A program made the position numbers and the translations under genes. Of a DNA stretch of 64,000 bases, positions 1 to 64,000 are shown in pieces. The notes beneath the pieces are model-generated. The model was not told the DNA's origin, ran no database searches, and was given only the letters and a program-made list of their open reading frames with translations. The stretch is from Pseudonocardia broussonetiae. GTDB lineage: Bacteria; Actinomycetota; Actinomycetes; Mycobacteriales; Pseudonocardiaceae. The stretch is taken from the NCBI RefSeq assembly GCF_013155125.1, contig NZ_CP053564.1, forward strand, positions 1,309,501 through 1,373,500, written 5' to 3'. Within the stretch, counting starts at the first letter, position 1. Each line of letters begins with the position of its first letter.

Positions 1-169
1 TCGGCAGGATCAGGTCGACGTGCGCCCCCGGCGCCCAGTCGGGCAGCCGCGCGCCGTCGGGGTGGCGCAGGGTCAGCACCACCACCCCGTCGGAGGCGAC
101 CTCCTTGGCCGCCACCCGCAGGGTGACCACGTCCTCCTGCACTGCGCTCACGCGCCGCACTGCGCCCAC
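1..169 (-). CDS. N-terminus of an oxygenase reductase (FNR type), partial
   Basis: The 56 visible codons read into a ferredoxin-reductase FAD-binding fold: a strand rich in Val/Leu (VVVLTLRHPDG), then LPDWAPGAHVDLILP. The PGAHVDL stretch is typical of the flavin domain of phthalate-dioxygenase-type reductases, which pass electrons from NAD(P)H to Rieske or P450 oxygenases. The gene runs off the left edge. I chose the GTG at 167-169 because a GGAGG lies six bases upstream; two further in-frame GTGs follow within seven codons. The IclR gene downstream on the same strand order may regulate it. Family is fairly sure; substrate is unknown. Confidence 0.7.
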   Translation of the reverse strand, partial: MGAVRRVSAVQEDVVTLRVAAKEVASDGVVVLTLRHPDGARLPDWAPGAHVDLILP

Positions 170-233
170 GTGCCACCTCCGTCGCTGAGAGCTCGAACGG
201 TGCCCGCCGGCCGGCCCTGCGAGGAGGGCTTTC

Positions 234-995
234 TCATTCAGCGAGCGGGGAGTTCCCGAGCGTGCGGGCGATGCCGCGGGCGGCGGCGCGCAGGACGGGG
301 ACGACGGCCCGGCCCCCGTCGTCGTTCGGGACGATCACCGAGAGCGCCGCGAGGACCTGCCGGTCGGGACCGGTCACGGGCACGGCGACGCCGAGCGCGT
401 CGGCGTGCAGGTGCCCGGGGCAGTAGGCGTAGCCGTGGCGGCGGACGTCGGCCAGCACGCGCCGCAGCCGCTCGGGCGTCGCGATGGTCTCCGGGGTGTA
501 GCGGCGCAGCGGCGCGGCGAGCACCGCCTCGCGCAGGTCGTGCGGCGCGTGCGCGAGCAGCACCAGCCCCGACGACGACGCGTGCAGCGGCAGCCGCCCC
601 GCGATCCGCGTGTAGTTGATGACCGACCCCGGCGCGCTGAGCCGTTCGACGAACAGCACCTCGACGCCGTCGAGGACGCCGAGCTGCGCGTGGTGGCCGA
701 CCACGCCGTGCAGGTCCTCCAGGAACGGCATCACCGCCTCGCGCAGCGACAGCGTCGGCGACGCCCGCATCGCGAGCTCCCACATCCGCACGCCGATCCG
801 CACCCGGCGGTCGGCGTCGCGGACCAGGAGGCCGTGCTCCACGAGCTCGGCCACGAGCCGCGACGCCGTGGCCCGGTGCAGGCCCGAGCGCGCGGCGATC
901 TCCCCGACCCGCAGCGCCCGCTCCCCCGGCCCGAACGCCTCGAAGATGCGCACGGCGCGGCCGAGCACGGACCCGCCGTCCCCGCCGTGGCGCAC
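234..995 (-). CDS. IclR-family transcriptional regulator
   Basis: The N-terminal winged helix starts at SVLGRAVRIFEAF, with recognition helix HRATASRLVAELVEHGLL. It is followed by the IclR effector-binding domain, which has the family landmarks RLPLHASSSG, the YCPGHLHADALGVAVPV strand pair and a C-terminal regulatory helix. Members repress or activate catabolic operons for aromatic or organic acids. The open frame continues upstream to a GTG at 1044-1046, but that codon lies inside a perfect hairpin. I therefore prefer the GTG at 993-995, just before the HTH; a GTG at about 966-968 is also possible. No clear Shine-Dalgarno sequence decides this. Likely target: the reductase/oxygenase genes to the left. 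Confidence 0.85.
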   Translation of the reverse strand: MRHGGDGGSVLGRAVRIFEAFGPGERALRVGEIAARSGLHRATASRLVAELVEHGLLVRDADRRVRIGVRMWELAMRASPTLSLREAVMPFLEDLHGVVGHHAQLGVLDGVEVLFVERLSAPGSVINYTRIAGRLPLHASSSGLVLLAHAPHDLREAVLAAPLRRYTPETIATPERLRRVLADVRRHGYAYCPGHLHADALGVAVPVTGPDRQVLAALSVIVPNDDGGRAVVPVLRAAARGIARTLGNSPLAE

Positions 996-1007
996 GGGGC
1001 CAGTGTG

Positions 1008-1053
1008 CCCGTGAGTGGATACGAGTGCTCCGGCACTCGTATCCACTCACGGG
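1008..1053. terminator. Perfect 21-bp-arm hairpin between hydrolase and IclR genes
   Basis: Arms 1008-1028 and 1033-1053 are perfect reverse complements and enclose a 4-base loop (TCCG). The hairpin starts five bases after the stop codon of the minus-strand hydrolase gene and lies before the IclR coding region. This fits a strong intrinsic terminator without a U-tract, common in actinomycetes. It could alternatively be an operator overlapping the IclR promoter. Seen directly; function inferred. Confidence 0.75.
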
Positions 1054-1057
1054 GGGG

Positions 1058-1954
1058 TCAGGCCAGGTGCTCCAGGAACCAGTCGCGGGCCGGGCCGCTG
1101 GAGACGTCGAAGCCGTCGACGTAGGCGTCGAAGTGCCCGCCGGGCAGGATGCTCAGCTTCTTCGGCTCGTTCGCCTTCCCGTACGCGGCGATCGCCAGCT
1201 CGGAGGGCGTGAGGTGGTCGCCGCGCGCGGGCAGCATGAGCAGCGGGGTCGGGCTGATGTAGGGGACGTAGGTGATCGGCTCGTACTCGGTGAACATCTC
1301 GACGCTGCGCAGCGTCACCTCGTTGCGCCACGACGGGGCGCGCAGCTTCGCGGTCTCGGTGAACCACGTGTACGAGTCGGCCGTCGGCAGCGCGGAGGGC
1401 GCCGTCGGGTCGGCGTCGACGACCGGCACCATCGCGGGCGGGTCGCCCTGGTAGCGGGCGAGGCGGTCGCTGTCGAACATCCCGCGGAAGCCGGCGATGA
1501 GGTCGGCGCGCACCAGCGCGCGCAGGTTGTCGTGCCCGCTCACGAGCGGGACCTGGCTGACGACGGCCTTCACCCGGCGGTCGATCGCCGCGACGACGAG
1601 CACGTGCCCGCCGGAGTAGCTGCTGCCCCAGATGCCGATGCGCGTGGCGTCGACCTCGGGCAGCGTGCTCGCGTAGGTGATCGCGTGGCGGTAGTCGCGG
1701 ACCTGGGCCCACGGGTCGATCTCCTGGCGCGGCTGGCCGTCGCTGGCCCCGAAGTTGCGGTTGTCGTACACCAGCGCGTTGAGCCCCGCGGCGGCGAAGA
1801 CCTCGGCGAACGAGTCGAGGTACATCTCCTTGACGGCGGAGAACCCGTGCGCCATGACCACCGTCGGGGCGGCGCCCGAGGCGCCCCGGGCCGGGTAGAA
1901 CCAGCCGCGCAGGGTCACGCCCTCGGCGTCGAACTCGACATCGCGACGATCCAC
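1058..1954 (-). CDS. Alpha/beta hydrolase, dienelactone-hydrolase/YcjY-like
   Basis: A 298-residue cytoplasmic alpha/beta hydrolase. It has the oxyanion motif VVMAHGFSAVKEMY, the nucleophile elbow GIWGSSYSGG, a late acid region around LPARGDHLTP and a C-terminal histidine in LPGGHFDAY. This layout (Ser, Asp, His) is that of YcjY/DLH-like serine hydrolases. The open frame reaches 2029, but the GTG at 1952-1954 has a good GGAGG eight bases upstream and starts directly at the first strand (DVEFDAEGVTLRGWFYP), so I use it. The AraC-type gene just upstream on the same strand is its probable regulator. Substrate unknown. Confidence 0.85.
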   Translation of the reverse strand: MDRRDVEFDAEGVTLRGWFYPARGASGAAPTVVMAHGFSAVKEMYLDSFAEVFAAAGLNALVYDNRNFGASDGQPRQEIDPWAQVRDYRHAITYASTLPEVDATRIGIWGSSYSGGHVLVVAAIDRRVKAVVSQVPLVSGHDNLRALVRADLIAGFRGMFDSDRLARYQGDPPAMVPVVDADPTAPSALPTADSYTWFTETAKLRAPSWRNEVTLRSVEMFTEYEPITYVPYISPTPLLMLPARGDHLTPSELAIAAYGKANEPKKLSILPGGHFDAYVDGFDVSSGPARDWFLEHLA

Positions 1955-2009
1955 GGTGCTACCTCCAGGGGTCGGGTCGGCCCGGACGGGGGCCGCTGTG
2001 ACCCCAGTC

Positions 2010-4079
<2,070 letters not shown>

Positions 4080-4225
4080 GTCGGAGCTCTTTCCCTGTGG
4101 GTCCGTCGGCCCCGTCCGGGGCCGGTGCCCAGGCAACGCCTGCGCGCCGCGCCGGACCAGGACCTGCGGAGAGGGGTACCCGCAGTGACCCCCTCCCCCG
4201 GCCGGCCGGCCCTACGCTGGGTCGC

Positions 4226-5089
4226 ATGGACGACAGGGAGGCCGCGCGGTCCGCCGTCCGCGAGTTCCTCACCTCGCGCCGCGGGCGGATCACCCCCGCC
4301 GACGCCGGCCTCCCCGCGCAGAGCACCCGACGCCGGGTGAAGGGCCTGCGCCGCGAGGAGGTCGCCCTCCTCGCGGGAATGAGCCCCGAGTACTACGTGC
4401 GGCTGGAGCGCGGGCAGGCCACCGGGCCGTCCGCCGGGGTCGTCGACGCCGTCGCCGCCGTGCTCCGCCTCGACGCCGACGAGCGCGCCCACCTCGGCCG
4501 CCTGCTCGCCGCGCTCACCCCCGAGGCCCGCCGCCGGAAGCCGGCCCCGGCCGCCGACCCGGTGACGCCCGGCGTCCGGGTGCTGCTCGACGCGCTGGAC
4601 CACCTGCCGGCGGTGGTGCTGAACGCGCGGCTCGACGTCGTGGCCGTCAACCGCCTGGGCCGCGTCCTCTACGCGCCGGTGTTCGACGTGCCCGGCCCGC
4701 CGAACGCCGCACGCCTGCTGTTCCTCGACGAGCCGCGCGCCCGGGAGCTGTTCCCGCACTACGACCGGATCGCCGCCGACACCGTCGCGATGCTGCGGAT
4801 CGAGGCCGGCCGACACCCGGACGACCCGCGGCTGCTCGAGCTGGTCGGGCAGCTGTCCACCCGCAGCGCCGGCTTCCGCACCCGCTGGGCGGCGAACGAC
4901 GTCCGCGCCCACCGCGGGGGCACGAAGACGTTCCGGCACCCGGTCGTCGGCGAGATCACGCTGCCCTACGAGAACCTCGCCGTCGACGCGGCCGACGGCC
5001 AGGTCCTCACCGTCTTCACCCCGCGGCCCGGGTCACCCGAGGCCGACGCGATGCGCCTGCTGGCCAGCTGGACCGCGAGCGCTCAGTAG
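4226..5089 (+). CDS. XRE regulator with MmyB-type ligand-binding domain
   Basis: A 287-residue protein: HTH at residues about 10-75, including TRRRVKGLRREEVALLAG and MSPEYYVRLERGQ, followed by the MmyB-like ligand domain (LDHLPAVVLNARLDVVAVN, then RTRWAANDVRAHRGGTKTF). These are one-component regulators common in actinomycetes and usually control a neighbouring oxidoreductase. The ATG at 4226 matches the family start; the frame is open from 4097. It is divergent from the aldo/keto reductase across 146 bases. Its stop overlaps the stop of the convergent tautomerase by seven bases. Confidence 0.9.
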   Translation: MDDREAARSAVREFLTSRRGRITPADAGLPAQSTRRRVKGLRREEVALLAGMSPEYYVRLERGQATGPSAGVVDAVAAVLRLDADERAHLGRLLAALTPEARRRKPAPAADPVTPGVRVLLDALDHLPAVVLNARLDVVAVNRLGRVLYAPVFDVPGPPNAARLLFLDEPRARELFPHYDRIAADTVAMLRIEAGRHPDDPRLLELVGQLSTRSAGFRTRWAANDVRAHRGGTKTFRHPVVGEITLPYENLAVDAADGQVLTVFTPRPGSPEADAMRLLASWTASAQ

Positions 5090-5472
5090 ACGGCGCCGGC
5101 GTCCTCGGTGATCTCGGGCAGCACCACGCCGTCCTCCATCACGTTCGCCCCCGGGATCTCCACGACGAACAGGGCCAGCGCCGCCTTGTCCTCGCCGGTG
5201 ATCGCGGTCCACGCGTCGGCGATGCCGTGCATCAGCCGGGCCCGGACCTCCACGGACCGCCCGGTGCGGATCAGCCCGACCATCCGCGGCGACGTGACGG
5301 GCTCGCCGGCCACGTAGATGCTCCCGCTCTCGACCTCGGTGAACGAGCAGTGCACGTACGCCGCCGGTGCCCCGGTGACCTCGGCGTGCACCCGCGTCAC
5401 CGCCGCGGCGACCTCGGCCCTGTGCGCGAGCGTCGCGCCGCCGCGGGGAACGGTGAACTGGTAGAAGGGCAC
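5083..5472 (-). CDS. Tautomerase-superfamily protein (cis-CaaD/MSAD-like)
   Basis: 129 residues beginning Met-Pro, so the mature N-terminus would expose the catalytic Pro-1 of the 4-oxalocrotonate tautomerase superfamily. The length, about twice a short tautomerase subunit, and the strands YVHCSFTEVESGSIYVAG and LALFVVEIPGANVMEDG fit the trimeric cis-3-chloroacrylic acid dehalogenase-like class. The GTG start at 5470-5472 has GGAGG nine bases upstream. It is divergent from the HxlR gene across two operator-like repeats. Exact reaction unknown. Confidence 0.8.
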   Translation of the reverse strand: MPFYQFTVPRGGATLAHRAEVAAAVTRVHAEVTGAPAAYVHCSFTEVESGSIYVAGEPVTSPRMVGLIRTGRSVEVRARLMHGIADAWTAITGEDKAALALFVVEIPGANVMEDGVVLPEITEDAGAVY

Positions 5473-5493
5473 GTCGGCCTCCGGGAGGTAGTG

Positions 5494-5566
5494 GGACTCG
5501 ATTCGAGTCCGACCGTAGAGGGTGAACTGCAGAGCCGCAAGCTGCTAGGACTCGAAAAGTGTCCTA
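5494..5566. promoter_or_regulatory. Paired HxlR-type operators in the tautomerase-hxlR divergent promoter
   Basis: Two 17-base sites share the left half GGACTCG. Site 1 at 5494-5510 is a perfect inverted repeat (GGACTCG-ATT-CGAGTCC). Site 2 at 5548-5564 reads GGACTCG-AAA-AGTGTCC and extends outward as TAGGAC...GTCCTA (5546-5566). Their starts are 54 bases apart, about five helical turns. HxlR-family proteins bind such dyads, so this is probably where the adjacent regulator acts on both genes. Confidence 0.7.
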
Positions 5567-5576
5567 TGGTGGTGGC

Positions 5577-6023
5577 GTGAAGCACGACGAGCTGCAGGAC
5601 GTCTACTGCTCCGTCGCCCGGACGTGGGCGGTCCTCGGCGAGCGCTGGACGATGATGATCCTGCGCGAGTGCTTCCGCGGGGAGCGGCGCTACGACCACT
5701 TCCGCTCCAAGCTCGGGCTGGGCAGCGGCGTGCTCAACGACCGCCTGCGGGTGCTCACCGAGCAGGGGATCCTCGAGCGGGTGGCCTACCAGGAGGGCCC
5801 GACCCGGCACGAGTACGTCCTCACCCCCAAGGGCGCGGACCTCTACCCGGTCCTGCTGTCGGTGATGGCGTGGGGCGACAAGTACGAGAACGACGTGCCG
5901 CCCGTCCGGCTCGTGCACCGCGGGTGCGGGCACCCCGCCGAGCCCCGCGTGACGTGCGCGCACTGCGCGGAGCCCCTGGGCTGGCGCGACATGAGCGCGG
6001 AGTTCGAGCCCGGGGCCTGGTAG
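5577..6023 (+). CDS. HxlR-family winged-helix regulator
   Basis: About 148 residues with the HxlR layout: an N-terminal Cys (DVYCSVARTWAVLGERW), the helix pair ILRECFRGERRYDHF, LGLGSGVLNDRLRVLTEQGILERV, and the wing TRHEYVLTPKGADLYPVL. A C-terminal extension has CGHP and CAHC cysteine pairs, suggesting zinc binding or redox sensing, seen in some longer members. The frame opens at a GTG (5559) inside operator site 2; the GTG at 5577 after GGTGG is the better start. It probably regulates the divergent tautomerase and itself. Confidence 0.85.
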   Translation: MKHDELQDVYCSVARTWAVLGERWTMMILRECFRGERRYDHFRSKLGLGSGVLNDRLRVLTEQGILERVAYQEGPTRHEYVLTPKGADLYPVLLSVMAWGDKYENDVPPVRLVHRGCGHPAEPRVTCAHCAEPLGWRDMSAEFEPGAW

Positions 6024-6158
6024 CCGCGTCGTCGGGCGCAGTGCACTCACCGACAACACCTCGGCTCCCCGTGCCAAGCCTGCGACCCCGTCCGACCGCC
6101 AGTCTCGGAGCACGGCCCGCCACCGGCGCCGCCGTCCCCGACCGCGGGAGGAGCCTCC

Positions 6159-6473
6159 GTGGCGTACGTGATCACCGAAGCCTGCATCGACGTCCAGGAC
6201 CGCGCCTGCATGGAGGAGTGCCCGGTCGACTGCATCTACCCGGGCGACCGGATGATGTACATCCACCCCGACGAGTGCGTCGACTGCGGCAAGTGCGTGC
6301 CGGCCTGCCCCAGCCAGGCGATCCACTCCGAGTACTCCGTGCCGCCCGCGCAGCAGGCCTTCGTCGACGCGAACGCGGTGTTCGTCCGGACGCACGGGCT
6401 GCGCGGCGGCGGCGAGGACGCCGACCCCGTCGGCGAGGACCACCCGCTGGTGGCCGAGCGGAGGCCGCGGTGA
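6159..6473 (+). CDS. fdxA: 7Fe ferredoxin (FdxA-like)
   Basis: 104 residues with the seven-iron ferredoxin pattern: CIDVQDRACMEECPVDCIYP near the N-terminus and CVDCGKCVPACP at residues about 40-51. These supply ligands for one [3Fe-4S] and one [4Fe-4S] cluster. The GTG start at 6159 follows GGGAGGAG. Its stop overlaps the start of the ferredoxin reductase gene (GTGA), so the two are translationally coupled and form an electron-transfer pair, probably for a P450 or Rieske enzyme. The tail after residue 75 is acidic and unlike the FdxA core. Confidence 0.9.
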   Translation: MAYVITEACIDVQDRACMEECPVDCIYPGDRMMYIHPDECVDCGKCVPACPSQAIHSEYSVPPAQQAFVDANAVFVRTHGLRGGGEDADPVGEDHPLVAERRPR

Positions 6474-7444
6474 GCGCCGGTCTCGAGGCCGACCTCCTCG
6501 TCGTCGGCGCCGGGCCGGCCGGGCTCTACGCCACCTACTACGCCGGGTTCCGCGGGCTGTCGGTCGTCGTCGTCGACGCGCTCGACCAGCTCGGCGGGCA
6601 GATGTCGGTGCTCTACCCGGAGAAGCCGGTGTTCGACGTCGCCGGGTTCCCCCGGGTGCGGGCCCAGGACCTGGTCGACCGGCTCGTCGAGCAGGCGGCG
6701 CTCGCCGCGCCGACCTACCTGCTCGGCCACGAGGCGAGCCTGCTCGAGCAGCTCCCCGACGGCGTCGTCGTCACCACCGACCGCGGCACCCGGATCCGCG
6801 CCGGCGCGCTGCTCATCACCGGCGGGATGGGCCGGTTCACCCCGCGCCCGCTGCCCGCCGGTGACGCCTTCGCCGGACGCGGCCTGCGCTACGCCGTCCC
6901 GCGGCCGTCCGAGCTGGCAGGGAAGGACGTGCTCGTCGTCGGCGGCGGCGACTCGGCCGTCGACTGGGCGCTGTGCCTGGAGCCGCTCGCCGCGTCGGTC
7001 ACCCTCGTGCACCGGCGCGAGGCCTTCCGGGCGCACGAGCGCAGCGTCGACGACCTGCGCGCGTCGTCGGTGCGGGTGCTGACCTCGTGCGAGGTGCTCG
7101 ACGTGCGGGGCGGCGACCGGGTCGCGGAGGTCGACGTCACCGGTCCCGACGGCGTCCGCACCCTCGCGGTGGACGAGGTCGTGGCCGCGCTCGGGTTCCG
7201 GGCCGACCTGACGGCCCTGTCCTCGTGGGGCGTCGAGCTCGACCGGCGGTACGTCAGGGTCGACCGCTCGATGCGGACGAACCTGCCGCGCGTGTTCGCC
7301 GCGGGCGACGTCACCGCCTTCGACGGCAAGGTGCGGCTGATCTCCGTCGGGTTCGGCGAGGCCGCGCTGGCGGTCAACAACCTCGTGCCCGTGGTGCGCC
7401 CGGACCTGCCGGTGACGCCCGGCCACTCCAGCGACGCGGCCTGA
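6470..7444 (+). CDS. Ferredoxin-NADP+ reductase, thioredoxin-reductase-like (FNR2)
   Basis: 324 residues with two dinucleotide folds: FAD site LLVVGAGPAGLYATYYAG at the N-terminus and NADPH site VLVVGGGDSAVDWAL near residue 155. The C-terminal FAD motif is VFAAGDVTAFDGKVRLISVGFGEAA. The CxxC of thioredoxin reductases is absent, as in YumC-type ferredoxin reductases. It starts at GTG 6470, overlapping the ferredoxin stop. It would reduce the ferredoxin encoded immediately upstream. Confidence 0.9.
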   Translation: MSAGLEADLLVVGAGPAGLYATYYAGFRGLSVVVVDALDQLGGQMSVLYPEKPVFDVAGFPRVRAQDLVDRLVEQAALAAPTYLLGHEASLLEQLPDGVVVTTDRGTRIRAGALLITGGMGRFTPRPLPAGDAFAGRGLRYAVPRPSELAGKDVLVVGGGDSAVDWALCLEPLAASVTLVHRREAFRAHERSVDDLRASSVRVLTSCEVLDVRGGDRVAEVDVTGPDGVRTLAVDEVVAALGFRADLTALSSWGVELDRRYVRVDRSMRTNLPRVFAAGDVTAFDGKVRLISVGFGEAALAVNNLVPVVRPDLPVTPGHSSDAA

Positions 7445-7446
7445 CG

Positions 7447-8385
7447 ATGCCCCTGCTGACGATCGACACCGCCGCCGTCGCCGAGCCCGACCGCCTCGAC
7501 TTCTGGCGCTCCACGGTGTGCGACCAGTTCGTCACGCTCGACGTGGCGCCCGCGTCCGGCGCCCCGGTCGCGGGACGGGTGACGGCCGGGTCCGTCGACG
7601 GCACCCACCTGCGCCGGATCGCGGCGGGTCCGCACCGGTTCGTCCGGACCCCGCGCCAGGTCCGCTCCGCCGACGAGGACTACCTCCAGGTCGCCCTCGC
7701 CCGCCGCGGCCGGACCGTGGTCTCCCAGGACGGCCGGGAGACCGTGATCGGGCCGGGCGACCTCGTCGTCTACGACAGCAGCCGCCCGTACGCCTTCGCC
7801 ACCGCCGACCGCTTCGAGTACTCGGTCTGCCTGCACCCCAAGAGCCGGCTGCCGCTCTCGCGCGCCGAGCTGTCCGCGGTCACCGCGACCCCGCTGGGCG
7901 GACGCGGCGTCGCGGCGCTGGTCCCGCCGCTGCTGTCGGCGCTCGACGGCGTCGTCGGCGAGGACGTCCCCGAGGAGAGCCGGCGGGCGCTGTCCCGCAC
8001 GGTCGGCGACCTGCTCGTGGCGCTGGTCCGCGGGCAGGTGCCCGCCGCGTCGACGGACAACCTCCACCTCGTGCGGGCCCGCGCGCACCTCCGCCGCCAC
8101 CTCGGCGATCCCGACCTCGGGCCCGCCCAGGTCGCGGCGGCCTGCGCGATCTCGGTCCGCTACCTGCACCGGCTGTTCGCCGCCGAGGGCGCGTCCGTGG
8201 CCGAGGAGATCCGCGACGCCCGCCTGCAGGGCGCCTGGGAGGACCTGCGACGGCCCGACCTCGCGCACCGCGGGATCGGGGTGGTCGCGGCCCGCTGGGG
8301 GATGCCGGACCCGGCCGCGTTCAGCCGGGCGTTCCGGGTCCGCTTCGGCCGCTCCCCCCGTGACCACCGCGCCGCCTGGACGTGA
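7447..8385 (+). CDS. AraC-family regulator
   Basis: 312 residues: an AraC-binding-like cupin domain (residues about 20-170, DFWRSTVCDQFV, IGPGDLVVYDSSRPYAF) and a C-terminal AraC HTH pair (ISVRYLHRLFAAEG; RWGMPDPAAFSRAFRVRFGRSPRDHR). This is the FeaR/XylS-like class. The ATG lies two bases after the reductase stop, so it is co-transcribed with the ferredoxin pair and probably regulates an oxygenase pathway that uses it. Confidence 0.87.
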   Translation: MPLLTIDTAAVAEPDRLDFWRSTVCDQFVTLDVAPASGAPVAGRVTAGSVDGTHLRRIAAGPHRFVRTPRQVRSADEDYLQVALARRGRTVVSQDGRETVIGPGDLVVYDSSRPYAFATADRFEYSVCLHPKSRLPLSRAELSAVTATPLGGRGVAALVPPLLSALDGVVGEDVPEESRRALSRTVGDLLVALVRGQVPAASTDNLHLVRARAHLRRHLGDPDLGPAQVAAACAISVRYLHRLFAAEGASVAEEIRDARLQGAWEDLRRPDLAHRGIGVVAARWGMPDPAAFSRAFRVRFGRSPRDHRAAWT

Positions 8386-8392
8386 CGGCGGG

Positions 8393-9337
8393 CTACCGCG
8401 CAAGCCGGTCGGTGGCGCCGTCGACGCACCCCAGCTCGTCGACGTCCCACCCGGCGAGCTCGGCGCCCGCGCGGTAGGCGCTCTCGTAGAAGTCCAGCAC
8501 CGCGGCGCGCGGGTCGGGCTCCGCGAGCGCGGCGGCCTGGGTGAGGACCGCGAGGTGCGAGCCCCGCTGCTCCACCCACCGCGCCGCGGCCGGGGTGAGG
8601 CCGCGCTCGGCGAGCCCGGGCGGCTCGGGCGCGGTGTAGGAGTAGAACGCGGGCTCGGGCGTGTTCTCGTCGCCGAACCAGAACCCGAAGCTGATCACCT
8701 CGCGCGAGTAGGCCTCGCGCGTCACCGGGTCGGTGCCCGGGTCGTGGTCGACGACGCGGTCGGAGAACCGCGTGTGCGCGATGTCCATCGTGTGCCAGAA
8801 GTGGTGCACCGGGCTCGCCTTGCCGGAGAACCGCCCGGCGAACTCCTCGAGCAGCAGGTTCACCTGCCCGAGCACGCGCCAGTAGGCCGTGACCGCGACC
8901 GGGTCGTAGGCGGTGTGCTCGTGGTCGTCGGCGAACGGGCGGGCGCTGTCGGGCAGGTCGAACGGGTACGGCGAGGCGATGGTCGCGTCGATCCCCAGCG
9001 CGGCCAGGCCGGCCCCGAGCCCCTGGTGGAACCCGGCCACCGACCGGCCGGGCAGGTCCATCGACCAGCGCGTGCCGTCGTCGCGGTTGAGGTCGAGGCG
9101 GTGGTCGAGCAGGTCGAGGTCGACGCTGAACACGCTCGTGCCGTCGACGGTCATCGGACGGGTGGTGAGGCCGCGACCGGTCAGGTGCAGCGGGACGTTC
9201 CACCAGTGGTTGCGCCGCGGGCTGGCCGCGAGGCGCAGCTTCCCGACCACCTGCAGGAAGCGGTGCAGCGTCTCCTTGGTCGGGCGCCAGGTGGCGTAGT
9301 CCGGTGCGGGGATGAGGGTCGGCGACATGCCGACCAT
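8393..9337 (-). CDS. DUF5996-family protein
   Basis: About 314 residues matching the DUF5996 family in memory: WRPTKETLHRFLQVVGKLRL, then RRNHWWNVPLHLTGRGL, and a conserved HHFWHTMDIAHTRFSDR region with several His/Trp. No catalytic role is established to my knowledge. The start is ATG at 9335-9337 or the second Met three codons on. It is convergent with the AraC gene, with an eight-base gap, and has no visible operon partner. Confidence 0.75.
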   Translation of the reverse strand: MVGMSPTLIPAPDYATWRPTKETLHRFLQVVGKLRLAASPRRNHWWNVPLHLTGRGLTTRPMTVDGTSVFSVDLDLLDHRLDLNRDDGTRWSMDLPGRSVAGFHQGLGAGLAALGIDATIASPYPFDLPDSARPFADDHEHTAYDPVAVTAYWRVLGQVNLLLEEFAGRFSGKASPVHHFWHTMDIAHTRFSDRVVDHDPGTDPVTREAYSREVISFGFWFGDENTPEPAFYSYTAPEPPGLAERGLTPAAARWVEQRGSHLAVLTQAAALAEPDPRAAVLDFYESAYRAGAELAGWDVDELGCVDGATDRLAR

Positions 9338-9374
9338 CCTGCCCGGCCGCGCGTCAGGCCCCCGGCGCCGGCCG

Positions 9375-9834
9375 GACGACGTCGAGCACCCGGTACGTCA
9401 CGGCCGGGACGGCCTGCTCGCCACCGGCGACGTCGACGAGCGCTCGACGATCGTCACCGGCCACCTGGCCCGCCTGGAGGACCAGCCGGCCGCGACGGGC
9501 CGGGGGCCTCTACGACAACGCCCTGTTCACCGACGGCCACGGCCGGGTGACGGTCTTCTCCCCCACCGACCGCACGGTCAGCGCCGGGCGGGCCGGCCCG
9601 ATCGACCTGCCCGCCCGCGAGCTCGCCCTCACCGTCCACCGCGGCGAGCACGACGACATCGACCTGACCTACGGCGCGCTCGGCGCCCACCTCGCCGAGC
9701 ACGCGCTCGTCGTCGATGGGCCGGTGCACGAGACCTACCTGGTCGGTCCGCGCGACACGGCGTCCCACGACACCGACAACCGCGCCGCGTGGCGCACCGA
9801 GATCGGCTGGCCGGTGTTCACGACGGCGACCTGA
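9375..9834 (+). pseudogene. MerR/GyrI-like regulator remnant
   Basis: The 3' half (about 9511-9834) reads in one frame as the end of a GyrI-like effector domain attached to MerR proteins: LTVHRGEHDDIDLTYGALG, HETYLVGPRDTA and AWRTEIGWPVF. The stretch before about 9508 reads in another frame as a MerR dimerisation helix (TIVTGHLARLEDQPAAT). There is no N-terminal HTH and no start codon in context. A deletion plus frameshift near 9508 explains this best. Gene identity is inferred from the C-terminal domain. Confidence 0.6.
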
Positions 9835-9913
9835 TCCGGTGGGGCCGGTGGGGGCCGACGCTGCTGCAGATCGGGAGCCGTTCCTGAGTCTCGCCCGGTC
9901 GCGGGCAGTCCCA

Positions 9914-10158
9914 CCGGCCGGCCCGCCCGCCCGCCCGCCCGCCCGACCGCCCACCGGCCGCCACCGGCCCGCCCGCCCGCCCGCCAAGATCGTCGAGATC
10001 GTGACGTCAGGGTCGTCGGGAGGGTCGTGAGGGTGCGGTTCCGGTGATCACGAGCCGGTGATCGTCGGAAGTGTGACCTGATGGCCCCTCCCGCGACCGT
10101 GGCGTCGCACTCCCGACGATCACCCGGGCGGGCGCATCGGCGGGGGATGCCGGTGATC
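9914..10158. repeat. CCCG microsatellite and CCGGTGATC repeats in a 414-bp gene-free stretch
   Basis: The gap between the MerR remnant and the TetR gene holds two repeat types. A C/G tract of repeated CCCG units, interrupted once, spans 9914-9985. The nonamer CCGGTGATC occurs at 10041, 10055 and 10150. No coding sequence with plausible codon structure was seen. The tract may be slippage-prone; no function is assigned. Confidence 0.6.
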
Positions 10159-10208
10159 CGGACGTGCAGCGGTGACGCGTGGCCGGACGCTTGACCCGTC
10201 ACGCCACA

Positions 10209-10237
10209 ACATCTGTTGTTCTCTGCACAACAGGTGT
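10209..10237. promoter_or_regulatory. TetR-type operator upstream of the tetR gene
   Basis: An 11-base inverted repeat with one mismatch, ACATCTGTTGT and ACAACAGGTGT, is separated by seven bases and ends 11 bases before the GTG start of the TetR gene. It is the only AT-richer patch in the region. Position and symmetry suggest an autoregulatory operator over the promoter. Confidence 0.6.
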
Positions 10238-10248
10238 AGTTTGACCGC

Positions 10249-10860
10249 GTGCCGAACCGCCGGACCGTCCTGCTGGACGCCGCCATCGAGGTCCTGGGCG
10301 AGCGCGGGGTCCGGGCGGTGACGCACCGGGCGGTGGACGCCGAGGCGGGGGTGGGCGCGGGGTCGACGGCCAACTACTTCCCGACCCGCGACGGGCTGTT
10401 CGCCGCGATCGTGGAGCGGTTCGCCGAGCGCGAGGGGCAGGACCTCGAGGAGCTGGTCACCACGTCCGTCCCCGGCACGCCCGCGGAGCTGGGCCGCACG
10501 CTCGCGACCTTCGTGCGCCACGGCACCACCCGGAGCCGGACGCTGACGCTGTGCCGGTGCGCGCTGCTGGTGGAGTCGGCGAACAACCCCGACCTGCGGG
10601 AGCACATCGTCAGCACCGGTCAGCGGGTCGGCACGTGGTTCACCGCCTGGCTGCGGCTGGTCGGGTCGACCGATCCGGCCCTGCACGTCCACGTGATCGG
10701 CAACTACCTGACCGGGCTGACCCTGCACCAGCTGGCCATGCCCGACCCGCACTTCGATCCCACCGACCGGATCGTCGCGCTGCTGGAGTCACTGATCCCA
10801 CCACCCACCCACCACCCGACGGCGGCCCCGCCCCTGGCCGGGAGCCCGGGCCGCCCGTAG
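10249..10860 (+). CDS. TetR-family regulator
   Basis: 203 residues. The N-terminal HTH reads VLLDAAIEVLGERGVRAVTH, with the recognition helix AGSTANYFPTRDGLFAAIV. The C-terminal ligand domain resembles the TetR_C group with a CRCALLVESANNP core. GTG start at 10249. It leads a likely three-gene operon (TetR, DinB/MDMPI-like, phosphotransferase) with a 14-base gap and then a GTGA overlap. A dyad directly upstream suggests autorepression. Confidence 0.88.
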   Translation: MPNRRTVLLDAAIEVLGERGVRAVTHRAVDAEAGVGAGSTANYFPTRDGLFAAIVERFAEREGQDLEELVTTSVPGTPAELGRTLATFVRHGTTRSRTLTLCRCALLVESANNPDLREHIVSTGQRVGTWFTAWLRLVGSTDPALHVHVIGNYLTGLTLHQLAMPDPHFDPTDRIVALLESLIPPPTHHPTAAPPLAGSPGRP

Positions 10861-10874
10861 ATCCGGAGGACGCC

Positions 10875-11516
10875 ATGGACCCCGACGACGTGTGGCGGGG
10901 CATCGACGACCAACGCCGTCGGCTCGTCGACCTGCTGGAGGACCTCTCCGACGACGAGTGGCGGCAGCCGTCGCTCTGCGAGGGCTGGACGGTGCGGCAG
11001 GTCGCCGCGCACGTGGCGCTGCAGAACACCGGCTGGTCGGCGATGCCGCGGGCCGTCCTGGAGACGATCCGGGCCGGCGGCATGGACGGTGCCATCCACG
11101 CGGTGGCGTGCCGGCACGCCGAGCAGCCCACCGAGCGGATCGTCGCCGAGATCCGGGAGCGGATCGGGGTCTGGCGGCCGCTCCCGGCGGTCGGCTACCG
11201 GGGCAGCGCGATCGACTACCTGGTCCACCTCCAGGACATCGCGATCCCGCTCGGTCGCCGGGAGGCGATGCCCGCCGACGTGGCCGCCGTCGCCGCCGAC
11301 TCGGTGTGGCGCTCGCCGCGCATGTTCCACGCCCGTCGGCGGTTCGGCGGCCACCGGTTCGTCGCGACCGACACGGACTGGTCCGCCGGGGAGGGACAGG
11401 AGGTCACCGGGCCGGTCGGCGCGATCCTGCTGCTGCTCACCGGGCGCCGCGCCGGCCTGGAGAGCCTGACCGGACCCGGCGCGGAGGCCCTGCGCGCGCC
11501 GGGGATCCGGCCGTGA
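10875..11516 (+). CDS. Maleylpyruvate isomerase/DinB-fold family protein
   Basis: 213 residues with the MDMPI N-terminal signature: a four-helix start (DDQRRRLVDLLEDLSDDEW), then PSLCEGWTVRQVAAHVALQ, whose His would be a metal ligand, and LVHLQDIAIPLGR with a second His/Asp. This DinB-like fold acts in thiol-dependent (mycothiol) reactions in actinomycetes. ATG at 10875 has GGAGGA upstream. Its stop overlaps the next start (GTGA). Substrate unknown. Confidence 0.78.
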   Translation: MDPDDVWRGIDDQRRRLVDLLEDLSDDEWRQPSLCEGWTVRQVAAHVALQNTGWSAMPRAVLETIRAGGMDGAIHAVACRHAEQPTERIVAEIRERIGVWRPLPAVGYRGSAIDYLVHLQDIAIPLGRREAMPADVAAVAADSVWRSPRMFHARRRFGGHRFVATDTDWSAGEGQEVTGPVGAILLLLTGRRAGLESLTGPGAEALRAPGIRP

Positions 11517-12688
11517 CCGGCCCGGTCGGCACCGCTCCGCTCGACGGCGCGGCGCTCGGGTCCCTCGGCGCGCTCGGGCTCGCCGCGCCGGAACCGCAGC
11601 TCGCGGCCATGGTGGCGGCACTGCTGGGCCAGGACGCGGTCGACCTATTGGGCGTGCGCGTCGACGTCCACCCGTATCCGTTCCCCGCGCTCACCACGCG
11701 GGAGCGGTGGGTGGTGTCGGGGACCGCGCGCGGGACGGACGGTGCCGAACGCCGGTACGCCTTCTTCGTCAAGGTGGTGCAGCCCTGGGCCCGTTCGCCG
11801 CTGTCGGTCCACGTGCCCGAACCGCTCCGCACGACCCTGGCGCCGCTGGTGCCGTGGCGCACCGAGCCGGACCTCTACCGCTCCGACCTGCGCGACCGGC
11901 TGCCCGCGGGCCTGACCGTGCCCCGCGCGTTCGGCGTCCACGACCTCGACGACGGCGCCGTGGCGGTCTGGCTGGAGGTGGTGCCCGGCGGCCCCGCCTC
12001 CTGGGACCTCGACCGCCACCGCCGCGCGGCCCACCTCCTGGGCCGGCTGGCCGCCAGCCCGTCGGTGGCTCCGCTCGCCGCCTCCGTCCCCCCGGGCCGC
12101 ACGGCCCGCGGCTACGCCGACGTCTGGCTCACCCACAACGTGCTCCCGGACCTGCGGGACGACGACGTGTGGCGACGCCCGGTGGTGGCCGGTGCCTTCG
12201 ACGCCGACCTGCGCGCCCGGATGCTGGCGGCGGTGGACGCGCTGCCGCGCCTGCTCGACGAGCTGGACTCCTTCCCCCTGGCCACGACTCACGGCGACGC
12301 CTGTCCCCGCAACCTGCTCGGCACCGGCGACGGCGACATCGTCATGATCGACTTCGGGTTCTGGGGCCGGGACCCGGTGGGGTTCGACCTGGGGCAGCTC
12401 CTGCTGGCCGAGGTCCACGGCGGAGAGCGCCCGGCCCACGAGCTGCCCGCGCTGGAGAGGGCGTGCCTGCCCGCCTACGTCGAGGGCCTGCGCGACGAGG
12501 GCTGCACCGTCCCGCTCGACCGGGTCCGGCGCTGTCTCGCCCTGCTCCTGACCGTCTTCTACGCGATCCCCGCCCTGCCGTTCGAGCACCGCGACGCAGA
12601 CGCGACCACGGCGCTGCACCGGCTGCACGCCGAGCGGGCCGCCGCGACCCGCTTCGTCCTCGACCTGCTGGACGCCACCGGGTCGTGA
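11513..12688 (+). CDS. Phosphotransferase-family (APH-like) protein
   Basis: 391 residues. The kinase-like catalytic loop is visible as THGDACPRNLL with the metal-binding MIDFGFWGRDPVGFDLGQLL; the N-lobe has RYAFFVKVVQPW. It belongs to the broad aminoglycoside/choline-kinase-like family; most members next to regulators are small-molecule kinases, not proven resistance enzymes. It starts at GTG 11513, coupled to the MDMPI gene by a GTGA overlap. Its stop lies seven bases from the convergent CoxS-CoxG gene. Confidence 0.78.
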   Translation: MTGPVGTAPLDGAALGSLGALGLAAPEPQLAAMVAALLGQDAVDLLGVRVDVHPYPFPALTTRERWVVSGTARGTDGAERRYAFFVKVVQPWARSPLSVHVPEPLRTTLAPLVPWRTEPDLYRSDLRDRLPAGLTVPRAFGVHDLDDGAVAVWLEVVPGGPASWDLDRHRRAAHLLGRLAASPSVAPLAASVPPGRTARGYADVWLTHNVLPDLRDDDVWRRPVVAGAFDADLRARMLAAVDALPRLLDELDSFPLATTHGDACPRNLLGTGDGDIVMIDFGFWGRDPVGFDLGQLLLAEVHGGERPAHELPALERACLPAYVEGLRDEGCTVPLDRVRRCLALLLTVFYAIPALPFEHRDADATTALHRLHAERAAATRFVLDLLDATGS

Positions 12689-12695
12689 CCGGGGC

Positions 12696-13961
12696 TCACC
12701 GGTTCCCGCCGCGCCCGCGCGATCGCGGGAGGAACCCGCGGACGCGCGCCCGCACCAGGTCCACGAGCAGCCGCAGCGCACTGGGCGGGCCGGCGGGGAC
12801 GGACGTCGCGCGGCCGGTGAGGGCGGTCTCCTCGACGGCCGCGGCGAACTGCTCGAACAGCCGCCTGCTGACGTCGCCGGCCAGGGCGCGGCCGAACTGG
12901 GCGACGCGCCCGGACAGGAACAGCTCCGCGTCGGCGCGCAGGACCGTGCCGCCCGGTGCGGGCTCGGCGTGCAGCCGGATGTCGGCCTGCGTGGCGCTGC
13001 CCCCGGCGTCGGCACCCTGGGCGAGCACCCGCATCCGGTGGTCGGCCGGCTCCCGCTCGACGACCTGGGCCAGCCCCTCGAACGACAGCCGGACCGGGCC
13101 CAGCGCCACCGTCGCGCGACCGCGGAAGCGGTCGCCGGGGAGGACCTCCAGCAGCTCCGCCCCCGGCAGGCAGCGGGCGAGCCGGTCGAAGTCGTCGAGC
13201 ACCGCCCACACCTGCTCGACCGGCGCCGCCAGCTCGCTGCGCACCTCGACGGTCGCCGACGGCGCACCGGCGGGAACCCGGACCTCGGCCGGCGGCGCGA
13301 CGTCATCGGGCGCCGGCGCACCCTCCTCGCCCCGCGCGGCCGTGGACCGCCCGCCGCCGCGACCGACGAGGGTCCGCCCGGCGCAGTTGCGCGGGCCGGG
13401 CAGTCCGTCGGGGTGGTGGGCGGCGACGTCGGCGACCGCCGCGAGGATCCCGCGGTAGCCGGTGCACCGGCAGAGGACCCCCGACATCTGCTCCGGCAGC
13501 TCCTCCGGCGCGATCGCGGTGCCGTCCGGGCCGGCGTCGAGCAGGTCGTAGCTGCTCATCAGCATGCCGGGGGTGCAGAACCCGCACTGCAGGCCGTGGT
13601 GGGCGGAGAACGCCTGCTGCAGCGGGTGCTGGTCGTCGGGAGTGCCGAGGCCCTCCACGGTGACGACCTCGGCCCCCTCGCACTGCACCGCGAACAGCAG
13701 GCAGGCCCGGGCCGCCGCGCCGTCGACGAGCACGGTGCACATGCCGCACACGCCGTGCTCGCACCCGAGGTGCGTCCCGGTCAGCCCGAGGTGGTCGCGC
13801 AGCACGTCGGCCAGGTGGACCCGGGCCGGCACCGACACGGCCACGCCGGTGCCGTTGACCGTCATCGCCACCTCCACGAGCTCGCCGGCGGCGACCCTGT
13901 CGGGCCGCGGCTCCGGCCGCCGGGGCGGGCCTCCTGCGGTGCGGTCCTCGAGCTGGGTCAT
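12696..13961 (-). CDS. CoxS iron-sulfur subunit fused to a CoxG/SRPBCC domain
   Basis: 421 residues, far longer than the usual 160-residue small subunit. Residues about 30-185 carry both [2Fe-2S] clusters: Cys67, Cys72, Cys75 and Cys87 (plant type), and Cys126, Cys129, Cys164 and Cys166 (GFCTPGM and CRCTGYRGI). A linker of about 50 residues rich in Arg/Gly/Ala follows. Residues about 240-375 form a CoxG-like SRPBCC domain (PVEQVWAVLDDFDRLARCLPGAELL), normally a separate protein that assists maturation or membrane attachment. Last gene of the minus-strand operon. No stop or frameshift separates the halves. Confidence 0.88.
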   Translation of the reverse strand: MTQLEDRTAGGPPRRPEPRPDRVAAGELVEVAMTVNGTGVAVSVPARVHLADVLRDHLGLTGTHLGCEHGVCGMCTVLVDGAAARACLLFAVQCEGAEVVTVEGLGTPDDQHPLQQAFSAHHGLQCGFCTPGMLMSSYDLLDAGPDGTAIAPEELPEQMSGVLCRCTGYRGILAAVADVAAHHPDGLPGPRNCAGRTLVGRGGGRSTAARGEEGAPAPDDVAPPAEVRVPAGAPSATVEVRSELAAPVEQVWAVLDDFDRLARCLPGAELLEVLPGDRFRGRATVALGPVRLSFEGLAQVVEREPADHRMRVLAQGADAGGSATQADIRLHAEPAPGGTVLRADAELFLSGRVAQFGRALAGDVSRRLFEQFAAAVEETALTGRATSVPAGPPSALRLLVDLVRARVRGFLPRSRGRGGNR

Positions 13962-13993
13962 GGCCTGGGCCTCTCGGGTCGGTGCGGGCGGGG

Positions 13994-14866
13994 TCAGGGC
14001 CGGGTCCGGGCGCGGGCCAGGGCGCGGGCGAGCTCGCGGGCGGCGAGCACGGCGAACAGCCGGCGCCGGTACGCGGTGGAGCCGTGGGCGTCACCGCCGG
14101 TGTCGACGACCCGTCCGGCCAGGTCGGCCAGGCCCGGACGCAGGCCGTGCCCGGTGGGGTCCTCCCCCGCGGCGCGCAGCAGGTCGGTGACGTCCCGGGT
14201 CACGGGCCGGTCGGAGATGCCGAAGCCGGTCAGCCGGGCCTGCGCCGGTGCGCCGTCGTCGGCGACCCGGACCCGCGTCACGACGCCGGCGAGGGCGAAG
14301 TCGCCGTGCCGGCGGGCGATCTCGGCGAACCCGAAGCCCTCGCCGGGCGCCGCGACCGGGAACTCGACGCCGACGACGGCCTCGTCGGCAGCGGCGCCGG
14401 TGGTCATGGCCCCCACGAAGAACTCCGCGGCGGGCACGCGCCGACGCCCGGCCGGCCCGGCGACCTCCACGGTCGCGTCGAGGCACGCGGCCACGGCGGG
14501 CAGCTCGGCGGCCGGGTCGGCGTGGGCGAGGCTGCCGCAGACGGTGCCGCGGCTGCGCAGCTCGCGGTGCCCGACGAACGGCATCGCCATGCCGAGGAGC
14601 GGAACGGCGCGCGTCAGCGCGTCGCGTTCCACGGTGCGCTGCCGCACCGCCGCTCCGATGCGCACGACGTCGTCACGACGGTCGAACCGGTGCAGCTCCT
14701 CGACCGCGTTGATGTCGACGAGGGTCGCGGGCCGGCCCAGCCGCATGGCCAGCACCGGCACCAGGGACTGCCCGCCGGCGAGGACCTTCCCGTCCCCGCG
14801 GGCGAGCTCGGCGAGGACGTCGTCGACCGTGCCGGGACGGACGTAGGCGAACGGGGCTGCTTTCAC
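13994..14866 (-). CDS. Molybdenum hydroxylase FAD subunit (CoxM-like)
   Basis: 290 residues with the FAD-binding motifs of the CoxM/XdhB family: LAGGQSLVPVLAMRL and the second site LRSRGTVCGSLAHADPAAELP. It passes electrons between the iron-sulfur subunit and the external acceptor. Lies 7 bases downstream of the enoyl-CoA hydratase gene and 32 bases upstream of the CoxS-CoxG gene, all in one operon. Confidence 0.9.
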   Translation of the reverse strand: MKAAPFAYVRPGTVDDVLAELARGDGKVLAGGQSLVPVLAMRLGRPATLVDINAVEELHRFDRRDDVVRIGAAVRQRTVERDALTRAVPLLGMAMPFVGHRELRSRGTVCGSLAHADPAAELPAVAACLDATVEVAGPAGRRRVPAAEFFVGAMTTGAAADEAVVGVEFPVAAPGEGFGFAEIARRHGDFALAGVVTRVRVADDGAPAQARLTGFGISDRPVTRDVTDLLRAAGEDPTGHGLRPGLADLAGRVVDTGGDAHGSTAYRRRLFAVLAARELARALARARTRP

Positions 14867-14873
14867 GCGTCGC

Positions 14874-15653
14874 TCACCGCCCGGTGAACTCCGGCTTGCG
14901 CTTCTCCCCGAACGCCGCGACCCCTTCGGCGAAGTCGTGCGTGGAGCGCAGCATCGCGTAGGCCTTGCGCTCCAGCTCGATGCCCGTGTGCAGGGGGGCG
15001 TCGAGGCCCTTGTCGAGGACCTCCTTGGCCGTCCTGAGCGCGGAGGGCGAGAGACCGGCCATCCTCGTGGCGAGCTCGTCCACGGCGGCGTACAGCGCGT
15101 CGCGGTCGGCGTGCAGCCCGGCCACCACGCCCCAGTCGAGGGCCTGCTGCGCCTGGATCCGGGTGGCGGTCATGACGTGGTACTTGGCCCGCGAGAGCCC
15201 GATCAGCCGTCCGAGCCGCTGGGTGCCGCCGGAACCGGGGATCATGCCGAGGTTCATCTCGGGCAGCGCGAACTGGCTGCGCTGGGTGGCCAGGCGGATG
15301 TCGCAGGACAGGACCATCTCCAGCCCCACGCCGAAGCAGTACCCGTCGACCGCGGCGATCACGGGCTTCGTGCTGCGGGAGGGCGCGGTGACGTTGTGCC
15401 CGAGGTCGGTGAGGTCGATCGGGTCGACCTCCATGAACCCGGCGATGTCGCCGCCGGAGGAGAAGTGCTCGCCGTCGGAGCGGATCACGACGACGCGCAC
15501 GTCGTCGTCGCGGTCGATCTCGGCGAACCGCTGCGCGACGAGCTGCCGCATCTCCCAGGTGATCACCGTGTACTTGCCGTGCGAGAGGGTCAGGTGGGCG
15601 ACCCGCCCGTCGTGGCCGCGTTCGAGGAGGACCTCGCCGCCCGTCAGTGCCAT
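14874..15653 (-). CDS. Enoyl-CoA hydratase/isomerase family (HmfE-like candidate)
   Basis: 259 residues of the crotonase fold. The oxyanion-hole segments are HFSSGGDIAGFM and GYCFGVGLEMVLSCDIR; ALPEMNLGMIPGSGGTQRL carries the active-site glutamates. The ITWEMRQ start and GEHFSSGGDI resemble, from memory, the HmfE branch (2-oxoglutaroyl-CoA hydrolase of furoate degradation). Sandwiched between large and FAD subunits of a molybdenum hydroxylase. ATG at 15651-15653 with AGGAGG upstream; it overlaps the CoxL stop by 10 bases. Confidence 0.85.
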   Translation of the reverse strand: MALTGGEVLLERGHDGRVAHLTLSHGKYTVITWEMRQLVAQRFAEIDRDDDVRVVVIRSDGEHFSSGGDIAGFMEVDPIDLTDLGHNVTAPSRSTKPVIAAVDGYCFGVGLEMVLSCDIRLATQRSQFALPEMNLGMIPGSGGTQRLGRLIGLSRAKYHVMTATRIQAQQALDWGVVAGLHADRDALYAAVDELATRMAGLSPSALRTAKEVLDKGLDAPLHTGIELERKAYAMLRSTHDFAEGVAAFGEKRKPEFTGR

Positions 15654-18079
15654 GGTGTGGCCTCCTTCTCGTTCTTCTCGAGCAGCTGGTGGAGCACGTC
15701 GCCGTGCAGGGGGAGCCGCGTGATCGCCACGCCGGCCGGGCGCAGCGCGTCCGCGACGGCGTTGGCGAACGCCGCCGGGAAGCTCATCGACGAGCCCTCG
15801 CCGCACCCCTTCGCACCGAGCGGGGTGAGCGGCGACGGCGAGACGACGTGGTCGGTGCGCAGGTCGTAGGCGGTCTCGGCGCTGGTCGGGCACAGGTAGT
15901 CCAGGAACGTCGCCGAGGTCGGCTGGCCCGACGCGGCGTACGTCAGCTCCTCGTACATCGCACCGCCGAGCGCGTGGGTGAGCGCGCCGTGCACCTGACC
16001 GTCGAGCAGCTGCTGGTTCAGCACCGTGCCGGCGTCGTGCACCGACGAGACCCGGTCGACGGTGATCTCGTAGGTGTCCGGGTCGATCGCCACCGCGACG
16101 ACCTCCGCGACGAAGCCGTAGCAGAGCGAGGAGTTGATGCGGTCGTCGGCCGTGGCCGCCCGGACGCCGTGCGGGGTGAACGCCACGTCCTCGTACAGCC
16201 GGGCCGGGGTGCCCTCGGGGAGCGCGCCGGGATCCCAGTGCACCACGCCGCTCGCGTGCCGGAACTGCACGGCCCGGCCGGGGTCGCCGCGGTGGCGCAC
16301 CGTGCCGTCGGCCAGCTCCAGCTCCTCGGCCGCCACGCCGAGCAGCACCGAGCCCGCGGCCCGCACGGTCTCGCCGATCCGGTCGGCGGCCTGGACGACC
16401 GCGCTGGTGACCAGCGGCGCGAACCGCGACGAGTAGCTGCCCGAGGTCACGGTCCACGGGGTGGTGGCGGTGTCCATGTCGACGACCACGCGCACCTGGT
16501 CGACCGGCAGCCCGAGCCGGTCCGCCGCCACCTTCCGCGCCACCGTCGCGTGCCCCTGGCCCTGCGGCACGGAGCCCAGCACCACCGTGACCACGCCCTG
16601 CATGTCGACCGAGACGCGCACGTGCTCGGTGGAGCCGGACTTGTCCCGGCCGGGTCTGCGCTGCTCGGCCGGGGTGGCCAGGCCGACGTAGCCGATGTTG
16701 GTGCCGGACGGGTCGACGACGAGCGCCACGCCGATGCCGTAGAGCCCGCCCGCCGCGCGCACCTCGTCCTGCCGGGCCCGCAGCTCGACCAGGTCGGCGT
16801 TCCGCACCGCCAGGTCGACGGCCGCGGCGTAGTCACCGGAGTCGTACACCCCGCCGGTCGGGGTCTCGTGGGGGAACGAGCCTACGAGGTTGCGCCGCCG
16901 CACCTCGACGACGTCGAGCCCGGTCGCCTCCGCTACGGCGTCCATGAGCCGCTCGAGGCCGAAGTAGAGCTGCTGCCCGCCGAACCCGCGGTTGAGCCCG
17001 ACCGGCATCCGGTTGGTGACGACGGCGCGCGCCCGGATCTGCACGGCGCCGATCCGGTAGGGCCCGGTGATGTTGCCGAAGCAGCGGTAGAGCGTCGACG
17101 GTTCAGGCGGGCGCAGGTAGGCCCCGACGTTGTCGACGAGATCGGCCTTCAGGGCGAGGACCTCGCCCTCGGCGCCGACCGCCGCGGCGAACCTCATCAC
17201 GCGGTCCGCACCGGCCGAGCTGGCGAGCAGGTGCTCGATCCGGTCCTCGCTCCAGCGCACCGGCGTGCCGGAGTGCCGGGACGCCAGCGCCATCAGCACG
17301 ACGTAGGGGTAGATGCCGCTCTTGATGCCGAAGCTGCCGCCGATGTCGGCGGGCACGTGCAGCCGCAGCCGGGACGTCGGCAGGCCGAGCGCCGCGGCCA
17401 TCACGGGGACCATCGTGAACGGGCCGTGGAAGTTCGCCCACGCCTCCACCGAGGGCCCGTCGGCACCGTCGCGCCACTCGGCGATGACCGAGTAGCACTC
17501 CATCGGCACCGAGGAGTACCGCGGGAAGTCGTACTCCCCCTCCACCACGTGGGCCGCCCGGGCGAAGGCCTCGTCGACGGGGCCGAAGGAGAACGTCCGG
17601 TCGGTGGCGACGTTGGACCCGGCGTCCTCGTGCAGCAGCGGCGCGTCCGGGGCCAGCGCCGCACGCGGGTCCACGACCACGTCGAGCGGCTCGTAGTCGA
17701 CCGCCACCAGCTCGGCCGCGTCCTCGGCGGTGTACCGGTCGGTGGCGACCACGACCGCGATCGGCTCCCCGACGAACCGCACCTTGTCGGTCCCGGTCGG
17801 GTAGTACGGCATCGCGGCACCGGTCGAGAGCGGGAACGCGCGCAGCGCCGCCACGACCTCGTCCGGGCCGACCACCGCGGCGACGCCCGGGTGGGCGCGC
17901 GCCCGGGAGAGGTCGACGCCGCGCAGCCGGGCGTGCGGCCGGGTGGAGCGCACGACCGCCGCGACGAGCGTGCCGGGCAGCGGGTCCAGGTCGTCGAGGA
18001 AGCGGCCCTGCCCGGTGACGAGCGGTCCGTCCTCGATCCGGGCCGGGGTCCAGCGCTGCGGCTCGTGGGGCTCAGCCAC
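15644..18079 (-). CDS. Molybdenum hydroxylase large subunit (CoxL/XdhA superfamily)
   Basis: 811 residues with the two aldehyde-oxidase/xanthine-dehydrogenase molybdopterin domains. Seen: the N-terminal GQGRFLDDL, the cofactor loop IGGSFGIKSG, the active-site loop VGLNRGFGGQQLYFGLERL, VPQGQGHATVARK, and GAKGCGEGSS with the catalytic Glu near residue 761. The loop lacks the CSFR motif of form I CO dehydrogenase, so CO oxidation is unlikely. Genomic pairing with a CoA ligase suggests hydroxylation of an acyl-CoA ring substrate. Start ATG at 18079 overlaps the ligase stop by 8 bases. Confidence 0.9.
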   Translation of the reverse strand: MAEPHEPQRWTPARIEDGPLVTGQGRFLDDLDPLPGTLVAAVVRSTRPHARLRGVDLSRARAHPGVAAVVGPDEVVAALRAFPLSTGAAMPYYPTGTDKVRFVGEPIAVVVATDRYTAEDAAELVAVDYEPLDVVVDPRAALAPDAPLLHEDAGSNVATDRTFSFGPVDEAFARAAHVVEGEYDFPRYSSVPMECYSVIAEWRDGADGPSVEAWANFHGPFTMVPVMAAALGLPTSRLRLHVPADIGGSFGIKSGIYPYVVLMALASRHSGTPVRWSEDRIEHLLASSAGADRVMRFAAAVGAEGEVLALKADLVDNVGAYLRPPEPSTLYRCFGNITGPYRIGAVQIRARAVVTNRMPVGLNRGFGGQQLYFGLERLMDAVAEATGLDVVEVRRRNLVGSFPHETPTGGVYDSGDYAAAVDLAVRNADLVELRARQDEVRAAGGLYGIGVALVVDPSGTNIGYVGLATPAEQRRPGRDKSGSTEHVRVSVDMQGVVTVVLGSVPQGQGHATVARKVAADRLGLPVDQVRVVVDMDTATTPWTVTSGSYSSRFAPLVTSAVVQAADRIGETVRAAGSVLLGVAAEELELADGTVRHRGDPGRAVQFRHASGVVHWDPGALPEGTPARLYEDVAFTPHGVRAATADDRINSSLCYGFVAEVVAVAIDPDTYEITVDRVSSVHDAGTVLNQQLLDGQVHGALTHALGGAMYEELTYAASGQPTSATFLDYLCPTSAETAYDLRTDHVVSPSPLTPLGAKGCGEGSSMSFPAAFANAVADALRPAGVAITRLPLHGDVLHQLLEKNEKEATPWH

Positions 18080-19607
18080 GTTCGCCCTCCTTCACGACGT
18101 CGGCCCGGGGCTCGAAGTCGCCGGCGACGAGCGTGCGGCGCAGCGTCTTGCCCACGCCCGAGCGCGGGATGGCGTCCACGGCGATCACCCGCTTCGGCTG
18201 CTTGAGCGAGGGCAGCGCGTCACGGGCGAACGCGAGGGTCTGCTCGGCGGCGGCGACCGGAGCGGTCCCGCGGACGGGGACGACGAACGCGGTGATCGCC
18301 TGCCCCCAGCGCTCGTGGGGCAGCCCGACCACGCAGACGTCGTCGACGGCCGGGCAGCGGACCAGCGCGGCCTCGATCTCGTCCGGGTAGACGTTCTCCC
18401 CACCCGAATTGATCATGTCGTCGACGCGGCCCGCCACCCAGAGGTCCCCGTCGTCGTCGGCGACGGCGAGGTCGCCGGTGTAGTACCAGCCGTCGCGGAT
18501 CGACTTCCCGTCCGCGTCCGGGCGCTGCCAGTACCCGGCGAACGCCTCCGGGCTCGCCATCGAGACGATCACCTGTCCCTGCTCGCCCGGAGCGACGACC
18601 TCGTCCGGCGGCGCCCCGACCTCGGGGGCCACGAGCCGCACCCGGGAGAAGACGCCCGCCCGGCCGGCGGAGCCGGGCTTCGCCGCGACGTCGGGACCGA
18701 TCGTGAACGTGTAGATCTCGGTGCTGCCGAAGTGGTTGACGAACGCCCCGGGAGCCACCTCGGCGACGAGCTCCTCGGCCAGCGAGGGCGTCATCGCCGC
18801 CCCGGCGTAGGCCAACCGCGACAGGGTCCGCGCCTCGTGCAGCCGCTCGGTGCGCAGCAGCGACCAGTACATCGTCGGCACGAGGTACAGCGAGGTCACG
18901 CCCTCGGACCTGATCAGCCCGGCCGCCTCCCCGGCGTCGAACACGGCCTGGCCCACCCAGGTGCCGCCGACGACGATGCTCGCCAGCAGCGTGCGCAGCC
19001 CCATCGTGTGGAACATCGGCATCACGCCGAGTGCCACCTCGCCGCCCCGCTGCTGGGTCTGCACGGCGTGGGCGACGGCCGCGGTGTGCTCGGCGCGGTG
19101 CGTCCGCGGCACGCCCTTGGGCCTCCCCGTGGTGCCCGAGGTGTAGAGCAGCACGCTGACGTCGGTCTCCGCGGGTGTCGTGGGGAGGTCGCGGTCGGAC
19201 TCGCGCTCGGCCTGCTCGTCGATCTCGGCGACCTCCCGGACCAGCGCCGTCCGGCCGGTCGTCGCCGCCGCGGCGCGCTCGGCGTTCGGGGCGTCGACCA
19301 CGAGCAGCCCTGCCGCGGCGTCGTCGAGGCAGTAGCGCAGCTCGTCGGGCGAGAACCGGGTCGACAGCGGCACCGAGACCGCGCCGAGCTTCTGCGCGGC
19401 GAGGTGCAGGCTCGCGAGCGGCTCCCCGCCCGAGAGCGCGAAGGCCACCCGGTCGCCCGCACCGACACCGGCACCGGCGAGGGCCCGCGCGAGCCGGTTG
19501 GTGCGCGAGTCCCACTCCCGGTAGCCGAGGTGCCGCCCGGTGCCCCGGACCGCCGGGCGGTCGGGATGGCGCTCGGCCGTCCACCTCAGTGCGGTGGCCA
19601 CATCCAT
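18072..19607 (-). CDS. AMP-binding acyl-CoA ligase
   Basis: 511 residues of the adenylate-forming family. The P-loop is LLYTSGTTGRPKGVPRTH; the A5/A8 motifs are NHFGSTEIYTF and WYYTGDLAVADDDGDLWVAGR; the C-terminal Lys is in IPRSGVGKTLRRTL. It activates a carboxylic acid to its CoA thioester. As the first gene of the molybdenum-hydroxylase operon, its product is probably the hydroxylase substrate. ATG at 19605-19607 with GGGAGG upstream. The PadR gene is divergent. Confidence 0.9.
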   Translation of the reverse strand: MDVATALRWTAERHPDRPAVRGTGRHLGYREWDSRTNRLARALAGAGVGAGDRVAFALSGGEPLASLHLAAQKLGAVSVPLSTRFSPDELRYCLDDAAAGLLVVDAPNAERAAAATTGRTALVREVAEIDEQAERESDRDLPTTPAETDVSVLLYTSGTTGRPKGVPRTHRAEHTAAVAHAVQTQQRGGEVALGVMPMFHTMGLRTLLASIVVGGTWVGQAVFDAGEAAGLIRSEGVTSLYLVPTMYWSLLRTERLHEARTLSRLAYAGAAMTPSLAEELVAEVAPGAFVNHFGSTEIYTFTIGPDVAAKPGSAGRAGVFSRVRLVAPEVGAPPDEVVAPGEQGQVIVSMASPEAFAGYWQRPDADGKSIRDGWYYTGDLAVADDDGDLWVAGRVDDMINSGGENVYPDEIEAALVRCPAVDDVCVVGLPHERWGQAITAFVVPVRGTAPVAAAEQTLAFARDALPSLKQPKRVIAVDAIPRSGVGKTLRRTLVAGDFEPRADVVKEGERG

Positions 19608-19730
19608 CGGAGCCTCCCTACGATCTGTTTCAGACCATACTGATCGGAGGATCGAGGGACAAGGCCGACCGTACGATCCGGAGCATCGGCGAAGATAGAG
19701 TGGCCTCGACACGGCACGTGGGGAGCACCG

Positions 19731-20297
19731 ATGGATGAGGTCCGGCTGTCCTCGACGTCGTACGTGGTCCTCGGGATGATCGCGCTGCGCGGGCCCTCCA
19801 CCCCCTACGACCTCAAGCGCGCCGTCGGGCACTCGGTCGGCTACTTCTGGCACTTCCCGCACGCGCAGCTCTACTCCGAGCCCGACCGGCTGGCCGAGCT
19901 CGGCCTGCTCGAGCTCGCGGTCGAGGACGGCGGCCGGCGCCGCAAGACCTACTCCCTCACCGGGGCCGGCCGTGCGGCACTGCGCGACTGGCTCGCCGCT
20001 CCCACCGACGTGCACTTCCAGATGCGCGACATCGCCGAGCTCAAGCTGTTCTTCAACGAGGCGGGCGATCCCGAGAACGTGGCGGCCCTCGCCCGCGAGC
20101 AGATCAAGCAGCACCGGGACCGCATCGCCGAGTACGAGAACATGCAGGCCCGCTTCGGTGCCGACCCCCGAGCGGAACCGCGCATGATCACCCTCGAGCT
20201 GGGGCTCGAGATGGAGCACGCGGCGCTGCGGTTCTGGACCGCACTGGCCGAGGACGACCTCGACAGCCTGCGCGCGGCCCGCCGCCCACCCGCGTGA
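19731..20297 (+). CDS. PadR-family regulator
   Basis: 188 residues: a winged helix starting STSYVVLGMIALRGPSTPYDLKRAV, with recognition region FPHAQLYSEPDRLAELGLLE and wing RRKTYSLTGAGRAALRDWL; the C-terminal half is the Vir_act_alpha_C helical dimerisation domain. It is divergent from the ligase-hydroxylase operon over 123 bases, which contain CTACGATCTG (about 19618) and GTACGATCCG (19671) as a possible repeated half-site. It likely responds to the acid or its CoA ester. Confidence 0.88.
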   Translation: MDEVRLSSTSYVVLGMIALRGPSTPYDLKRAVGHSVGYFWHFPHAQLYSEPDRLAELGLLELAVEDGGRRRKTYSLTGAGRAALRDWLAAPTDVHFQMRDIAELKLFFNEAGDPENVAALAREQIKQHRDRIAEYENMQARFGADPRAEPRMITLELGLEMEHAALRFWTALAEDDLDSLRAARRPPA

Positions 20298-20372
20298 ACC
20301 GCCCGGGCCTCCCTGCGGCGGCGTTCCCGCGACGCCGTGGGTCAGGGGCCGCTGCGACGGGTAGTCGCGCAC

Positions 20373-20774
20373 ATGATCCTGGACCAGGTCCTGCCCGAGG
20401 AGCTGCTGCGCGGCGTCGTCGACGTGCTGGTGCGCGGCGTCGAGGCGGCCGGCGCGCTGGTGATCTTCATCGGAGCGGTCTACGCGTTCGTGCAGTTCGT
20501 CCTGGCCGGGATCCGTCGCGACGCCTCGGCGGGCCGCACCTTCGTCGCGATCCGGCTGCGGCTGGGCCGGTTCCTGGCCCTGGGGTTGGAGTTCCAGCTC
20601 GCCGGCGACGTGCTGCGCACCGCGATCGCGCCCACCTTCACCCAGATCGGCCAGCTGGCGGCCATCGCGGCGATCCGGACCGCCCTCAACTACTTCCTGG
20701 CCCGCGAGATCCGGGAGGAGCGCGCCGAGGTCGACGAGGCGCAACAGGAACGGGACGTCAAGGACCGAGCGTGA
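20373..20774 (+). CDS. DUF1622 membrane protein
   Basis: 133 residues from the ATG at 20373 (a GTG at 20337 is possible; neither has a clear ribosome site). Three hydrophobic stretches: GALVIFIGAVYAFVQFVLAG, LGRFLALGLEFQLAGDVL and QLAAIAAIRTALNYFLA, the DUF1622 pattern. The C-terminus is charged and cytoplasmic. Its stop overlaps the next small membrane protein. Function unknown. Confidence 0.78.
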   Translation: MILDQVLPEELLRGVVDVLVRGVEAAGALVIFIGAVYAFVQFVLAGIRRDASAGRTFVAIRLRLGRFLALGLEFQLAGDVLRTAIAPTFTQIGQLAAIAAIRTALNYFLAREIREERAEVDEAQQERDVKDRA

Positions 20775-21040
20775 GCGGCACACGACTGGTGGACGCCGCT
20801 GCGTTCCTCGTCGTCGCTGCGGCGCTGGTGAGCGCCGCGGTCGTGCTGATCAGGACTCGTGATGGGCGTCGGGCGCTGCCGGTGCTGCTCGACCTGCTCA
20901 CCGCGGCCGGGCTGATCCGCCTGGCGGGGCCGCCGTCCTGGCCGGTGCTGGCCACCACGGCGATCGTGATCGTGCTGCGTCGCCTGCTCACCGCGGGGTT
21001 GCGGTCGGCTTCGGCGTCGGCCGTGCGCCCACCCTCCTGA
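20771..21040 (+). CDS. Small two-helix membrane protein
   Basis: 89 residues from the GTG at 20771, which overlaps the DUF1622 stop (GTGA). Two to three hydrophobic segments: AAAFLVVAAALVSAAVVLI, and LPVLLDLLTAAGLIRL with PVLATTAIVIVLRRLL. No motif recognised. Coupling to DUF1622 suggests the two work together in the membrane. Confidence 0.65.
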   Translation: MSGTRLVDAAAFLVVAAALVSAAVVLIRTRDGRRALPVLLDLLTAAGLIRLAGPPSWPVLATTAIVIVLRRLLTAGLRSASASAVRPPS

Positions 21041-21080
21041 GTCACCAGCACCTGGCACGGCAGGTGGTGCAGCGCGTCGA

Positions 21081-21578
21081 CTACTCGCCGGGGGACGTGC
21101 CGCCGTCCGGCGCCACCAGGGCCGGGTGCGTCTGCGGTGAGCGTCCGGGCTTCCAGCTCGCCCAGCGCTCCGCGATCCGGCCACCGGCGAAGCGGAAGAT
21201 CACGATGGCGGCGAGCTCGACCGGCCGGCCCGTGGCCGGGCGTCCGAGCATCGGCCCGGTGTGGATGCCGCGCAGCGTCCATCGGACCACGACCCGGTCC
21301 GCCACGGCGACCAGGTCGTCGACGGTGAACCGCAGGTCGGAGTGGGCGGTGTGCATCGTGGACACCACGTACGCGGCGCCGTCGCGCCCGGGCGGCTGCC
21401 CGGGTAGCGGATCGTGGTCGACCCAGTCCGGTGTGAACAGTCCGCGCACGGTGTCGGCGTCGCCGGCCGGGATCACCTCCTGGAAGATCCGCCGGACCAG
21501 CTCGGCGTTGGCGGTGGCTCCGGCCATCACGGCTGCCGCCTCGGGTGTCGCGTCGGGTGCGGGCGTCGAGATCGTCAT
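21081..21578 (-). CDS. SnoaL-like polyketide-cyclase-fold (ester cyclase) protein
   Basis: 165 residues of the NTF2-like fold: NAELVRRIFQEVIPAGD, FTPDWVDHDPLPGQPPGRDG, then DLVAVADRVVVRWTLRGIH and IFRFAGGRIAERWASWKPG. This is the SnoaL-like 'ester cyclase' group, whose Asp/His pair lies in the WVDHDP region. Last gene of a cupin-NmrA-SnoaL operon, with its ATG overlapping the NmrA stop. Substrate unknown. Confidence 0.8.
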   Translation of the reverse strand: MTISTPAPDATPEAAAVMAGATANAELVRRIFQEVIPAGDADTVRGLFTPDWVDHDPLPGQPPGRDGAAYVVSTMHTAHSDLRFTVDDLVAVADRVVVRWTLRGIHTGPMLGRPATGRPVELAAIVIFRFAGGRIAERWASWKPGRSPQTHPALVAPDGGTSPGE

Positions 21579-22465
21579 CGGTTGCCCGCGGCGACCGCCG
21601 AGCCGAACAGGTGCGCTCGGTCCCGGACGAACTCGGCGACGCGGCGCGGCTCCTGTCCGGTCAGCACCCGGACCGTGTCCGTGGTCGTCGCGCCGGCGCC
21701 CTGCCTGAGCCGGCCCCAGAGGATGATCAGCTGGTCGGCGAACCAGTCCGGCGTCGCGGCCGCGGCCATCGCCGCACGGGCAGCGGCGTCGGGGACCTCG
21801 ACGTACTCGACCGGTCGACCGGTCGCCGAGGCGATCTGTGCGGCGACGTCCTGGTAGGTCAGGGCCTCCGGGCCGGTGAGCGTGTAGGCGCGTCCGGCGT
21901 GTCCGTCCTCGGTGAGCACCACCGCCGCGGTGGCCGCGACGTCGCGTGGGTCGATCAACGAGATCCGGGCGTCCCCGGCCGGCGCGAACAGCCGCCCCGT
22001 CTGCCCGATGGTCTCGGCGGCGGCGAGCAGGTTCGTCATGTACATCGAGGGGTGCAGCACGACCGCCGGCAGCCCCGACGACCGCAGGTGCTGCTCGATC
22101 CGGGCGTGTGCCACCCAGAACGCCAGTGGCGAGTCGGCACCGGCGCCGATGGCCCCGATCTTCACCACCAGCCCGACCCCGGCTGCAGCCGCGGCGTCGA
22201 TGACGGTGACCTCGCGTCGGACCTGCTCGGGGTCGTTGGGAGTGCACAGCAGCACCCGCTGCACCCCGCGCAGGGCGGCCCGCACCGAGCTCGGATCGGC
22301 CAGGTCGCCGGTGGCGAGCTCGACGTCGTCACCGAGCACGGCCCGAGCGCGTGCTCGGTCGCGGACGAACGCCCGCGTGGCCACTCCGCGCCGGCGCAGG
22401 TCGCGGAGCACGGCCGAGCCGATGGTGCCGGTCGCGCCGACCACCAGGACGGTGCTCGCGGTCAT
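21575..22465 (-). CDS. NmrA-like NAD(P)-binding (atypical SDR) protein
   Basis: 296 residues with the Rossmann motif VLVVGATGTIGSAVLRDL, then VRDRARARAVLGDDVELATGDL and a LHPSMYMTNLL core typical of the NmrA/SDR_a5 group. The catalytic Tyr-x3-Lys of classical SDRs is not evident, as in NmrA-type redox sensors or quinone reductases. Overlaps both neighbours (ATGA), so it is translationally coupled inside the operon controlled by the divergent MarR. Confidence 0.83.
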   Translation of the reverse strand: MTASTVLVVGATGTIGSAVLRDLRRRGVATRAFVRDRARARAVLGDDVELATGDLADPSSVRAALRGVQRVLLCTPNDPEQVRREVTVIDAAAAAGVGLVVKIGAIGAGADSPLAFWVAHARIEQHLRSSGLPAVVLHPSMYMTNLLAAAETIGQTGRLFAPAGDARISLIDPRDVAATAAVVLTEDGHAGRAYTLTGPEALTYQDVAAQIASATGRPVEYVEVPDAAARAAMAAAATPDWFADQLIILWGRLRQGAGATTTDTVRVLTGQEPRRVAEFVRDRAHLFGSAVAAGNR

Positions 22466-23004
22466 CGGGGACCCCGCTCGGCGAGACCGGCTGCCGACGA
22501 GCCGGACCCGGCCGCCACGGTGGCCGGGATCGGCCCCAGCAGCTCGATGCCGTTGCGGGCGGCGATGTCGAGGACCTGGTCCATGCTCGGCTCGCCCTGC
22601 GCGGCCAACGCGGCCCCGGCCCGCACGAAGCCCTCGAACGCGGTCCCCGGGGCGTGCACGCAGAACGCCACCGCCTCGGCGTCGGACTCGTTGCGGAAGG
22701 TGTGGGGGACGCCTCCGGCCAGCGGCACGACGTCGCCCGGACCGGCGGTGACGCGCTGCACAGCGGTCCAGCCGCCGTCGGGTCCCAGCTCACCGGTGTA
22801 CACCGTGAACTCGCCCCGCTGCACGAAGTAGACCTCGGCGGGCTCGTGGCGGTGCATCACCGGCGGGCCTCCGCCCGGGGGCATCCGGAGCTCGATGGCG
22901 AACAGGGCGCCGCCCGACTGCGCGCTCGACATGAGCACGGTGACGTCGTCGGTACCCAGGCGCAGGCACTCACATGTGGCATAGTCGACAGGTAGCTTGT
23001 CCAT
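22462..23004 (-). CDS. Cupin-domain protein
   Basis: 180 residues with one cupin barrel: PVMHRHEPAEVYFVQRGEF supplies the metal-binding His/Glu set, and GDVVPLAGGVPHTFRNES is the second motif with its His. A C-terminal helical tail follows. First gene of a three-gene operon. The ATG at 23002-23004 sits where transcription should begin given the promoter upstream; a start at the Met near 22932 would also leave the cupin intact. Confidence 0.82.
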   Translation of the reverse strand: MDKLPVDYATCECLRLGTDDVTVLMSSAQSGGALFAIELRMPPGGGPPVMHRHEPAEVYFVQRGEFTVYTGELGPDGGWTAVQRVTAGPGDVVPLAGGVPHTFRNESDAEAVAFCVHAPGTAFEGFVRAGAALAAQGEPSMDQVLDIAARNGIELLGPIPATVAAGSGSSAAGLAERGPR

Positions 23005-23039
23005 GTGCCTATTTAGACAGGAAGCATGTCGAATGTCAA
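22987..23039 (-). promoter_or_regulatory. Cupin-operon promoter with two MarR-type operator copies
   Basis: On the minus strand a consensus -35 TTGACA (23034-23039) and -10 TAAATA (23010-23015) are 18 bases apart. Two near-identical 15-base dyads follow the pattern GACAGGWAGCWTGTC: one at 23016-23030, exactly between -35 and -10, and one at 22987-23001, at the predicted start of transcription and first cupin codons. Transcription would begin at or next to the cupin ATG, so the mRNA may be leaderless. Binding by the adjacent MarR is inferred. Confidence 0.7.
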
Positions 23040-23494
23040 GGCCTCGACCTCGCACCACCACCGGCAGCGAACGGCCGGCCAACCTGGCCGTGTCGATGCG
23101 GGAGGCGTTCATCGCGATGAACGACCTCGTCCTCGCCCGGCTCGCCGAGCGGGGGCACGGAGACGTGCGCGCCGCGCACGCCGCGGTGTTCCAGTACCTC
23201 GACGACACGGGGACGACGGTCAGCACGCTCGCCGAGCGGGCCCAGATCACCAAGCAGGCCATGGCCGAGCTGGTGCACCACCTCGAAGCCCGCGGTTACC
23301 TGCTCCGCACGCCCGACCCGCACGACCGCCGCGCCAAGCTCGTCCGTCCCACCGAGCGCGGGCAGGAGGTCGTCGCCATCGCCCAGTCCCTCGTGCCCCA
23401 GCTCGAAGAGCGGATCACGAGCGTCCTCGGCGCCGATCGGGTCGAGGCGCTCCGTTCCGACCTCGAGACGATCCGCAGGATCGCCCGGTCCTGA
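23033..23494 (+). CDS. MarR-family regulator
   Basis: 153 residues with the MarR winged helix: AAVFQYLDDTGTTVSTLAE, ITKQAMAELVHHLEARGYL and the wing DPHDRRAKLVRPTERGQEVV. The ATG at 23033 follows AGGAAG with eight-base spacing. It is divergent from the cupin operon with only 28 bases between the starts, and its promoter must overlap the cupin coding start. The paired dyads in this gap fit autoregulation plus operon control. Confidence 0.88.
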   Translation: MSRPRPRTTTGSERPANLAVSMREAFIAMNDLVLARLAERGHGDVRAAHAAVFQYLDDTGTTVSTLAERAQITKQAMAELVHHLEARGYLLRTPDPHDRRAKLVRPTERGQEVVAIAQSLVPQLEERITSVLGADRVEALRSDLETIRRIARS

Positions 23495-23526
23495 CGTCGG
23501 CCAACGACCTGCCCGAACGTGGGACT

Positions 23527-23810
23527 CAGTGCCGGACGCGTCGAAGCGCGAGAAGGCCTTTCGCGGAGAAGTCGGCCGAGCGCGCCCATCCCACGATCTC
23601 CTGTTCCTCAGCCCGGATCTCGTCGGCGACAGCGGCGAGGCGCCTCGCGTGCTCCCTCGGGATCCGGAGAACTCCGTGCTGGTCGCCGTGGACGAGGTCG
23701 CCCGGAGCCACCTGGAGCCCCGCGACCTGGACGGGTGCGCCGATCGATGTCAGGCGCATGTGGGCGCGCGGCACGCAGAGCCCGGCGGCAAGGACGCTCA
23801 TCCCGAGCGT
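23527..23810 (-). pseudogene. RraA-like protein remnant (C-terminal part)
   Basis: The minus frame from about 23810 down to the stop at 23527 reads as the C-terminal part of an RraA/demethylmenaquinone-methyltransferase-like protein: VPRAHMRLTSIGAPVQVAG, LQVAPGDLVHGDQHGVLRIP and EEIRAEEQEIVGWARS-like tail. Full members are about twice this long and carry a GD...RD catalytic stretch that is not found upstream. The open frame runs further to 23936 but loses resemblance, and that part overlaps a better plus-strand reading. I therefore call it truncated. Confidence 0.55.
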
Positions 23811-23966
23811 CGTGAGCTCCTGCACCAGGTCGGCACCCCGAACCGGGTCTCGGTGCACGCCGGCATGCCACACAGCTTCATGCTGCTCGCGGGCGTGCTC
23901 GACGACGGCGACCACGCCCTCACCACATTCGCCCACGGCCTGGCGGAGCTCCTGAGCTCGGGCTGA
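23800..23966 (+). pseudogene. Alpha/beta hydrolase C-terminal remnant
   Basis: The plus frame ending at TGA 23964-23966 reads RVSVHAGMPHSFMLLAGVLD, then DGDHALTTFAHGLAELL. That is the usual end of an alpha/beta-hydrolase-3/steroid-esterase-like protein, with the catalytic His in GMPHSF. Nothing upstream in that frame resembles the catalytic domain. It abuts the oppositely oriented RraA remnant, so two broken genes appear joined here. Resemblance is from memory of the family. Confidence 0.45.
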
Positions 23967-24037
23967 GCCGTGGTGGGCGGCGATCTCGGCCCGCCCGCCA
24001 CAGTCGGCGCTAGATCAACCAGCCGAGCCCGGAAATG

Positions 24038-24074
24038 CTCCAGCCCTGACCGTTCGTGCTGGTCAGGGCTGGAG
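24038..24074. terminator. Hairpin before tRNA fragment copy 1
   Basis: A perfect 14-base-pair stem (24038-24051 with 24061-24074) with loop GTTCGTGCT. It lies seven bases beyond the 3' end of the minus-strand tRNA fragment, the position of a tRNA terminator. The outer pairs differ from copies 2 and 4 by compensating changes, so pairing is conserved while sequence is not. Confidence 0.75.
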
Positions 24075-24080
24075 TCTCGC

Positions 24081-24127
24081 TGGTGCGCCCGAAGGGATTC
24101 GAACCCCTGACCTCCTGATCCGTAGTC
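24081..24127 (-). repeat. att copy 1: 3' fragment of tRNA-Arg(ACG)
   Basis: On the minus strand these 47 bases run from the anticodon loop (CTACGGA, anticodon ACG) through the 3' anticodon stem, variable loop, T-loop (GGTTCGAATCC) and acceptor strand to CCA. The D-arm and 5' acceptor strand are missing, so it is not a functional tRNA. It is the identity block left where an integrative element recombined into a tRNA-Arg gene. It marks the left edge of the island region. Confidence 0.85.
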
Positions 24128-24213
24128 GGCACGCTGATGCCCACATGCCCGGCGACATGGCACATCACCGGCACTGCAGGCGGCGGATCGGACAACAGAG
24201 GCACCGGTCGACC

Positions 24214-24246
24214 GCAGTTCGTGGCCAGAACCGTGGCCAGAGATCA
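24214..24246. repeat. Arm-type repeat next to att copy 1
   Basis: A 33-base stretch of the form CAGTTCGTGGCCAGA plus a second GTGGCCAGAGATCA half. The same double-GTGG motif recurs at 25092, 33034 and 36685, each beyond a tRNA fragment; a single half (GTGGCCAGAGATC) is at about 24881. Spacing from the tRNA core suggests integrase arm-binding sites. Function inferred. Confidence 0.55.
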
Positions 24247-24248
24247 CC

Positions 24249-24593
24249 TCAGCCCGCGGCGTCGGTGGATGACCATCGCCTCCGGGCTCAGCTCGACGAA
24301 GTCGGCCTCGCCGAGCGCATCGACCACCGCGTCAAGGTTTGCCTCGAAGAGCGCCAGCAGTGCCACGTTCGTGATGTTGCCGGTCGCGACGACCCGGACA
24401 GCAGATGCCCGTCCCGAAAGTCGCGGTCCTTGGTGACCACGACACGATCCTCGCCGTCCGCCACCTCCGCGACGCGCACGTCAGTCGTGCGGTTGCCCTC
24501 CGGCATCTCGGACGTGTGTAGGACATCGTGCCCGGCGTCGTTCAGGAACCGGGCGAGCCGGACGGGCAGTTGAGCGTCGACCAGGAACTTCAC
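24249..24593 (-). pseudogene. DUF5615 PIN-like toxin, frameshifted
   Basis: The N-terminal 70 residues are a good DUF5615 PIN-like toxin: MKFLVDAQLPVRLARFLNDA, then RVVVTKDRDFRDGHLLSG. The frame then shifts near 24390; the next frame restores VATGNITNVALLALFEANLD and EADFVELSPEAMVIHRR down to TGA at 24249. A one- or two-base loss in SGSPRR explains it. As read, the catalytic C-terminal acid region is lost. It follows its DUF433 antitoxin with an ATGA overlap. A sequencing error cannot be excluded. Confidence 0.75.
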
Positions 24594-24823
24594 GCCGCGC
24601 CGAGCGGAACCACCCGGCCGCCGCCCGCCGCGAGAGCACCGAACTCCAACGCGGCGAGCAGATCGTCACGCTCAAGGTCCGGGTAGTCCTCGAGCACCTC
24701 GTCGATCGTCATCCCCGACGACAACAGCTCCAGCAGGTTCTCCACCGGGTAGCGCAGCCCCCGCACCGTCGGCTGCCCGTGACAGACCGCAGGGTCAGAG
24801 GTGATGCGCTGCAGTCGCGACAT
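24590..24823 (-). CDS. DUF433 antitoxin
   Basis: 77 residues matching DUF433 (VapB-like): RITSDPAVCHGQPTVRGLRY, then LLELLSSGMTIDEVLEDYPD and LERDDLLAALEFGA. The family binds DNA and neutralises DUF5615 toxins. Its stop overlaps the toxin start. The antitoxin looks intact although the toxin is frameshifted, so it may be an orphan. A degraded second copy lies at 31190-31519. Confidence 0.85.
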   Translation of the reverse strand: MSRLQRITSDPAVCHGQPTVRGLRYPVENLLELLSSGMTIDEVLEDYPDLERDDLLAALEFGALAAGGGRVVPLGAA

Positions 24824-24915
24824 GGCTGAACGGTACCGCTCGCGATGACAGCGACGCCACCAAGAGACGGCGCGACGACTGTGGCCAGAGATCCACCAGC
24901 TCGACTCCGAAAAGA

Positions 24916-24950
24916 TCTATCCCTGACCGTTCGTGCTGGTCAGGGATAGA
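24916..24950. terminator. Hairpin before tRNA fragment copy 2
   Basis: A perfect 13-base-pair stem (24916-24928 with 24938-24950) with loop GTTCGTGCT, identical to the loop of copy 1. The lower five pairs differ from copy 1 but still pair. It sits seven bases from the tRNA fragment. Confidence 0.75.
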
Positions 24951-24957
24951 GTCTCGC

Positions 24958-25004
24958 TGGTGCGCCCGAAGGGATTCGAACCCCTAACCTTCTGATCCGT
25001 AGTC
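24958..25004 (-). repeat. att copy 2: 3' fragment of tRNA-Arg(ACG)
   Basis: A 47-base minus-strand fragment nearly identical to copy 1 (differences only around the anticodon-stem/variable-loop boundary), ending in CCA. Similarity continues a few bases past the tRNA part (CGGCACGCTG). It separates the small toxin-antitoxin segment from the sulfur segment. Confidence 0.85.
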
Positions 25005-25091
25005 GGCACGCTGCCACCCACATGACTGGCAACCAGCAAGACGAACGGCCCTGCTGGCGCCGGATCGTGCATCTTGGGCACCCGCTGTCCG

Positions 25092-25124
25092 CAGTTCGTG
25101 GATCAGCTCGTGGATCGAGATCAA
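25092..25124. repeat. Arm-type repeat next to att copy 2
   Basis: The double motif CAGTTCGTGGATCAG / CTCGTGGATCGAGATCAA matches the pattern beside the other attachment copies, and is closest to that at 33034. The 208-base stretch 25005-25212 holds only this repeat and no gene. Confidence 0.5.
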
Positions 25125-25212
25125 TTCGGCTCGGGCGGCCGCTCGCTACCTCGGCGATGGTGGGCCCAGCACCGAGGCATCCGGTGCTGGGCGTCGGGTG
25201 GCGCTGAGAGGT

Positions 25213-25803
25213 TCAGGCTGCCTTCCGGACGGTGGGAAGCTGCGCGAGTACCTCGGCTGGCGTGCGGTCGCGCGGCCCGCGGTTGTAGGGGAGCGCGGAC
25301 AGGACCCGCGCCATCGTGCAGGTGTCAGTCAGCGCGGAGACGGTGAGCCCAGCGCCGATCCCCGCGGCGAGGAGACGTGCCTTCGGAGCCCGCAGACCCG
25401 CGGCGAGTCCGGTGAGCACGAGCGTCCCGGCGACGAGGCGGACCTGGCGCTCCAGCGCCCAGCGGGCCCGGCCACGGACGACGTCACCACCGACGGCGGA
25501 GTACGCGGCGATACCGCCGAGGAGGATGTGGACGCGTTCGGCTCCGACTCCGGCGAGACGCTGGTGGGCCTGCGCGGCTCGCGTCCCGGACTGGCAGACG
25601 AGGACGACCTGCCGATCGAGCCGCGCTGCGATCTGCTCGGTGTGCTCACCGACCAGTTTCAGCGGCACGTTGTAAGAGCCGCGGATGTGCATGGTCTCGA
25701 ACTCCGCGGGGCCGCGGACGTCGATGACGGTTACCGCGTCGGCCTTGTCGAGCCAGTCCCGGACCGTTCCGGCATCGACGTGGTGGGGGCGGGGGTGGGT
25801 CAC
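25213..25803 (-). CDS. Rhodanese with C-terminal membrane segment (DUF2892)
   Basis: 196 residues. Residues about 5-110 are a rhodanese domain (AVTVIDVRGPAEFETMHIRG; catalytic Cys in VLVCQSGTRAAQAHQRL). The C-terminal half has two hydrophobic stretches (LVAGTLVLTGLAAGL; LLAAGIGAGLTVSALTDTC), as in DUF2892-fused sulfurtransferases. It would carry persulfide sulfur at the membrane. Last gene of the sulfur operon, 61 bases after the multicopper oxidase. Confidence 0.88.
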   Translation of the reverse strand: MTHPRPHHVDAGTVRDWLDKADAVTVIDVRGPAEFETMHIRGSYNVPLKLVGEHTEQIAARLDRQVVLVCQSGTRAAQAHQRLAGVGAERVHILLGGIAAYSAVGGDVVRGRARWALERQVRLVAGTLVLTGLAAGLRAPKARLLAAGIGAGLTVSALTDTCTMARVLSALPYNRGPRDRTPAEVLAQLPTVRKAA

Positions 25804-25864
25804 AGGTAGTCCTTCTCGGTTTGTGGTGCGGTGAGCCGGCTGTAGATCCGGGGACCGGGGTCTG

Positions 25865-27334
25865 TCAGGCGCGGACGTTGACCGTGGCCATCATCCCGGC
25901 GTCCTCGTGGTCGAGGATGTGGCAGTGGTAGACGCTGCGCCCCGAGTAGTTGGTGAACGGGATGCGGAGCCGAACCCAGCCGCGGGCGGGGACGAGGACG
26001 ACGTCCTGCGGTACGCCGACCGGTGGGGTGGCGTCGCTGAGTTCGACTACGGTGAATGGCCATACGTGTAGGTGGAACGGGTGCGCCAGCGGGCCGGGGT
26101 TGGTGATGGTCCATTCCTCGGTGTCGCCCAGAGTGACGTTTTGGTCGTCGCGGTCGGGGTCGAAGATGCGGCCGTCGATGGCGAAGTCCATTCCGCCCAT
26201 GCCCATGCCCATCTGGAAGGCGATCTCTCGCCGCGTGGTCACGGGTCCAACGGCGGGCGTCTCGGCGGGCAGGGCGGTCGGCAGCGGCGGTGCGGTGACC
26301 GGGGCCCCGGCGGTGACCATGGTGGCGAGGATGACCGGCCCGCTGCTCGCGGTGCCGCCCCCCATCATTTCGTCCATGCCGCCGCGGTTGACGGCCTCGG
26401 CTATCAGCGGGTAGCGGCCGGTGCCGGTGGGGCGCACGATCACATCGGCCCGGTTGCCCGGAGCGAGCATCACCCGGTCCGCTGCGATGGGAGCGGGCAG
26501 GAAAGTGCCGTCCTGGGCGACGTGGACGAGTTCGTGCCCGTCGAGCCGGATCGACAGCACCCGGGACACGCAACCGTTGATGACCCGCCAACGCTGCGTC
26601 GCACCGGGGTCGGCGGGGATGGTGGGCTCGTGCTGGCCGTTGACCAGGACTAGCTCGCCCTGGCGGCCCATCGCCCGGTCCATGGCGCCTATCTCGGCGA
26701 GCCGGCCGTCACCGTCGAGCGTGGTGTCGGTGACCAGCAGCACCCGGTCCTCGAGCACCGGCAGGTCGGGGTCCTGCCCGGGCGGGGCGACCAGCAGCGC
26801 ACCGGCGAGCCCGCCGAAGATCTGACCGGCCACCATGCCGTGGTGGTGCGGGTGGTACCAGTAGGTGCCGGCCGGGTGATCGGGTGGGATCCGGAAGAGG
26901 TAGTCGAACGAGGCGCCGGGGTCGACACGTAGGAACGGGTTGTCGCTGTTGGCTTGTGGGGAGACCCGCAGCCCGTGGGTGTGCAGGTTGGTGGGCTCGT
27001 CGAGCTGGTTGGTCAGGCGCACCGCGAGCTCGTCGCCGGGGCGCACCCGTAGCGTCGGCCCGGGTGAGGTGGCGTTGTAGCCCAGCGCGCGGGTGTCGTG
27101 TCCGGCCAGCCGCACCCCCGCTGCGGCGGTGAGCTCGACCTGCAGCCGCCCGTCCGCGCTGTCGAGAACCTTCGGTTGGCGCAGCTCCGCTCCGGTGTCG
27201 GCGGGCTGCAGCCGGCCGCCCGTCCTCACGCCCGCGCCGGTGGCAAACCAGCCCGTCGCGCCGATGGCGAGGCTGGCGGCGCCGAACCCGCCCAGGACGA
27301 TCGCGCGGCGTCGGCTGATCGGTGCCGGGGTCAT
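25865..27334 (-). CDS. Multicopper oxidase, Tat-exported
   Basis: 489 residues. The N-terminus has a twin-arginine signal (ISRRRAIVLGGFGAASLAIGA). All four copper motifs are visible: HTHGLR, WYHPHHHG, HPFHLHVWPF and VYHCHILDHEDAGMM, the last with the type-1 Cys, His and axial Met. A Met-rich GMGMGGMDF stretch is CueO/McoP-like. It oxidises Cu(I) or phenolics outside the membrane with O2. Placed in an operon with sulfur genes, it may protect against copper or oxidise a sulfur species; that role is inference. Its ATG overlaps the SHOCT gene stop. Confidence 0.92.
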   Translation of the reverse strand: MTPAPISRRRAIVLGGFGAASLAIGATGWFATGAGVRTGGRLQPADTGAELRQPKVLDSADGRLQVELTAAAGVRLAGHDTRALGYNATSPGPTLRVRPGDELAVRLTNQLDEPTNLHTHGLRVSPQANSDNPFLRVDPGASFDYLFRIPPDHPAGTYWYHPHHHGMVAGQIFGGLAGALLVAPPGQDPDLPVLEDRVLLVTDTTLDGDGRLAEIGAMDRAMGRQGELVLVNGQHEPTIPADPGATQRWRVINGCVSRVLSIRLDGHELVHVAQDGTFLPAPIAADRVMLAPGNRADVIVRPTGTGRYPLIAEAVNRGGMDEMMGGGTASSGPVILATMVTAGAPVTAPPLPTALPAETPAVGPVTTRREIAFQMGMGMGGMDFAIDGRIFDPDRDDQNVTLGDTEEWTITNPGPLAHPFHLHVWPFTVVELSDATPPVGVPQDVVLVPARGWVRLRIPFTNYSGRSVYHCHILDHEDAGMMATVNVRA

Positions 27335-27561
27335 GTCAGTGTGTCGCGGCGCTTGCGGTACTCCTCGTCGTTGATTTCGCCGCGGGCGTAGCGCTCGTCG
27401 AGGATCTGCCGGGCCGAGGTCGGCCCCGCCACCGGAACGGTGTCCGCACCGGGTCTGCGGTTCTGGGTGAGCCGGTAGGCGAGGTAACCCAGCAGCATCA
27501 GGCCGATCACTACCAGGGTCGGCCAGATCCAGAACCAACCCATCATCGAGCCGTTCATCAT
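27331..27561 (-). CDS. SHOCT-domain small membrane protein
   Basis: 76 residues: a Met-rich start (MMNGSMMGWFW), one transmembrane helix (PTLVVIGLMLLGYLAYRL) and a C-terminal SHOCT motif (ARQILDERYARGEINDEEYRKRRDTL). Such proteins commonly sit beside multicopper oxidases and copper genes. Its stop overlaps the oxidase ATG, so they are coupled. Confidence 0.85.
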   Translation of the reverse strand: MMNGSMMGWFWIWPTLVVIGLMLLGYLAYRLTQNRRPGADTVPVAGPTSARQILDERYARGEINDEEYRKRRDTLT

Positions 27562-27607
27562 GGTCGTTCCACTCCCTCGTCTCGTCGTGCCTGCTGTGGT
27601 CTGCGGA

Positions 27608-28003
27608 TCAGTCGCTGGTGAGTGCGTGGAGGGCGGCCCGGATGCGCACCCCGGCCTCGTCCGCGACGGGGCGCAGGTCCTCACGCTCGGGGATGGTGAC
27701 CATGATCTGCGGGTCCAGGGCCGAGACGATGCTGCGGTCAGCACCGTCGGCACGGACCACGACGTTGCAGGGCAGTAGCAGCCCGATCTGGCGGTCGACG
27801 TCCAGGGCGCGGTGGGCGAGCTGGGGGTTGCAGGCGCCCAGGATGACGTAGGGCTCCATGTCGTGGTCGAGCTTCTCCTTGAGGGTGGCCTGGGCGTCGA
27901 TCTCGGTGAGAACCCCGAACCCCTGCTCCTTCAGGGCCGCCTTGACCGCGGGGACGGCCTGTTCGTAGGGCAGGTCCAGGGTGATCGTCATGCCGTAGTC
28001 CAT
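27608..28003 (-). CDS. DUF302 family protein
   Basis: 131 residues matching DUF302: YEQAVPAVKAALKEQGFGVLTEIDAQATLKEKL split by the usual break, then PYVILGACNPQLAHRALDVD and LLPCNVVVRADG. The single conserved Cys residues are in ACNP and LPCN. The family is frequent in sulfur- or copper-related clusters; its reaction is not established to my knowledge. Confidence 0.87.
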   Translation of the reverse strand: MDYGMTITLDLPYEQAVPAVKAALKEQGFGVLTEIDAQATLKEKLDHDMEPYVILGACNPQLAHRALDVDRQIGLLLPCNVVVRADGADRSIVSALDPQIMVTIPEREDLRPVADEAGVRIRAALHALTSD

Positions 28004-28043
28004 TGCTGGGCTCCATTCGGTGTAACGGTGCGGGTTGTTGTCG

Positions 28044-28838
28044 TCAGCCGGTGCTCAGCGCGGCCGGTGCGAGCAGCGCGGCGGCGGCGACGCCGACCGC
28101 GACGGCCAGGATCAGGTAGGCGAACCCGCGCCGCAGCGCCGCGGCCGGGAGCCGGTTCGCCACGCGCCCGGCGGCGAGCGAGGCGAGCAGGGCGGTGCCG
28201 GCGAACACGCCGATCACGGCGTAGTCCACGCCTGCGGCGTCGGCGGCGTGCGCGCCCAGCCCGGCCAGCGAGGTGATCGTGACGATCGCCAGCGAGGTGG
28301 CGATGGCCTCCGCGGCGCTCAGCCCGAGCAGCAGGGTCAGCGCGGGCACGATGATGAACCCGCCACCCACCCCGAACAGCCCGGTCAGCAGCCCGACCCC
28401 GGCGCCGGCGGCGAGTGCTTTGGGTAGGCAGCTGCGCCAGTCGACCCGCCCGTTGCGGATCCGACACGCACCGCCCGTGGCCTCCTCTGGGCTCCCGCGC
28501 AGCATCGCGATCGCGACGGCGACCATCAGCACCGAGAACGCCACCAGCAGCCACCGGTCGGCGATCAGGCGGCCCAGCGCGGCCCCGGCGAACGCGGTGG
28601 GGACTCCCGCGGCACCGAACACCAGCGCCACCGGCCACCGGATCACCCCGGACCGCAGCCGCACCGCCAGTCCGCCCGCCGCCGACACGGCCACCACCAG
28701 CAGCGACCCGAACACCGCGGCCCCCACCGGCTGGCCGACCCCGTAGACCAGCGCCGGGACCGCCAGGATCGAACCCCCGGCGCCGAGCAGCCCGAGCGCG
28801 GCGCCGATGACCAGGCCGAACACGCCGGCGAGGATCAC
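28044..28838 (-). CDS. TauE/SafE-family sulfite/anion exporter
   Basis: 264 residues with about eight hydrophobic helices and the repeated TauE half-sites: FGLVIGAALGLLGAGGSILAVP and, in the second half, GVGLLTGLFGVGGGFIIVPA, each truncated here to show the glycine-rich turn. The family exports sulfite or organosulfonates. Starts at GTG 28836-28838; no other start exists between it and the upstream stop. Fits a sulfur-oxidation operon as the exporter of the product. Confidence 0.88.
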   Translation of the reverse strand: MILAGVFGLVIGAALGLLGAGGSILAVPALVYGVGQPVGAAVFGSLLVVAVSAAGGLAVRLRSGVIRWPVALVFGAAGVPTAFAGAALGRLIADRWLLVAFSVLMVAVAIAMLRGSPEEATGGACRIRNGRVDWRSCLPKALAAGAGVGLLTGLFGVGGGFIIVPALTLLLGLSAAEAIATSLAIVTITSLAGLGAHAADAAGVDYAVIGVFAGTALLASLAAGRVANRLPAAALRRGFAYLILAVAVGVAAAALLAPAALSTG

Positions 28839-28853
28839 CGCGCCCGCCTCGAG

Positions 28854-28898
28854 CTGCGGGGCCGCGACCTGTGGGGCCGCGATCTGTGGGGCTGCGGG
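28854..28898. repeat. Three tandem 15-base repeats in the intergenic gap
   Basis: Three copies of a unit close to CTGTGGGGCCGCGAT fill most of the 64-base gap between the metallohydrolase stop and the exporter start. The repeats are out of any coding frame with a start codon. They may space or structure the mRNA between the two genes; no function is known. Confidence 0.6.
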
Positions 28899-28902
28899 CC
28901 GG

Positions 28903-30288
28903 TCATGGGGTGGTGGTCAGCGGGACACCGGCGTCGGCGGCGTCGGTGAACATGTCGTCGACGACCACCACGGTCCGCCCGGCGCGAGCGAGCAGCGACG
29001 CGGCCGCGGTGGCGCGGTAGCCGCTGCCGCAGTGCACCCACACCGACCCGGCCGGGACCTCGTCGAGCCGGTCCGGCAGCTCGGGCAGCGGGACGTGCAC
29101 GGCCCCTCGCACGTGGGAGGCGTCCCATTCGGTGCCCAACCGCACGTCGAGCACCACCTCGGCCGGCGGCAGATCAGCGCTACGGCGGCCGTCGAGCTCA
29201 CCGGCGAGGTCAGCGAAACCGGCGCTGGGCAACTCGCCCAGCCGAGCCGGGTCGACGGCCAGCTCGTGAGGATCACCGGTAGCGGCGGCGACGAGCCGGT
29301 CCACACCGATCCGGACCAGCTCCCGCTGCGCCTGCGCCACCTGGTCCGGGGTGTCGCCGAGCAGCGTGATCGGGGCACCGTGCGGGGCCATCCAGCCCAG
29401 CCAGGTCGCCATCGGCCCGTCCAGCCCGAGACTCACCGTCCCGGCGAGGTGCGAGGCGAGGTAGGCCTTGCGCGAGCGCAGGTCGACGACCCACTCCCCG
29501 TCGGCCAGCCGGCGCTCCAGCTCGGCCGGGTCGGCCGTGGTCGGCGGGCGCAAGTCCACCGGGGCCGGGCCGGCGGTGTTGAGCGCACCCATGTGCGCGT
29601 AGTAGGCGGGGTAGGCACCCAACCCGGACAGGGTCTCCCGGACGAACTCGTCGCGGGCCAGCCGCAGCACCGGGTTGACCTCCCGCTCCCGCCCGATCGT
29701 GGAGTCGTCGCCTGACGCCGGGGTGGCGGTGCAGAAGCTGCCGAAACCGTGGGTCGGCCACACCTGCGCCCCGTCGGGCAGCGCGTCGGCCATCGACGCG
29801 GCCGAGGCGTGCTGCGCGCGGGCCAGCGCCTCCGCGTGCTCGTCGCCGAGCAGGTCCGTGCGCCCGGTGGTGCCGTACAGCAGCGACCCGCCGGTGAACA
29901 CCCCCTGCGGCCCGTCCGGGCCCTCCAGCACGTAGGACAGGTGATGGAAGGTGTGCCCCGGCGTGCCCAACACCCGCAACCGCAACCGCGGCGAGGCCTC
30001 CAGCACGTCCCCGTCGACGACACCGGTCCGGTCGAACCCCAGGTCGTCCTCGGCCGACAGCACGTAGGCCGCTCCGGTGAGGCGCGCGAGCTCCAGACCA
30101 CCGGAGACGTAGTCGTTGTGCACGTGGGTCTCCACGACATGGGTGATCCGCACCCCGAGCCGCCCGGCCAGGGCCAGGACCCGGTCCACGTCGCGCTGCG
30201 GGTCGACCACCACCGCGACCTCACCGTCGGTGGCCAGATAGCTGCGGTCACCCAGTGAGGATGTCTCGATCACTTCGACGTCGATCAC
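28903..30288 (-). CDS. Metallo-beta-lactamase/rhodanese fusion (persulfide dioxygenase-like)
   Basis: 461 residues. An N-terminal metallohydrolase domain has the metal motif ETHVHNDYVSGG, typical of ETHE1/CstB-type enzymes, and VLGTPGHTFHHLSYVLEG. Two rhodanese-like domains follow: one without the Cys (ADGEWVVDLRSRKAYLASHL) and one with the active Cys in VWVHCGSGYRATAAASLL. It would oxidise persulfides to sulfite or thiosulfate. Lies below the CstR-type operator and upstream of the exporter gene. Confidence 0.9.
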   Translation of the reverse strand: MIDVEVIETSSLGDRSYLATDGEVAVVVDPQRDVDRVLALAGRLGVRITHVVETHVHNDYVSGGLELARLTGAAYVLSAEDDLGFDRTGVVDGDVLEASPRLRLRVLGTPGHTFHHLSYVLEGPDGPQGVFTGGSLLYGTTGRTDLLGDEHAEALARAQHASAASMADALPDGAQVWPTHGFGSFCTATPASGDDSTIGREREVNPVLRLARDEFVRETLSGLGAYPAYYAHMGALNTAGPAPVDLRPPTTADPAELERRLADGEWVVDLRSRKAYLASHLAGTVSLGLDGPMATWLGWMAPHGAPITLLGDTPDQVAQAQRELVRIGVDRLVAAATGDPHELAVDPARLGELPSAGFADLAGELDGRRSADLPPAEVVLDVRLGTEWDASHVRGAVHVPLPELPDRLDEVPAGSVWVHCGSGYRATAAASLLARAGRTVVVVDDMFTDAADAGVPLTTTP

Positions 30289-30326
30289 GACAGATCTCCT
30301 TCGTCTCGTCGGTTCTGCCCGGTCAC

Positions 30327-30641
30327 TTACCGGGCGCCGGTGTCCACCGGGCGCCCGGAGCTGATCCAGCCGGCGGTCCCGCCGGCCACCGACACCGGTC
30401 GCGCCCCGGCCGCGGTCAGCGCCTCGGCCGCCTTGGCGCTGCGGCCACCGGACTGACAGATCACGTACAGCTCCTGCCCGGCGTAGCGGCCCGGGTCGGT
30501 GATCACCCGCTCCAGCGGCACGTTCACCGCGCCGGGCACGTGACCGGCCGCGAACTCCTCGGCCGAGCGCACATCCACCACCGCCATGCTCGGGCGGCGC
30601 TCCACCGCGAACTGCTCCACATCAACCTCGCGCATCAGCAC
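30327..30641 (-). CDS. Single-domain rhodanese
   Basis: 104 residues, one rhodanese domain: PSMAVVDVRSAEEFAAGHVP, then LYVICQSGGRSAKAAEAL with the catalytic Cys. A sulfur-transfer partner for the metallohydrolase 38 bases downstream. First structural gene after the 30663-30682 operator. Confidence 0.9.
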   Translation of the reverse strand: MLMREVDVEQFAVERRPSMAVVDVRSAEEFAAGHVPGAVNVPLERVITDPGRYAGQELYVICQSGGRSAKAAEALTAAGARPVSVAGGTAGWISSGRPVDTGAR

Positions 30642-30662
30642 GACGCATCACCTCCTCATCAG

Positions 30663-30682
30663 GGATACCCGGGGGGGTATCC
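30663..30682. promoter_or_regulatory. CsoR/CstR-type operator 1
   Basis: A 20-base dyad with 8-base arms: GGATACCC-GGGG-GGGTATCC. CsoR-family repressors recognise ATACCC...GGGTAT palindromes with a G-tract centre. It lies 21 bases upstream of the first rhodanese gene, where it would block the operon promoter. Confidence 0.75.
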
Positions 30683-30749
30683 GTCAAACACAGCTCTGCC
30701 ATCGGGCACAGCCTCAGAACCAAACCGGGGTGAGACCCGGAGACGCTGA

Positions 30750-31519
<770 letters not shown>

Positions 31520-31581
31520 GAGACCGAGGGTACCGCCCGCCACGACCTACACCCGCCCGTTGCGTGCCCCGGCGGTCACGG

Positions 31582-32768
31582 TCAACGGAAGAGGGCGTCG
31601 AGGGTCTGCGCCGCTGCGGAGTCGGTCAGCGGCATCGCGTGGCTGTAGATCCGCAAGGTCGTGGCGGCGTCGCGATGCCCGAGACGATGTTGAGCCTGCA
31701 GGATGTCACCCTGCCCGACCAGCACCGTGGCCACGGTGTGGCGGAGCCGGTGCAGTGTGACGTCCGGGTGACCGGCTCGTTGGGCGAGCGCGGCGAACCA
31801 GTGGCCGGCGCAGCTGGTCGTCAGCCGGGTGGTGTGGTCGAGTCGCCGGGAAACAGCCACGGCCCGAACCGGCCCCCGTCCGGGTCGTCGTGCTGGTTGA
31901 GTTCGGCCCACCCGCGCCAGGTGGCGACACTCGACCTCCACAACCGCGCGGTGGTCGCGCCGAGGGTGAGCCGACGGTTCCGCCCGCTCTTCGTCGGCCC
32001 GACCATCTCGTTCGAGGTTCCGCGGCTGATCGTCAGGACGTCGCCGTCCAGGTCGTCGAGCTGCAGGCAGCCAGTTCGCCGCGCCTGGCGCCGGTGTCGG
32101 CGGCCAGCCGCGCCAGGAGCAGGATCTGCTCGCCGCGATGGATCCGCACAGTGGCCGGTCGCGGCGGGTCGGCGACGTGCGTTGTCGGCCTCGCTGGCAG
32201 CGACCTGCAGGATCCGGCAGACCGCGTCGACCGGTGCGTGTAGCCGGTTCGACGCTGTGGACGGCCCGCGCATACCCCGCAGCGGCGGCGCGTCCAGGAT
32301 GCCCTCCCGATACGCCCAGCCCAACGCCGAGCGCAGGCACCGGACCCGGGAGGCCGCTGTCGCCGGACCGACTCCGGCAGCAGCCCAGCCGTGCACCGCC
32401 GCGCGCAGGACCGAGGGAGTGACCTGCGAGGCCCGCCGCGTCCCGAGGGGATCCCGGCGCAGCGCTCGAACTATCGACGTGTACCCGACCACGGTCGCCG
32501 GGCGCCAGTCGTGCGCGGCCGCCAGCCATCGATCGAGCAGGTCGGCTACCGCGACTCCCGGGGCGGCCCGTCGGCCGGCGCGGACCACATCGGCCTGGGC
32601 GGCCCACCGCGCGAGCGCGGCTTGCGCGTCGTCGCGGTCTCCGTGCACGGTGATCGACCGCACCAGGCTCCGACCGGAGACCGCATCCGGGCCGAGTGCA
32701 ACGCGCAGTTCCCACACGCCGGGCTTGCGCTGGCGCAACGATCCGGCGCCACGGCTTCTGTTCGTCAT
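31582..32768 (-). pseudogene. Tyrosine site-specific integrase with three frameshifts
   Basis: The N-terminal part (32768 to about 32190) is an actinobacterial phage-type integrase: GAGSLRQRKPGVWELRVALG, a core-binding domain with WRPATVVGYTSIVRALRRDP. The catalytic domain is split: the first Arg box (ADTGARRGELAA) is in a second frame (about 32180-32075), the middle returns to the first frame (LQLDDLDGDVLTISRG), and the C-terminal box (HRLRHTVATVLVGQG, LGHRDAATTLRIYSH with the Tyr) is in a third frame from about 31835. It starts 145 bases from att copy 3, as expected for the integrase of that element. As read it cannot be made. Confidence 0.8.
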
Positions 32769-32913
32769 GCCGGACGATAGCCACGGATCCGCTGAGTCGA
32801 TAGTCCCGCTGAGCAGCGCGGTGTTGGGACTGTTGTAGGGATGAGCCCGCCGTCGGTCCGGCGATCTTCCATGATCGTCCGCGAATTGCCGCAGGTCAGC
32901 GGGGGTGGAGCTA

Positions 32914-32958
32914 TGGTGCGCCCGAAGGGATTCGAACCCCTAACCTTCTGATCCGTAG
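32914..32958 (-). repeat. att copy 3: 3' fragment of tRNA-Arg(ACG)
   Basis: About 45 bases identical to copy 2 from CCA through the anticodon loop; the match ends at GATCCGTAG, where the flank becomes unrelated. The covarying terminator hairpin is not obvious here; only GCAGGTCAGC remains nearby. It divides the sulfur/integrase segment from the ubiquitin-like module. Confidence 0.83.
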
Positions 32959-33033
32959 CGCGCGGACGAGGTTTCCCGTGAACAAGGCGGTACGACTGGT
33001 AGCCGAACGCGCTTGAGAGGTGCTGGTGCTCAG

Positions 33034-33066
33034 CAGTTCGTGGATCAGTTCGTGGATCAAGATCAA
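33034..33066. repeat. Arm-type repeat next to att copy 3
   Basis: CAGTTCGTGGATCAG followed by TTCGTGGATCAAGATCAA, the same double motif as at 25092 with two or three changes. It lies about 75 bases past the tRNA fragment and 32 bases before the ImmA stop. Confidence 0.55.
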
Positions 33067-33098
33067 ATTCGAGTGTCGCCGCGCCGAGTACGCGCGAG

Positions 33099-33656
33099 CT
33101 ACACGGATCGACGCTCCGCCTGCCGAGCGACGCCTGTCGTGTTGTAGCGGAAGCGGGCCATCTCGAGTGTGACGCCGCAATCCGCGGCGATCTCGACGGG
33201 TCCGTCTCCCCGACGGGCGGCCAGCATCAGAAGTGGGCGAGGAAGCAGGAGCGTCCCACCGAACGCAGTGGCCTGTTCCTCTTCGTCGGGGAGGCAGGTC
33301 CGGAAGGGGACGCCGTCGATCTCACGGACCTCGGCGAGCTCGTGGTTGAGGATGGTGTGAGCGAACTCGTGCGCGACGTCGCTGGCGAGCCGGCCTGGTG
33401 AGCGTAGTGGGTTGGTCACCACGAAGGTCCGGCCCTGGATTATGAAGGTCGCGGCGGAGAACGCGAACGCCTGCAGGCGCTCGATCTCCTCCAGGCGGTC
33501 ACGGTCGACGAGTTCGTCACCGCTGACCAGCGTGACGCCGAGGTGCTCGGCGAGCCGATCGAGCGGCAGCGCCGCGGCTGCGCCGAGTCCCAGCTCACCG
33601 CGGAGACGTTCGGCCTCGCGCTCGGCCTTGGCCTTAAAACCCCGCGGCAGGGTCAC
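33099..33656 (-). CDS. ImmA/IrrE-family metallopeptidase
   Basis: 185 residues of the COG2856 zinc-protease family. The active site is HEFAHTILNHE with a downstream Glu in EEEQATAFGGTLLLP. Such proteases cleave a partner repressor upon stress or infection. Coupled to the XRE gene upstream by an ATGA overlap, and divergent from the ubiquitin-like operon. It probably provides the switch that turns the operon on. Confidence 0.88.
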   Translation of the reverse strand: MTLPRGFKAKAEREAERLRGELGLGAAAALPLDRLAEHLGVTLVSGDELVDRDRLEEIERLQAFAFSAATFIIQGRTFVVTNPLRSPGRLASDVAHEFAHTILNHELAEVREIDGVPFRTCLPDEEEQATAFGGTLLLPRPLLMLAARRGDGPVEIAADCGVTLEMARFRYNTTGVARQAERRSV

Positions 33657-34174
33657 CGCGCACCTTCCTTCGCGACCCGCGCGACGAGCGCGGCGTTCAT
33701 ATCGTCGAGCAGCGAACCAAGCCGCTGCGGCACCCCGGGCCGCATCACCGACGCCGCGCGCAGGTGGCAGGCGACAACCGGCTTCGCGAGTGGGTTGGCC
33801 TTAGCGAGGGTCGCGTACATCTCCTTGAGCACACTGCTGATCGCCGCGGAGGCCTCGGTCGTCAGCGCCGGGTCCGCGGAGATGTGGGCAATCGCTTGCT
33901 CCAGCGGCTGCTGCGGTCGCTCGGTGACCGGCGAGAAGAACCTGCTCGGCGGCATCCCCAACCAGGCACACAACGCGGTGAACGATGCCAGGTCGGGTTG
34001 GGCGCCGCCCTCGACGCGCGACATCGTGCTGAAGCTGACCCCGGCGTCGGCCGCGGCCTGCCGCAGCGACTGCGCTCCCCGTCGTTCCCGGACGAGACGA
34101 CCGAGCTGGGAGACGTCGAGGCGCTCAACATCGCCTCCGCGCGGCTCCCGGCCGTCGTCGACTGCGGGGGTCAT
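33653..34174 (-). CDS. XRE-family HTH regulator, ImmA partner
   Basis: 173 residues. The HTH spans residues about 18-75: LGRLVRERRGAQSLRQAAAD, GVSFSTMSRVEGGAQPDL. A helical C-terminal half follows (LEQAIAHISADPALTTEAS). The ATG at 34172-34174 is preferred over the 34282 opening because the extra 36 residues lie over the operator repeats. It overlaps the ImmA start. It probably represses the divergent ubiquitin-like operon until cleaved by ImmA. Confidence 0.82.
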   Translation of the reverse strand: MTPAVDDGREPRGGDVERLDVSQLGRLVRERRGAQSLRQAAADAGVSFSTMSRVEGGAQPDLASFTALCAWLGMPPSRFFSPVTERPQQPLEQAIAHISADPALTTEASAAISSVLKEMYATLAKANPLAKPVVACHLRAASVMRPGVPQRLGSLLDDMNAALVARVAKEGAR

Positions 34175-34222
34175 CGTGCGTTTCCCGGCTCGGACACGCC
34201 GCGAGAGTAACCGCTCGTCGCA

Positions 34223-34283
34223 GCTTTGCTGCAACACGGCGTGTCGTAACAGCCTCTTGCTGGTGACGCTTTGCTGCAACACG
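34223..34283. promoter_or_regulatory. Two direct 16-base repeats in the Ubl/XRE divergent promoter
   Basis: GCTTTGCTGCAACACG occurs perfectly at 34223-34238 and 34268-34283, 45 bases apart, midway between the two divergent starts. They are AT-richer than the surroundings and are the obvious candidate binding sites for the XRE repressor. Confidence 0.65.
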
Positions 34284-34335
34284 TACCGTTCCTTGAGCCG
34301 CTCCCCGGCAACCCGAGGTAGGAAAGGAACGTGCC

Positions 34336-34587
34336 ATGACCGACACGAGCAACCTCAAGCGCCACCAGGTGCACTTCACCCTCGACGGGCGCAAGCTCGT
34401 CGCCGACACCGATCGGATGGCCGCCGCGGCGATCCTCCGGCTCGGTGGTCTCAACCCCGCCGGCTACGACCTCAAGCAGGTTCGACCCGGACACCGCGAC
34501 CCGATCGACTACGCCGACACCGACGAGGTCGCGATCTCCAACGGCGACAAGTTCGTCAGCGTCCGCCAGACGGCCACGGTCGCGTGA
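34336..34587 (+). CDS. Single-domain ubiquitin-like protein (multiubiquitin family)
   Basis: 83 residues with one beta-grasp domain of the 'multiubiquitin' family: RHQVHFTLDGRKLVADTDRM, AAAILRLGGLNPAGYDLKQV, then DTDEVAISNGDKFVSVRQ. Family members usually carry two or more tandem copies; here there is one. The C-terminus is RQTATVA with no Gly-Gly, so conjugation as in classical ubiquitin is not evident from sequence. ATG at 34336. The stop shares one base with the next start (TGATG). First gene of a three-gene operon. Confidence 0.85.
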   Translation: MTDTSNLKRHQVHFTLDGRKLVADTDRMAAAAILRLGGLNPAGYDLKQVRPGHRDPIDYADTDEVAISNGDKFVSVRQTATVA

Positions 34588-34958
34588 TGGACACCGCCTC
34601 GACCGTGCCGGACACGGTGATCGTCGACTTCCTCGCCGGTCTTCAACGATGCGGCATCGCCGCCGTCGTGCAGGGCGTGGTCGTCGTCTTCACGGTCGAG
34701 GCGGTGACCGGCGCCCGCGCTGGGCGCCCGACCCCGACCGGTGTCCACGTCGACGAGCTGTCGATGTGGCCGCAGTTCCCGCCGCACTGGGTTCACTTCC
34801 CCGCGGACGTCGGGTTCTCTACGACCAACGCGAACGCCGAGGACACCTTGCCCGGTTGGGTTCGCCACTCCCGGCAGATCAACGGTTGGGGAGACGCTGC
34901 CGAGCCGGCCCAGGCATGGATCGCGCACATCCGCTCTGTTCTCGAGACGGCGAGCTGA
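34587..34958 (+). CDS. E2-like protein (Prok-E2_E-type candidate)
   Basis: 123 residues. Pattern: FPPHWVHFPADVGFSTTNAN, then GWVRHSRQINGWGDAAEPAQ. The PP-x-x-HFP turn and a late W-x-H-SR helix match what I remember of the prokaryotic E2 family E found beside multiubiquitin genes. The only Cys is Cys22, well before the position of an E2 catalytic cysteine, so thioester chemistry is uncertain. Starts one base into the Ubl stop. Assignment rests on pattern and context. Confidence 0.62.
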   Translation: MDTASTVPDTVIVDFLAGLQRCGIAAVVQGVVVVFTVEAVTGARAGRPTPTGVHVDELSMWPQFPPHWVHFPADVGFSTTNANAEDTLPGWVRHSRQINGWGDAAEPAQAWIAHIRSVLETAS

Positions 34959-34960
34959 CC

Positions 34961-36406
34961 ATGACCACTCTGAGCGCCCCGAGCCAGGCCATCCCAGGGT
35001 CGACGACCTCCGCGCAGATCGTCTCGGTCGCGATGACCGAGGCGAGCGACGCGGTGCTGCGCGAGCACCTTCTGCGGGCAGACGGGCAGGAAGACCTGTG
35101 CCTGGCCACCTACGCCCCGTCGACCGGCAGTCGGCGTTGGACCGCGCTGCTGCGCGAGTTCGTCGAGCCCAAGCCCGGCGAGCGCACCGTGCACCGCAAC
35201 GTCTCGTTCACCGGCGCCTACGTCCTGCGCGCGGCGACGCAGGCCGCCGCCGCCGGGCTCGGCGTCGCCATCCTGCATTCCCACCCCCGCGGGCGCGGAT
35301 GGCAGAACATGAGCCCCGGGGATGCCGACGCCGAGCAGTCCTACGCCCACCTGTGCGAGGAGATCACCGGCCTGCCGCTGCTCGGCATGACCCTCGCCGG
35401 CGTCGACCAGGCGTGGTCCGCGCGCACCTGGACTAGCACTGGAACGCCGGTCTGGGCCGAGAGCGTTCGCGTCGACGGCGGGCAGCTGCGCGTGAGCTGG
35501 AACGACGGCCTGCGCCCGCCGCCACAGGGCCAGGACACCCAGCAGCGCACCATCTCCGCGTGGGGTCCCGGCATCCAGGCCGACCTCGCGCGGCTGCGCA
35601 TCCTCGTCGTCGGGGTCGGCAGCGTCGGGCTCGACGTCGCCGTCCGGCTCGCCGCCGCCGGAGTGCAGCACCTCGCCGTCATGGACCCCGACCTCGTCGA
35701 GCGTCGCAACCTTGACCGGCTCATCGGCGCCACTCGCCGCGACGCGGCCAATTGTCGGCCGAAGGTCGACGTCGCGGTCCGGCTCGTGCGCGCCGCGGCG
35801 ACAGCCGAACACACCGACACCGTTGGCTACAGGATGAGCATCTGTGACCCGTCTGCGCACACGATCGCGCTGGACTACGACGTCATCTTCAGCTGCGTCG
35901 ACCGTCCCTGGCCGCGCGCGGTCCTCAACTCCCTCGCCTATACCGACCTCATCCCCGTCCTCGACGGTGGTATCGGCATCGACGCGTTCGACGACGGCAC
36001 CGGCATGCGCAACGCGACCGTGCGCACCCACGTCCTGCGGCCCGGGCGGCCGTGCATGGTCTGCAACAAGCAACTCGACCCCGCCCTAGTCCAGATCGAC
36101 CGCCAAGGCCTGCTCGCCGACCCCCGCTACATCGCCGCCGCCGACCGCGGCATCCAGGTTGGCACCGAGAACGTCGCCCTGCTCTCCCCGAACGTCAGCA
36201 CCGGGCTGCTCAACCAGTTCGTCAGTCTGACCGCCGCGCCCGGCGGCGAGACCGAACCTGGCCCGCTGCGCTTCAGCCTCTCCACCCACGCGCTAGAACA
36301 CCTGCCGTATTGCTCGTCGCCCAGCTGCTACGTCGAGCGGACAGTTGCGGCCGGCGACGCGCGACCGCAGCTGACCGAGACACCGGGTCGGAGGCGGTCC
36401 GCCTGA
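34961..36406 (+). CDS. JAB deubiquitinase-E1/ThiF fusion
   Basis: 481 residues. N-terminal JAMM domain (about 20-165): Glu44, H106-S-H108-P and S118-x2-D121 form the zinc-protease signature (HSHPRGRGWQNMSPGD). C-terminal E1/ThiF domain (about 205-460): ATP motif GVGSVG at 218-223, MDPDLVERRNLDR with Arg249/Asn250/Arg253, Lys268, and SCVDR with Asp314. Zinc cysteines are Cys365/Cys368 (CMVC) and Cys451/Cys456. It would adenylate the Ubl C-terminus and may also trim or deconjugate it. The start is two bases after the E2-like stop. Confidence 0.88.
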   Translation: MTTLSAPSQAIPGSTTSAQIVSVAMTEASDAVLREHLLRADGQEDLCLATYAPSTGSRRWTALLREFVEPKPGERTVHRNVSFTGAYVLRAATQAAAAGLGVAILHSHPRGRGWQNMSPGDADAEQSYAHLCEEITGLPLLGMTLAGVDQAWSARTWTSTGTPVWAESVRVDGGQLRVSWNDGLRPPPQGQDTQQRTISAWGPGIQADLARLRILVVGVGSVGLDVAVRLAAAGVQHLAVMDPDLVERRNLDRLIGATRRDAANCRPKVDVAVRLVRAAATAEHTDTVGYRMSICDPSAHTIALDYDVIFSCVDRPWPRAVLNSLAYTDLIPVLDGGIGIDAFDDGTGMRNATVRTHVLRPGRPCMVCNKQLDPALVQIDRQGLLADPRYIAAADRGIQVGTENVALLSPNVSTGLLNQFVSLTAAPGGETEPGPLRFSLSTHALEHLPYCSSPSCYVERTVAAGDARPQLTETPGRRRSA

Positions 36407-36506
36407 CCGGTGCTGGCGCATGCCCTTTCGCTTCTCCGGCTCCAGCGACGACGTCGCAGCCGCAAATCAGACCGTGGATCGTGATCGACATCGAAGGCCC
36501 GGAAAC

Positions 36507-36547
36507 GATCTCGGTCCTGACCGTTGGTGCTGGTCAGAGCCGAGATC
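36507..36547. terminator. Hairpin before tRNA fragment copy 4
   Basis: A 16-base-pair stem with two mismatches (36507-36522 with 36532-36547) and loop GTTGGTGCT, one base different from copies 1 and 2. The outer six pairs (GATCTC/GAGATC) are unlike the other copies yet pair. Lies 101 bases after the JAB-E1 stop, so it may also end that operon. Confidence 0.7.
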
Positions 36548-36551
36548 CTGT

Positions 36552-36599
36552 GCGTGCACCCGAAGGGATCCGAACCCCTAGCCTTCTGATTCGTAGTTC
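36552..36599 (-). repeat. att copy 4: diverged 3' fragment of tRNA-Arg(ACG)
   Basis: Matches the other copies over the T-arm and anticodon loop but has several changes: CCA is replaced by CGC, the T-loop reads TTCGGATCC and the anticodon side is GAACTACGAATC. It is the most diverged copy, so either the oldest or from another host. It separates the ubiquitin-like module from the large conjugative element. Confidence 0.75.
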
Positions 36600-36684
36600 G
36601 GACGCTGACGTGCGCATGGTCGGTGACGCGGGTGGAAGGGTGCGTCGCAGACATCAAACAATTCTGAGTGGCACCAGCGAGTGA

Positions 36685-36717
36685 CAGTTCGTGGCCGAGA
36701 CAGTGGCCAGAGATCAA
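36685..36717. repeat. Arm-type repeat next to att copy 4
   Basis: CAGTTCGTGGCCGAG plus ACAGTGGCCAGAGATCAA, closest to the copy at 24214. It is about 90 bases from the tRNA fragment and 78 bases before the DUF4238 remnant. Confidence 0.55.
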
Positions 36718-36794
36718 CTGCGCGCAGGCCTGTAGACCGCTCGAGGTGAGGTCGTCGTACGGTGTACTGCCGTGGACATCGATTGGGGGCCGTG

Positions 36795-37788
36795 GTGACG
36801 AACGATCACACTGTTCCCCAGATGTACCTGCGGCGGTTCGGACGGCAGCCGACGTCCGGAAGACGCAAGCCGACCATCCTGGCACGCGACGTCGAGCGGC
36901 TCGATCATCCGTTCCCAACGAGCATCCGAAATGTGGCCGCGGTGACCGACTTCTACGGCGAGCGCGTCGAGAAGCTGCTGTGCCAGATCGAGGGCGACGC
37001 GGTACCAGCGTTCGATGCGATGCTGGACGATCCCGACGGGGCGTTGCCTGGCCCTGACCGCTGGCCGCTCGGCAACGTTCATCGAGAGGCGATGGCGTGG
37101 TGGATCGCAGCGCAGATCGTTCGAACTGTCCGTCAGCGGCGACGCCTGTAGCACCTCGCGGGCGACCGCGACAACGCCGACCAGCTGGCCGCACCTCCGA
37201 CGATCAAATCGATTGCAGGGCGCGATGAGCATGCCCGCTTCATGGTCGCCGAGCGCTTCACCCAAGGGAGCCCGCCGAAGATCTGACCGGCTCGCGCGAC
37301 TCAGCTGGGTAATCTTCCATCAGCCGTGGGGCCTGGGGTTCAGCGATCTCTGTCTGTGGACCAGCGACGTACCGGTGGTGATCATGAACGGGCAAGGCGA
37401 TGAGAACCAGCCGCTGGCCGTAGCGCACTGGGAAGTCATCCTGCCGCTGGACCCGCATCGGCTTCTACTCCTACCCGGTGCCCGCGCACGCGACGAGGAT
37501 CCCCGAAAGCGGGTCGACCATTTGCTCAAGCTGCCCGCCGGCCTCGGACAGGTACCGAATCAGATGATCTTCGATGCCGCCGACACACGGGTATTCTGTC
37601 ATCAGGACCACGATCCGTATCCCCGGATGTCGCTAACCGGACCGAGACTGCCAACGCCCTGGACCGGCGACACTGCCTCAGGCCTATCGTGGGTCTTCAA
37701 CTACGAAGCCCTGGATCAGGGTGGGACCGTGCAGCGGCGATGGCTCATTGAACATCCGTCGCCGCAAGATCCAGCAACCAGCCTTTAA
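36795..37788 (+). pseudogene. DUF4238 protein, disrupted
   Basis: Starts as DUF4238 (NDHTVPQMYLRRFGRQP, then FYGERVEKLLCQIEGDA). A TAG at about 37149 interrupts the frame, which then continues in register (NADQLAAPPTIKSIAGRDEH, ARFMVAERFTQ). At about 37270-37290 it shifts to another frame that carries the rest (WVIFHQPWGLGFSDLCLWTS to LIEHPSPQDPATSL). One nonsense codon and one frameshift make it a pseudogene. DUF4238 genes are common on phages and defence islands. Confidence 0.75.
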
Positions 37789-37924
37789 CCACTACGGCTC
37801 GAATTCGACCCCAACAAGCGTACGGCGCCCACTTCGCGGAGTGTTGAGCCGTGGCTTGGCCGACACCGCATCAGCGCGGCACAACACGGGCTTGCCGAGG
37901 TTGAACCTGCCACGCCCATCACTA

Positions 37925-38482
37925 CTACGGCAGCAACTCCATTGTGTATCCCCATGCGACTACGCTGTCTGTGTGCGGCAAACGCATATCAGTCGCTAGG
38001 AGCGCCTCATACAGTTGCTCTGCCGCCTCCGTATCGATGTCGTCCAGGCGCTTGTAGGCCTCGATGATGATGTGCATGGTGGTCTCGAAGCGCAGCCCCC
38101 GGACACGCGCTTGCACTCTGGCGTCGCTGTCATCAATGACCGCGGTCATACCACGCTCCATTGCGCACGCCAGAACCGCACACTCACCGAGATTCTTCGT
38201 CGGAGGATCACCCGGCTTTGACGGCATATCAACTTTGATCAGCAGCTGCAGCGTTTGCTCGTTGTCAGTAAGGATGCCGCGCTTCACCCAAGGGAGGCTG
38301 TCGATGTCAGGGACGTCGTAACCGAGATCCCGGCCAACCCTAATCTCCGCATCGACGCTGTCGGGGATGAGGATCAGGCCCTGCGGGGCGAGCCGCTGCA
38401 GCACATCCTCGCGTTTCGCACGGCAGAAGTGGGTGAAGGTGGACGTGTCCATCACCCAGGGAGCGTCGTCGACAGCCGTCAC
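37925..38482 (-). CDS. PIN-like putative ribonuclease toxin
   Basis: 185 residues with a PIN-domain layout: WVMDTSTFTHFCRAKREDVL (first Asp), LILIPDSVDAEI, GECAVLACAMERGMTAVIDD (Glu plus the Asp pair) and a C-terminal helix. PIN proteins in such pairs cleave tRNA or mRNA. Its start overlaps the stop of the HTH-ImmA gene (ATGA), forming a likely toxin-antitoxin or stress-response pair. A start ten codons later (MDTSTF) is possible. Confidence 0.72.
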   Translation of the reverse strand: MTAVDDAPWVMDTSTFTHFCRAKREDVLQRLAPQGLILIPDSVDAEIRVGRDLGYDVPDIDSLPWVKRGILTDNEQTLQLLIKVDMPSKPGDPPTKNLGECAVLACAMERGMTAVIDDSDARVQARVRGLRFETTMHIIIEAYKRLDDIDTEAAEQLYEALLATDMRLPHTDSVVAWGYTMELLP

Positions 38483-39561
38483 AGGCTCGCATAGTCCGCG
38501 GCGGACTCCACCCGGCGCTCGGGAAGATCATGCGCTTCGAGACCGCCGCGAAGTACTTCCACTACCCGCGCCGCGGACATCCGCCGATCCACGTACGCAC
38601 CGATTATCGCTGCCGTGATTCCCGGTGATAGCGACGGCGCCTTCAACTCCTCGGCGTCCAACGTGATACCCAACTTGGCGAACTCCCCGAAGACGGGTGT
38701 GCGGCCATTCAGCGAGCGGAAATCATCGTCGGTGATCAGGCCGAGGTTCCGCAGGTGGAGAATAATTGCCGACCACGACATCCGGAACGCCGCGGAGACC
38801 CGTATCGTTCGGTCGCGTATCGAGTCGCCAAGATGCTGGTTCCAGAGTGCGGTGACTCCCGGCCGAGGAGCCAACAGGTACGCGGCGAAGGAGTTGATCC
38901 TCCTCTCTGCGTCATCAGCACTGAGATCATAGGGGTCACCGAACAGCCAGTGCCCAAGCTCGTGCGCCAGCGACATGCGCCGCCGCCCTGGCCGAGCATC
39001 CCCGTCGATTACCGCAGCCGCAACACCCTCAGCTACCTCGACGAGGGCGCCGTCAGCGCCGCCGTTGCCCAGCGCTAGGGAACACGAGTAGAGGCCAAAC
39101 CGCTCTGCGATAGCCGCTAAACCGAGCAGCGGCCCGTTATCTACCCCTAGATGGGACCGCACCTCGTGTGCGGTCCGCTCGGCCTCGGAGTGCGTGCTCG
39201 GAGTCCGCCAAGAAGGCTTGTCCATAATCGGAATAATCACATCGGAAGCGAGCAGCGACGCAACGTCACCAGAGAATAGCTCCAGTTGACGGTCCATTCG
39301 AGCAGTCACGTCGTGAGCGGGCGCGGCGTCGGTGCGCCGACTAACCACGGCTGGAAGCGGATCACGTACGAACCAGGCCAAGGGGACGTCGAGCGCCGCG
39401 GCGATGTTGACCAGCTCCACGGCGGACACCTTGCGTCTGCCTGTCTCGATCCGCCCCAGGGCGGTGCGTTCAAGACCGACACGGTTGGCGAGGTGTTCCT
39501 GGGTGACGTCGAGGTCGCCGCGAGCTTGGGAGATTCGCTCACCAAGTACCTTCCCGTCCAT
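38479..39561 (-). CDS. HTH-ImmA/IrrE fusion protein (antitoxin-like)
   Basis: 360 residues. N-terminal XRE HTH at about 5-65 (LGERISQARGDLDVTQEHLA, VGLERTALGRIETGRRKVS), then an ImmA/IrrE metallopeptidase domain with HELGHWLFGDP near residue 220 and a downstream AERRINSFAAYLLAP. The ATG at 39559-39561 starts directly at the HTH. Coupled to the PIN-like gene downstream. Fusions of this kind act as antitoxin-repressors or stress switches. Confidence 0.85.
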   Translation of the reverse strand: MDGKVLGERISQARGDLDVTQEHLANRVGLERTALGRIETGRRKVSAVELVNIAAALDVPLAWFVRDPLPAVVSRRTDAAPAHDVTARMDRQLELFSGDVASLLASDVIIPIMDKPSWRTPSTHSEAERTAHEVRSHLGVDNGPLLGLAAIAERFGLYSCSLALGNGGADGALVEVAEGVAAAVIDGDARPGRRRMSLAHELGHWLFGDPYDLSADDAERRINSFAAYLLAPRPGVTALWNQHLGDSIRDRTIRVSAAFRMSWSAIILHLRNLGLITDDDFRSLNGRTPVFGEFAKLGITLDAEELKAPSLSPGITAAIIGAYVDRRMSAARVVEVLRGGLEAHDLPERRVESAADYASL

Positions 39562-39757
39562 ATGTGGGATTTTCACACATGTTGTGGCTGGTGTCGATGC
39601 GGGGGCTGGACGCCTCGGTTGAGCCGATCCTCCGGTGCTGGTGACATCACCAGAGCGGCACAGCGGATGGAGCGGTGACACAGTCTCCGTCTGCCTGCAC
39701 GGCGGACTGACCGGGACGTCGGCAGGCGGTCTCCAGACCCGAACGCTTCAGACGCTG

Positions 39758-40108
39758 CTATCCGGCGCAGACTGTCTGCTGAGCGGCGATGACGATCGCT
39801 TCGGCCTCCTCGGTAGTCACCGTGTACGAACCGCCCGAGAACCGCTCGATGGCCTGAGGGATTGCGACGTCCAGACCACGCGCGATTGAGTCGCAGCTGT
39901 TCGCCCCTCGTCGCGCCAGCCGTTCCGGGTTCTCGGCCAATGGCGGCGCGATCGTGGCCACCTGCTCGACGAACGCGACCTCCTCCGGCGTGAGTGCGTC
40001 CGGGCCGGCTGGAGCTGGTGCGCTTGTCGCAGGGACGGGCGACGGTGTCGCGCACCCGGCGAGGACGAAGAGACCAGCTGCAATCAAGACGAACCGGATG
40101 AAGATCAC
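39758..40108 (-). CDS. DUF732 lipoprotein
   Basis: 116 residues with a lipoprotein signal: RFVLIAAGLFVLAGC, lipid-anchored Cys at about 19. A Pro/Ala linker follows, then a DUF732 domain with two Cys (ANSCDSIARGLD; AAQQTVCAG). Anchored on the outer face of the membrane. Stands alone, with 196 bases to the HTH-ImmA start. Role unknown. Confidence 0.82.
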   Translation of the reverse strand: MIFIRFVLIAAGLFVLAGCATPSPVPATSAPAPAGPDALTPEEVAFVEQVATIAPPLAENPERLARRGANSCDSIARGLDVAIPQAIERFSGGSYTVTTEEAEAIVIAAQQTVCAG

Positions 40109-40319
40109 GCTCTCTCATCGCGAGGTTCCGGGCGTCGTTACGAGCATCCGATCTTGCCCTGGACAACACTGCCCGCCCGCGGTTGTAGCGGCCATCACGC
40201 GTCAGTCCGGACAACTTGACGGGCCCTCAACACCTGCAGTCTCCGCCTACCTGCGATGTAGCATCGCACTGCCGCGCTCCCCCGCGGTCGACCAGACTTG
40301 TCGACGTGAGGGGTGCCCT

Positions 40320-40580
40320 GTGGGCAGCAACAGCCGCTACGACCGGACCGCGAAGGTCACCGGCCACGAAGCAGACGAAGCCCGCGCGCTGTAAGTGATC
40401 GCCGACCTGCTCGACGACTACCCGGGCATCGACGCGCCGGTAATCGCGAGCCGGCTCGGCGAGATCCTGCGCTGCACCGCGATCGAACTCAACGCCGGCC
40501 GCGACGTACCCATCGGGATCCGTCGAGCCGTCCGCCACCTCGCCGACGCGGTACGGGTCGAGATGCAGCCGCCCTCATAG
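40320..40580 (+). pseudogene. Small conserved protein interrupted by TAA
   Basis: From the GTG at 40320 (GAGGGG upstream) the frame reads GSNSRYDRTAKVTGHEADEA, meets TAA at 40392-40394, and goes on in the same frame as VIADLLDDYPGIDAPVIAS to TGA-type end at 40580. A GTG follows the TAA at once. It is either one 86-residue gene broken by a nonsense mutation or two coupled small ORFs. No family recognised. Confidence 0.5.
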
Positions 40581-40610
40581 CCCCGGCCATGCCGACGGGC
40601 ACGGGCGCGC

Positions 40611-40880
40611 CTATCGATCGTTGCTTGTGATCCGGGGCAGGGTCTCAGCGAGGCCGAACAGGTCCACGTCGCCCTGCTCGGTCAGGCCCGGAACGACCCC
40701 GATCAGAGTGTCGGCCACGCAGACCCGGTACTCCTGGCGACCGCGATCCATCGCCGCAACGACGAGAGCGTCGGATGCCGCTTCAACCGCCTCCGCCCGC
40801 GTCGCTGCGGCACCGCCGGCCAGGGGCAGCACGTTCTCCACTCCTGCCCCGAGCACGCCGAGCGTCCAGGTGATGTCCAT
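40611..40880 (-). CDS. Hypothetical protein, 89 aa
   Basis: From ATG 40878-40880: TWTLGVLGAGVENVLPLAGG, then RQEYRVCVADTLIGVVPGLT. Codon structure is convincing (GC3-rich), but I do not recognise it. It follows the 175-residue hypothetical gene on the same strand with 67 bases between. Possibly part of the element's accessory genes. Confidence 0.55.
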   Translation of the reverse strand: MDITWTLGVLGAGVENVLPLAGGAAATRAEAVEAASDALVVAAMDRGRQEYRVCVADTLIGVVPGLTEQGDVDLFGLAETLPRITSNDR

Positions 40881-40947
40881 CCGCGCAGGATCACGGGTTC
40901 GGGGCGGCCGCCTCGGCGGCCGCCCCGAGTTGTCCACAGTTGCGCGG

Positions 40948-41475
40948 CTACTCGTCCTCGGTGGGGTTCTCCCCCAGCAACCGGGCCGCCTGGCGCCACG
41001 CGCGCAGCATCGACGTGTAGGCGGTCGCGTCGCACACCTCCCACGTGACCGGACCGACCTCGATCCGCAGCATCCCCGGAACCGCCCCACCCGCACGGGC
41101 CGGCATGAAGGCCCACGTCACGTCCGGCAGCCCGGCGAACCGGATCATCGCCGCAACCGTCAACGGCCCGACCAGCAACGGCCGACGCCCCGCGACCGCC
41201 GGGGCCAACGACTGCGCACCGACCGCCGCGCCACTCCATCCGTCCGCGACCGCGCGCGCTGTCACCCCGGCGCGCAGGTAGATCAGCACGGTGCCGAGAG
41301 TGAGCCCGAGCTGCTGCTCCGCGGTCCCGACGTAGGCGAGATCGAGCCGTGCCGGTACGAGTCCGGCGGCGCGGACGGTCAGGCTCGTGACGACCGAGGA
41401 CTTGGTGATCATCCGCGCCTGCGCGGTCGGGCTCGGCTGCTCGACGGTGCGGCTGCGGTCGGTTCGTGCGGGCAT
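40948..41475 (-). CDS. Hypothetical protein, 175 aa
   Basis: From ATG 41473-41475, with KSSVVTSLTVRAAGLVPARL, GTVLIYLRAGVTARAVADGW and VTWAFMPARAGGAVPGMLRI. The C-terminal part has a Trp-rich patch (VTWEVCDATAY, LRAWRQAARLL). No family recognised. The 5' side has a cluster of hairpins that may regulate it. Confidence 0.6.
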   Translation of the reverse strand: MPARTDRSRTVEQPSPTAQARMITKSSVVTSLTVRAAGLVPARLDLAYVGTAEQQLGLTLGTVLIYLRAGVTARAVADGWSGAAVGAQSLAPAVAGRRPLLVGPLTVAAMIRFAGLPDVTWAFMPARAGGAVPGMLRIEVGPVTWEVCDATAYTSMLRAWRQAARLLGENPTEDE

Positions 41476-41695
41476 GGTGGCCTCCCGATGTTCGTGGGCC
41501 TGTCGGCCCGTCCCCTTGGGGTGGCGGGGAGTTGTTTCCCCCGCCGCCGTAAGGCGACCCGGCACGGCCGTCGAGGCTCTCCGTCAAGGGCGGCCGAAGG
41601 CCGTCGCGCAGCGACGCGTAGCGCAGCGGAGCGCCCTTTACGGTGAGTGAGGCCGTGCGAGCCACAGGGCCGACAGGCCCCGCCGGAGGCGTCGA
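41476..41695. other. Hairpin-rich non-coding stretch
   Basis: Three stems were found: GGGCC/GGCCC (41496-41509), GGCGGGG/CCCCGCC (41523-41545) and CGGCC/GGCCG (41591-41603). The last sits inside an outer pairing of AAGGGC with GCCCTT at 41586-41638, which also holds the direct repeat GCGCAGCG twice. No credible coding frame. Could be a structured leader, a small RNA or a transfer-related site; nothing more can be said. Confidence 0.5.
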
Positions 41696-42008
41696 TCAGC
41701 ACTCTCCTGGCCGCGCGGCCTTGAGCGTGACCTGGACGCGGTCAGACGGAAACCGGCCGCGCAACGAATCGACCCGGTCGCCTGGACGAAGCTCCGGCAG
41801 GTACCCGAGTGCATCGCGGGCCGGTCTCACCGCCGCGGAACGCCGCCGACTGTGCACGGGACCACAACTGATCGACCCGACGAGCTCGCGCGGACCGGCC
41901 GCACCCGGACCGAGACCGCCAGAGCCGGCCCGTTGCGTCCCCTCCGATGCGCTCGACGATGCCGATCTTGTCTCCGGGGACCGCTGTAGCGGGGGCGCGT
42001 GCCGCCAT
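41696..42008 (-). pseudogene. Possible frameshifted small gene
   Basis: One minus frame starts well at ATG 42006-42008 (AARAPATAVPGDKIGIVERI), and another ends well (ALGYLPELRPGDRVDSLRGR, then QVTLKAARPGEC) at 41696. The two could be one gene joined by a shift near 41910. No family recognised. It is divergent from hsdM by 87 bases. Confidence 0.35.
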
Positions 42009-42095
42009 CGCCCCCGCGAGGGCAGGACGCTCACTGGAGGCGACGAGCACGCGGGCATCGTTGGATTGCTGAGCGTAGCCCGATAGCCTCGCCAG

Positions 42096-43613
42096 GTGAT
42101 CACCGGCGAGCTCAAGAGCAAGATCGACCGCGTCTGGGACGCCTTCTGGTCGGGTGGGATCTCCAATCCGCTCGAGGTCATCGAGCAGATCACGTATCTC
42201 ATGTTCATTCGCCGGCTGGACGAGATCCAGAAACGCAAGGAACGTCAGGCCAACCGGACCGGCAAGCCAATCGACAAGCCGATCTACGTTCAGAAGACCG
42301 AGACACTGCGCTGGTCGTGGTTCGCCAACCGGTCCCCGGACGAGATGCTGATCATTGTCCGAGATGACGTCTTCCCCTGGCTGCGCGAGCTCGGCGGCGA
42401 GGGCTCCACCTACTCGCAACACATGAAGGACGCCCGCTTCTCGATCACGACGTCTAATCTGCTCGCCAAGGTCGTCGCCATGCTCGACGAGATGCCCGAG
42501 ACCGAGCAGGACACCAAGGGCGACCTGTACGAGTACATGCTCGGCAAGATCGCGACGGCCGGCCAGAACGGCCAGTTCCGCACCCCGCGCCACATCATCC
42601 AGTTGATCGTCGAGATGATGGCGCCCGGACCAGCCGACGAGATTTGTGACCCCGCGTGCGGCACCGCTGGATTCCTCGTCGCTTCAGCCGAGTACGTAAA
42701 TCGGACGCATCGCGAGGCACTGCTGGCGCCCACTCAGCGCGAGCATTTCAACGCGAGCATGTTCCACGGCTTCGACTTCGACAGCACCATGCTTCGCATC
42801 GGCAGCATGAACATGCTCCAGCACGGAGTCGAGAATCCAGACATCCGCTACCGCGACTCCCTCGCAGAGAGCACCGCCGGCGAGGTCGAGAAGTACTCGA
42901 TGATCCTCGCCAACCCGCCGTTCGCCGGGAGCCTGGACTACGAGGTCACCGCGAAGGACCTCCAGGTGGTGGTCAAGACGAAGAAGACTGAGTTGCTGTT
43001 CCTCGCCCTGTTCCTGCGGCTCCTCAAGCTCGGCGGCCGGGCTGCGGTCATCGTCCCGGACGGCGTGCTGTTCGGCTCCAGCAAGGCCCACAAGGAGCTG
43101 CGGCGCATCCTGGTCGAGGAGCACAAGCTCGATGCCGTGGTGAAGCTGCCCAGCGGAGTGTTCAAGCCCTACGCCGGGGTATCGACGGCGATTCTGATCT
43201 TCACCAAGACCACGGTCGGCGGCACGGACAACGTCTGGTTCTACGAAATCACGGCCGACGGGTGGAGCCTGGACGACAAGCGCGCGCCGCTGCTGCCCGG
43301 AGACAAGCTCGGACCCATCCCAGCCGAGGCGCTCGACGATGCCGAGCATGCCACGAACAACCTGCCCGACGCGCTGGCTCGCTGGAATCGGCGCAACGGC
43401 GCCGAGCAGAAGCGGGCACGGACCGAGCAAAGCTTCTGTGTCCCGAAGGCGGACATTGTCGCGCACGGCTACGACCTCAGCCTCAATCGGTACAAGGAGA
43501 TCGTGCATGAGCAGGTCAAGCATCGGGCGCCGGGCGAGATTCTGGACGAGTTGGCGCGGATCGAAACGGAAATTCAGCAGGGGATGTCGGAGCTGAAGGC
43601 GATGCTCGGGTGA
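42096..43613 (+). CDS. hsdM: Type I restriction-modification DNA methyltransferase, HsdM
   Basis: 505 residues. The N-terminal helical domain (KIDRVWDAFWSGGISNPLEV, EQITYLMFIRRLDE) is followed by the N6-adenine methylase: SAM motif DPACGTAGFLVAS at about 186, catalytic ANPPFAGSLDYE at about 272, and the C-terminal helix pair that holds the specificity subunit. Start at GTG 42096. It overlaps hsdS by GTGA. Modifies adenine in the recognition sequence and forms the M2S core of the complex. Confidence 0.93.
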   Translation: MITGELKSKIDRVWDAFWSGGISNPLEVIEQITYLMFIRRLDEIQKRKERQANRTGKPIDKPIYVQKTETLRWSWFANRSPDEMLIIVRDDVFPWLRELGGEGSTYSQHMKDARFSITTSNLLAKVVAMLDEMPETEQDTKGDLYEYMLGKIATAGQNGQFRTPRHIIQLIVEMMAPGPADEICDPACGTAGFLVASAEYVNRTHREALLAPTQREHFNASMFHGFDFDSTMLRIGSMNMLQHGVENPDIRYRDSLAESTAGEVEKYSMILANPPFAGSLDYEVTAKDLQVVVKTKKTELLFLALFLRLLKLGGRAAVIVPDGVLFGSSKAHKELRRILVEEHKLDAVVKLPSGVFKPYAGVSTAILIFTKTTVGGTDNVWFYEITADGWSLDDKRAPLLPGDKLGPIPAEALDDAEHATNNLPDALARWNRRNGAEQKRARTEQSFCVPKADIVAHGYDLSLNRYKEIVHEQVKHRAPGEILDELARIETEIQQGMSELKAMLG

Positions 43614-44848
43614 ACAATTCGACCGGCTGCGGCTGGGACATCGTCACAGTCGGCGACATCGCCGACGTTCAAGGTGGAATTCAGAAGCAGCCAATACGGC
43701 GACCCGTCAAGAACAGATATCCATTCTTGCGCGTAGGCAACGTTGGACGTGGCAACCTCCACCTTCAAGAGATCCACGAGGTGGAGCTTTTCGACGGAGA
43801 ACTCGCAAAGCTGAGGCTTCAGTCAGGGGACTTATTGGTAGTTGAAGGAAATGGAAGCCCCGATGAGGTCGGGCGAGCCGCTATGTGGCGCAACAAGATC
43901 GAGAACTGCGTATACCAGAACCACCTTATCCGAGTGCGACCGAGGGGCCGTATCGTTCCAGAATTCCTTGAATTCCTCTGGAACAGTGAAGCCACAGTCA
44001 GTCAACTGCGCCAGATTGCCACCACTACAAGCGGACTACACACTCTCAGCGCAAGCAAGATCAGAGCAATCAAGCTCGCGATTCCCTCGCTTGATCAGCA
44101 GCGCAACATTGTAGCGGTTCTGAACAGCATGCAGCTTCTCCGGACTCAACGCCGCAAGGCTATATCCCTCCTCAATGACCTCGCCAACTCGATTTTTCTT
44201 GACATGTTCGGTGATCCCGCGACCAACCCATACGACTGGCCAACCCGCAATCTAGGCAGTTTAGCTATCGTATTCTCGGACGGCCCATACGGATCGAATC
44301 TTAAGAGTTCTCACTACGTCGAGTCCGGCATCCGCGTTGTACGACTGCAGAATATTGGCGTGGGCACATTCGTGGACAACGATCGAGCCTTTATAACACC
44401 GGAGCATTTCAGCTTGCTCAAGAAGCACACCTGCCTGCCTGACGATATCCTGGTTGCCACCCTCGGGGACCCGAATATCAGAGCCTGCATCCAACCGCAA
44501 TCGATCCCAGTCGCATTGAATAAGGCGGACTGTGTCCAGATTCGCGTCAACCCCGAGTTGGCCTCCGCAACGTTTCTTTGCGCACTGTTGAACCAATCGA
44601 GCATTAAGGCGATGGCACAGCCTCTGATGCTCGGACAGACTCGTATCAGGATCAGTATGGGCAGACTGCGCACACTCGAGGTGCCCGTCCCGCCTCGCGA
44701 TCTCCAGAGACAATTCTCGGCTCGAATTGAAGCGCTCAGTACGTTGTCCGTGCCACATCACCTCCACGTCGCCGAACTCGACGCCCTCTTCGCCTCCGTC
44801 CGATACCGCGCGTTCCGCGGCGAACTATGGGACACCTCCGCAGCCTGA
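43610..44848 (+). CDS. hsdS: Type I restriction-modification specificity subunit, HsdS
   Basis: 412 residues with two target-recognition domains: one at about 8-165, one at about 215-380. The conserved spacer between them is LDQQRNIVAVLNSMQLLRTQ ending LDMFGDPA; a second repeat sits at the C-terminus. GC is visibly lower and codon choice more mixed than in hsdM and hsdR, as is usual for swapped recognition domains. Starts at GTG 43610, overlapping the hsdM stop. The sequence it recognises cannot be predicted here. Confidence 0.9.
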   Translation: MNNSTGCGWDIVTVGDIADVQGGIQKQPIRRPVKNRYPFLRVGNVGRGNLHLQEIHEVELFDGELAKLRLQSGDLLVVEGNGSPDEVGRAAMWRNKIENCVYQNHLIRVRPRGRIVPEFLEFLWNSEATVSQLRQIATTTSGLHTLSASKIRAIKLAIPSLDQQRNIVAVLNSMQLLRTQRRKAISLLNDLANSIFLDMFGDPATNPYDWPTRNLGSLAIVFSDGPYGSNLKSSHYVESGIRVVRLQNIGVGTFVDNDRAFITPEHFSLLKKHTCLPDDILVATLGDPNIRACIQPQSIPVALNKADCVQIRVNPELASATFLCALLNQSSIKAMAQPLMLGQTRIRISMGRLRTLEVPVPPRDLQRQFSARIEALSTLSVPHHLHVAELDALFASVRYRAFRGELWDTSAA

Positions 44849-44885
44849 GTCTCGACATCGTCCACCTCCAGGAAGGGCCACGTCC

Positions 44886-47800
44886 GTGAGCAACTTCGGC
44901 TTCCTCAAGGCCGAGTGGCCCAACCTGCACGCCGAGGCGCTGCACGCCGAGCGCCTCGCCGTGGCGGACCCGCGGGCGTCGTGCTTCTACGCCCGCCGCA
45001 CCCTGGAGCTCACGCTCACCTGGCTCTTTGAGGCCGACAGCGCGCTTCGCCGCCCCTACCGCGACGACCTGGCGGCGATGATCGCCGAGCCGACGCTGGT
45101 GAAGCTGTCCGGTCCTGCAATTCGCACGAAGATGGACGTCATCCGCCGGCAGGGCAACACAGCCGTGCATCGCAGCGGCTCGGTGGCGTCCAACGACGCG
45201 GTCCGTGTGGTCGCCGAGCTGTTCCACGTCATGTACTGGGTCGCCCGCCTGTACTCACGCAACCCCGACGACCTGCCCGCCCCCGGGCTGGCGTTCGACC
45301 AGTCCGTCATACCTCGCCCGCTGCCTGCCGAGGTGCGGCTGGCCAAGCAGGCCGAGCTCAAGGCACAAGCGGAGAAGTTCGCGCAGCAGGACGCCGAGCT
45401 GGCCAGGCAGCGCCGCAAGAACGAGGACCTCGACGCCGAGCTGGCGGCCCTACGCGCGGAGATCAAGGCGGCGAAGGCCGCGAACGAGTCGCAGCCGGAC
45501 ACGCACGACTACAACGAGGCTCAGACCCGATCGCTGATCATCGACCTGCTCCTCAGAGAGGCAGGCTGGGCGCTCGACCAGCCCCAGGACCGCGAGTACC
45601 CGGTCACCGGGATGCCTGTATCCGCCGCGCCGTCCGGCAAAGGCAAAGTCGACTACGTCCTCTGGGACGACGACGGGCGCCCACTCGGGCTCGTCGAGGC
45701 CAAGCGCACCACCCGCGACGCACAGTCGGGCAAGTACCAGGCCCAGCTCTACGCCAACCGCCTGGAAGAGCGGTTCGGGCAGCGTCCGATCATCTTCTAC
45801 ACCAACGGATACACGACGTTCATCTGGGACAACCTCAACTACCCGCCGCGCGAGATCCAGGGCTTCTACACCAGGGACGAGCTGCGACTGCTAATCCAGC
45901 GCCGCGCCAGCAGACTGACGATCGCGACACTCCCGATCAACGAGCAGATCGCCGGACGCAGCTACCAGTCCCATGCGATCCGCCGTGTCGCCGAGACGTT
46001 CGAGAACGACGCACAGCGTGATGCCCTGCTCGTCATGGCAACCGGTTCGGGCAAGACCCGTACCGTCATCGCATTGACCGACCTCATGATGCGGGCAAAC
46101 TGGGCCAAGCGCATCCTCTTCCTCGCCGACCGCAAAGCTCTGGTGCGCCAGGCCGTAGGTGCGTTCAAGGCGCACTTACCCGGGACGCCCGTGGTCAACC
46201 TTGTCGAGGACAAGGACCTCAGCGCACGCGTGTTCGTCTCGACCTACCCAACCTTGATGAACATGATCAACGACATCGACGGCGGCGGGCTGCGTCGCTT
46301 CGGGCCAGGATATTTCGATCTGATCGTCATCGATGAGGCGCACCGCTCGATTTACCAGAAGTACGGCGCGATCTTCGACTACTTCGACGCGTTGCTCGTC
46401 GGGCTCACCGCCACGCCCAAGGACGAGATCGACCGCAACACCTACCGCCGTTTCCACCTCGAGGACGGTGTCCCCACCGACGTCTACAGCCTCGACGAGG
46501 CCGTCGAGGACGGTTACCTCGTCGCACCTCGTGTCGTGGACGTCCCGCTGAAGTTCCAACGCGGAGGCATCAAGTACGACGACCTGTCCGAGGAGGACAA
46601 GCAGCGCTGGGAAGAGCTGGAATGGGACGACGACGGCAGCGTCCCGACCGAGATCTCCTCCGACGAGCTGAACAAGTACCTGTTCAACGCCGACACCGTC
46701 GACAAGGCGCTGGCGACCCTGATGACGCATGGTCTGAAAGTCGCCGGCGGTGACCGGCTCGGCAAGACGATCATCTTCGCCGCGAACACCCATCACGCCG
46801 ACTTCATCGAGAAGCGCTTCGAAGCGAACTACCCCGAGCACAAGGGTTCGTTCGCGCAGGTCATCACCTACGCCAAGACGTATGCCGACAGCATGATCGA
46901 GGCGTTCGGCGTCCCGGATAAGGCGCCGCACATCGCCATCTCCGTTGACATGCTCGACACCGGCATCGACGTGCCGGCGGTCGTCAACCTGGTCTTCTTC
47001 AAGTTGGTGCGTTCCAAGAGCAAGTTCTGGCAGATGATCGGCCGCGGTACGCGGCTGGCTCCGGACCTGTTCGGCCCGAACCGCGACAAGACGGGATTCC
47101 TCGTCTTCGACCTCTGCCAGAACGTCGAATTCTTCAACCAGAACCTCATGCCCGCAGAGGGCAGCCTCGCCCCGTCGTTGGGCGAGCGACTGTTCGAGCG
47201 CCGCGCCGACCTACTCCTCGCGCTGGATGAGCAGCACGTCCCGGCCGCCGAGGACGGAGCCGACGGCACCACGAGCGACGGCGGACTGCGGCAGGACCTT
47301 GCGAGGCGCCTACACGACGAAGTGAGCGCTATGAACACGGAGAACTTCCTGGTCCGGCCGCACCGCGAGCAGATCGACAAGTTCGCCGACTTCGACGCCT
47401 GGCTCACGCTTACCCCCGAGGTTCACGCCGAGGTCGTTGATCACCTCGCCGGGCTCCCATCTGCCTTCCGCGAGGACGACAGCAGTGAGGAGGCCAAGCG
47501 CTTCGACCTGCTCGCGCTGCGCCTCCAGCTCGCCCAGATCAACGCAGAACCGGGATACGCACGGCTTCAGCAACAGGTCCAGGAGATTGCGTCGGCACTG
47601 CTCGATCAACTCACCATTCCGGCCGTCCGCGCTCAACAGGAATTGCTCGGCGAGATCGCCGGTGAGGACTGGTGGACCGACATCACGCTGCCGATGCTGG
47701 AGACGATGCGCCGGCGCATCCGCAGCCTAGTCAAGCTGATCGAGAAGACCAGGCGCGGCATCGTCTACACCGACTTCGAGGACGAGCTCGGCGAGCTGTC

Positions 47801-48308
47801 CGCAGCGTCGCTTCGCGGCATGGAGATCGGCGCCGACCTCACCCGTTTCGAACAGAAGCTGCGCATCTATCTGCGAACCCACGAGGACCAGCTCGCCGTT
47901 CAAAAGATCCGCCGCAATCGACAGATCACCACCACCGACCTAGACGAACTGGAAGGCATCTTTATCGAGTCCGGTATTGGCACGGACGCCGAGATAGCCG
48001 TGGCAAAGGAGGAGGCCGGCGGCCTCGGTTTGTTTCTCCGCTCACTTGTCGGGCTCGACCGGGCAGCGGCCGCCGAGGCATTCGGGTCATTTCAGCAGGG
48101 CAAGACCTTGAACTCGGCTCAGCTCCGATTCGTAAACGAGATCGTCGACTATCTGGCCCACAACGGCCGGATCGAGGTCGACATGCTCTACCAACCGCCC
48201 TTTACCTCCCTTGCTCCTGGAGGACCAGAGGACCTGTTCGTCGAGATCGACATCGACGCGATGACTGAGATGATGCACGCGGTCAACGCCACCGCGATTC
48301 CTGCGTAG
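44886..48308 (+). CDS. hsdR: Type I restriction endonuclease, HsdR
   Basis: 1140 residues. N-terminal DUF4145-like helical segment (EALHAERLAVADPRASCFYA), a coiled coil near 155-205, then the HsdR nuclease domain (GKVDYVLWDDDGRPLGLVEAKR, with the D...ExK site shown in part). Helicase motor: Walker A MATGSGKTRT at about 385, DEAH box VIDEAHRSIY at about 482, and motif VI QMIGRGTRLAPD. An EcoEI-type C-terminal domain ends it. Starts at GTG 44886 and shares an operon with hsdMS. Cuts unmodified DNA after ATP-driven translocation. Confidence 0.92.
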   Translation: MSNFGFLKAEWPNLHAEALHAERLAVADPRASCFYARRTLELTLTWLFEADSALRRPYRDDLAAMIAEPTLVKLSGPAIRTKMDVIRRQGNTAVHRSGSVASNDAVRVVAELFHVMYWVARLYSRNPDDLPAPGLAFDQSVIPRPLPAEVRLAKQAELKAQAEKFAQQDAELARQRRKNEDLDAELAALRAEIKAAKAANESQPDTHDYNEAQTRSLIIDLLLREAGWALDQPQDREYPVTGMPVSAAPSGKGKVDYVLWDDDGRPLGLVEAKRTTRDAQSGKYQAQLYANRLEERFGQRPIIFYTNGYTTFIWDNLNYPPREIQGFYTRDELRLLIQRRASRLTIATLPINEQIAGRSYQSHAIRRVAETFENDAQRDALLVMATGSGKTRTVIALTDLMMRANWAKRILFLADRKALVRQAVGAFKAHLPGTPVVNLVEDKDLSARVFVSTYPTLMNMINDIDGGGLRRFGPGYFDLIVIDEAHRSIYQKYGAIFDYFDALLVGLTATPKDEIDRNTYRRFHLEDGVPTDVYSLDEAVEDGYLVAPRVVDVPLKFQRGGIKYDDLSEEDKQRWEELEWDDDGSVPTEISSDELNKYLFNADTVDKALATLMTHGLKVAGGDRLGKTIIFAANTHHADFIEKRFEANYPEHKGSFAQVITYAKTYADSMIEAFGVPDKAPHIAISVDMLDTGIDVPAVVNLVFFKLVRSKSKFWQMIGRGTRLAPDLFGPNRDKTGFLVFDLCQNVEFFNQNLMPAEGSLAPSLGERLFERRADLLLALDEQHVPAAEDGADGTTSDGGLRQDLARRLHDEVSAMNTENFLVRPHREQIDKFADFDAWLTLTPEVHAEVVDHLAGLPSAFREDDSSEEAKRFDLLALRLQLAQINAEPGYARLQQQVQEIASALLDQLTIPAVRAQQELLGEIAGEDWWTDITLPMLETMRRRIRSLVKLIEKTRRGIVYTDFEDELGELSAASLRGMEIGADLTRFEQKLRIYLRTHEDQLAVQKIRRNRQITTTDLDELEGIFIESGIGTDAEIAVAKEEAGGLGLFLRSLVGLDRAAAAEAFGSFQQGKTLNSAQLRFVNEIVDYLAHNGRIEVDMLYQPPFTSLAPGGPEDLFVEIDIDAMTEMMHAVNATAIPA

Positions 48309-48626
48309 GACATCACACCGCACGCACTGATCCGTGGTACCCCACGCCTACTGCTCGGGTCGGGCCTCGCCGAGCAGCTCCCGCGCGGCACGCACCCTGC
48401 TGAGAAGCCAGCGGCGCCGGGCAGGAGTCCGGCAGGTCCTGGTGCCACCCCGTGGCGTCGAGCTGTGGCCGGCAGGAATGCGGTGTTGGTAGGGGGTGGC
48501 CCGCGGAGCCAGCGCGGAAGTCCTGCCCGCGTCGTCATGTACGCCGACGCTCGCCAGGTTCCCGGGTCGCGCCCAGTGACCCGCTCGGACGTCGAAATCG
48601 TCGGTATGTCGTGCAACTGTGAACGC
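48309..48626. other. Gene-free 318-base gap after hsdR
   Basis: I see no convincing coding sequence here, only weak open frames on both strands. It probably holds the hsdR terminator and the promoter of the following small gene. An upstream ATG (48606) in frame with the next gene is possible. Confidence 0.4.
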
Positions 48627-49049
48627 ATGGAGGTGACGGAGAAGGACGTCGAGCGCATCCCGCTGCGCAACCTTCGCGTGCCCCTGAACGAGTTCGTGAC
48701 GGTGTGGGCGGAGGCGGAGCGTCGGAACGCTGAGCAGGCCGAGCGGGGCGTCACGGACTGGTACGCCGGCGGCGTGATCGTGACGTGCCGGTGGATGGCG
48801 CGTGCGGTTGTGCGGCCGGCGTCGGGCCCGCGGCGGATGGCCCGGCCCCCGGTGTCCCGTCACGACGAGCGCGCCTACGAGGAGTTGATCGAGGCGGAGT
48901 ACCTGGCCGCGGAACTGCTCGACGAGCGCTGGCCGGATCTTGTCGAGTCGCGTCCGGGCTGGTGTGAGGCGATCCGGGCCACCCTGCGGTGGGCGTGGCG
49001 CGGCTCCGGGACGCCTCCGATCGACGTTTCGGTGCGCGCGGCGGGATGA
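48627..49049 (+). CDS. Hypothetical protein, 140 aa
   Basis: From the ATG at 48627 (alternative 48606): EVTEKDVERIPLRNLRVPLN, WAEAERRNAEQAERGVTDWY, AGGVIVTCRWMARAVVRP and EEYLAAELLDERWPDLVE-like helix near the end. Acidic and helical, no membrane segment. It is convergent with the relaxase gene. Family not recognised, but the look is typical of conserved genes at the edge of actinobacterial conjugative elements. Confidence 0.6.
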   Translation: MEVTEKDVERIPLRNLRVPLNEFVTVWAEAERRNAEQAERGVTDWYAGGVIVTCRWMARAVVRPASGPRRMARPPVSRHDERAYEELIEAEYLAAELLDERWPDLVESRPGWCEAIRATLRWAWRGSGTPPIDVSVRAAG

Positions 49050-49071
49050 CCGCCAGGCGCACCGGCTCGGC

Positions 49072-52000
49072 TTAACGAGGCATCGCTTCGTCATAGCTGT
49101 CCGTGTCGTCGGTGTCGACATCGGCGGCCTCGGCGGCCTCGTCGTCGGCGTGCCAGCGGTCGAGTTCGGCGGCCCGGTGCTCGGTCTCCTGCTGCAGGTC
49201 GAGGGCCCGGCGGGCGTTGATCTCGGCGAGCGCGCGAGTCGCATTCGCGTAGTCGTCGGCGGTCTCGTCCGGAGTCGGGATCCGGACGGTGTCCTCGTTC
49301 ACCGGCGCGGGTTCGTCGGCAGCGATCTCGCGAAGGTCGCGGTCCGGTGCTTCCACAACCACGTCATGAGGTGCGGCTGCGATGTGGTCGGCGTAGTCGT
49401 CGATCAGGTCGGCCTCGGTGACGGCGCGGTGCTGGTCGTCCTCGATCGTCGCGTGGCGGTCAGCAGCGAGCCATTCCTCGGCGGTGACGAGCTGCTCGGG
49501 CTCGGTGTCGTCGATGTGGCGACGGGTGAGCTCGGCCTCGCAGCGGCGCCCGCAGCCGAGGGTGCGGGCGTTGTCGGCGAGGAAGTGCGCGCGGGCGTCG
49601 TCGATGACCTGGAGCTTCTCCGCCTGCGCGTCGAGAGTTTCGGCGACCGCGCGGGCCTGCGCGGCTTCGGTCTGCAGTCGCTCGCGCTCGGCGGAGTTGG
49701 CGTCGGCTTCGGTGGCGCGTAGCTCGGCGGTCTGGCGGTGCGTGGCCGCGGCTTGGCGGGTGCCGGCGAGTTCGTTGCCGACGTACCGGGGCGCCCACGC
49801 CTCCTCCCGCTTGGCTGCGCGGATCCACATCCGGAGCTGGCCGTCGGTCATCTCGAGCTCTTCGCGTTCGATCTCCGGTCGGCCTAGCGTCCGCCAGGCC
49901 GCGCGGTAGGCGGCGTACTGCTCGACCTGCCCCGGCTTCGGGGCGGGGCCGAGCGCGTCGGCGGGGTCGTCGTGGCCGCGCATCTCTTGGTACGCGGCGA
50001 CCAGGCCGGCGCGGCGTTCCCACTCCGCACGGGCGTCGCTGTCGGTGGGCGCGGGTCCGATGGCGCTGGTGAGCCAGTCGGGCGTGGTGTCGGCGAGTTC
50101 GGCGCCGAGCTGGTCGGCGCGCTGGTCGGCCGTCTCGGCGAGCGCGGCGAGGTAGCGGCGCCACTCGGGGTTGTCGACGCGGGGTGTCCAGCTGGTGAAG
50201 GAGTCGCCGACCGGGTCGAGCTGGTCGGCGTGCTCGGTGCGGATGCGGCTGTAGATCGCGTTGGACGCGTTGCGCACCCCGTCGAAGGGGCGTTCGGCGA
50301 TCGCGTCGTGCAGCACCTGCTTCGGGTCGTGCCCGGCGAGTTCGGCGCGGCGCAGGATCCGGGTCAGCGTGGCGGCGCCGTCTTCCGCCGCGATCCGCGA
50401 CCGCTCGGCCGGGTCGAGGACGCCGTCCTGGGCGAGCTGGTCGAGCCAGGTCGCGGTCCGTTCCGTCGCGGCGAGCTGTGCGGCGTCGGAGAGCAGGTCG
50501 CCCGCCGTCCGGGTGCTGCCGGCGTCGGTGGCGGCCTGGGTGGCGGTGGCGAGCGCGGACCGGTTGGCTGCGTCCGCCGCGGTGGTGGTGTTCAGCACCT
50601 GGGCGAGCACGGCGACGGGGTCGCGGTGCAGCGTGTGGGTGTCGCTGCCCTGCGCGGCGTCGTCGACCGCGGCGAGGGTGACGACGTAGGCGGTGTTGGT
50701 GTCGCGGCCGCGGGTCATCGGCACCAAGAGCCCGGCCGGGCTGGTCCGTGGGGTGGCCACGGTGTGGCTGGTGTCGACCGACGCGCCCTGGGCGGCGTTC
50801 TTCGTCGAGGCGTATCCCAGCGCCAGGTGCTCGGCGACGTAGCCGGCGGGGAGCACCATCCGTTCGCCCAGGACGTCACCGTCCGGGGTGCGGCCGCGGA
50901 TCACCGCGACCTCGAGTGCGCCGTCGTCGCGCACGACGTGGACCCGGTAGCGCTCGCGGGTGATCGCGGGGCGGGTGTTGCCCTCCACGCCCTGGACGGT
51001 CCAGTCCAGGGTGCGGGCCTCGACGAGATCGCCGACCCCGGCGTAGGTGCCCTGCAACCCGAGCCTCACCCCGTTCTCGGCGACCTGACCGAGCCGGACG
51101 AGTTCGGCGCGGACCTCCGCGGACAGGCGGGCCGCCTGTTCGTTGGTGTCGACGATGAGCAGCGACTGCCGACCGGCGAGGGTGTCGCCGAGCCAGCCGC
51201 GGATCGCGGCCTGCTCGGCCTGCTCGACGGTGCCGGAGTCGATCAGCCGGCCCTGCTTGTGGTACTCGCGCAGCACGGTCTCGTCGCCAGCGCGCAGCCG
51301 CAGCGACGCCTCCCGCTCCCAGGCGTGGGTGAACCGGCGGGCCTCGGCGAGTTCGTAGCTGGCGCCGGACTGTGCGATGAGGTCCATCCCGCCTCCGGCC
51401 CCGACGGCGGCGAGCTGGCGGTGGTCCCCGACCAGCAGCAGCTTCGCTCCGGCCGCGTCCACATGGCTGTGGATGGCGGCGAGTGCGGCGGTGTCGGTCA
51501 TCGCGGACTCGTCGACGACCACCAGGTCCCCGCCGTGCAGCCGCCACGCCTGATCCCCGTCGACGGGACGCGGCCCGCCCGAGCCGGGGCCGGCGGCGAG
51601 CCGACGCTGCGCACCGAGCCAGGCGGCGACGTTGCTCGCGATCACCCCTTCGGACTTGAGGACCTCGGTCGCGATCTGCGAGGTCGCCAGGCCGAAGACC
51701 CGCCGCGGACTCTCCCCGCCGGTGTGGGCGGGGTCGGTCCAGCCGCGGGCGATCGTTCCGACGACGAACGACTTCCCGGTCCCGGGCGGCCCGATCAGGG
51801 TCTCGACCCGCGCACCGGAGGTCAGCACGCCGCGGACGGCGGCGGCCTGGTCGGCCCCGAGTTCGATCCCGGACTCGGCCAGCTCCTGGATGAACCGTTG
51901 CGCCCGGTCGTACGGCAGCGCCGTCCCACCGCCCGTGGCGGTGGCCGCGACCAGGGCGCGTTCGGTGCGGACCTGGTCCGGGGTGGCGTAGAGCATCGCT

Positions 52001-53457
52001 CCGGGGGCTTGGTAGACGCTGGAGCCGTTGTCCAGGCGCAGCTCGGCGGGGAGGTGTTCGTCCCCGGGGCGGTTGCCGTCGAGCACGATGGCGTACTTGA
52101 GCGCCTCCTCGGTGAGCGTGTCGACCAGTCGGCCGACGTCGGCGCCGTCGGTGATGCCGAGGTAGTCGGGCAGCGCGGCGTTGATCGCTCCGCTGAGGTC
52201 TCCTCGGTGCCAGCCCGCCTTGCGGGACTGGATGTCCGCGAGTGCGGTCTCGATCACCGCCTGCGGCGACCATTCCATCGGCGCCGGCCTGGTCTCGCGG
52301 GCGGCAAGCACGGCATCGGCGACGCCGGCCAGGCCGCCGTCGATGTCTGCGCGCACACGCTCGTCGATGCGGTCGAGCAGCTGCTCGCGAGTCTCCCCGG
52401 TGTGCGACTTCGACCGTCGGGTCAGCAGCGTGGCCTGCTGGGCGATCCGGTCGCGCTCCAGCCCGTTCGGGGCGCGGCCGTACCGGTCCTCGAACGCGCT
52501 GATCAGCTCGTCGGCCTTCGCGGTCAGCGTCCGCCTGCGCGTCGAGATCAGGTCCATTGCCTCCTGCGCGACGCCGACGATCTCTCGGGCCTTCCCGTCC
52601 GGGCGGGTCGCCAGCACCACCCCGAGCGCGTGCGTCAGCCGCTCCTCGGTGGTCCGCTCAGCGACCGCGGCGCCCGCGCGCTGAAACTTGAACAGCGCGC
52701 GCGAATCGATCGTGCGCCACTTGCCGTCCGGCCCCTGCACCCGGTTGAGGACCGCGTTGTGGATGTGCAGGTGCGGATCGTGGTCGCGGCTGTCGTGCTG
52801 GAAGAACGACGCCACCGTCCACTCGTGGGCATCGGCCCACCGCCCCGCCGCGCCGCCGTGCTTCCCGATCCGGGTGTAGCCGGCCTTCTCCGCCATGTAG
52901 GCGAGGCCGGCGTTGTTGCCCGCCCAGATCGCGTCCTCCACCGCTATGCGGCACCGGGCCCACGCCTGCGCGGTCTCCTCGTCCCCGGCCCGGCGGGCCG
53001 CGACTTCCTTGGCTTCGAACGCGGTGTGGACGAGCGTCACGCTCTTCTGCAGGTTGAACGTGATGTCGTAGAACGCCACGTTGTGCCGGGCGGACTTGCC
53101 CGCTTGAACACGGAGTTCAGCGCGCCGTTCAGCGCTCGCGCCGGGCTCCTGTTCAATCGCCGCGGCGTACAGGTCGTCCTCGCTGGCGTACTTGCGGCCG
53201 GTGTGGCCGAGGGTCGCCACCTCGTCCCACTTCTTCGGGTCCTTGAACCCGGGGTCGCGCGGGTCGAGGAAGCCCTCGTAGAGCGCGCGCATGTCCTGCG
53301 CGTCGACGAGCCCGGAGAGGCCCAGCCGCTCCGCTCCGGCACCCCACCAGCGCCCCGGAGGCTCTCCTTCCGAGACGGCGCCGGTGTAGTAGTTCTCCCG
53401 GCCGGTCGCCACCTCCCGGAGCAGGTAGTCCGGTGAGTAGCCGGACGCGATGCTCAT
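49072..53457 (-). CDS. MOBF relaxase-helicase (TrwC/TraI type)
   Basis: 1461 residues from ATG 53455-53457 (SIASGYSPDYLLREV, the usual actinobacterial MOBF start); an opening at 53478 is less likely. The relaxase domain has the three-His metal site HDPHLHIHNAVLN at about residue 228 and early tyrosines (YYTG). Helicase: Walker A GPPGTGKSF at about 556, Walker B VVVDESAMTD, motif LVGDHRQLAAVG. A long charged C-terminal tail follows. Nicks oriT and unwinds the strand for transfer. Its start shares one base with the stop of the 86-residue gene (TGATG). Confidence 0.93.
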   Translation of the reverse strand: MSIASGYSPDYLLREVATGRENYYTGAVSEGEPPGRWWGAGAERLGLSGLVDAQDMRALYEGFLDPRDPGFKDPKKWDEVATLGHTGRKYASEDDLYAAAIEQEPGASAERRAELRVQAGKSARHNVAFYDITFNLQKSVTLVHTAFEAKEVAARRAGDEETAQAWARCRIAVEDAIWAGNNAGLAYMAEKAGYTRIGKHGGAAGRWADAHEWTVASFFQHDSRDHDPHLHIHNAVLNRVQGPDGKWRTIDSRALFKFQRAGAAVAERTTEERLTHALGVVLATRPDGKAREIVGVAQEAMDLISTRRRTLTAKADELISAFEDRYGRAPNGLERDRIAQQATLLTRRSKSHTGETREQLLDRIDERVRADIDGGLAGVADAVLAARETRPAPMEWSPQAVIETALADIQSRKAGWHRGDLSGAINAALPDYLGITDGADVGRLVDTLTEEALKYAIVLDGNRPGDEHLPAELRLDNGSSVYQAPGAMLYATPDQVRTERALVAATATGGGTALPYDRAQRFIQELAESGIELGADQAAAVRGVLTSGARVETLIGPPGTGKSFVVGTIARGWTDPAHTGGESPRRVFGLATSQIATEVLKSEGVIASNVAAWLGAQRRLAAGPGSGGPRPVDGDQAWRLHGGDLVVVDESAMTDTAALAAIHSHVDAAGAKLLLVGDHRQLAAVGAGGGMDLIAQSGASYELAEARRFTHAWEREASLRLRAGDETVLREYHKQGRLIDSGTVEQAEQAAIRGWLGDTLAGRQSLLIVDTNEQAARLSAEVRAELVRLGQVAENGVRLGLQGTYAGVGDLVEARTLDWTVQGVEGNTRPAITRERYRVHVVRDDGALEVAVIRGRTPDGDVLGERMVLPAGYVAEHLALGYASTKNAAQGASVDTSHTVATPRTSPAGLLVPMTRGRDTNTAYVVTLAAVDDAAQGSDTHTLHRDPVAVLAQVLNTTTAADAANRSALATATQAATDAGSTRTAGDLLSDAAQLAATERTATWLDQLAQDGVLDPAERSRIAAEDGAATLTRILRRAELAGHDPKQVLHDAIAERPFDGVRNASNAIYSRIRTEHADQLDPVGDSFTSWTPRVDNPEWRRYLAALAETADQRADQLGAELADTTPDWLTSAIGPAPTDSDARAEWERRAGLVAAYQEMRGHDDPADALGPAPKPGQVEQYAAYRAAWRTLGRPEIEREELEMTDGQLRMWIRAAKREEAWAPRYVGNELAGTRQAAATHRQTAELRATEADANSAERERLQTEAAQARAVAETLDAQAEKLQVIDDARAHFLADNARTLGCGRRCEAELTRRHIDDTEPEQLVTAEEWLAADRHATIEDDQHRAVTEADLIDDYADHIAAAPHDVVVEAPDRDLREIAADEPAPVNEDTVRIPTPDETADDYANATRALAEINARRALDLQQETEHRAAELDRWHADDEAAEAADVDTDDTDSYDEAMPR

Positions 53458-53717
53458 CACCACGGGGACCACCGCCACACAGGAACGATCGTGAAAGTCG
53501 CAGCAGCAAGATCAACCGCGCGGAGCGTCGGTTGCGGCCGGCCGAAGGCCGGCCCGGACCCGTCGATCAGGATGCCAAGGTGTGCTGCAATTGATCTTCT
53601 GGTTCTTGGGTCTCGTTCTTGGTCTTCGTTCGTCTGTCTGGCGTAGTGCTTGGTCTCGGTGTTCTTGTTCGGCTCGCTGGTGGTGTTCGGGCTGCTTGTG
53701 CGGCTCATGTCGGTCAT
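53457..53717 (-). CDS. Small hydrophilic protein upstream of the relaxase
   Basis: 86 residues. The first half is Ser/Thr/Asn/Lys-rich (SSPNTTSEPNKNTETKHYAR), the second more hydrophobic (TLRAVDLAAATFTIVPVW). The base composition is less GC-rich than its neighbours. Both ends are coupled: ATGA overlap with the DUF2637 stop and TGATG with the relaxase start. That pattern supports translation even though no family is recognised. It may only serve coupling. Confidence 0.5.
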   Translation of the reverse strand: MTDMSRTSSPNTTSEPNKNTETKHYARQTNEDQERDPRTRRSIAAHLGILIDGSGPAFGRPQPTLRAVDLAAATFTIVPVWRWSPW

Positions 53718-54577
53718 GGCTGGGTCGCCTTCTCGATGGTCGGGTCGTCCTCGTGCTCGCTCGGCTCGGGCTGATCAGTGCTGCGGGTGATCAGGTGCAG
53801 CGGAGTCGGCTGGGCTCGGAGGTGCTTGAGGGCGGCGGAGGCGGTTCCTCGGGAAACCTCGGCGGCGGCTTCCAGTTCGGTGACCGTCGGGAGGGCGCCG
53901 TGGCGGTGGGCGTGCCGCATCGCAGCCGCCCGCGCCCGCTCCCGAGCCGGAGCGACGGCAGGCTGTTCAACCGGTGCCGGGGCGAGCGCCGGACGGCCCG
54001 CGGGGGCAGCGACCTCGGGTAGACGGTGAACAGCAGCGGGCGGCGCGGGCTGAACAGCGTGGGCCGTGACCTCTTGAACGATGGACGGCTCGGGTTGAAC
54101 AGGGGCCGGGTTGAACGGCTCCGGCTGAACACCACCAGGGGCCGGATCGTCCGCGGTGCCCGTCGCAGGGTTTTCGTCGGTGGCGAGGAGGTAGAGCAGG
54201 TGCGCGACGATCGCGGCGGCGATCGCGGGCCATGCCCCGACCCCGAACCGCAGCGCCGCCGATGCCTCGACCGCCGACCCGGAGGCCAGGAACGCGGCTT
54301 GTGCGAGCCCGGACAGGCCGGCGGCGAGCACGACCACCGACCACGCGTAGCGGGCCGCCGATCCCGACAGGCGGGCGGTGGCGGCGTAGGCGACCAGCGC
54401 GAGCCCGTCGGTAATGAGCGGGTAGAGCCAGGCGATCCCGGCCGGGACGCGGGCGGCGTGCGCGACCTCGTAGAGGCCGTGCGCGGTGGCGACCGCGGCG
54501 CCGAGCGCGACCGCGAGCCCGGGCAGCCATATCACCGCCCGGATCACCCGGGCGCTCTGCTCGGTGCTGCTGGTCAT
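53714..54577 (-). CDS. DUF2637 membrane protein with C-terminal HTH-like tail
   Basis: 287 residues. Four hydrophobic helices in the first 130 residues (VIRAVIWLPGLAVALGAAVA; GIAWLYPLITDGLALVAY; SVVVLAAGLSGLAQAAFL; AIAAAIVAHLLYLLA) form the DUF2637 domain seen in actinobacterial transfer (Spd-like) proteins. A Pro-rich linker leads to a helical C-terminus (LPTVTELEAAAEVSRGTASA) that looks like a winged-helix motif. In the transfer operon, overlapping both neighbours. Confidence 0.82.
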   Translation of the reverse strand: MTSSTEQSARVIRAVIWLPGLAVALGAAVATAHGLYEVAHAARVPAGIAWLYPLITDGLALVAYAATARLSGSAARYAWSVVVLAAGLSGLAQAAFLASGSAVEASAALRFGVGAWPAIAAAIVAHLLYLLATDENPATGTADDPAPGGVQPEPFNPAPVQPEPSIVQEVTAHAVQPAPPAAVHRLPEVAAPAGRPALAPAPVEQPAVAPARERARAAAMRHAHRHGALPTVTELEAAAEVSRGTASAALKHLRAQPTPLHLITRSTDQPEPSEHEDDPTIEKATQP

Positions 54578-55239
54578 CGGTGGGGCCCTCCGTTCAGGAC
54601 CGCCCCGATCGGCGACGCGGCCGGTTCCGGCGCGGGATCGTCGCGCCGGGTGGCCCACCACGCGGTGATCACCTCGACGGCGTCGATGCCGGGGACCGGG
54701 GCGGCACCGGTCGGGCGCTGGTCCCAGTCCGCGCGGGTCTGGTGGCGCTCGATCGAGCACGACCCCGCCGACGAACGGATCCGGCGGACGACGCCGGGGC
54801 GTTGGCGGTCGTGCCAGTCCCCCGCGAGCTGCACGGAAGCGCCCTTGCCCTGGTAGGCAGCGCACCAGGCGTGCATTAGCCACAGCAGTTCCTCGACCAC
54901 GTCGGGGTGGTACAGCCAGCACTCCGGCAGCGTCGTGGCGCCGTCGGGGTAGCGGAGGTAGATCGTGTGCAGCCAGGCGCACAACTCGGCGAGCACCTGC
55001 TCGACCACGGTTTCGTCGGCCGGTAGCAGCAACCACGACGGCGTCGGGGTCGCGGCGGGCCGCTTCGTCATCGCGGCGACGGTGTCGGCGAGTTGACCGA
55101 CCAGTCGGGCCAGGTCGTTGACCCGGCCTCCGACCTCGTGCAGCGGGTCGACGGCGCGACGTAGTTCGTCGAGATCGCGGGCCAGCCCGGCGACGGCGTC
55201 GGCGCGGGCGAAGTCGGCGTCCTGGTTCGGCCCAGTCAT
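54574..55239 (-). CDS. DUF4913-type protein
   Basis: 221 residues. An N-terminal coiled-coil (LDELRRAVDPLHEVGGRVND) is followed by the DUF4913-like segment AELCAWLHTIYLRYPDGATT, ECWLYHPDVVEELLWLMHAW, and the RP-rich end. DUF4913 genes accompany MOBF relaxases and coupling ATPases in actinomycete elements; function unknown. Coupled at both ends by ATGA. Confidence 0.75.
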   Translation of the reverse strand: MTGPNQDADFARADAVAGLARDLDELRRAVDPLHEVGGRVNDLARLVGQLADTVAAMTKRPAATPTPSWLLLPADETVVEQVLAELCAWLHTIYLRYPDGATTLPECWLYHPDVVEELLWLMHAWCAAYQGKGASVQLAGDWHDRQRPGVVRRIRSSAGSCSIERHQTRADWDQRPTGAAPVPGIDAVEVITAWWATRRDDPAPEPAASPIGAVLNGGPHR

Positions 55240-55916
55240 GGCAAACCCGGCCCGTCGTCCGTGGCGGAGCGCGGCCCACCCGGCTCCTGGTGCACGTCGT
55301 CCGCATCGAGGGTGTCGGCCGTGTCGTCGGTGTGCCAGTGGGCGAGCTGCTCGCGGCGCGCCGGGTCGTCCTCGACGGTCTGCCCGCGCAGGGCAGCGAG
55401 TCGATCAGTGAAGCGCGCCAGGTCATCGGGCGGGCCGGGCACGTAGGTGCCATCAGGGATCGCAGCCTCGGTGCGGCGGGCCTGCTCGCGCATCCAGTCC
55501 GGCATCGCGGGCACCCGCTCGTCCTCCGCCGAGGCCGACCACGGCGCGTCCTGCAACCGCTCGGTGTCGCCTCCGGCGCGGGCCTGAGCGATCGCGGCAA
55601 GGTGGGCGTCGGTGTAGTAGCCGGCCACGTCGAACGTGACGGCCTGGACCGTCGGGTCGGCGCTCTGGTCGGTGCGCCCGATTCGGGCGATGTGCTGGTG
55701 GCGCTCCCGGCCTGTGGCCGCGTCGGTGTCGGTCGCGGCGTTGCTGTCGGTGATGCGGGTGATCAGGGCGTCCTTGTCGGCCAGGAACGCCGCTCGCTCC
55801 CCTGGGTCCACCGCCCGGCCGGGCGTGGACAGCTCCCACAGCCGTCGGGTCAGCGCAGCGATCTCGGCGACCGACGGCCGGGCGCCGTCCGGGCGGTCGC
55901 TGGGGTGGGCGGTCAT
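55236..55916 (-). CDS. Hypothetical transfer-operon protein, 226 aa
   Basis: Hydrophilic: ARPSVAEIAALTRRLWELST, DKDALITRITDSNAATDTDA, TFDVAGYYTDAHLAAIAQAR and an acidic C-terminus. No membrane segment or known motif. ATG at 55914-55916; overlaps the coupling ATPase stop and the DUF4913 start. Conserved position suggests a role in DNA processing, but that is only context. Confidence 0.65.
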   Translation of the reverse strand: MTAHPSDRPDGARPSVAEIAALTRRLWELSTPGRAVDPGERAAFLADKDALITRITDSNAATDTDAATGRERHQHIARIGRTDQSADPTVQAVTFDVAGYYTDAHLAAIAQARAGGDTERLQDAPWSASAEDERVPAMPDWMREQARRTEAAIPDGTYVPGPPDDLARFTDRLAALRGQTVEDDPARREQLAHWHTDDTADTLDADDVHQEPGGPRSATDDGPGLP

Positions 55917-57850
55917 GGGGCACCTCCGGGTGTGCGGGCGTGGGTGTGGCCGTTGCTGGTGTGCGCGGCCTGGACGGGCAGCTCGACCGTCGGCGGATCG
56001 AGGTCGATCAGGACGTCGCGCGTGCTGGTGGGGGTCAGGTGATCCCGGATCCAGTGCCAGGCCCGTGCGCTGGTCGCGCAGACGGCGCGCCAGAACCTGA
56101 CGAAGAGGGCGCCGATCCATCGCAGTGCAGCGACAACGGGCCCGGTCAAACGCGACCACCAGCGACGCGCCGTCGCGGCCCAGCGGGCGAGCCGGGCGGC
56201 CAGCGCGGGGTGCGCGATCTGGAAGGCGCGCCAGCGGACGTCGCGGCGCTGCCACGCCATCTGCACCCGCCCGATCACCGGGGCCAGACCGCGCCGGATC
56301 AACATCACCCGGCCCGACGGCAGGTTCGCCAGCTGCGCCGCCGGCAACACCGGCACCCTGCGTGTAGTCCGCGATGCGACCCGGCCGTGCATGTCCGTGG
56401 TCAGCGTCGGCTCGTCGCGGTCCCCGGCGAGGGTGGACCAGAATTGCAGGTCGTCGCGGTCGCGGGTGCCGCCGAACACCATGACCGCGCCGCAGTTGTT
56501 CAGGATCGTGGCGGTGTTGTGCTCGCCCCACCGGGCCAGCAGCTGGGCGCGGGACTGGAACGCGGCGATGATCGTGACCCCGCGCCCGCCCATGTCCGCG
56601 GTCCAGGACTCCAGCGGGACCGGGGAGATCAGCGCCGCCTCGTCGAGCGCCAACGTCAGGTTCGGGTCCAGCCGGCCTTTCGGCGCGACCGCGGCCAGCG
56701 CGCGGGCCTCCCGGGCGATGTGCCCGGTCAGCGCACACACCAACGGACCGGTCTGGGTCTCCTCCCCGCCGAGCAGGAACACCGTCGCCCGCTCGGCCAG
56801 CAGCCGCTCGACGTCGAACCCGCCCCCGGCGCCGGTCTTCGCCGAGCGGGCGGCGTCGGGATGGTTGAGCCACCCCAGCGCCGGTGCGACGGTCGAGGTG
56901 ATCGACGTCCGCGTGTTCGTGTTCGTGCCCAGGAACTGGGCCAGGTCCTGCTCGAACGCCTGCACGGTCGAGCGACGCAGCAACGGCGGAACCTCGCGGA
57001 CGGCGTCGTCGACCTCGGCCACCCAGCGGCCCACGTCCTGGATCGACTTCCCGCCCAGCGCGGCGGCGTGCAGCAGCCCGGCCAGCACACGGCGGGCATG
57101 GCTGTTCCAGAACTCCCGATCCCCACCCCCACCGGCCCGGGACACCGCAGCGATCAAGTCGCTGGCCCGCTCGGCGGCGGTCACCGGATCCGTGCACCCC
57201 GTCAGGGGGTCGAACGTGATCGTGGAGGCGAACGCCTTCCCGCCGAGCCCGACCGGGTTGAACACGTACACCGGGCCGCGCCGGGCGCGCAATGGTGCGC
57301 ACAGCTCGTAGAGATCGGTGCGGGTACTCGTGACGAGGACGGCGCCGGGGGCGTCGAGGATCCGGCCGGCCAACCATCCGGTCTTCCCGGTGCGCGGACC
57401 GCCGAAGATCATGACGACGTCCTCGATCGGCGACCACACCGTGAGCCATCCCGTACGGCACAGCTCGATCGCGACCTCGACCGCCGGCAACCGGAACCTC
57501 GCCCACCGGCCCAGCTCGGCCAGAGACGGGCGGACGGTCGCAGCCCGTTGGCACATCGCGTGCGCGGAGGCGTGGCGCACGATGTCGAGGGTGGAGGCGA
57601 CGCCGGCCTTGCGCCGGGATTGGCTGGACCAGCGGGTCACCAGCGCGGCCGAGCGGGACAGGTGATGCCACCCCACCGCGGCGCCGAACACGGCGGCGAT
57701 CAGATATCCCCACCACGGGAGTTGGCGCAGCAGCGCCCACGCCGGGAACCCGGCGAGCAGGACGCAGAGCAGGGCGTAGGCGTACGAGCCGCGCCGCCAC
57801 AGCACCCCGGCCGCGATCCCCAGCACGACGAGCAGCAAGAGGAGGTTCAT
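55913..57850 (-). CDS. VirD4/TraG-type coupling ATPase (T4CP)
   Basis: 645 residues. Two N-terminal membrane helices (LLLLLVVLGIAAGVLW; ALLCVLLAGFPAWALL plus WGYLIAAVFGAAVGW), Walker A GGPRTGKTGWL at about 160, Walker B LTLALDEAALIS at about 400, and the TraG motif AAFQSRAQLLARWG. It links the relaxosome to the conjugation channel. ATG at 57848-57850 after a GGAGG. C-terminal Arg/Trp-rich tail is unusual. Confidence 0.9.
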   Translation of the reverse strand: MNLLLLLVVLGIAAGVLWRRGSYAYALLCVLLAGFPAWALLRQLPWWGYLIAAVFGAAVGWHHLSRSAALVTRWSSQSRRKAGVASTLDIVRHASAHAMCQRAATVRPSLAELGRWARFRLPAVEVAIELCRTGWLTVWSPIEDVVMIFGGPRTGKTGWLAGRILDAPGAVLVTSTRTDLYELCAPLRARRGPVYVFNPVGLGGKAFASTITFDPLTGCTDPVTAAERASDLIAAVSRAGGGGDREFWNSHARRVLAGLLHAAALGGKSIQDVGRWVAEVDDAVREVPPLLRRSTVQAFEQDLAQFLGTNTNTRTSITSTVAPALGWLNHPDAARSAKTGAGGGFDVERLLAERATVFLLGGEETQTGPLVCALTGHIAREARALAAVAPKGRLDPNLTLALDEAALISPVPLESWTADMGGRGVTIIAAFQSRAQLLARWGEHNTATILNNCGAVMVFGGTRDRDDLQFWSTLAGDRDEPTLTTDMHGRVASRTTRRVPVLPAAQLANLPSGRVMLIRRGLAPVIGRVQMAWQRRDVRWRAFQIAHPALAARLARWAATARRWWSRLTGPVVAALRWIGALFVRFWRAVCATSARAWHWIRDHLTPTSTRDVLIDLDPPTVELPVQAAHTSNGHTHARTPGGAP

Positions 57851-58221
57851 CGGTCCGCTCCCACCGCGTGGGCGACCGCCGTGGCGACCGCACGGGCGTT
57901 GCCAGGGCCCATCGCCCGGAACCGGAACCGGTCCGTCCCGAGGGTGATCGCCAGGTCGAGGACCGCGAGCTCCGTCGACGACGCGGTGTCGAACCGGCCG
58001 TTGTCGAACGCGATCCGCGCGGCACGGAAATCGATCCACCACCCGCCGTCCGGGCTGTGGTTCACACACGCCGCCACGAAGTCCGTTCGTCGCGGCCACA
58101 CTTCGTGGGCGAGCAGCAGCCACACCGCGGCCTGCACGTGCGCGTCGTGGCCATCGATCCACCGGTGCAGCCCGGCGACCACCGCGGCGGGGCCGCCGAT
58201 GGCGCGTACCTGGCGGGTCAT
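57847..58221 (-). CDS. Hypothetical transfer-operon protein, 124 aa
   Basis: Reads QVRAIGGPAAVVAGLHRWID, HVQAAVWLLLAHEVWPRRTD and WWIDFRAARIAFDNGRFDTA. Compact alpha/beta look, no known motif. Coupled by ATGA overlaps to the T4CP below and the next gene above. Confidence 0.62.
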   Translation of the reverse strand: MTRQVRAIGGPAAVVAGLHRWIDGHDAHVQAAVWLLLAHEVWPRRTDFVAACVNHSPDGGWWIDFRAARIAFDNGRFDTASSTELAVLDLAITLGTDRFRFRAMGPGNARAVATAVAHAVGADR

Positions 58222-58661
58222 CGGGACACCTCGCCGTCGGCGCGGCCGGCGGAAGGGTTGTCCTCGACGCCGATGTGGCTGATCGCGCTCCAGAACCGGT
58301 TGGCCACGTCCAGCGCGCATCCGGCCGCGATCGCTAGCTGGTCGAGGTCGCAGCGGGCGTCGGCGAGGCGCTCCCGCGGGTCCTCTCGCCACGGGTCCAC
58401 CCCGCGCGCGTCGTCGTAGACCCGCTTCCCGGGCGGCTGCCGGTCGGCGTAGCTGCACACCGGGTCGGCCAGCAGCCGGGCCAACGACTCGATCGCGGCG
58501 AACGTGTCGACCAGGTGCCCGGCCAGGTTGTAGAAGTCCGCGTGATCGGGCGCGGCGCCACGCTGCGCGTGCACCACCGCACGCCAGGCGCGGGCGCCGA
58601 CCTCGGCCTGCTGCACCGCCTCGGGGCGGTCGTCGGGCTCGTGAATGCCTTCGGTACTCAT
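58218..58661 (-). CDS. Hypothetical transfer-operon protein, 147 aa
   Basis: Mostly helical: VGARAWRAVVHAQRGAAPDH, HLVDTFAAIESLARLLADPV and DARCDLDQLAIAAGCALDVA. Acidic, cytoplasmic, no family recognised. Its start shares a base with the WhiB stop (TGATG), and its stop overlaps the next start. Confidence 0.62.
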   Translation of the reverse strand: MSTEGIHEPDDRPEAVQQAEVGARAWRAVVHAQRGAAPDHADFYNLAGHLVDTFAAIESLARLLADPVCSYADRQPPGKRVYDDARGVDPWREDPRERLADARCDLDQLAIAAGCALDVANRFWSAISHIGVEDNPSAGRADGEVSR

Positions 58662-59260
58662 TAGGATCGGGTCCCTTCCGCTCGTGTCCCTGCCTGGGTT
58701 GCTGTGTGGGAGATCTGGAGGGGAGCCCGGTGGCCGCCGGCGCTCCCCTCCCCTATGCCCGCCGAGCAAGCGCTCGACGTCGTGCTGGTGTGGATGGCGC
58801 GGGCCCAGCGGCCCGCGGTGCGGGGCGAGACCAGGAACTCCCCCGCCGCGTCCCGCACCGACATCCCGGCCGCGATCGCGGCCCGTCCCGCCTCGGCTAC
58901 CTCGGCCCGTGTTGCGTTCACCGGGCGCTGCGGGGTCCGTGGCCGCGGGAGCCGGCCCCGCCGCCGACCACCACGGCGGCGGGCCAGTTCGTGGCGGCGT
59001 TCGTGCTCGGTCATCCCGCCCGCGATGCCGTCCGGCTGGTGTCCCAGCGCCCACGACAAGCACTGCTCCCGCACTGGACAGCCTGCGCACACGGTCTTGG
59101 CGAGCGACACCTGCGCCTCGAACTCCGGACCGTCCACCGCGGTCGGGAAGAAGATCTCCGGATCGACCGACCGACAGACCGCGCGGTGCCGGAAGTCCTC
59201 CGGCCGCACGTGGCCGCCGACCGGCTCACGTCGGGTCGTCCTCGTCGCCGGGGCGCTCAT
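58661..59260 (-). CDS. WhiB-family iron-sulfur regulator with extra C-terminal HTH-like domain
   Basis: 199 residues. The four cluster ligands are Cys29, Cys58, Cys61 and Cys67 (VCAGCPVREQC), followed by the turn GIAGGMTEHERR and a basic ARRRGGRRRGR stretch. Unlike typical 80-100-residue WhiB proteins it continues with a helical AEVAEAGRAAIAAGMSVRDA, SPRTAGRWARA module that resembles an HTH. It probably controls the transfer operon. Starts at ATG 59258-59260. Confidence 0.88.
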   Translation of the reverse strand: MSAPATRTTRREPVGGHVRPEDFRHRAVCRSVDPEIFFPTAVDGPEFEAQVSLAKTVCAGCPVREQCLSWALGHQPDGIAGGMTEHERRHELARRRGGRRRGRLPRPRTPQRPVNATRAEVAEAGRAAIAAGMSVRDAAGEFLVSPRTAGRWARAIHTSTTSSACSAGIGEGSAGGHRAPLQISHTATQAGTRAEGTRS

Positions 59261-59478
59261 CCCACTGCTCCCGAACCCTCGGTCAGCGGCTCGGACGCGG
59301 CACCGACCGTGGACAGGAAGTCCGCGACCAAGCCGGGCAGACCCGCGCCGGCAGGCGTGCCGATGAACAGCACCAGCGCCAGCAGCGCGAACACGACCGC
59401 CCCGCCCGCGACCCGGGCCTTCGCGCAGATCGCCGCACCGACGATGGCGAAGAAGATCAATAGGCCGACGGTTCCCAT
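59257..59478 (-). CDS. Small membrane protein, 73 aa
   Basis: From ATG 59476-59478: GTVGLLIFFAIVGAAICAKA then VAGGAVVFALLALVLFIGT, two hydrophobic helices, with an acidic tail. No family recognised. Coupled by overlap to the HTH gene upstream and WhiB downstream. Confidence 0.65.
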   Translation of the reverse strand: MGTVGLLIFFAIVGAAICAKARVAGGAVVFALLALVLFIGTPAGAGLPGLVADFLSTVGAASEPLTEGSGAVG

Positions 59479-59792
59479 CAGGCCACCCCGCCCGGAAGCT
59501 CCACGTTCGCCGCGGCGATGCGGGCGAGCGCGGCGATCTGGTCGTGGCGCCACTGTTCGGTCCAGCCGCCCAGGTCGACGCAGCGGCCCGTGACGAGCAC
59601 GTCGTCGACAAGCCGGTCCAGCACCGCCCCAGGCACGACGTAACGCCCGCCGATCTTGAGCCCGGGGAACGTTCCGTTGCGGAGGTGCCGGTACAGCGTC
59701 GACTCATCGAGCCGGAGGATCTCGGCGGTCTCGGCCGCGGTGTAGAAGGACGGCCGCTTCATGGCCGGCTGGTCGGATCGGTTGTTGCTCAC
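59478..59792 (-). CDS. Excisionase/MerR-like HTH protein
   Basis: 104 residues from the GTG at 59790-59792 (GAGGAGCGAG upstream): FYTAAETAEILRLDESTLYR, HLRNGTFPGLKIGGRYVVPG. This is the HTH_17/excisionase pattern of element-encoded Xis or replication-control proteins. First gene of the minus-strand transfer operon. It could control excision of the element. Confidence 0.82.
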   Translation of the reverse strand: MSNNRSDQPAMKRPSFYTAAETAEILRLDESTLYRHLRNGTFPGLKIGGRYVVPGAVLDRLVDDVLVTGRCVDLGGWTEQWRHDQIAALARIAAANVELPGGVA

Positions 59793-59980
59793 TGCTCGCT
59801 CCTCAGGTTGTCCTGCCACTCCTGTGTCTCGGTGCCCGTGCATCTCGTCGTCTCGCTTCCTGTCAGTTTCACACTCAGTTTGAGCGTAGATTGATAGTCA
59901 GTCAAACGGTGTTTTACGCGCGACCTACGCGCGGCTTCGCGCTCTAGCTACTCTCGGCAGACCTCGACCCGGGAGAGCAC

Positions 59981-60313
59981 ATGAGCCAGGACTGGCCGGC
60001 TGTCGGCGCGGCGATCCGCGCCCGGCTGGACGACCGCGGCATGACGATGACGGAGCTGGCCACGCGGTCCGGCGTCTCGCTCACGACGGTCCGTGAACTG
60101 GTGCACGTTCTCAACGAGCGCCGACGGCAGCCACGCACGCTGGCGTCGCTGTCGAGCGCACTCGACTGGCCTGCCGATCACCTCGGCGCAGTTCTCCGCG
60201 GACGCTCGACCGACGACATCCCGACCGACGACCTCGCCGCAATCCGACGCGACCTCCGTGACCTGCGTCACCGCGTCGAGGCGTTGGAACGCGAGAACGG
60301 CTCTCCCTCGTAG
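59981..60313 (+). CDS. XRE-family HTH protein with coiled-coil tail
   Basis: 110 residues. HTH: IRARLDDRGMTMTELATRSG, VSLTTVRELVHVLNERR, ending in a short coiled coil (LRDLRHRVEALERENG). ATG at 59981 after GGGAGAG. Divergent from the transfer operon over 188 bases that include TTTCACACTCAGTTTGAGCG, an AT-richer promoter-like stretch. Probably represses transfer. Confidence 0.82.
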   Translation: MSQDWPAVGAAIRARLDDRGMTMTELATRSGVSLTTVRELVHVLNERRRQPRTLASLSSALDWPADHLGAVLRGRSTDDIPTDDLAAIRRDLRDLRHRVEALERENGSPS

Positions 60314-60456
60314 CTGTGGCATCTCTCGCCTCCTGTCGTTTCGGGCGCCGTGGCTGTCCCGCACAGGAACCAGCGTGGTTCTCCGGAACGGCCTCCAACA
60401 GGGCGCAGAAGGGGGCACACTTGCGCACAGGGCGCAGGTCAGGGGGGTGAGCGGTC

Positions 60457-61857
60457 GTGCCGACGAACGAACGCCTCGTCGCACTCATGACCGAAGCCGG
60501 CTTCCTCGACGGACGCGGTGAGGTCGGCCGGAAGAGGTTCGCGCGGGCCGTCAACGACTCCGCGGCGGGGCGCGCCGCAGGGAAGCGGTTCAACCACACC
60601 TACGTCAGTCGCTGGGTGTCCGGCGTCTCTCCCCGGGACGACGCGACCCGCAACGCGATCCGGGAGGCCCTCGCCGTCCGGCTCGGCCGGCGCGTCTCGC
60701 CCGACGAACTCGGGTTCCGGTCGACGCTCTCCTTCTCACCGGACGTCGGCCTCGCCTACCCCTACCGCCCTGACGACGGCGTGAGCAGCGTCGCCGAGCT
60801 GCTCGAAGCCGATCTCGCGGGAACCGCCGCTCTCAGCAACGCCCCGGCCAACGTCGGCGCCTGGCACGACGCCTCGGTGGCGTGGCTGGTGGATGCGCAA
60901 CAGCAGCTCGGCTCGGGCTCGGGCCCGAAGAAGGTCGGCGCGTCCGACGTCGAGCGGCTACGCACGATGCGATCGACGTTCGACCGCATCGACAGCACCT
61001 TCGGCGGCGCGCACGCGCGCAACGCCCTCGTGCAGTACCTCCGCGGCCAGCTGCCCCAGCTCCTACGCGCGCAGTGCACCGCCGACGTCCGCGCCACCCT
61101 CTTCTCTGCAGCCGGCGAGTCGACGCAGCTCGCCGCGTGGATGTCGTACGACGCCGGGCACCACGGACTCGCGCAGCGCTACTTCATCCAGGCACTCGGG
61201 TTCGCCGACGCCGGAGGAGACCGGTTGCTCGCGGCGAGCATCCTCGACGCGATGAGCCACCAAGCCAGCTTCCTCGGCCGGTACCGGGAAGCAGCGAACA
61301 TGGCCCGAGCGGCACGACTCGGGACGGAGTCAACAGGCGTCGCGATCCTGACGTCGCACTTCTACGCGATGGAAGCGCGCGCACTCGCCCGACTCGGCGA
61401 CGCGACGGCATGCGACCGAGCGATGGGCGCCGCGATCGAGCACTTCGAGCGGCACACTCCGGGCGACGGACCTGCGTGGCTCGACTACTTCGACGACGCC
61501 GAACTTGCGGCAGAGCTGGGTCACTGTCACCGCGACCTCGGCCGGCCGAACCAAGCGATCGAGTTTGCGACGCGCGCACTGGACTCGGCGTCGGGCGACT
61601 ACGTTCGCAGTGACTTCTTCGTGGCGATGGTCCTCGCTGACGCGCACCTCGACCGCGGCGACGTCGACGAGGGATGCCAGATTGCCGCGCAAGCGTTCAC
61701 CGTCGGCGAAGGTCTGGAGTCGGCGCGCTGCCACAGCTACGTCAACGAGTTCCGAGAACGGCTCGCGCGTCATCGGCGGGTGCCCAGCGTGCGCGAGTTC
61801 GCCGCCAGCGTTCGTGAGACACGGATGTGGTCGCGAAGTGAGAGTTCGCTGCTATAG
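60457..61857 (+). CDS. Helix-turn-helix/TPR-type regulator of actinomycetes
   Basis: 466 residues. An N-terminal HTH-like part (KRFNHTYVSRWVSGVSPRDD, GRRVSPDELGFRSTLSF) precedes a long series of TPR-like helices (AWMSYDAGHHGLAQRYFIQA; AELGHCHRDLGRPNQAIEFA). This layout is common in Streptomyces-type quorum or developmental regulators. GTG start at 60457. No ligand can be inferred. Confidence 0.78.
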   Translation: MPTNERLVALMTEAGFLDGRGEVGRKRFARAVNDSAAGRAAGKRFNHTYVSRWVSGVSPRDDATRNAIREALAVRLGRRVSPDELGFRSTLSFSPDVGLAYPYRPDDGVSSVAELLEADLAGTAALSNAPANVGAWHDASVAWLVDAQQQLGSGSGPKKVGASDVERLRTMRSTFDRIDSTFGGAHARNALVQYLRGQLPQLLRAQCTADVRATLFSAAGESTQLAAWMSYDAGHHGLAQRYFIQALGFADAGGDRLLAASILDAMSHQASFLGRYREAANMARAARLGTESTGVAILTSHFYAMEARALARLGDATACDRAMGAAIEHFERHTPGDGPAWLDYFDDAELAAELGHCHRDLGRPNQAIEFATRALDSASGDYVRSDFFVAMVLADAHLDRGDVDEGCQIAAQAFTVGEGLESARCHSYVNEFRERLARHRRVPSVREFAASVRETRMWSRSESSLL

Positions 61858-61958
61858 CAGGGACCTGCAAGCTGGCTGCGTGGCCTCCAATGCCGCGTGG
61901 ACCTCTTCCGTCATCTAGGCGCGCTTCGCGCGCTGCAGGCGTCCGCCTCTGCGCCTTG

Positions 61959-62813
61959 TCAGTGACCAACCGCATCGTTCGGCCGACCGAGGCTTGGGAG
62001 CAGTTTGGCGACCGCCGGCACTACCTGGCGCCTGCACTCAATCATGGACCCTTCGTTCTGCCCAGGCTTCTCCTTCTCGCCGCAGAACACCTTTACAAAG
62101 CCGCTCGCCTCACCAGACGGATGCGGGAGATGAACGACAGTTCTACCGAGCGCTTGATAGACGTACTCAATCTTCGGCGGCATGACCTCACTCGCCAAAA
62201 ACTCGCGCATCTCCCGAACGTAGCCAACCTCCGCACCAAGCAGAATGATCAACTCAACACTTTGCGGCAACGCGTCTCGAAGATGACGATTGACGCACTC
62301 GCGAAGAAATCTGGGCCGCGCACTGACTGTTCTAGAGAGGATGCGACTACCACTACCCTTCCAGTCGCCCCCGGTCAGAATCTCGACTGAGCATCGCACA
62401 ATTGACGCGAATCCCAGCAACTTCTCGTCTGACTTGAATAGAGTCTCGACCGGCCGCGATGCGTCGATTAGTCCGATAGCACAGAGGAGGCTATGCAGAT
62501 TGGGACGCATGCGCCCTCGCGCATCATTGAACGGTATGTCCTCGAAGCCATCGCCGCCGGACCAATTCTCCACGCGCTCAACTTGACCCGGACCCTTCGA
62601 GAAGCCGAGAACTAAGACCTTGGGCTCCGGGCTTCCCCAATAACCGGGATTTGGCCGTATGCGCCACTCTTCGCCAGCGGCTCGAAACGACTGAGGTTCG
62701 CCATTCCAAACTGGAGTGAGGCCGTCAAAGCACGCACGGCATGATTGAGGACCGTGAACGAAAGAGCCGACCGGGGCCGAACTCTGCACTGGTTGCGCCA
62801 TTGCAAGATTCAA
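61959..62813 (-). CDS. Possible uracil-DNA-glycosylase-fold protein
   Basis: 284 residues. N-terminal Cys pair (SCRACF). Strands PKVLVLGFSKGPGQVERVEN and VELIILLGAEVGYVREM, and a late HLPHPSGEASGFVKVF, resemble the core and HPSG-type loop of UDG-superfamily proteins. The usual catalytic Asp is not obvious. Its GC content and codon use are less GC-biased than the neighbours, suggesting a recent gain. Function is uncertain. Confidence 0.45.
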   Translation of the reverse strand: MNLAMAQPVQSSAPVGSFVHGPQSCRACFDGLTPVWNGEPQSFRAAGEEWRIRPNPGYWGSPEPKVLVLGFSKGPGQVERVENWSGGDGFEDIPFNDARGRMRPNLHSLLCAIGLIDASRPVETLFKSDEKLLGFASIVRCSVEILTGGDWKGSGSRILSRTVSARPRFLRECVNRHLRDALPQSVELIILLGAEVGYVREMREFLASEVMPPKIEYVYQALGRTVVHLPHPSGEASGFVKVFCGEKEKPGQNEGSMIECRRQVVPAVAKLLPSLGRPNDAVGH

Positions 62814-63183
62814 CCACCGTTAAGGAGGGGAGACAACGGTGCTGCGACTTCGACCCCTCGGCCATGAATCGTCCATGCAGCGGTGCGTGGGTGGAGTGCA
62901 GGGCGGCCCGCGGCGTTGCTACGCGATGGCTGCGCCACCCTGGACACCACCACTGCGACGAGCAGGGCGGCCAAGATGAGGGAGGTGGGGCGGTGTGAGC
63001 CAGCCCCCGAGCTGGTCGCGTCACGATCGCGTCCCACGCCTATCTACCGGTAACGGCCAGGAACGACATCCAACGTCGCGGTAGGCGTCGGACCTGTCCG
63101 CCCAGCTCAGCGACACCGTTCGGGACTCAAGCAAAAACTCCCCGGACGGGGTCCTGAAATCGATAGCTGACCGACTCCGAAGG
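62814..63183. other. Gene-free 370-base gap
   Basis: Only weak open frames in several directions. No RNA gene, repeat or operator was recognised. It contains the upstream region of the UDG-like gene and the end of the phosphotransferase gene. Confidence 0.4.
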
Positions 63184-64000
63184 CTAGTAGGCGCCCCAAT
63201 CCTGTCTGCTCGAGCCCGTCCGAATCGCCGACACTCTCTTCATGGCCTCCGCTGCAGTCTTGGCCGAGTCCCCGGCCTTTCTGCACAGCCACGTTGTCAT
63301 CGCAATCTCACGCATGTCAGCAAGTTCACCGTAACCGGGCCAGGACATCAGATCGAATCCGTACACGTCCACGAACTCCATGTACTCATCGCGCGTGTGC
63401 CAGCCGAGCCGATCGTAGAACAATGCGGTCTGCACAAGATCCCATTCGCGGGGGCCGGTGGAAAAACTGTCTAGGTCGATGAGGATTGCTCGACCTTCAT
63501 CGTCGACCAAGACGTTGCCTACATTGGCATCGCCGTGCACGACGCCGGGCGGAAGGACGAACGGGAGGACCGGGAACTGCGAGCGTGCCCATTCGAGCCG
63601 CTCACGCAGGAATTGCGCGTCAGCTCTAGGAATGGCTGGAAGGTCCGGAAACGGCTCTTCAAGCGCTCCAAATGGCTGAAGTGCCGGGAGAGCTAGCTTC
63701 GGTGGTAGCTGGAGGTCGTGGAGCCGGCGCGTCAGTCTCGCGACGTCGCGGATCGGGGCGTAGCGGGTCTCTAAGGAGATCGACTCCCAGAACGTCACGA
63801 TCCGGCCCTCGGCCTCGACGGGCTGCTCGACGTCAAGCGCGCGCGTCGCGGGGTAGTCGATGTCCCGCAACCAGCGGGCGACGTCGATCTGCTTCTGCGC
63901 GTTCTCGCGGTGTGCCAGCGACGGCGCCACCCGCGCGATGGACGCCGCATCCACCCTGAACACCGCGTTGGAGCCGATGCGGATCAGCTCGGCATTGCCA
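63184..64000 (-). CDS. Aminoglycoside phosphotransferase-family kinase, partial
   Basis: The C-terminal 270 or so residues of an APH-fold kinase; the frame stays open to the window edge with ELIRIGSNAVFRVDAASIAR, the N-lobe strand pair. Catalytic loop VVHGDANVGNVLVDDEGRAI; metal-binding ILIDLDSFSTGPREWDLVQT. The gene starts beyond the window. A small-molecule kinase rather than a proven resistance gene. Confidence 0.8.
   Translation of the reverse strand, partial: GNAELIRIGSNAVFRVDAASIARVAPSLAHRENAQKQIDVARWLRDIDYPATRALDVEQPVEAEGRIVTFWESISLETRYAPIRDVARLTRRLHDLQLPPKLALPALQPFGALEEPFPDLPAIPRADAQFLRERLEWARSQFPVLPFVLPPGVVHGDANVGNVLVDDEGRAILIDLDSFSTGPREWDLVQTALFYDRLGWHTRDEYMEFVDVYGFDLMSWPGYGELADMREIAMTTWLCRKAGDSAKTAAEAMKRVSAIRTGSSRQDWGAY

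Follow-up and report, generated by a model that had tools for sequence, protein, structure and literature searches.

The window analysed here, a stretch of 64,000 nucleotides of Pseudonocardia broussonetiae contig NZ_CP053564.1, contains four att copies, and the segment between copies 3 and 4 is filled by five genes, two on the minus strand and three on the plus strand. All five were confirmed as real, with open reading frames. The minus strand encodes an ImmA/IrrE-like metallopeptidase of the M78 type (33099..33656) and an XRE-family HTH repressor (33653..34174 from its ATG start; an alternative GTG start at 34282 is possible). On the plus strand lie genes for a ubiquitin-like protein (Ubl) of 83 aa (34336..34587), an E2-like protein of 123 aa (34587..34958) and a JAB-E1 fusion of 481 aa (34961..36406). 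The Ubl and E2 genes overlap in a TGATG (34585-34589) and only two bases separate the E2 and JAB-E1 genes, in agreement with the first-pass annotation, which had proposed five genes with the three plus-strand ones coupled. Ubl, E2 and JAB-E1 genes co-occur above chance: of the 29 loci retrieved with JAB-E1, 26 carry all three. L030 was added to the co-occurring loci through a profile search, and the remaining loci without the full trio, L028 and L033, each contain the gene only in part.

The borders of the segment derive from a tRNA gene. A 68-nt repeat corresponding to the 3' half of tRNA-Arg(ACG) occurs at 24058, 24935, 32891 and 36529, its copies being 76-94% identical to the reference copy. 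ARAGORN detected no tRNA within the window, and the whole tRNA-Arg(ACG) gene lies about 1.6 kb beyond its right end. At the left border, the core of att copy 3 (32914..32958) is an exact 45-base match to the tRNA-Arg(ACG) 3' half. Just inside it, repeat comparison and a pattern count revealed an arm-type repeat, TTCGTGGATCAG-NN-CGTGGATC (33030..33066), which is 92% identical to a repeat inside att copy 2; the pattern occurs twice in the window against 0.01 expected, and a similar motif stands beside the tRNA-Arg gene. It is a putative integrase binding site. At the right border, an arm-type repeat with a hairpin (36466..36540) resembles the flank of the tRNA-Arg gene (82.9% identity over 76 nt, E 1e-15) and precedes the core of att copy 4 (36552..36596), the most diverged copy, whose 68-nt repeat shares 76% identity with the reference copy and which is absent among tRNA-half matches at up to 3 mismatches. 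No Phage_integrase match was found between copies 3 and 4. The nearest ones are located at 31636-31860 of the window (C-terminal part) and, outside it, at contig positions 1373759-1374307; the integrase neighbouring the segment is split over two frames. Judging from these sequence features, the segment is a non-autonomous cassette of 3.6 kb with tRNA-Arg att ends and arm-like repeats at both ends, and it differs from an autonomous integrative element in owning no integrase. The two att copies do flank the five genes as first proposed, and the term "mobile unit" holds in the limited sense that the ends are present and the integrase is not. Any tRNA is present in 5 of the 29 loci fetched with JAB-E1.

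The profile of the JAB-E1 fusion matched the solved Citrobacter BubCD (9ea4_A) at E 6.5e-34, positions 21-409 of 507 aligning with residues 10-396 of 458 through both JAB and E1, while the next non-Bub entry reached E 8.1e-13. This upholds the view of the first-pass annotation that a JAB domain is fused to an E1 and that the system is related to Bub. Residues E44, H106, H108 and D121, which we take to be JAMM-type, and D242, N250, R253 and K268, presumably serving adenylation, are invariant in 24 JAB-E1 sequences. Of the profile families that the first-pass annotation suggested for searching, ThiF matched the fusion (E 8.3e-26), Multi_ubiq matched the Ubl under its family cut-off (E 0.0048), and neither the JAB part nor the E2-like protein gave a Pfam match. 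When the host genome was searched for a second copy, nothing closer than a distant ThiF match emerged (29% identity, E 5.1e-5). A phage-borne module was also considered and dropped at the search depth used, as viral contigs and phage records yielded no JAB-E1 relative.

Sequence profiles of the Ubl and E2-like proteins gave only weak matches to unrelated chains among PDB sequences (best E 0.36 and 1.2, respectively), so that folds and profile-profile comparisons were needed. The six best matches of the predicted Ubl model are solved bacterial multi-ubiquitin/BubA chains, consistent with the beta-grasp fold expected earlier, and hhalign related the Ubl of the window class to the set from DUF6527-bearing operons at E 1.4e-8. 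It is a single-domain Ubl of the Multi_ubiq (BubA) kind. Its end is unusual: the window Ubl terminates in TATVA and not in the Gly of the solved Citrobacter BubA. The first and last aligned positions pair Ubl residues 11-83 with BubA 155-229, placing Ala83 at or by Gly229. Val-Ala ends the Ubl in 34 of 38 window-class loci and Gly in none (40 rows minus L051 and L055, which repeat L027 and L046; nearly identical loci, for example L015/L016 and L018/L019, were counted separately), while a Gly motif is kept in all 14 operons with DUF6527. This tail bears on the idea that the genes serve a ThiS/MoaD-like sulfur-carrier or cofactor pathway rather than protein tagging. The E1 is indeed ThiF/MoeB-like and a CxxC pair (C365, C368) is kept, but such a pathway is very improbable: the tail is Val-Ala, there is an E2-like partner, the resemblance to BubCD extends across JAB and most of E1, and none of the five cassette genes encodes a rhodanese or a biosynthesis enzyme.

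For the E2-like protein, BubB headed the solved structures matched by the predicted model, level with other E2/UEV folds, in line with the E2 fold initially assigned, and hhalign against the DUF6527-class set gave E 8.3e-7; the protein is of the BubB/Prok-E2_E kind. Neither E2 nor E1 shows an evident conserved cysteine of the catalytic type; position 87 of E2 is Cys in 14 of 22 sequences and Thr in the window protein. The protein may be a UEV/RWD-like scaffold without catalytic activity, which binds the Ubl while the E1 hands the Ubl directly from the adenylate to a target, and Iyer et al. 2006, in the available part of their paper, called such domains catalytically inactive E2s (PMC1779556). 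Against this, H70, S95, R96 and H114 are identical in 22/22 sequences and the Ser-Arg pair recurs in 5/5 DUF6527-class E2s, being invariant in the compared sequences of both classes, which suggests an active site. Oxyester intermediates have, moreover, reportedly been described for Bub by Ye et al. 2026. We consider the scaffold unlikely, and favour a catalytic E2 in which the invariant Ser95 would be the best candidate acyl carrier.

Comparison with relatives sets the window operon apart. A JAB-E1 tree was built from 54 rows, leaving out partial, broken or repeated entries (L009, L020, L028, L033, L046, L047, L051, L055, L060). All 14 operons in which a DUF6527 gene comes after JAB-E1 group to the same side of a single branch. 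The clade of the window comprises 35 rows, mostly actinobacterial, none with DUF6527. This gene, a Bub-associated trait, follows JAB-E1 in 0 of 45 window-class rows and was not found in the window's own genome. Its product is presumably BubE, with a protease role. Four loci on the DUF6527 side (L056, L057, L059, L061) show no such gene within the 1.4-1.5 kb downstream covered, and the Ubl of L059 also lacks the final Gly; these traits alone therefore do not define the clade of the window. The missing DUF6527 gene and the Val-Ala tail lay outside the first-pass annotation. One could regard the operon as a decayed passenger, an inert remnant left in the island after losing its integrase, since the segment has no integrase, the integrase next to it is broken across two frames and some relatives are broken or partial (L009, L033, G052). 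Yet the five frames are open, the residues that relatives conserve are retained in Ubl, E2 and JAB-E1, and the absence of DUF6527 is clade-wide rather than local, so that decay seems improbable. The branch without DUF6527 and with a Val-Ala tail looks new, although the main Bub papers, Gong 2025 and Ye 2026, may already note it; in the open-licence literature searched, DUF6527 is mentioned in no paper and "multiubiquitin domain" in one.

Together, the proteins of the plus-strand trio form a Bub (bacterial ubiquitination-like) system. Its form had been thought undescribed, which does not stand. In the available part of their study, Iyer, Burroughs and Aravind 2006 described operon type 6e, with a JAB N-terminal to E1 in one chain, between one and three repeats of the Ubl and an E2/RWD-like protein devoid of the cysteine (PMC1779556), an organization shared by the window operon, with the E2-like protein in between. 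A further protein listed for type 6e bears the signature C-x3-C-x35-38-H-x2-C, and sll6052 is given as an example of the zinc-finger protein (PMC1779556); by this signature it is probably DUF6527, and none was found in the window operon. HTH, ImmA, multiubiquitin, E2 and ThiF genes also stand together on Rhizobium, Synechocystis and Acidiphilium plasmid records. The Citrobacter Bub system (9ea4, 9ea5, 9ea8, 9eae, 9eav), with BubA, BubB and a BubCD already solved as a JAB-E1 fusion, has the same gene order and predicted folds, the E2 Ser-Arg pair and the JAB and adenylation residues. It differs by its DUF6527 gene, by a BubA that ends at Gly before BubB (Gly229 in 9ea8_B) where the window Ubl ends Val-Ala at the stop, and by the separate clade of the window JAB-E1. 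The BilABCD system shares the set of Ubl, E1, E2 and JAB, as the available part of its description indicates (PMC11354881). Its JAB (BilC) and E1 (BilD) are separate, unlike the single window chain, for which BubCD is the best match among solved structures, and BilA carries a pair of Ubl domains and ends in a reactive glycine, where the window Ubl has one domain and a Val-Ala end.

The regulatory pair proposed by the first-pass annotation is likewise real: M78 and HTH_31 matches lie on the minus strand, divergent from the Ubl operon. The peptidase carries a HEFAH motif and matched Pfam M78 (E 8.7e-12) and, in PADLOC, capP (E 2e-8) and RmrA (E 1.8e-8). The XRE protein matched HTH_31 (E 3e-7) and, in PADLOC, RmrA and HTH_VI; none of its matches was capH, for which PADLOC may hold no model. 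A 16-bp exact direct repeat between the divergent genes (34223..34238 and 34268..34283) is a candidate operator; a repeat of at least 16 arose in 1 of 5000 dinucleotide shuffles. Among six regions of relatives, that of L031 being only 27 bases long, L023 and L025 each hold one operator-like place with 4 mismatches, and none with up to 5 mismatches was found in L009, L026 and L032. An ImmA-like gene lies upstream in at least 25 of the 30 window-class loci that extend 2 kb or more in that direction (phmmer with six seeds, including the window, L012 and L006 proteins), a lower bound because phmmer missed annotated ImmA genes in L043 and L062. This pairing, too, has precedent: in the available part of one study, CapW or CapH+CapP regulators ("Controller of associated/adjacent pathways") accompany 219 of 544 Bub operons, and ssDNA activates CapP, which then cleaves CapH (PMC13373217). 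As in CapH + CapP, an HExxH-type M78 peptidase gene adjoins an HTH gene beside an immune-type Ubl operon. The window pair is only CapP-like by profile, its repressor being CapH-like by position.

Taken together, the locus is likely a distinct, mainly actinobacterial Bub-type branch, carried within a tRNA-Arg island as a cassette that has att borders but no integrase, and it would work as follows. The XRE repressor would shut down the divergent promoter, perhaps by binding the pair of 16-bp repeats. Stress, for instance single-stranded DNA, would activate the M78 peptidase, which would cleave the repressor and so allow the Ubl-E2-JAB-E1 operon to be made. The E1 domain may then adenylate the untrimmed Ubl on the alanine that natively ends it, and the acyl group would reach targets through E2, by Ser95 rather than a cysteine relay, before the JAB domain takes the tag off again. 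A role in defence may be supposed; the available part of one paper reports no demonstrated protection against phage by Bub operons (PMC13373217). More tentatively, we suggest a separate lineage of Ubl conjugation by three proteins, free of both the DUF6527 partner and the rule of a C-terminal Gly, with a native Val-Ala tail, a cysteine-free relay and JAB as lone eraser, on an att-bounded cassette moved by the integrases of other elements.

A glycine at the C-terminus and, in most cases, a cysteine relay are hallmarks of ubiquitin and its kin. The clade-wide alanine tail and absence of DUF6527 offer a natural comparison for the effect of the DUF6527 protein on the tag, and the tail probes how far E1 chemistry tolerates a different last residue. 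With three proteins encoded in about 2.1 kb, rebuilding the system in vitro is feasible.

Gene coordinates and reading frames confirmed the five genes that the first-pass annotation had placed between att copies 3 and 4, the latter being repeats of a tRNA-Arg 3' half. An ImmA/M78 gene (33099-33656) and an XRE gene (33653-34174) overlap by 4 bases on the minus strand; on the plus strand, the ubiquitin-like (Ubl, 34336-34587) and E2-like (34587-34958) genes overlap at TGATG, and a two-base gap separates the latter from the JAB-E1 gene (34961-36406). JAB-E1 ends at 36406, and no further gene was seen from there to 36552, where the core of att copy 4 starts. All three plus-strand products (JAB-E1, E2-like and Ubl) proved to be of the Bub type, the bacterial ubiquitination-like system. 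Two features of Bub operons of the DUF6527 class, the DUF6527 neighbour and the Gly end of the Ubl, are absent from the branch of the window.

A profile of 24 JAB-E1 sequences matched Citrobacter BubCD, likewise a JAB-E1 fusion and of solved structure, at E 6.5e-34 (next entry, 8.1e-13), with an alignment covering profile positions 21-409. Pfam matched ThiF in all 24 relatives and Prok-JAB in only one, because the JAB half is too divergent in most of them. Residues E44, H106, H108 and D121, which we take to be of the JAMM type, are invariant in the 24 sequences, as are D242, N250, R253 and K268, presumably adenylation residues; the GxGxxG glycines are nearly so. Four cysteines (C312, C365, C368 and C456) are present in 26 or 27 of the 27 near-complete sequences. 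Since C365/C368 resemble the zinc-binding CxxC pair of ThiF/MoeB and C312 lies within the core motif, no catalytic cysteine appears to stand out. All 22 E2-like sequences compared share H70, S95, R96 and H114. Five DUF6527-class E2s likewise keep the Ser-Arg pair without exception, and hhalign aligns this pair between the two classes. At position 87, 14 of the 22 have Cys, whereas the protein of the window has Thr. Ser95 is taken as the likely carrier; Ye et al. (2026) reportedly found that Bub uses oxyester steps.

Operons collected from genome contigs (29 loci), plasmids (18 regions) and further genomes were searched with profiles for each of the two classes and for DUF6527. A DUF6527 gene follows JAB-E1 in 14 loci and, by profile, in none of 45 window-class rows, some of which repeat one place and two of which (L011, L020) end too soon to tell. 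Over whole genomes or records, Pfam DUF6527 matched 5/5 DUF6527-class plasmids, 0/3 window-class plasmids and 3/22 window-class genomes. The match in genome G401, provided that contig C1 of this genome is the contig of locus L009, is over 0.5 Mb away from the operon, that in G406 has a coordinate beyond the length of the operon's contig, and that in G412 is on a contig that could not be equated with that of L023; no DUF6527 was found by profile in nearly 8 kb downstream of these three operons, nor in the window's own genome. The Ubls of 38 distinct window-class loci end in Val-Ala (34), Val-Ser (3) or Val-Glu (1) and never in Gly. A Gly motif (TTEG, QTEG, NG or PG) is retained in 14/14 DUF6527 loci, mostly followed by extra residues or a fused E2; in L037, L039 and L065 the Ubl terminates at this Gly, and so does the solved Citrobacter BubA. 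One Bacteroidota operon of the window's class, from a Chitinophagaceae MAG (L030, 1175-3519), has a Ubl ending in Val-Ser; L053 and L054, in the same group, share this ending.

On a quick JAB-E1 tree with long branches, where the positions of L056-L059, L061 and L070 are unsure, a single change suffices for the DUF6527 label (SH-aLRT 96; 0/500 shuffles as low) and the window's clade gathers 35 rows (SH-aLRT 99). Window-class rows were found by searches seeded from the window's protein or relatives, and DUF6527-class rows are plasmids for the most part. L056, L057, L059 and L061, on the DUF6527 side, showed no DUF6527 in the 1.4-1.5 kb examined downstream. The archaeal JAB-E1 relative L070 (Halorussus plasmid, 2854-4461) is preceded by two small uncharacterised genes matching neither Ubl nor E2 profiles.

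Among the 30 window-class loci, window included, whose upstream sequence reaches 2 kb or more, 25 have an M78/ImmA-like gene upstream of Ubl. The layout varies: HTH and M78 may be separate genes or fused (L012), or the M78 protein may have a cysteine-rich end (L006). L041 and L042 carry annotated HigA/RelE pairs, and L014 resembles such a pair. In L010, a protein-kinase gene (5543-6616, minus strand) lies next to the upstream HTH, at the place taken by an M78 gene in other loci. The 161-bp divergent region contains an exact 16-bp direct repeat at 34223 and 34268 (1/5000 shuffles reaches 16), weakly conserved in relatives. According to PMC13373217, CapW or CapH+CapP accompany 219 of 544 Bub operons, and ssDNA activates CapP.

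Each att copy corresponds to the 3' half of tRNA-Arg(ACG); the complete gene, on the window's own contig, starts at G000:C1:1375094, and next to it is an open frame of 443 codons that has an integrase match. When the flanks were compared, the left one of att copy 4 agreed with the flank of the tRNA gene (82.9% over 76 nt), and the right flanks of att copies 3 and 2 agreed with each other (90% over 42 nt); the left one of copy 3 had no match among those compared. The 3.6-kb segment therefore has element-type ends at both sides, without an integrase. Left of att copy 3 lies a split integrase (31582-32784, minus strand) in two frames, of which Phage_integrase matches the C-terminal part only. Most simply, the segment is read as a non-autonomous cassette in a layered island; it may just as well have lost an integrase of its own by deletion.

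Between att copy 4 and tRNA-Arg lies an element that encodes type I restriction proteins like HsdS and HsdR and a TrwC relaxase (43610-53478). A second HTH-M78 (ImmA) fusion (38479-39681, minus strand) is encoded at the left end of the element that follows the cassette; its gene overlaps one for a 185-aa protein that has no Pfam match at E 0.001 and by eye resembles a PIN-type toxin, the two spanning 37925-39681. The att-bounded segment neighbouring the cassette carries genes for a metallo-beta-lactamase/rhodanese fusion, a rhodanese and a metal-sensitive repressor (28903-31256, minus strand), which by inferred function look like a sulfide/persulfide detoxification set. Duplicates at 24273-24824 and 31197-31520, about 6.7-6.9 kb apart, are 81-87% identical; the right one and a DUF433 frame (31097-31543) overlap, and the latter may encode one partner of a toxin-antitoxin pair.

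A protein search (E up to 1e-40) gave a match in 4 of 397 genomes of the order, and a profile search (E up to 1e-25) did so in 10 of 396 genomes of the phylum; both counts include the own genome. The five genes probably represent a Bub-type conjugation operon of a distinct, mainly actinobacterial branch, residing as an integrase-less att-bounded cassette in a tRNA-Arg island.
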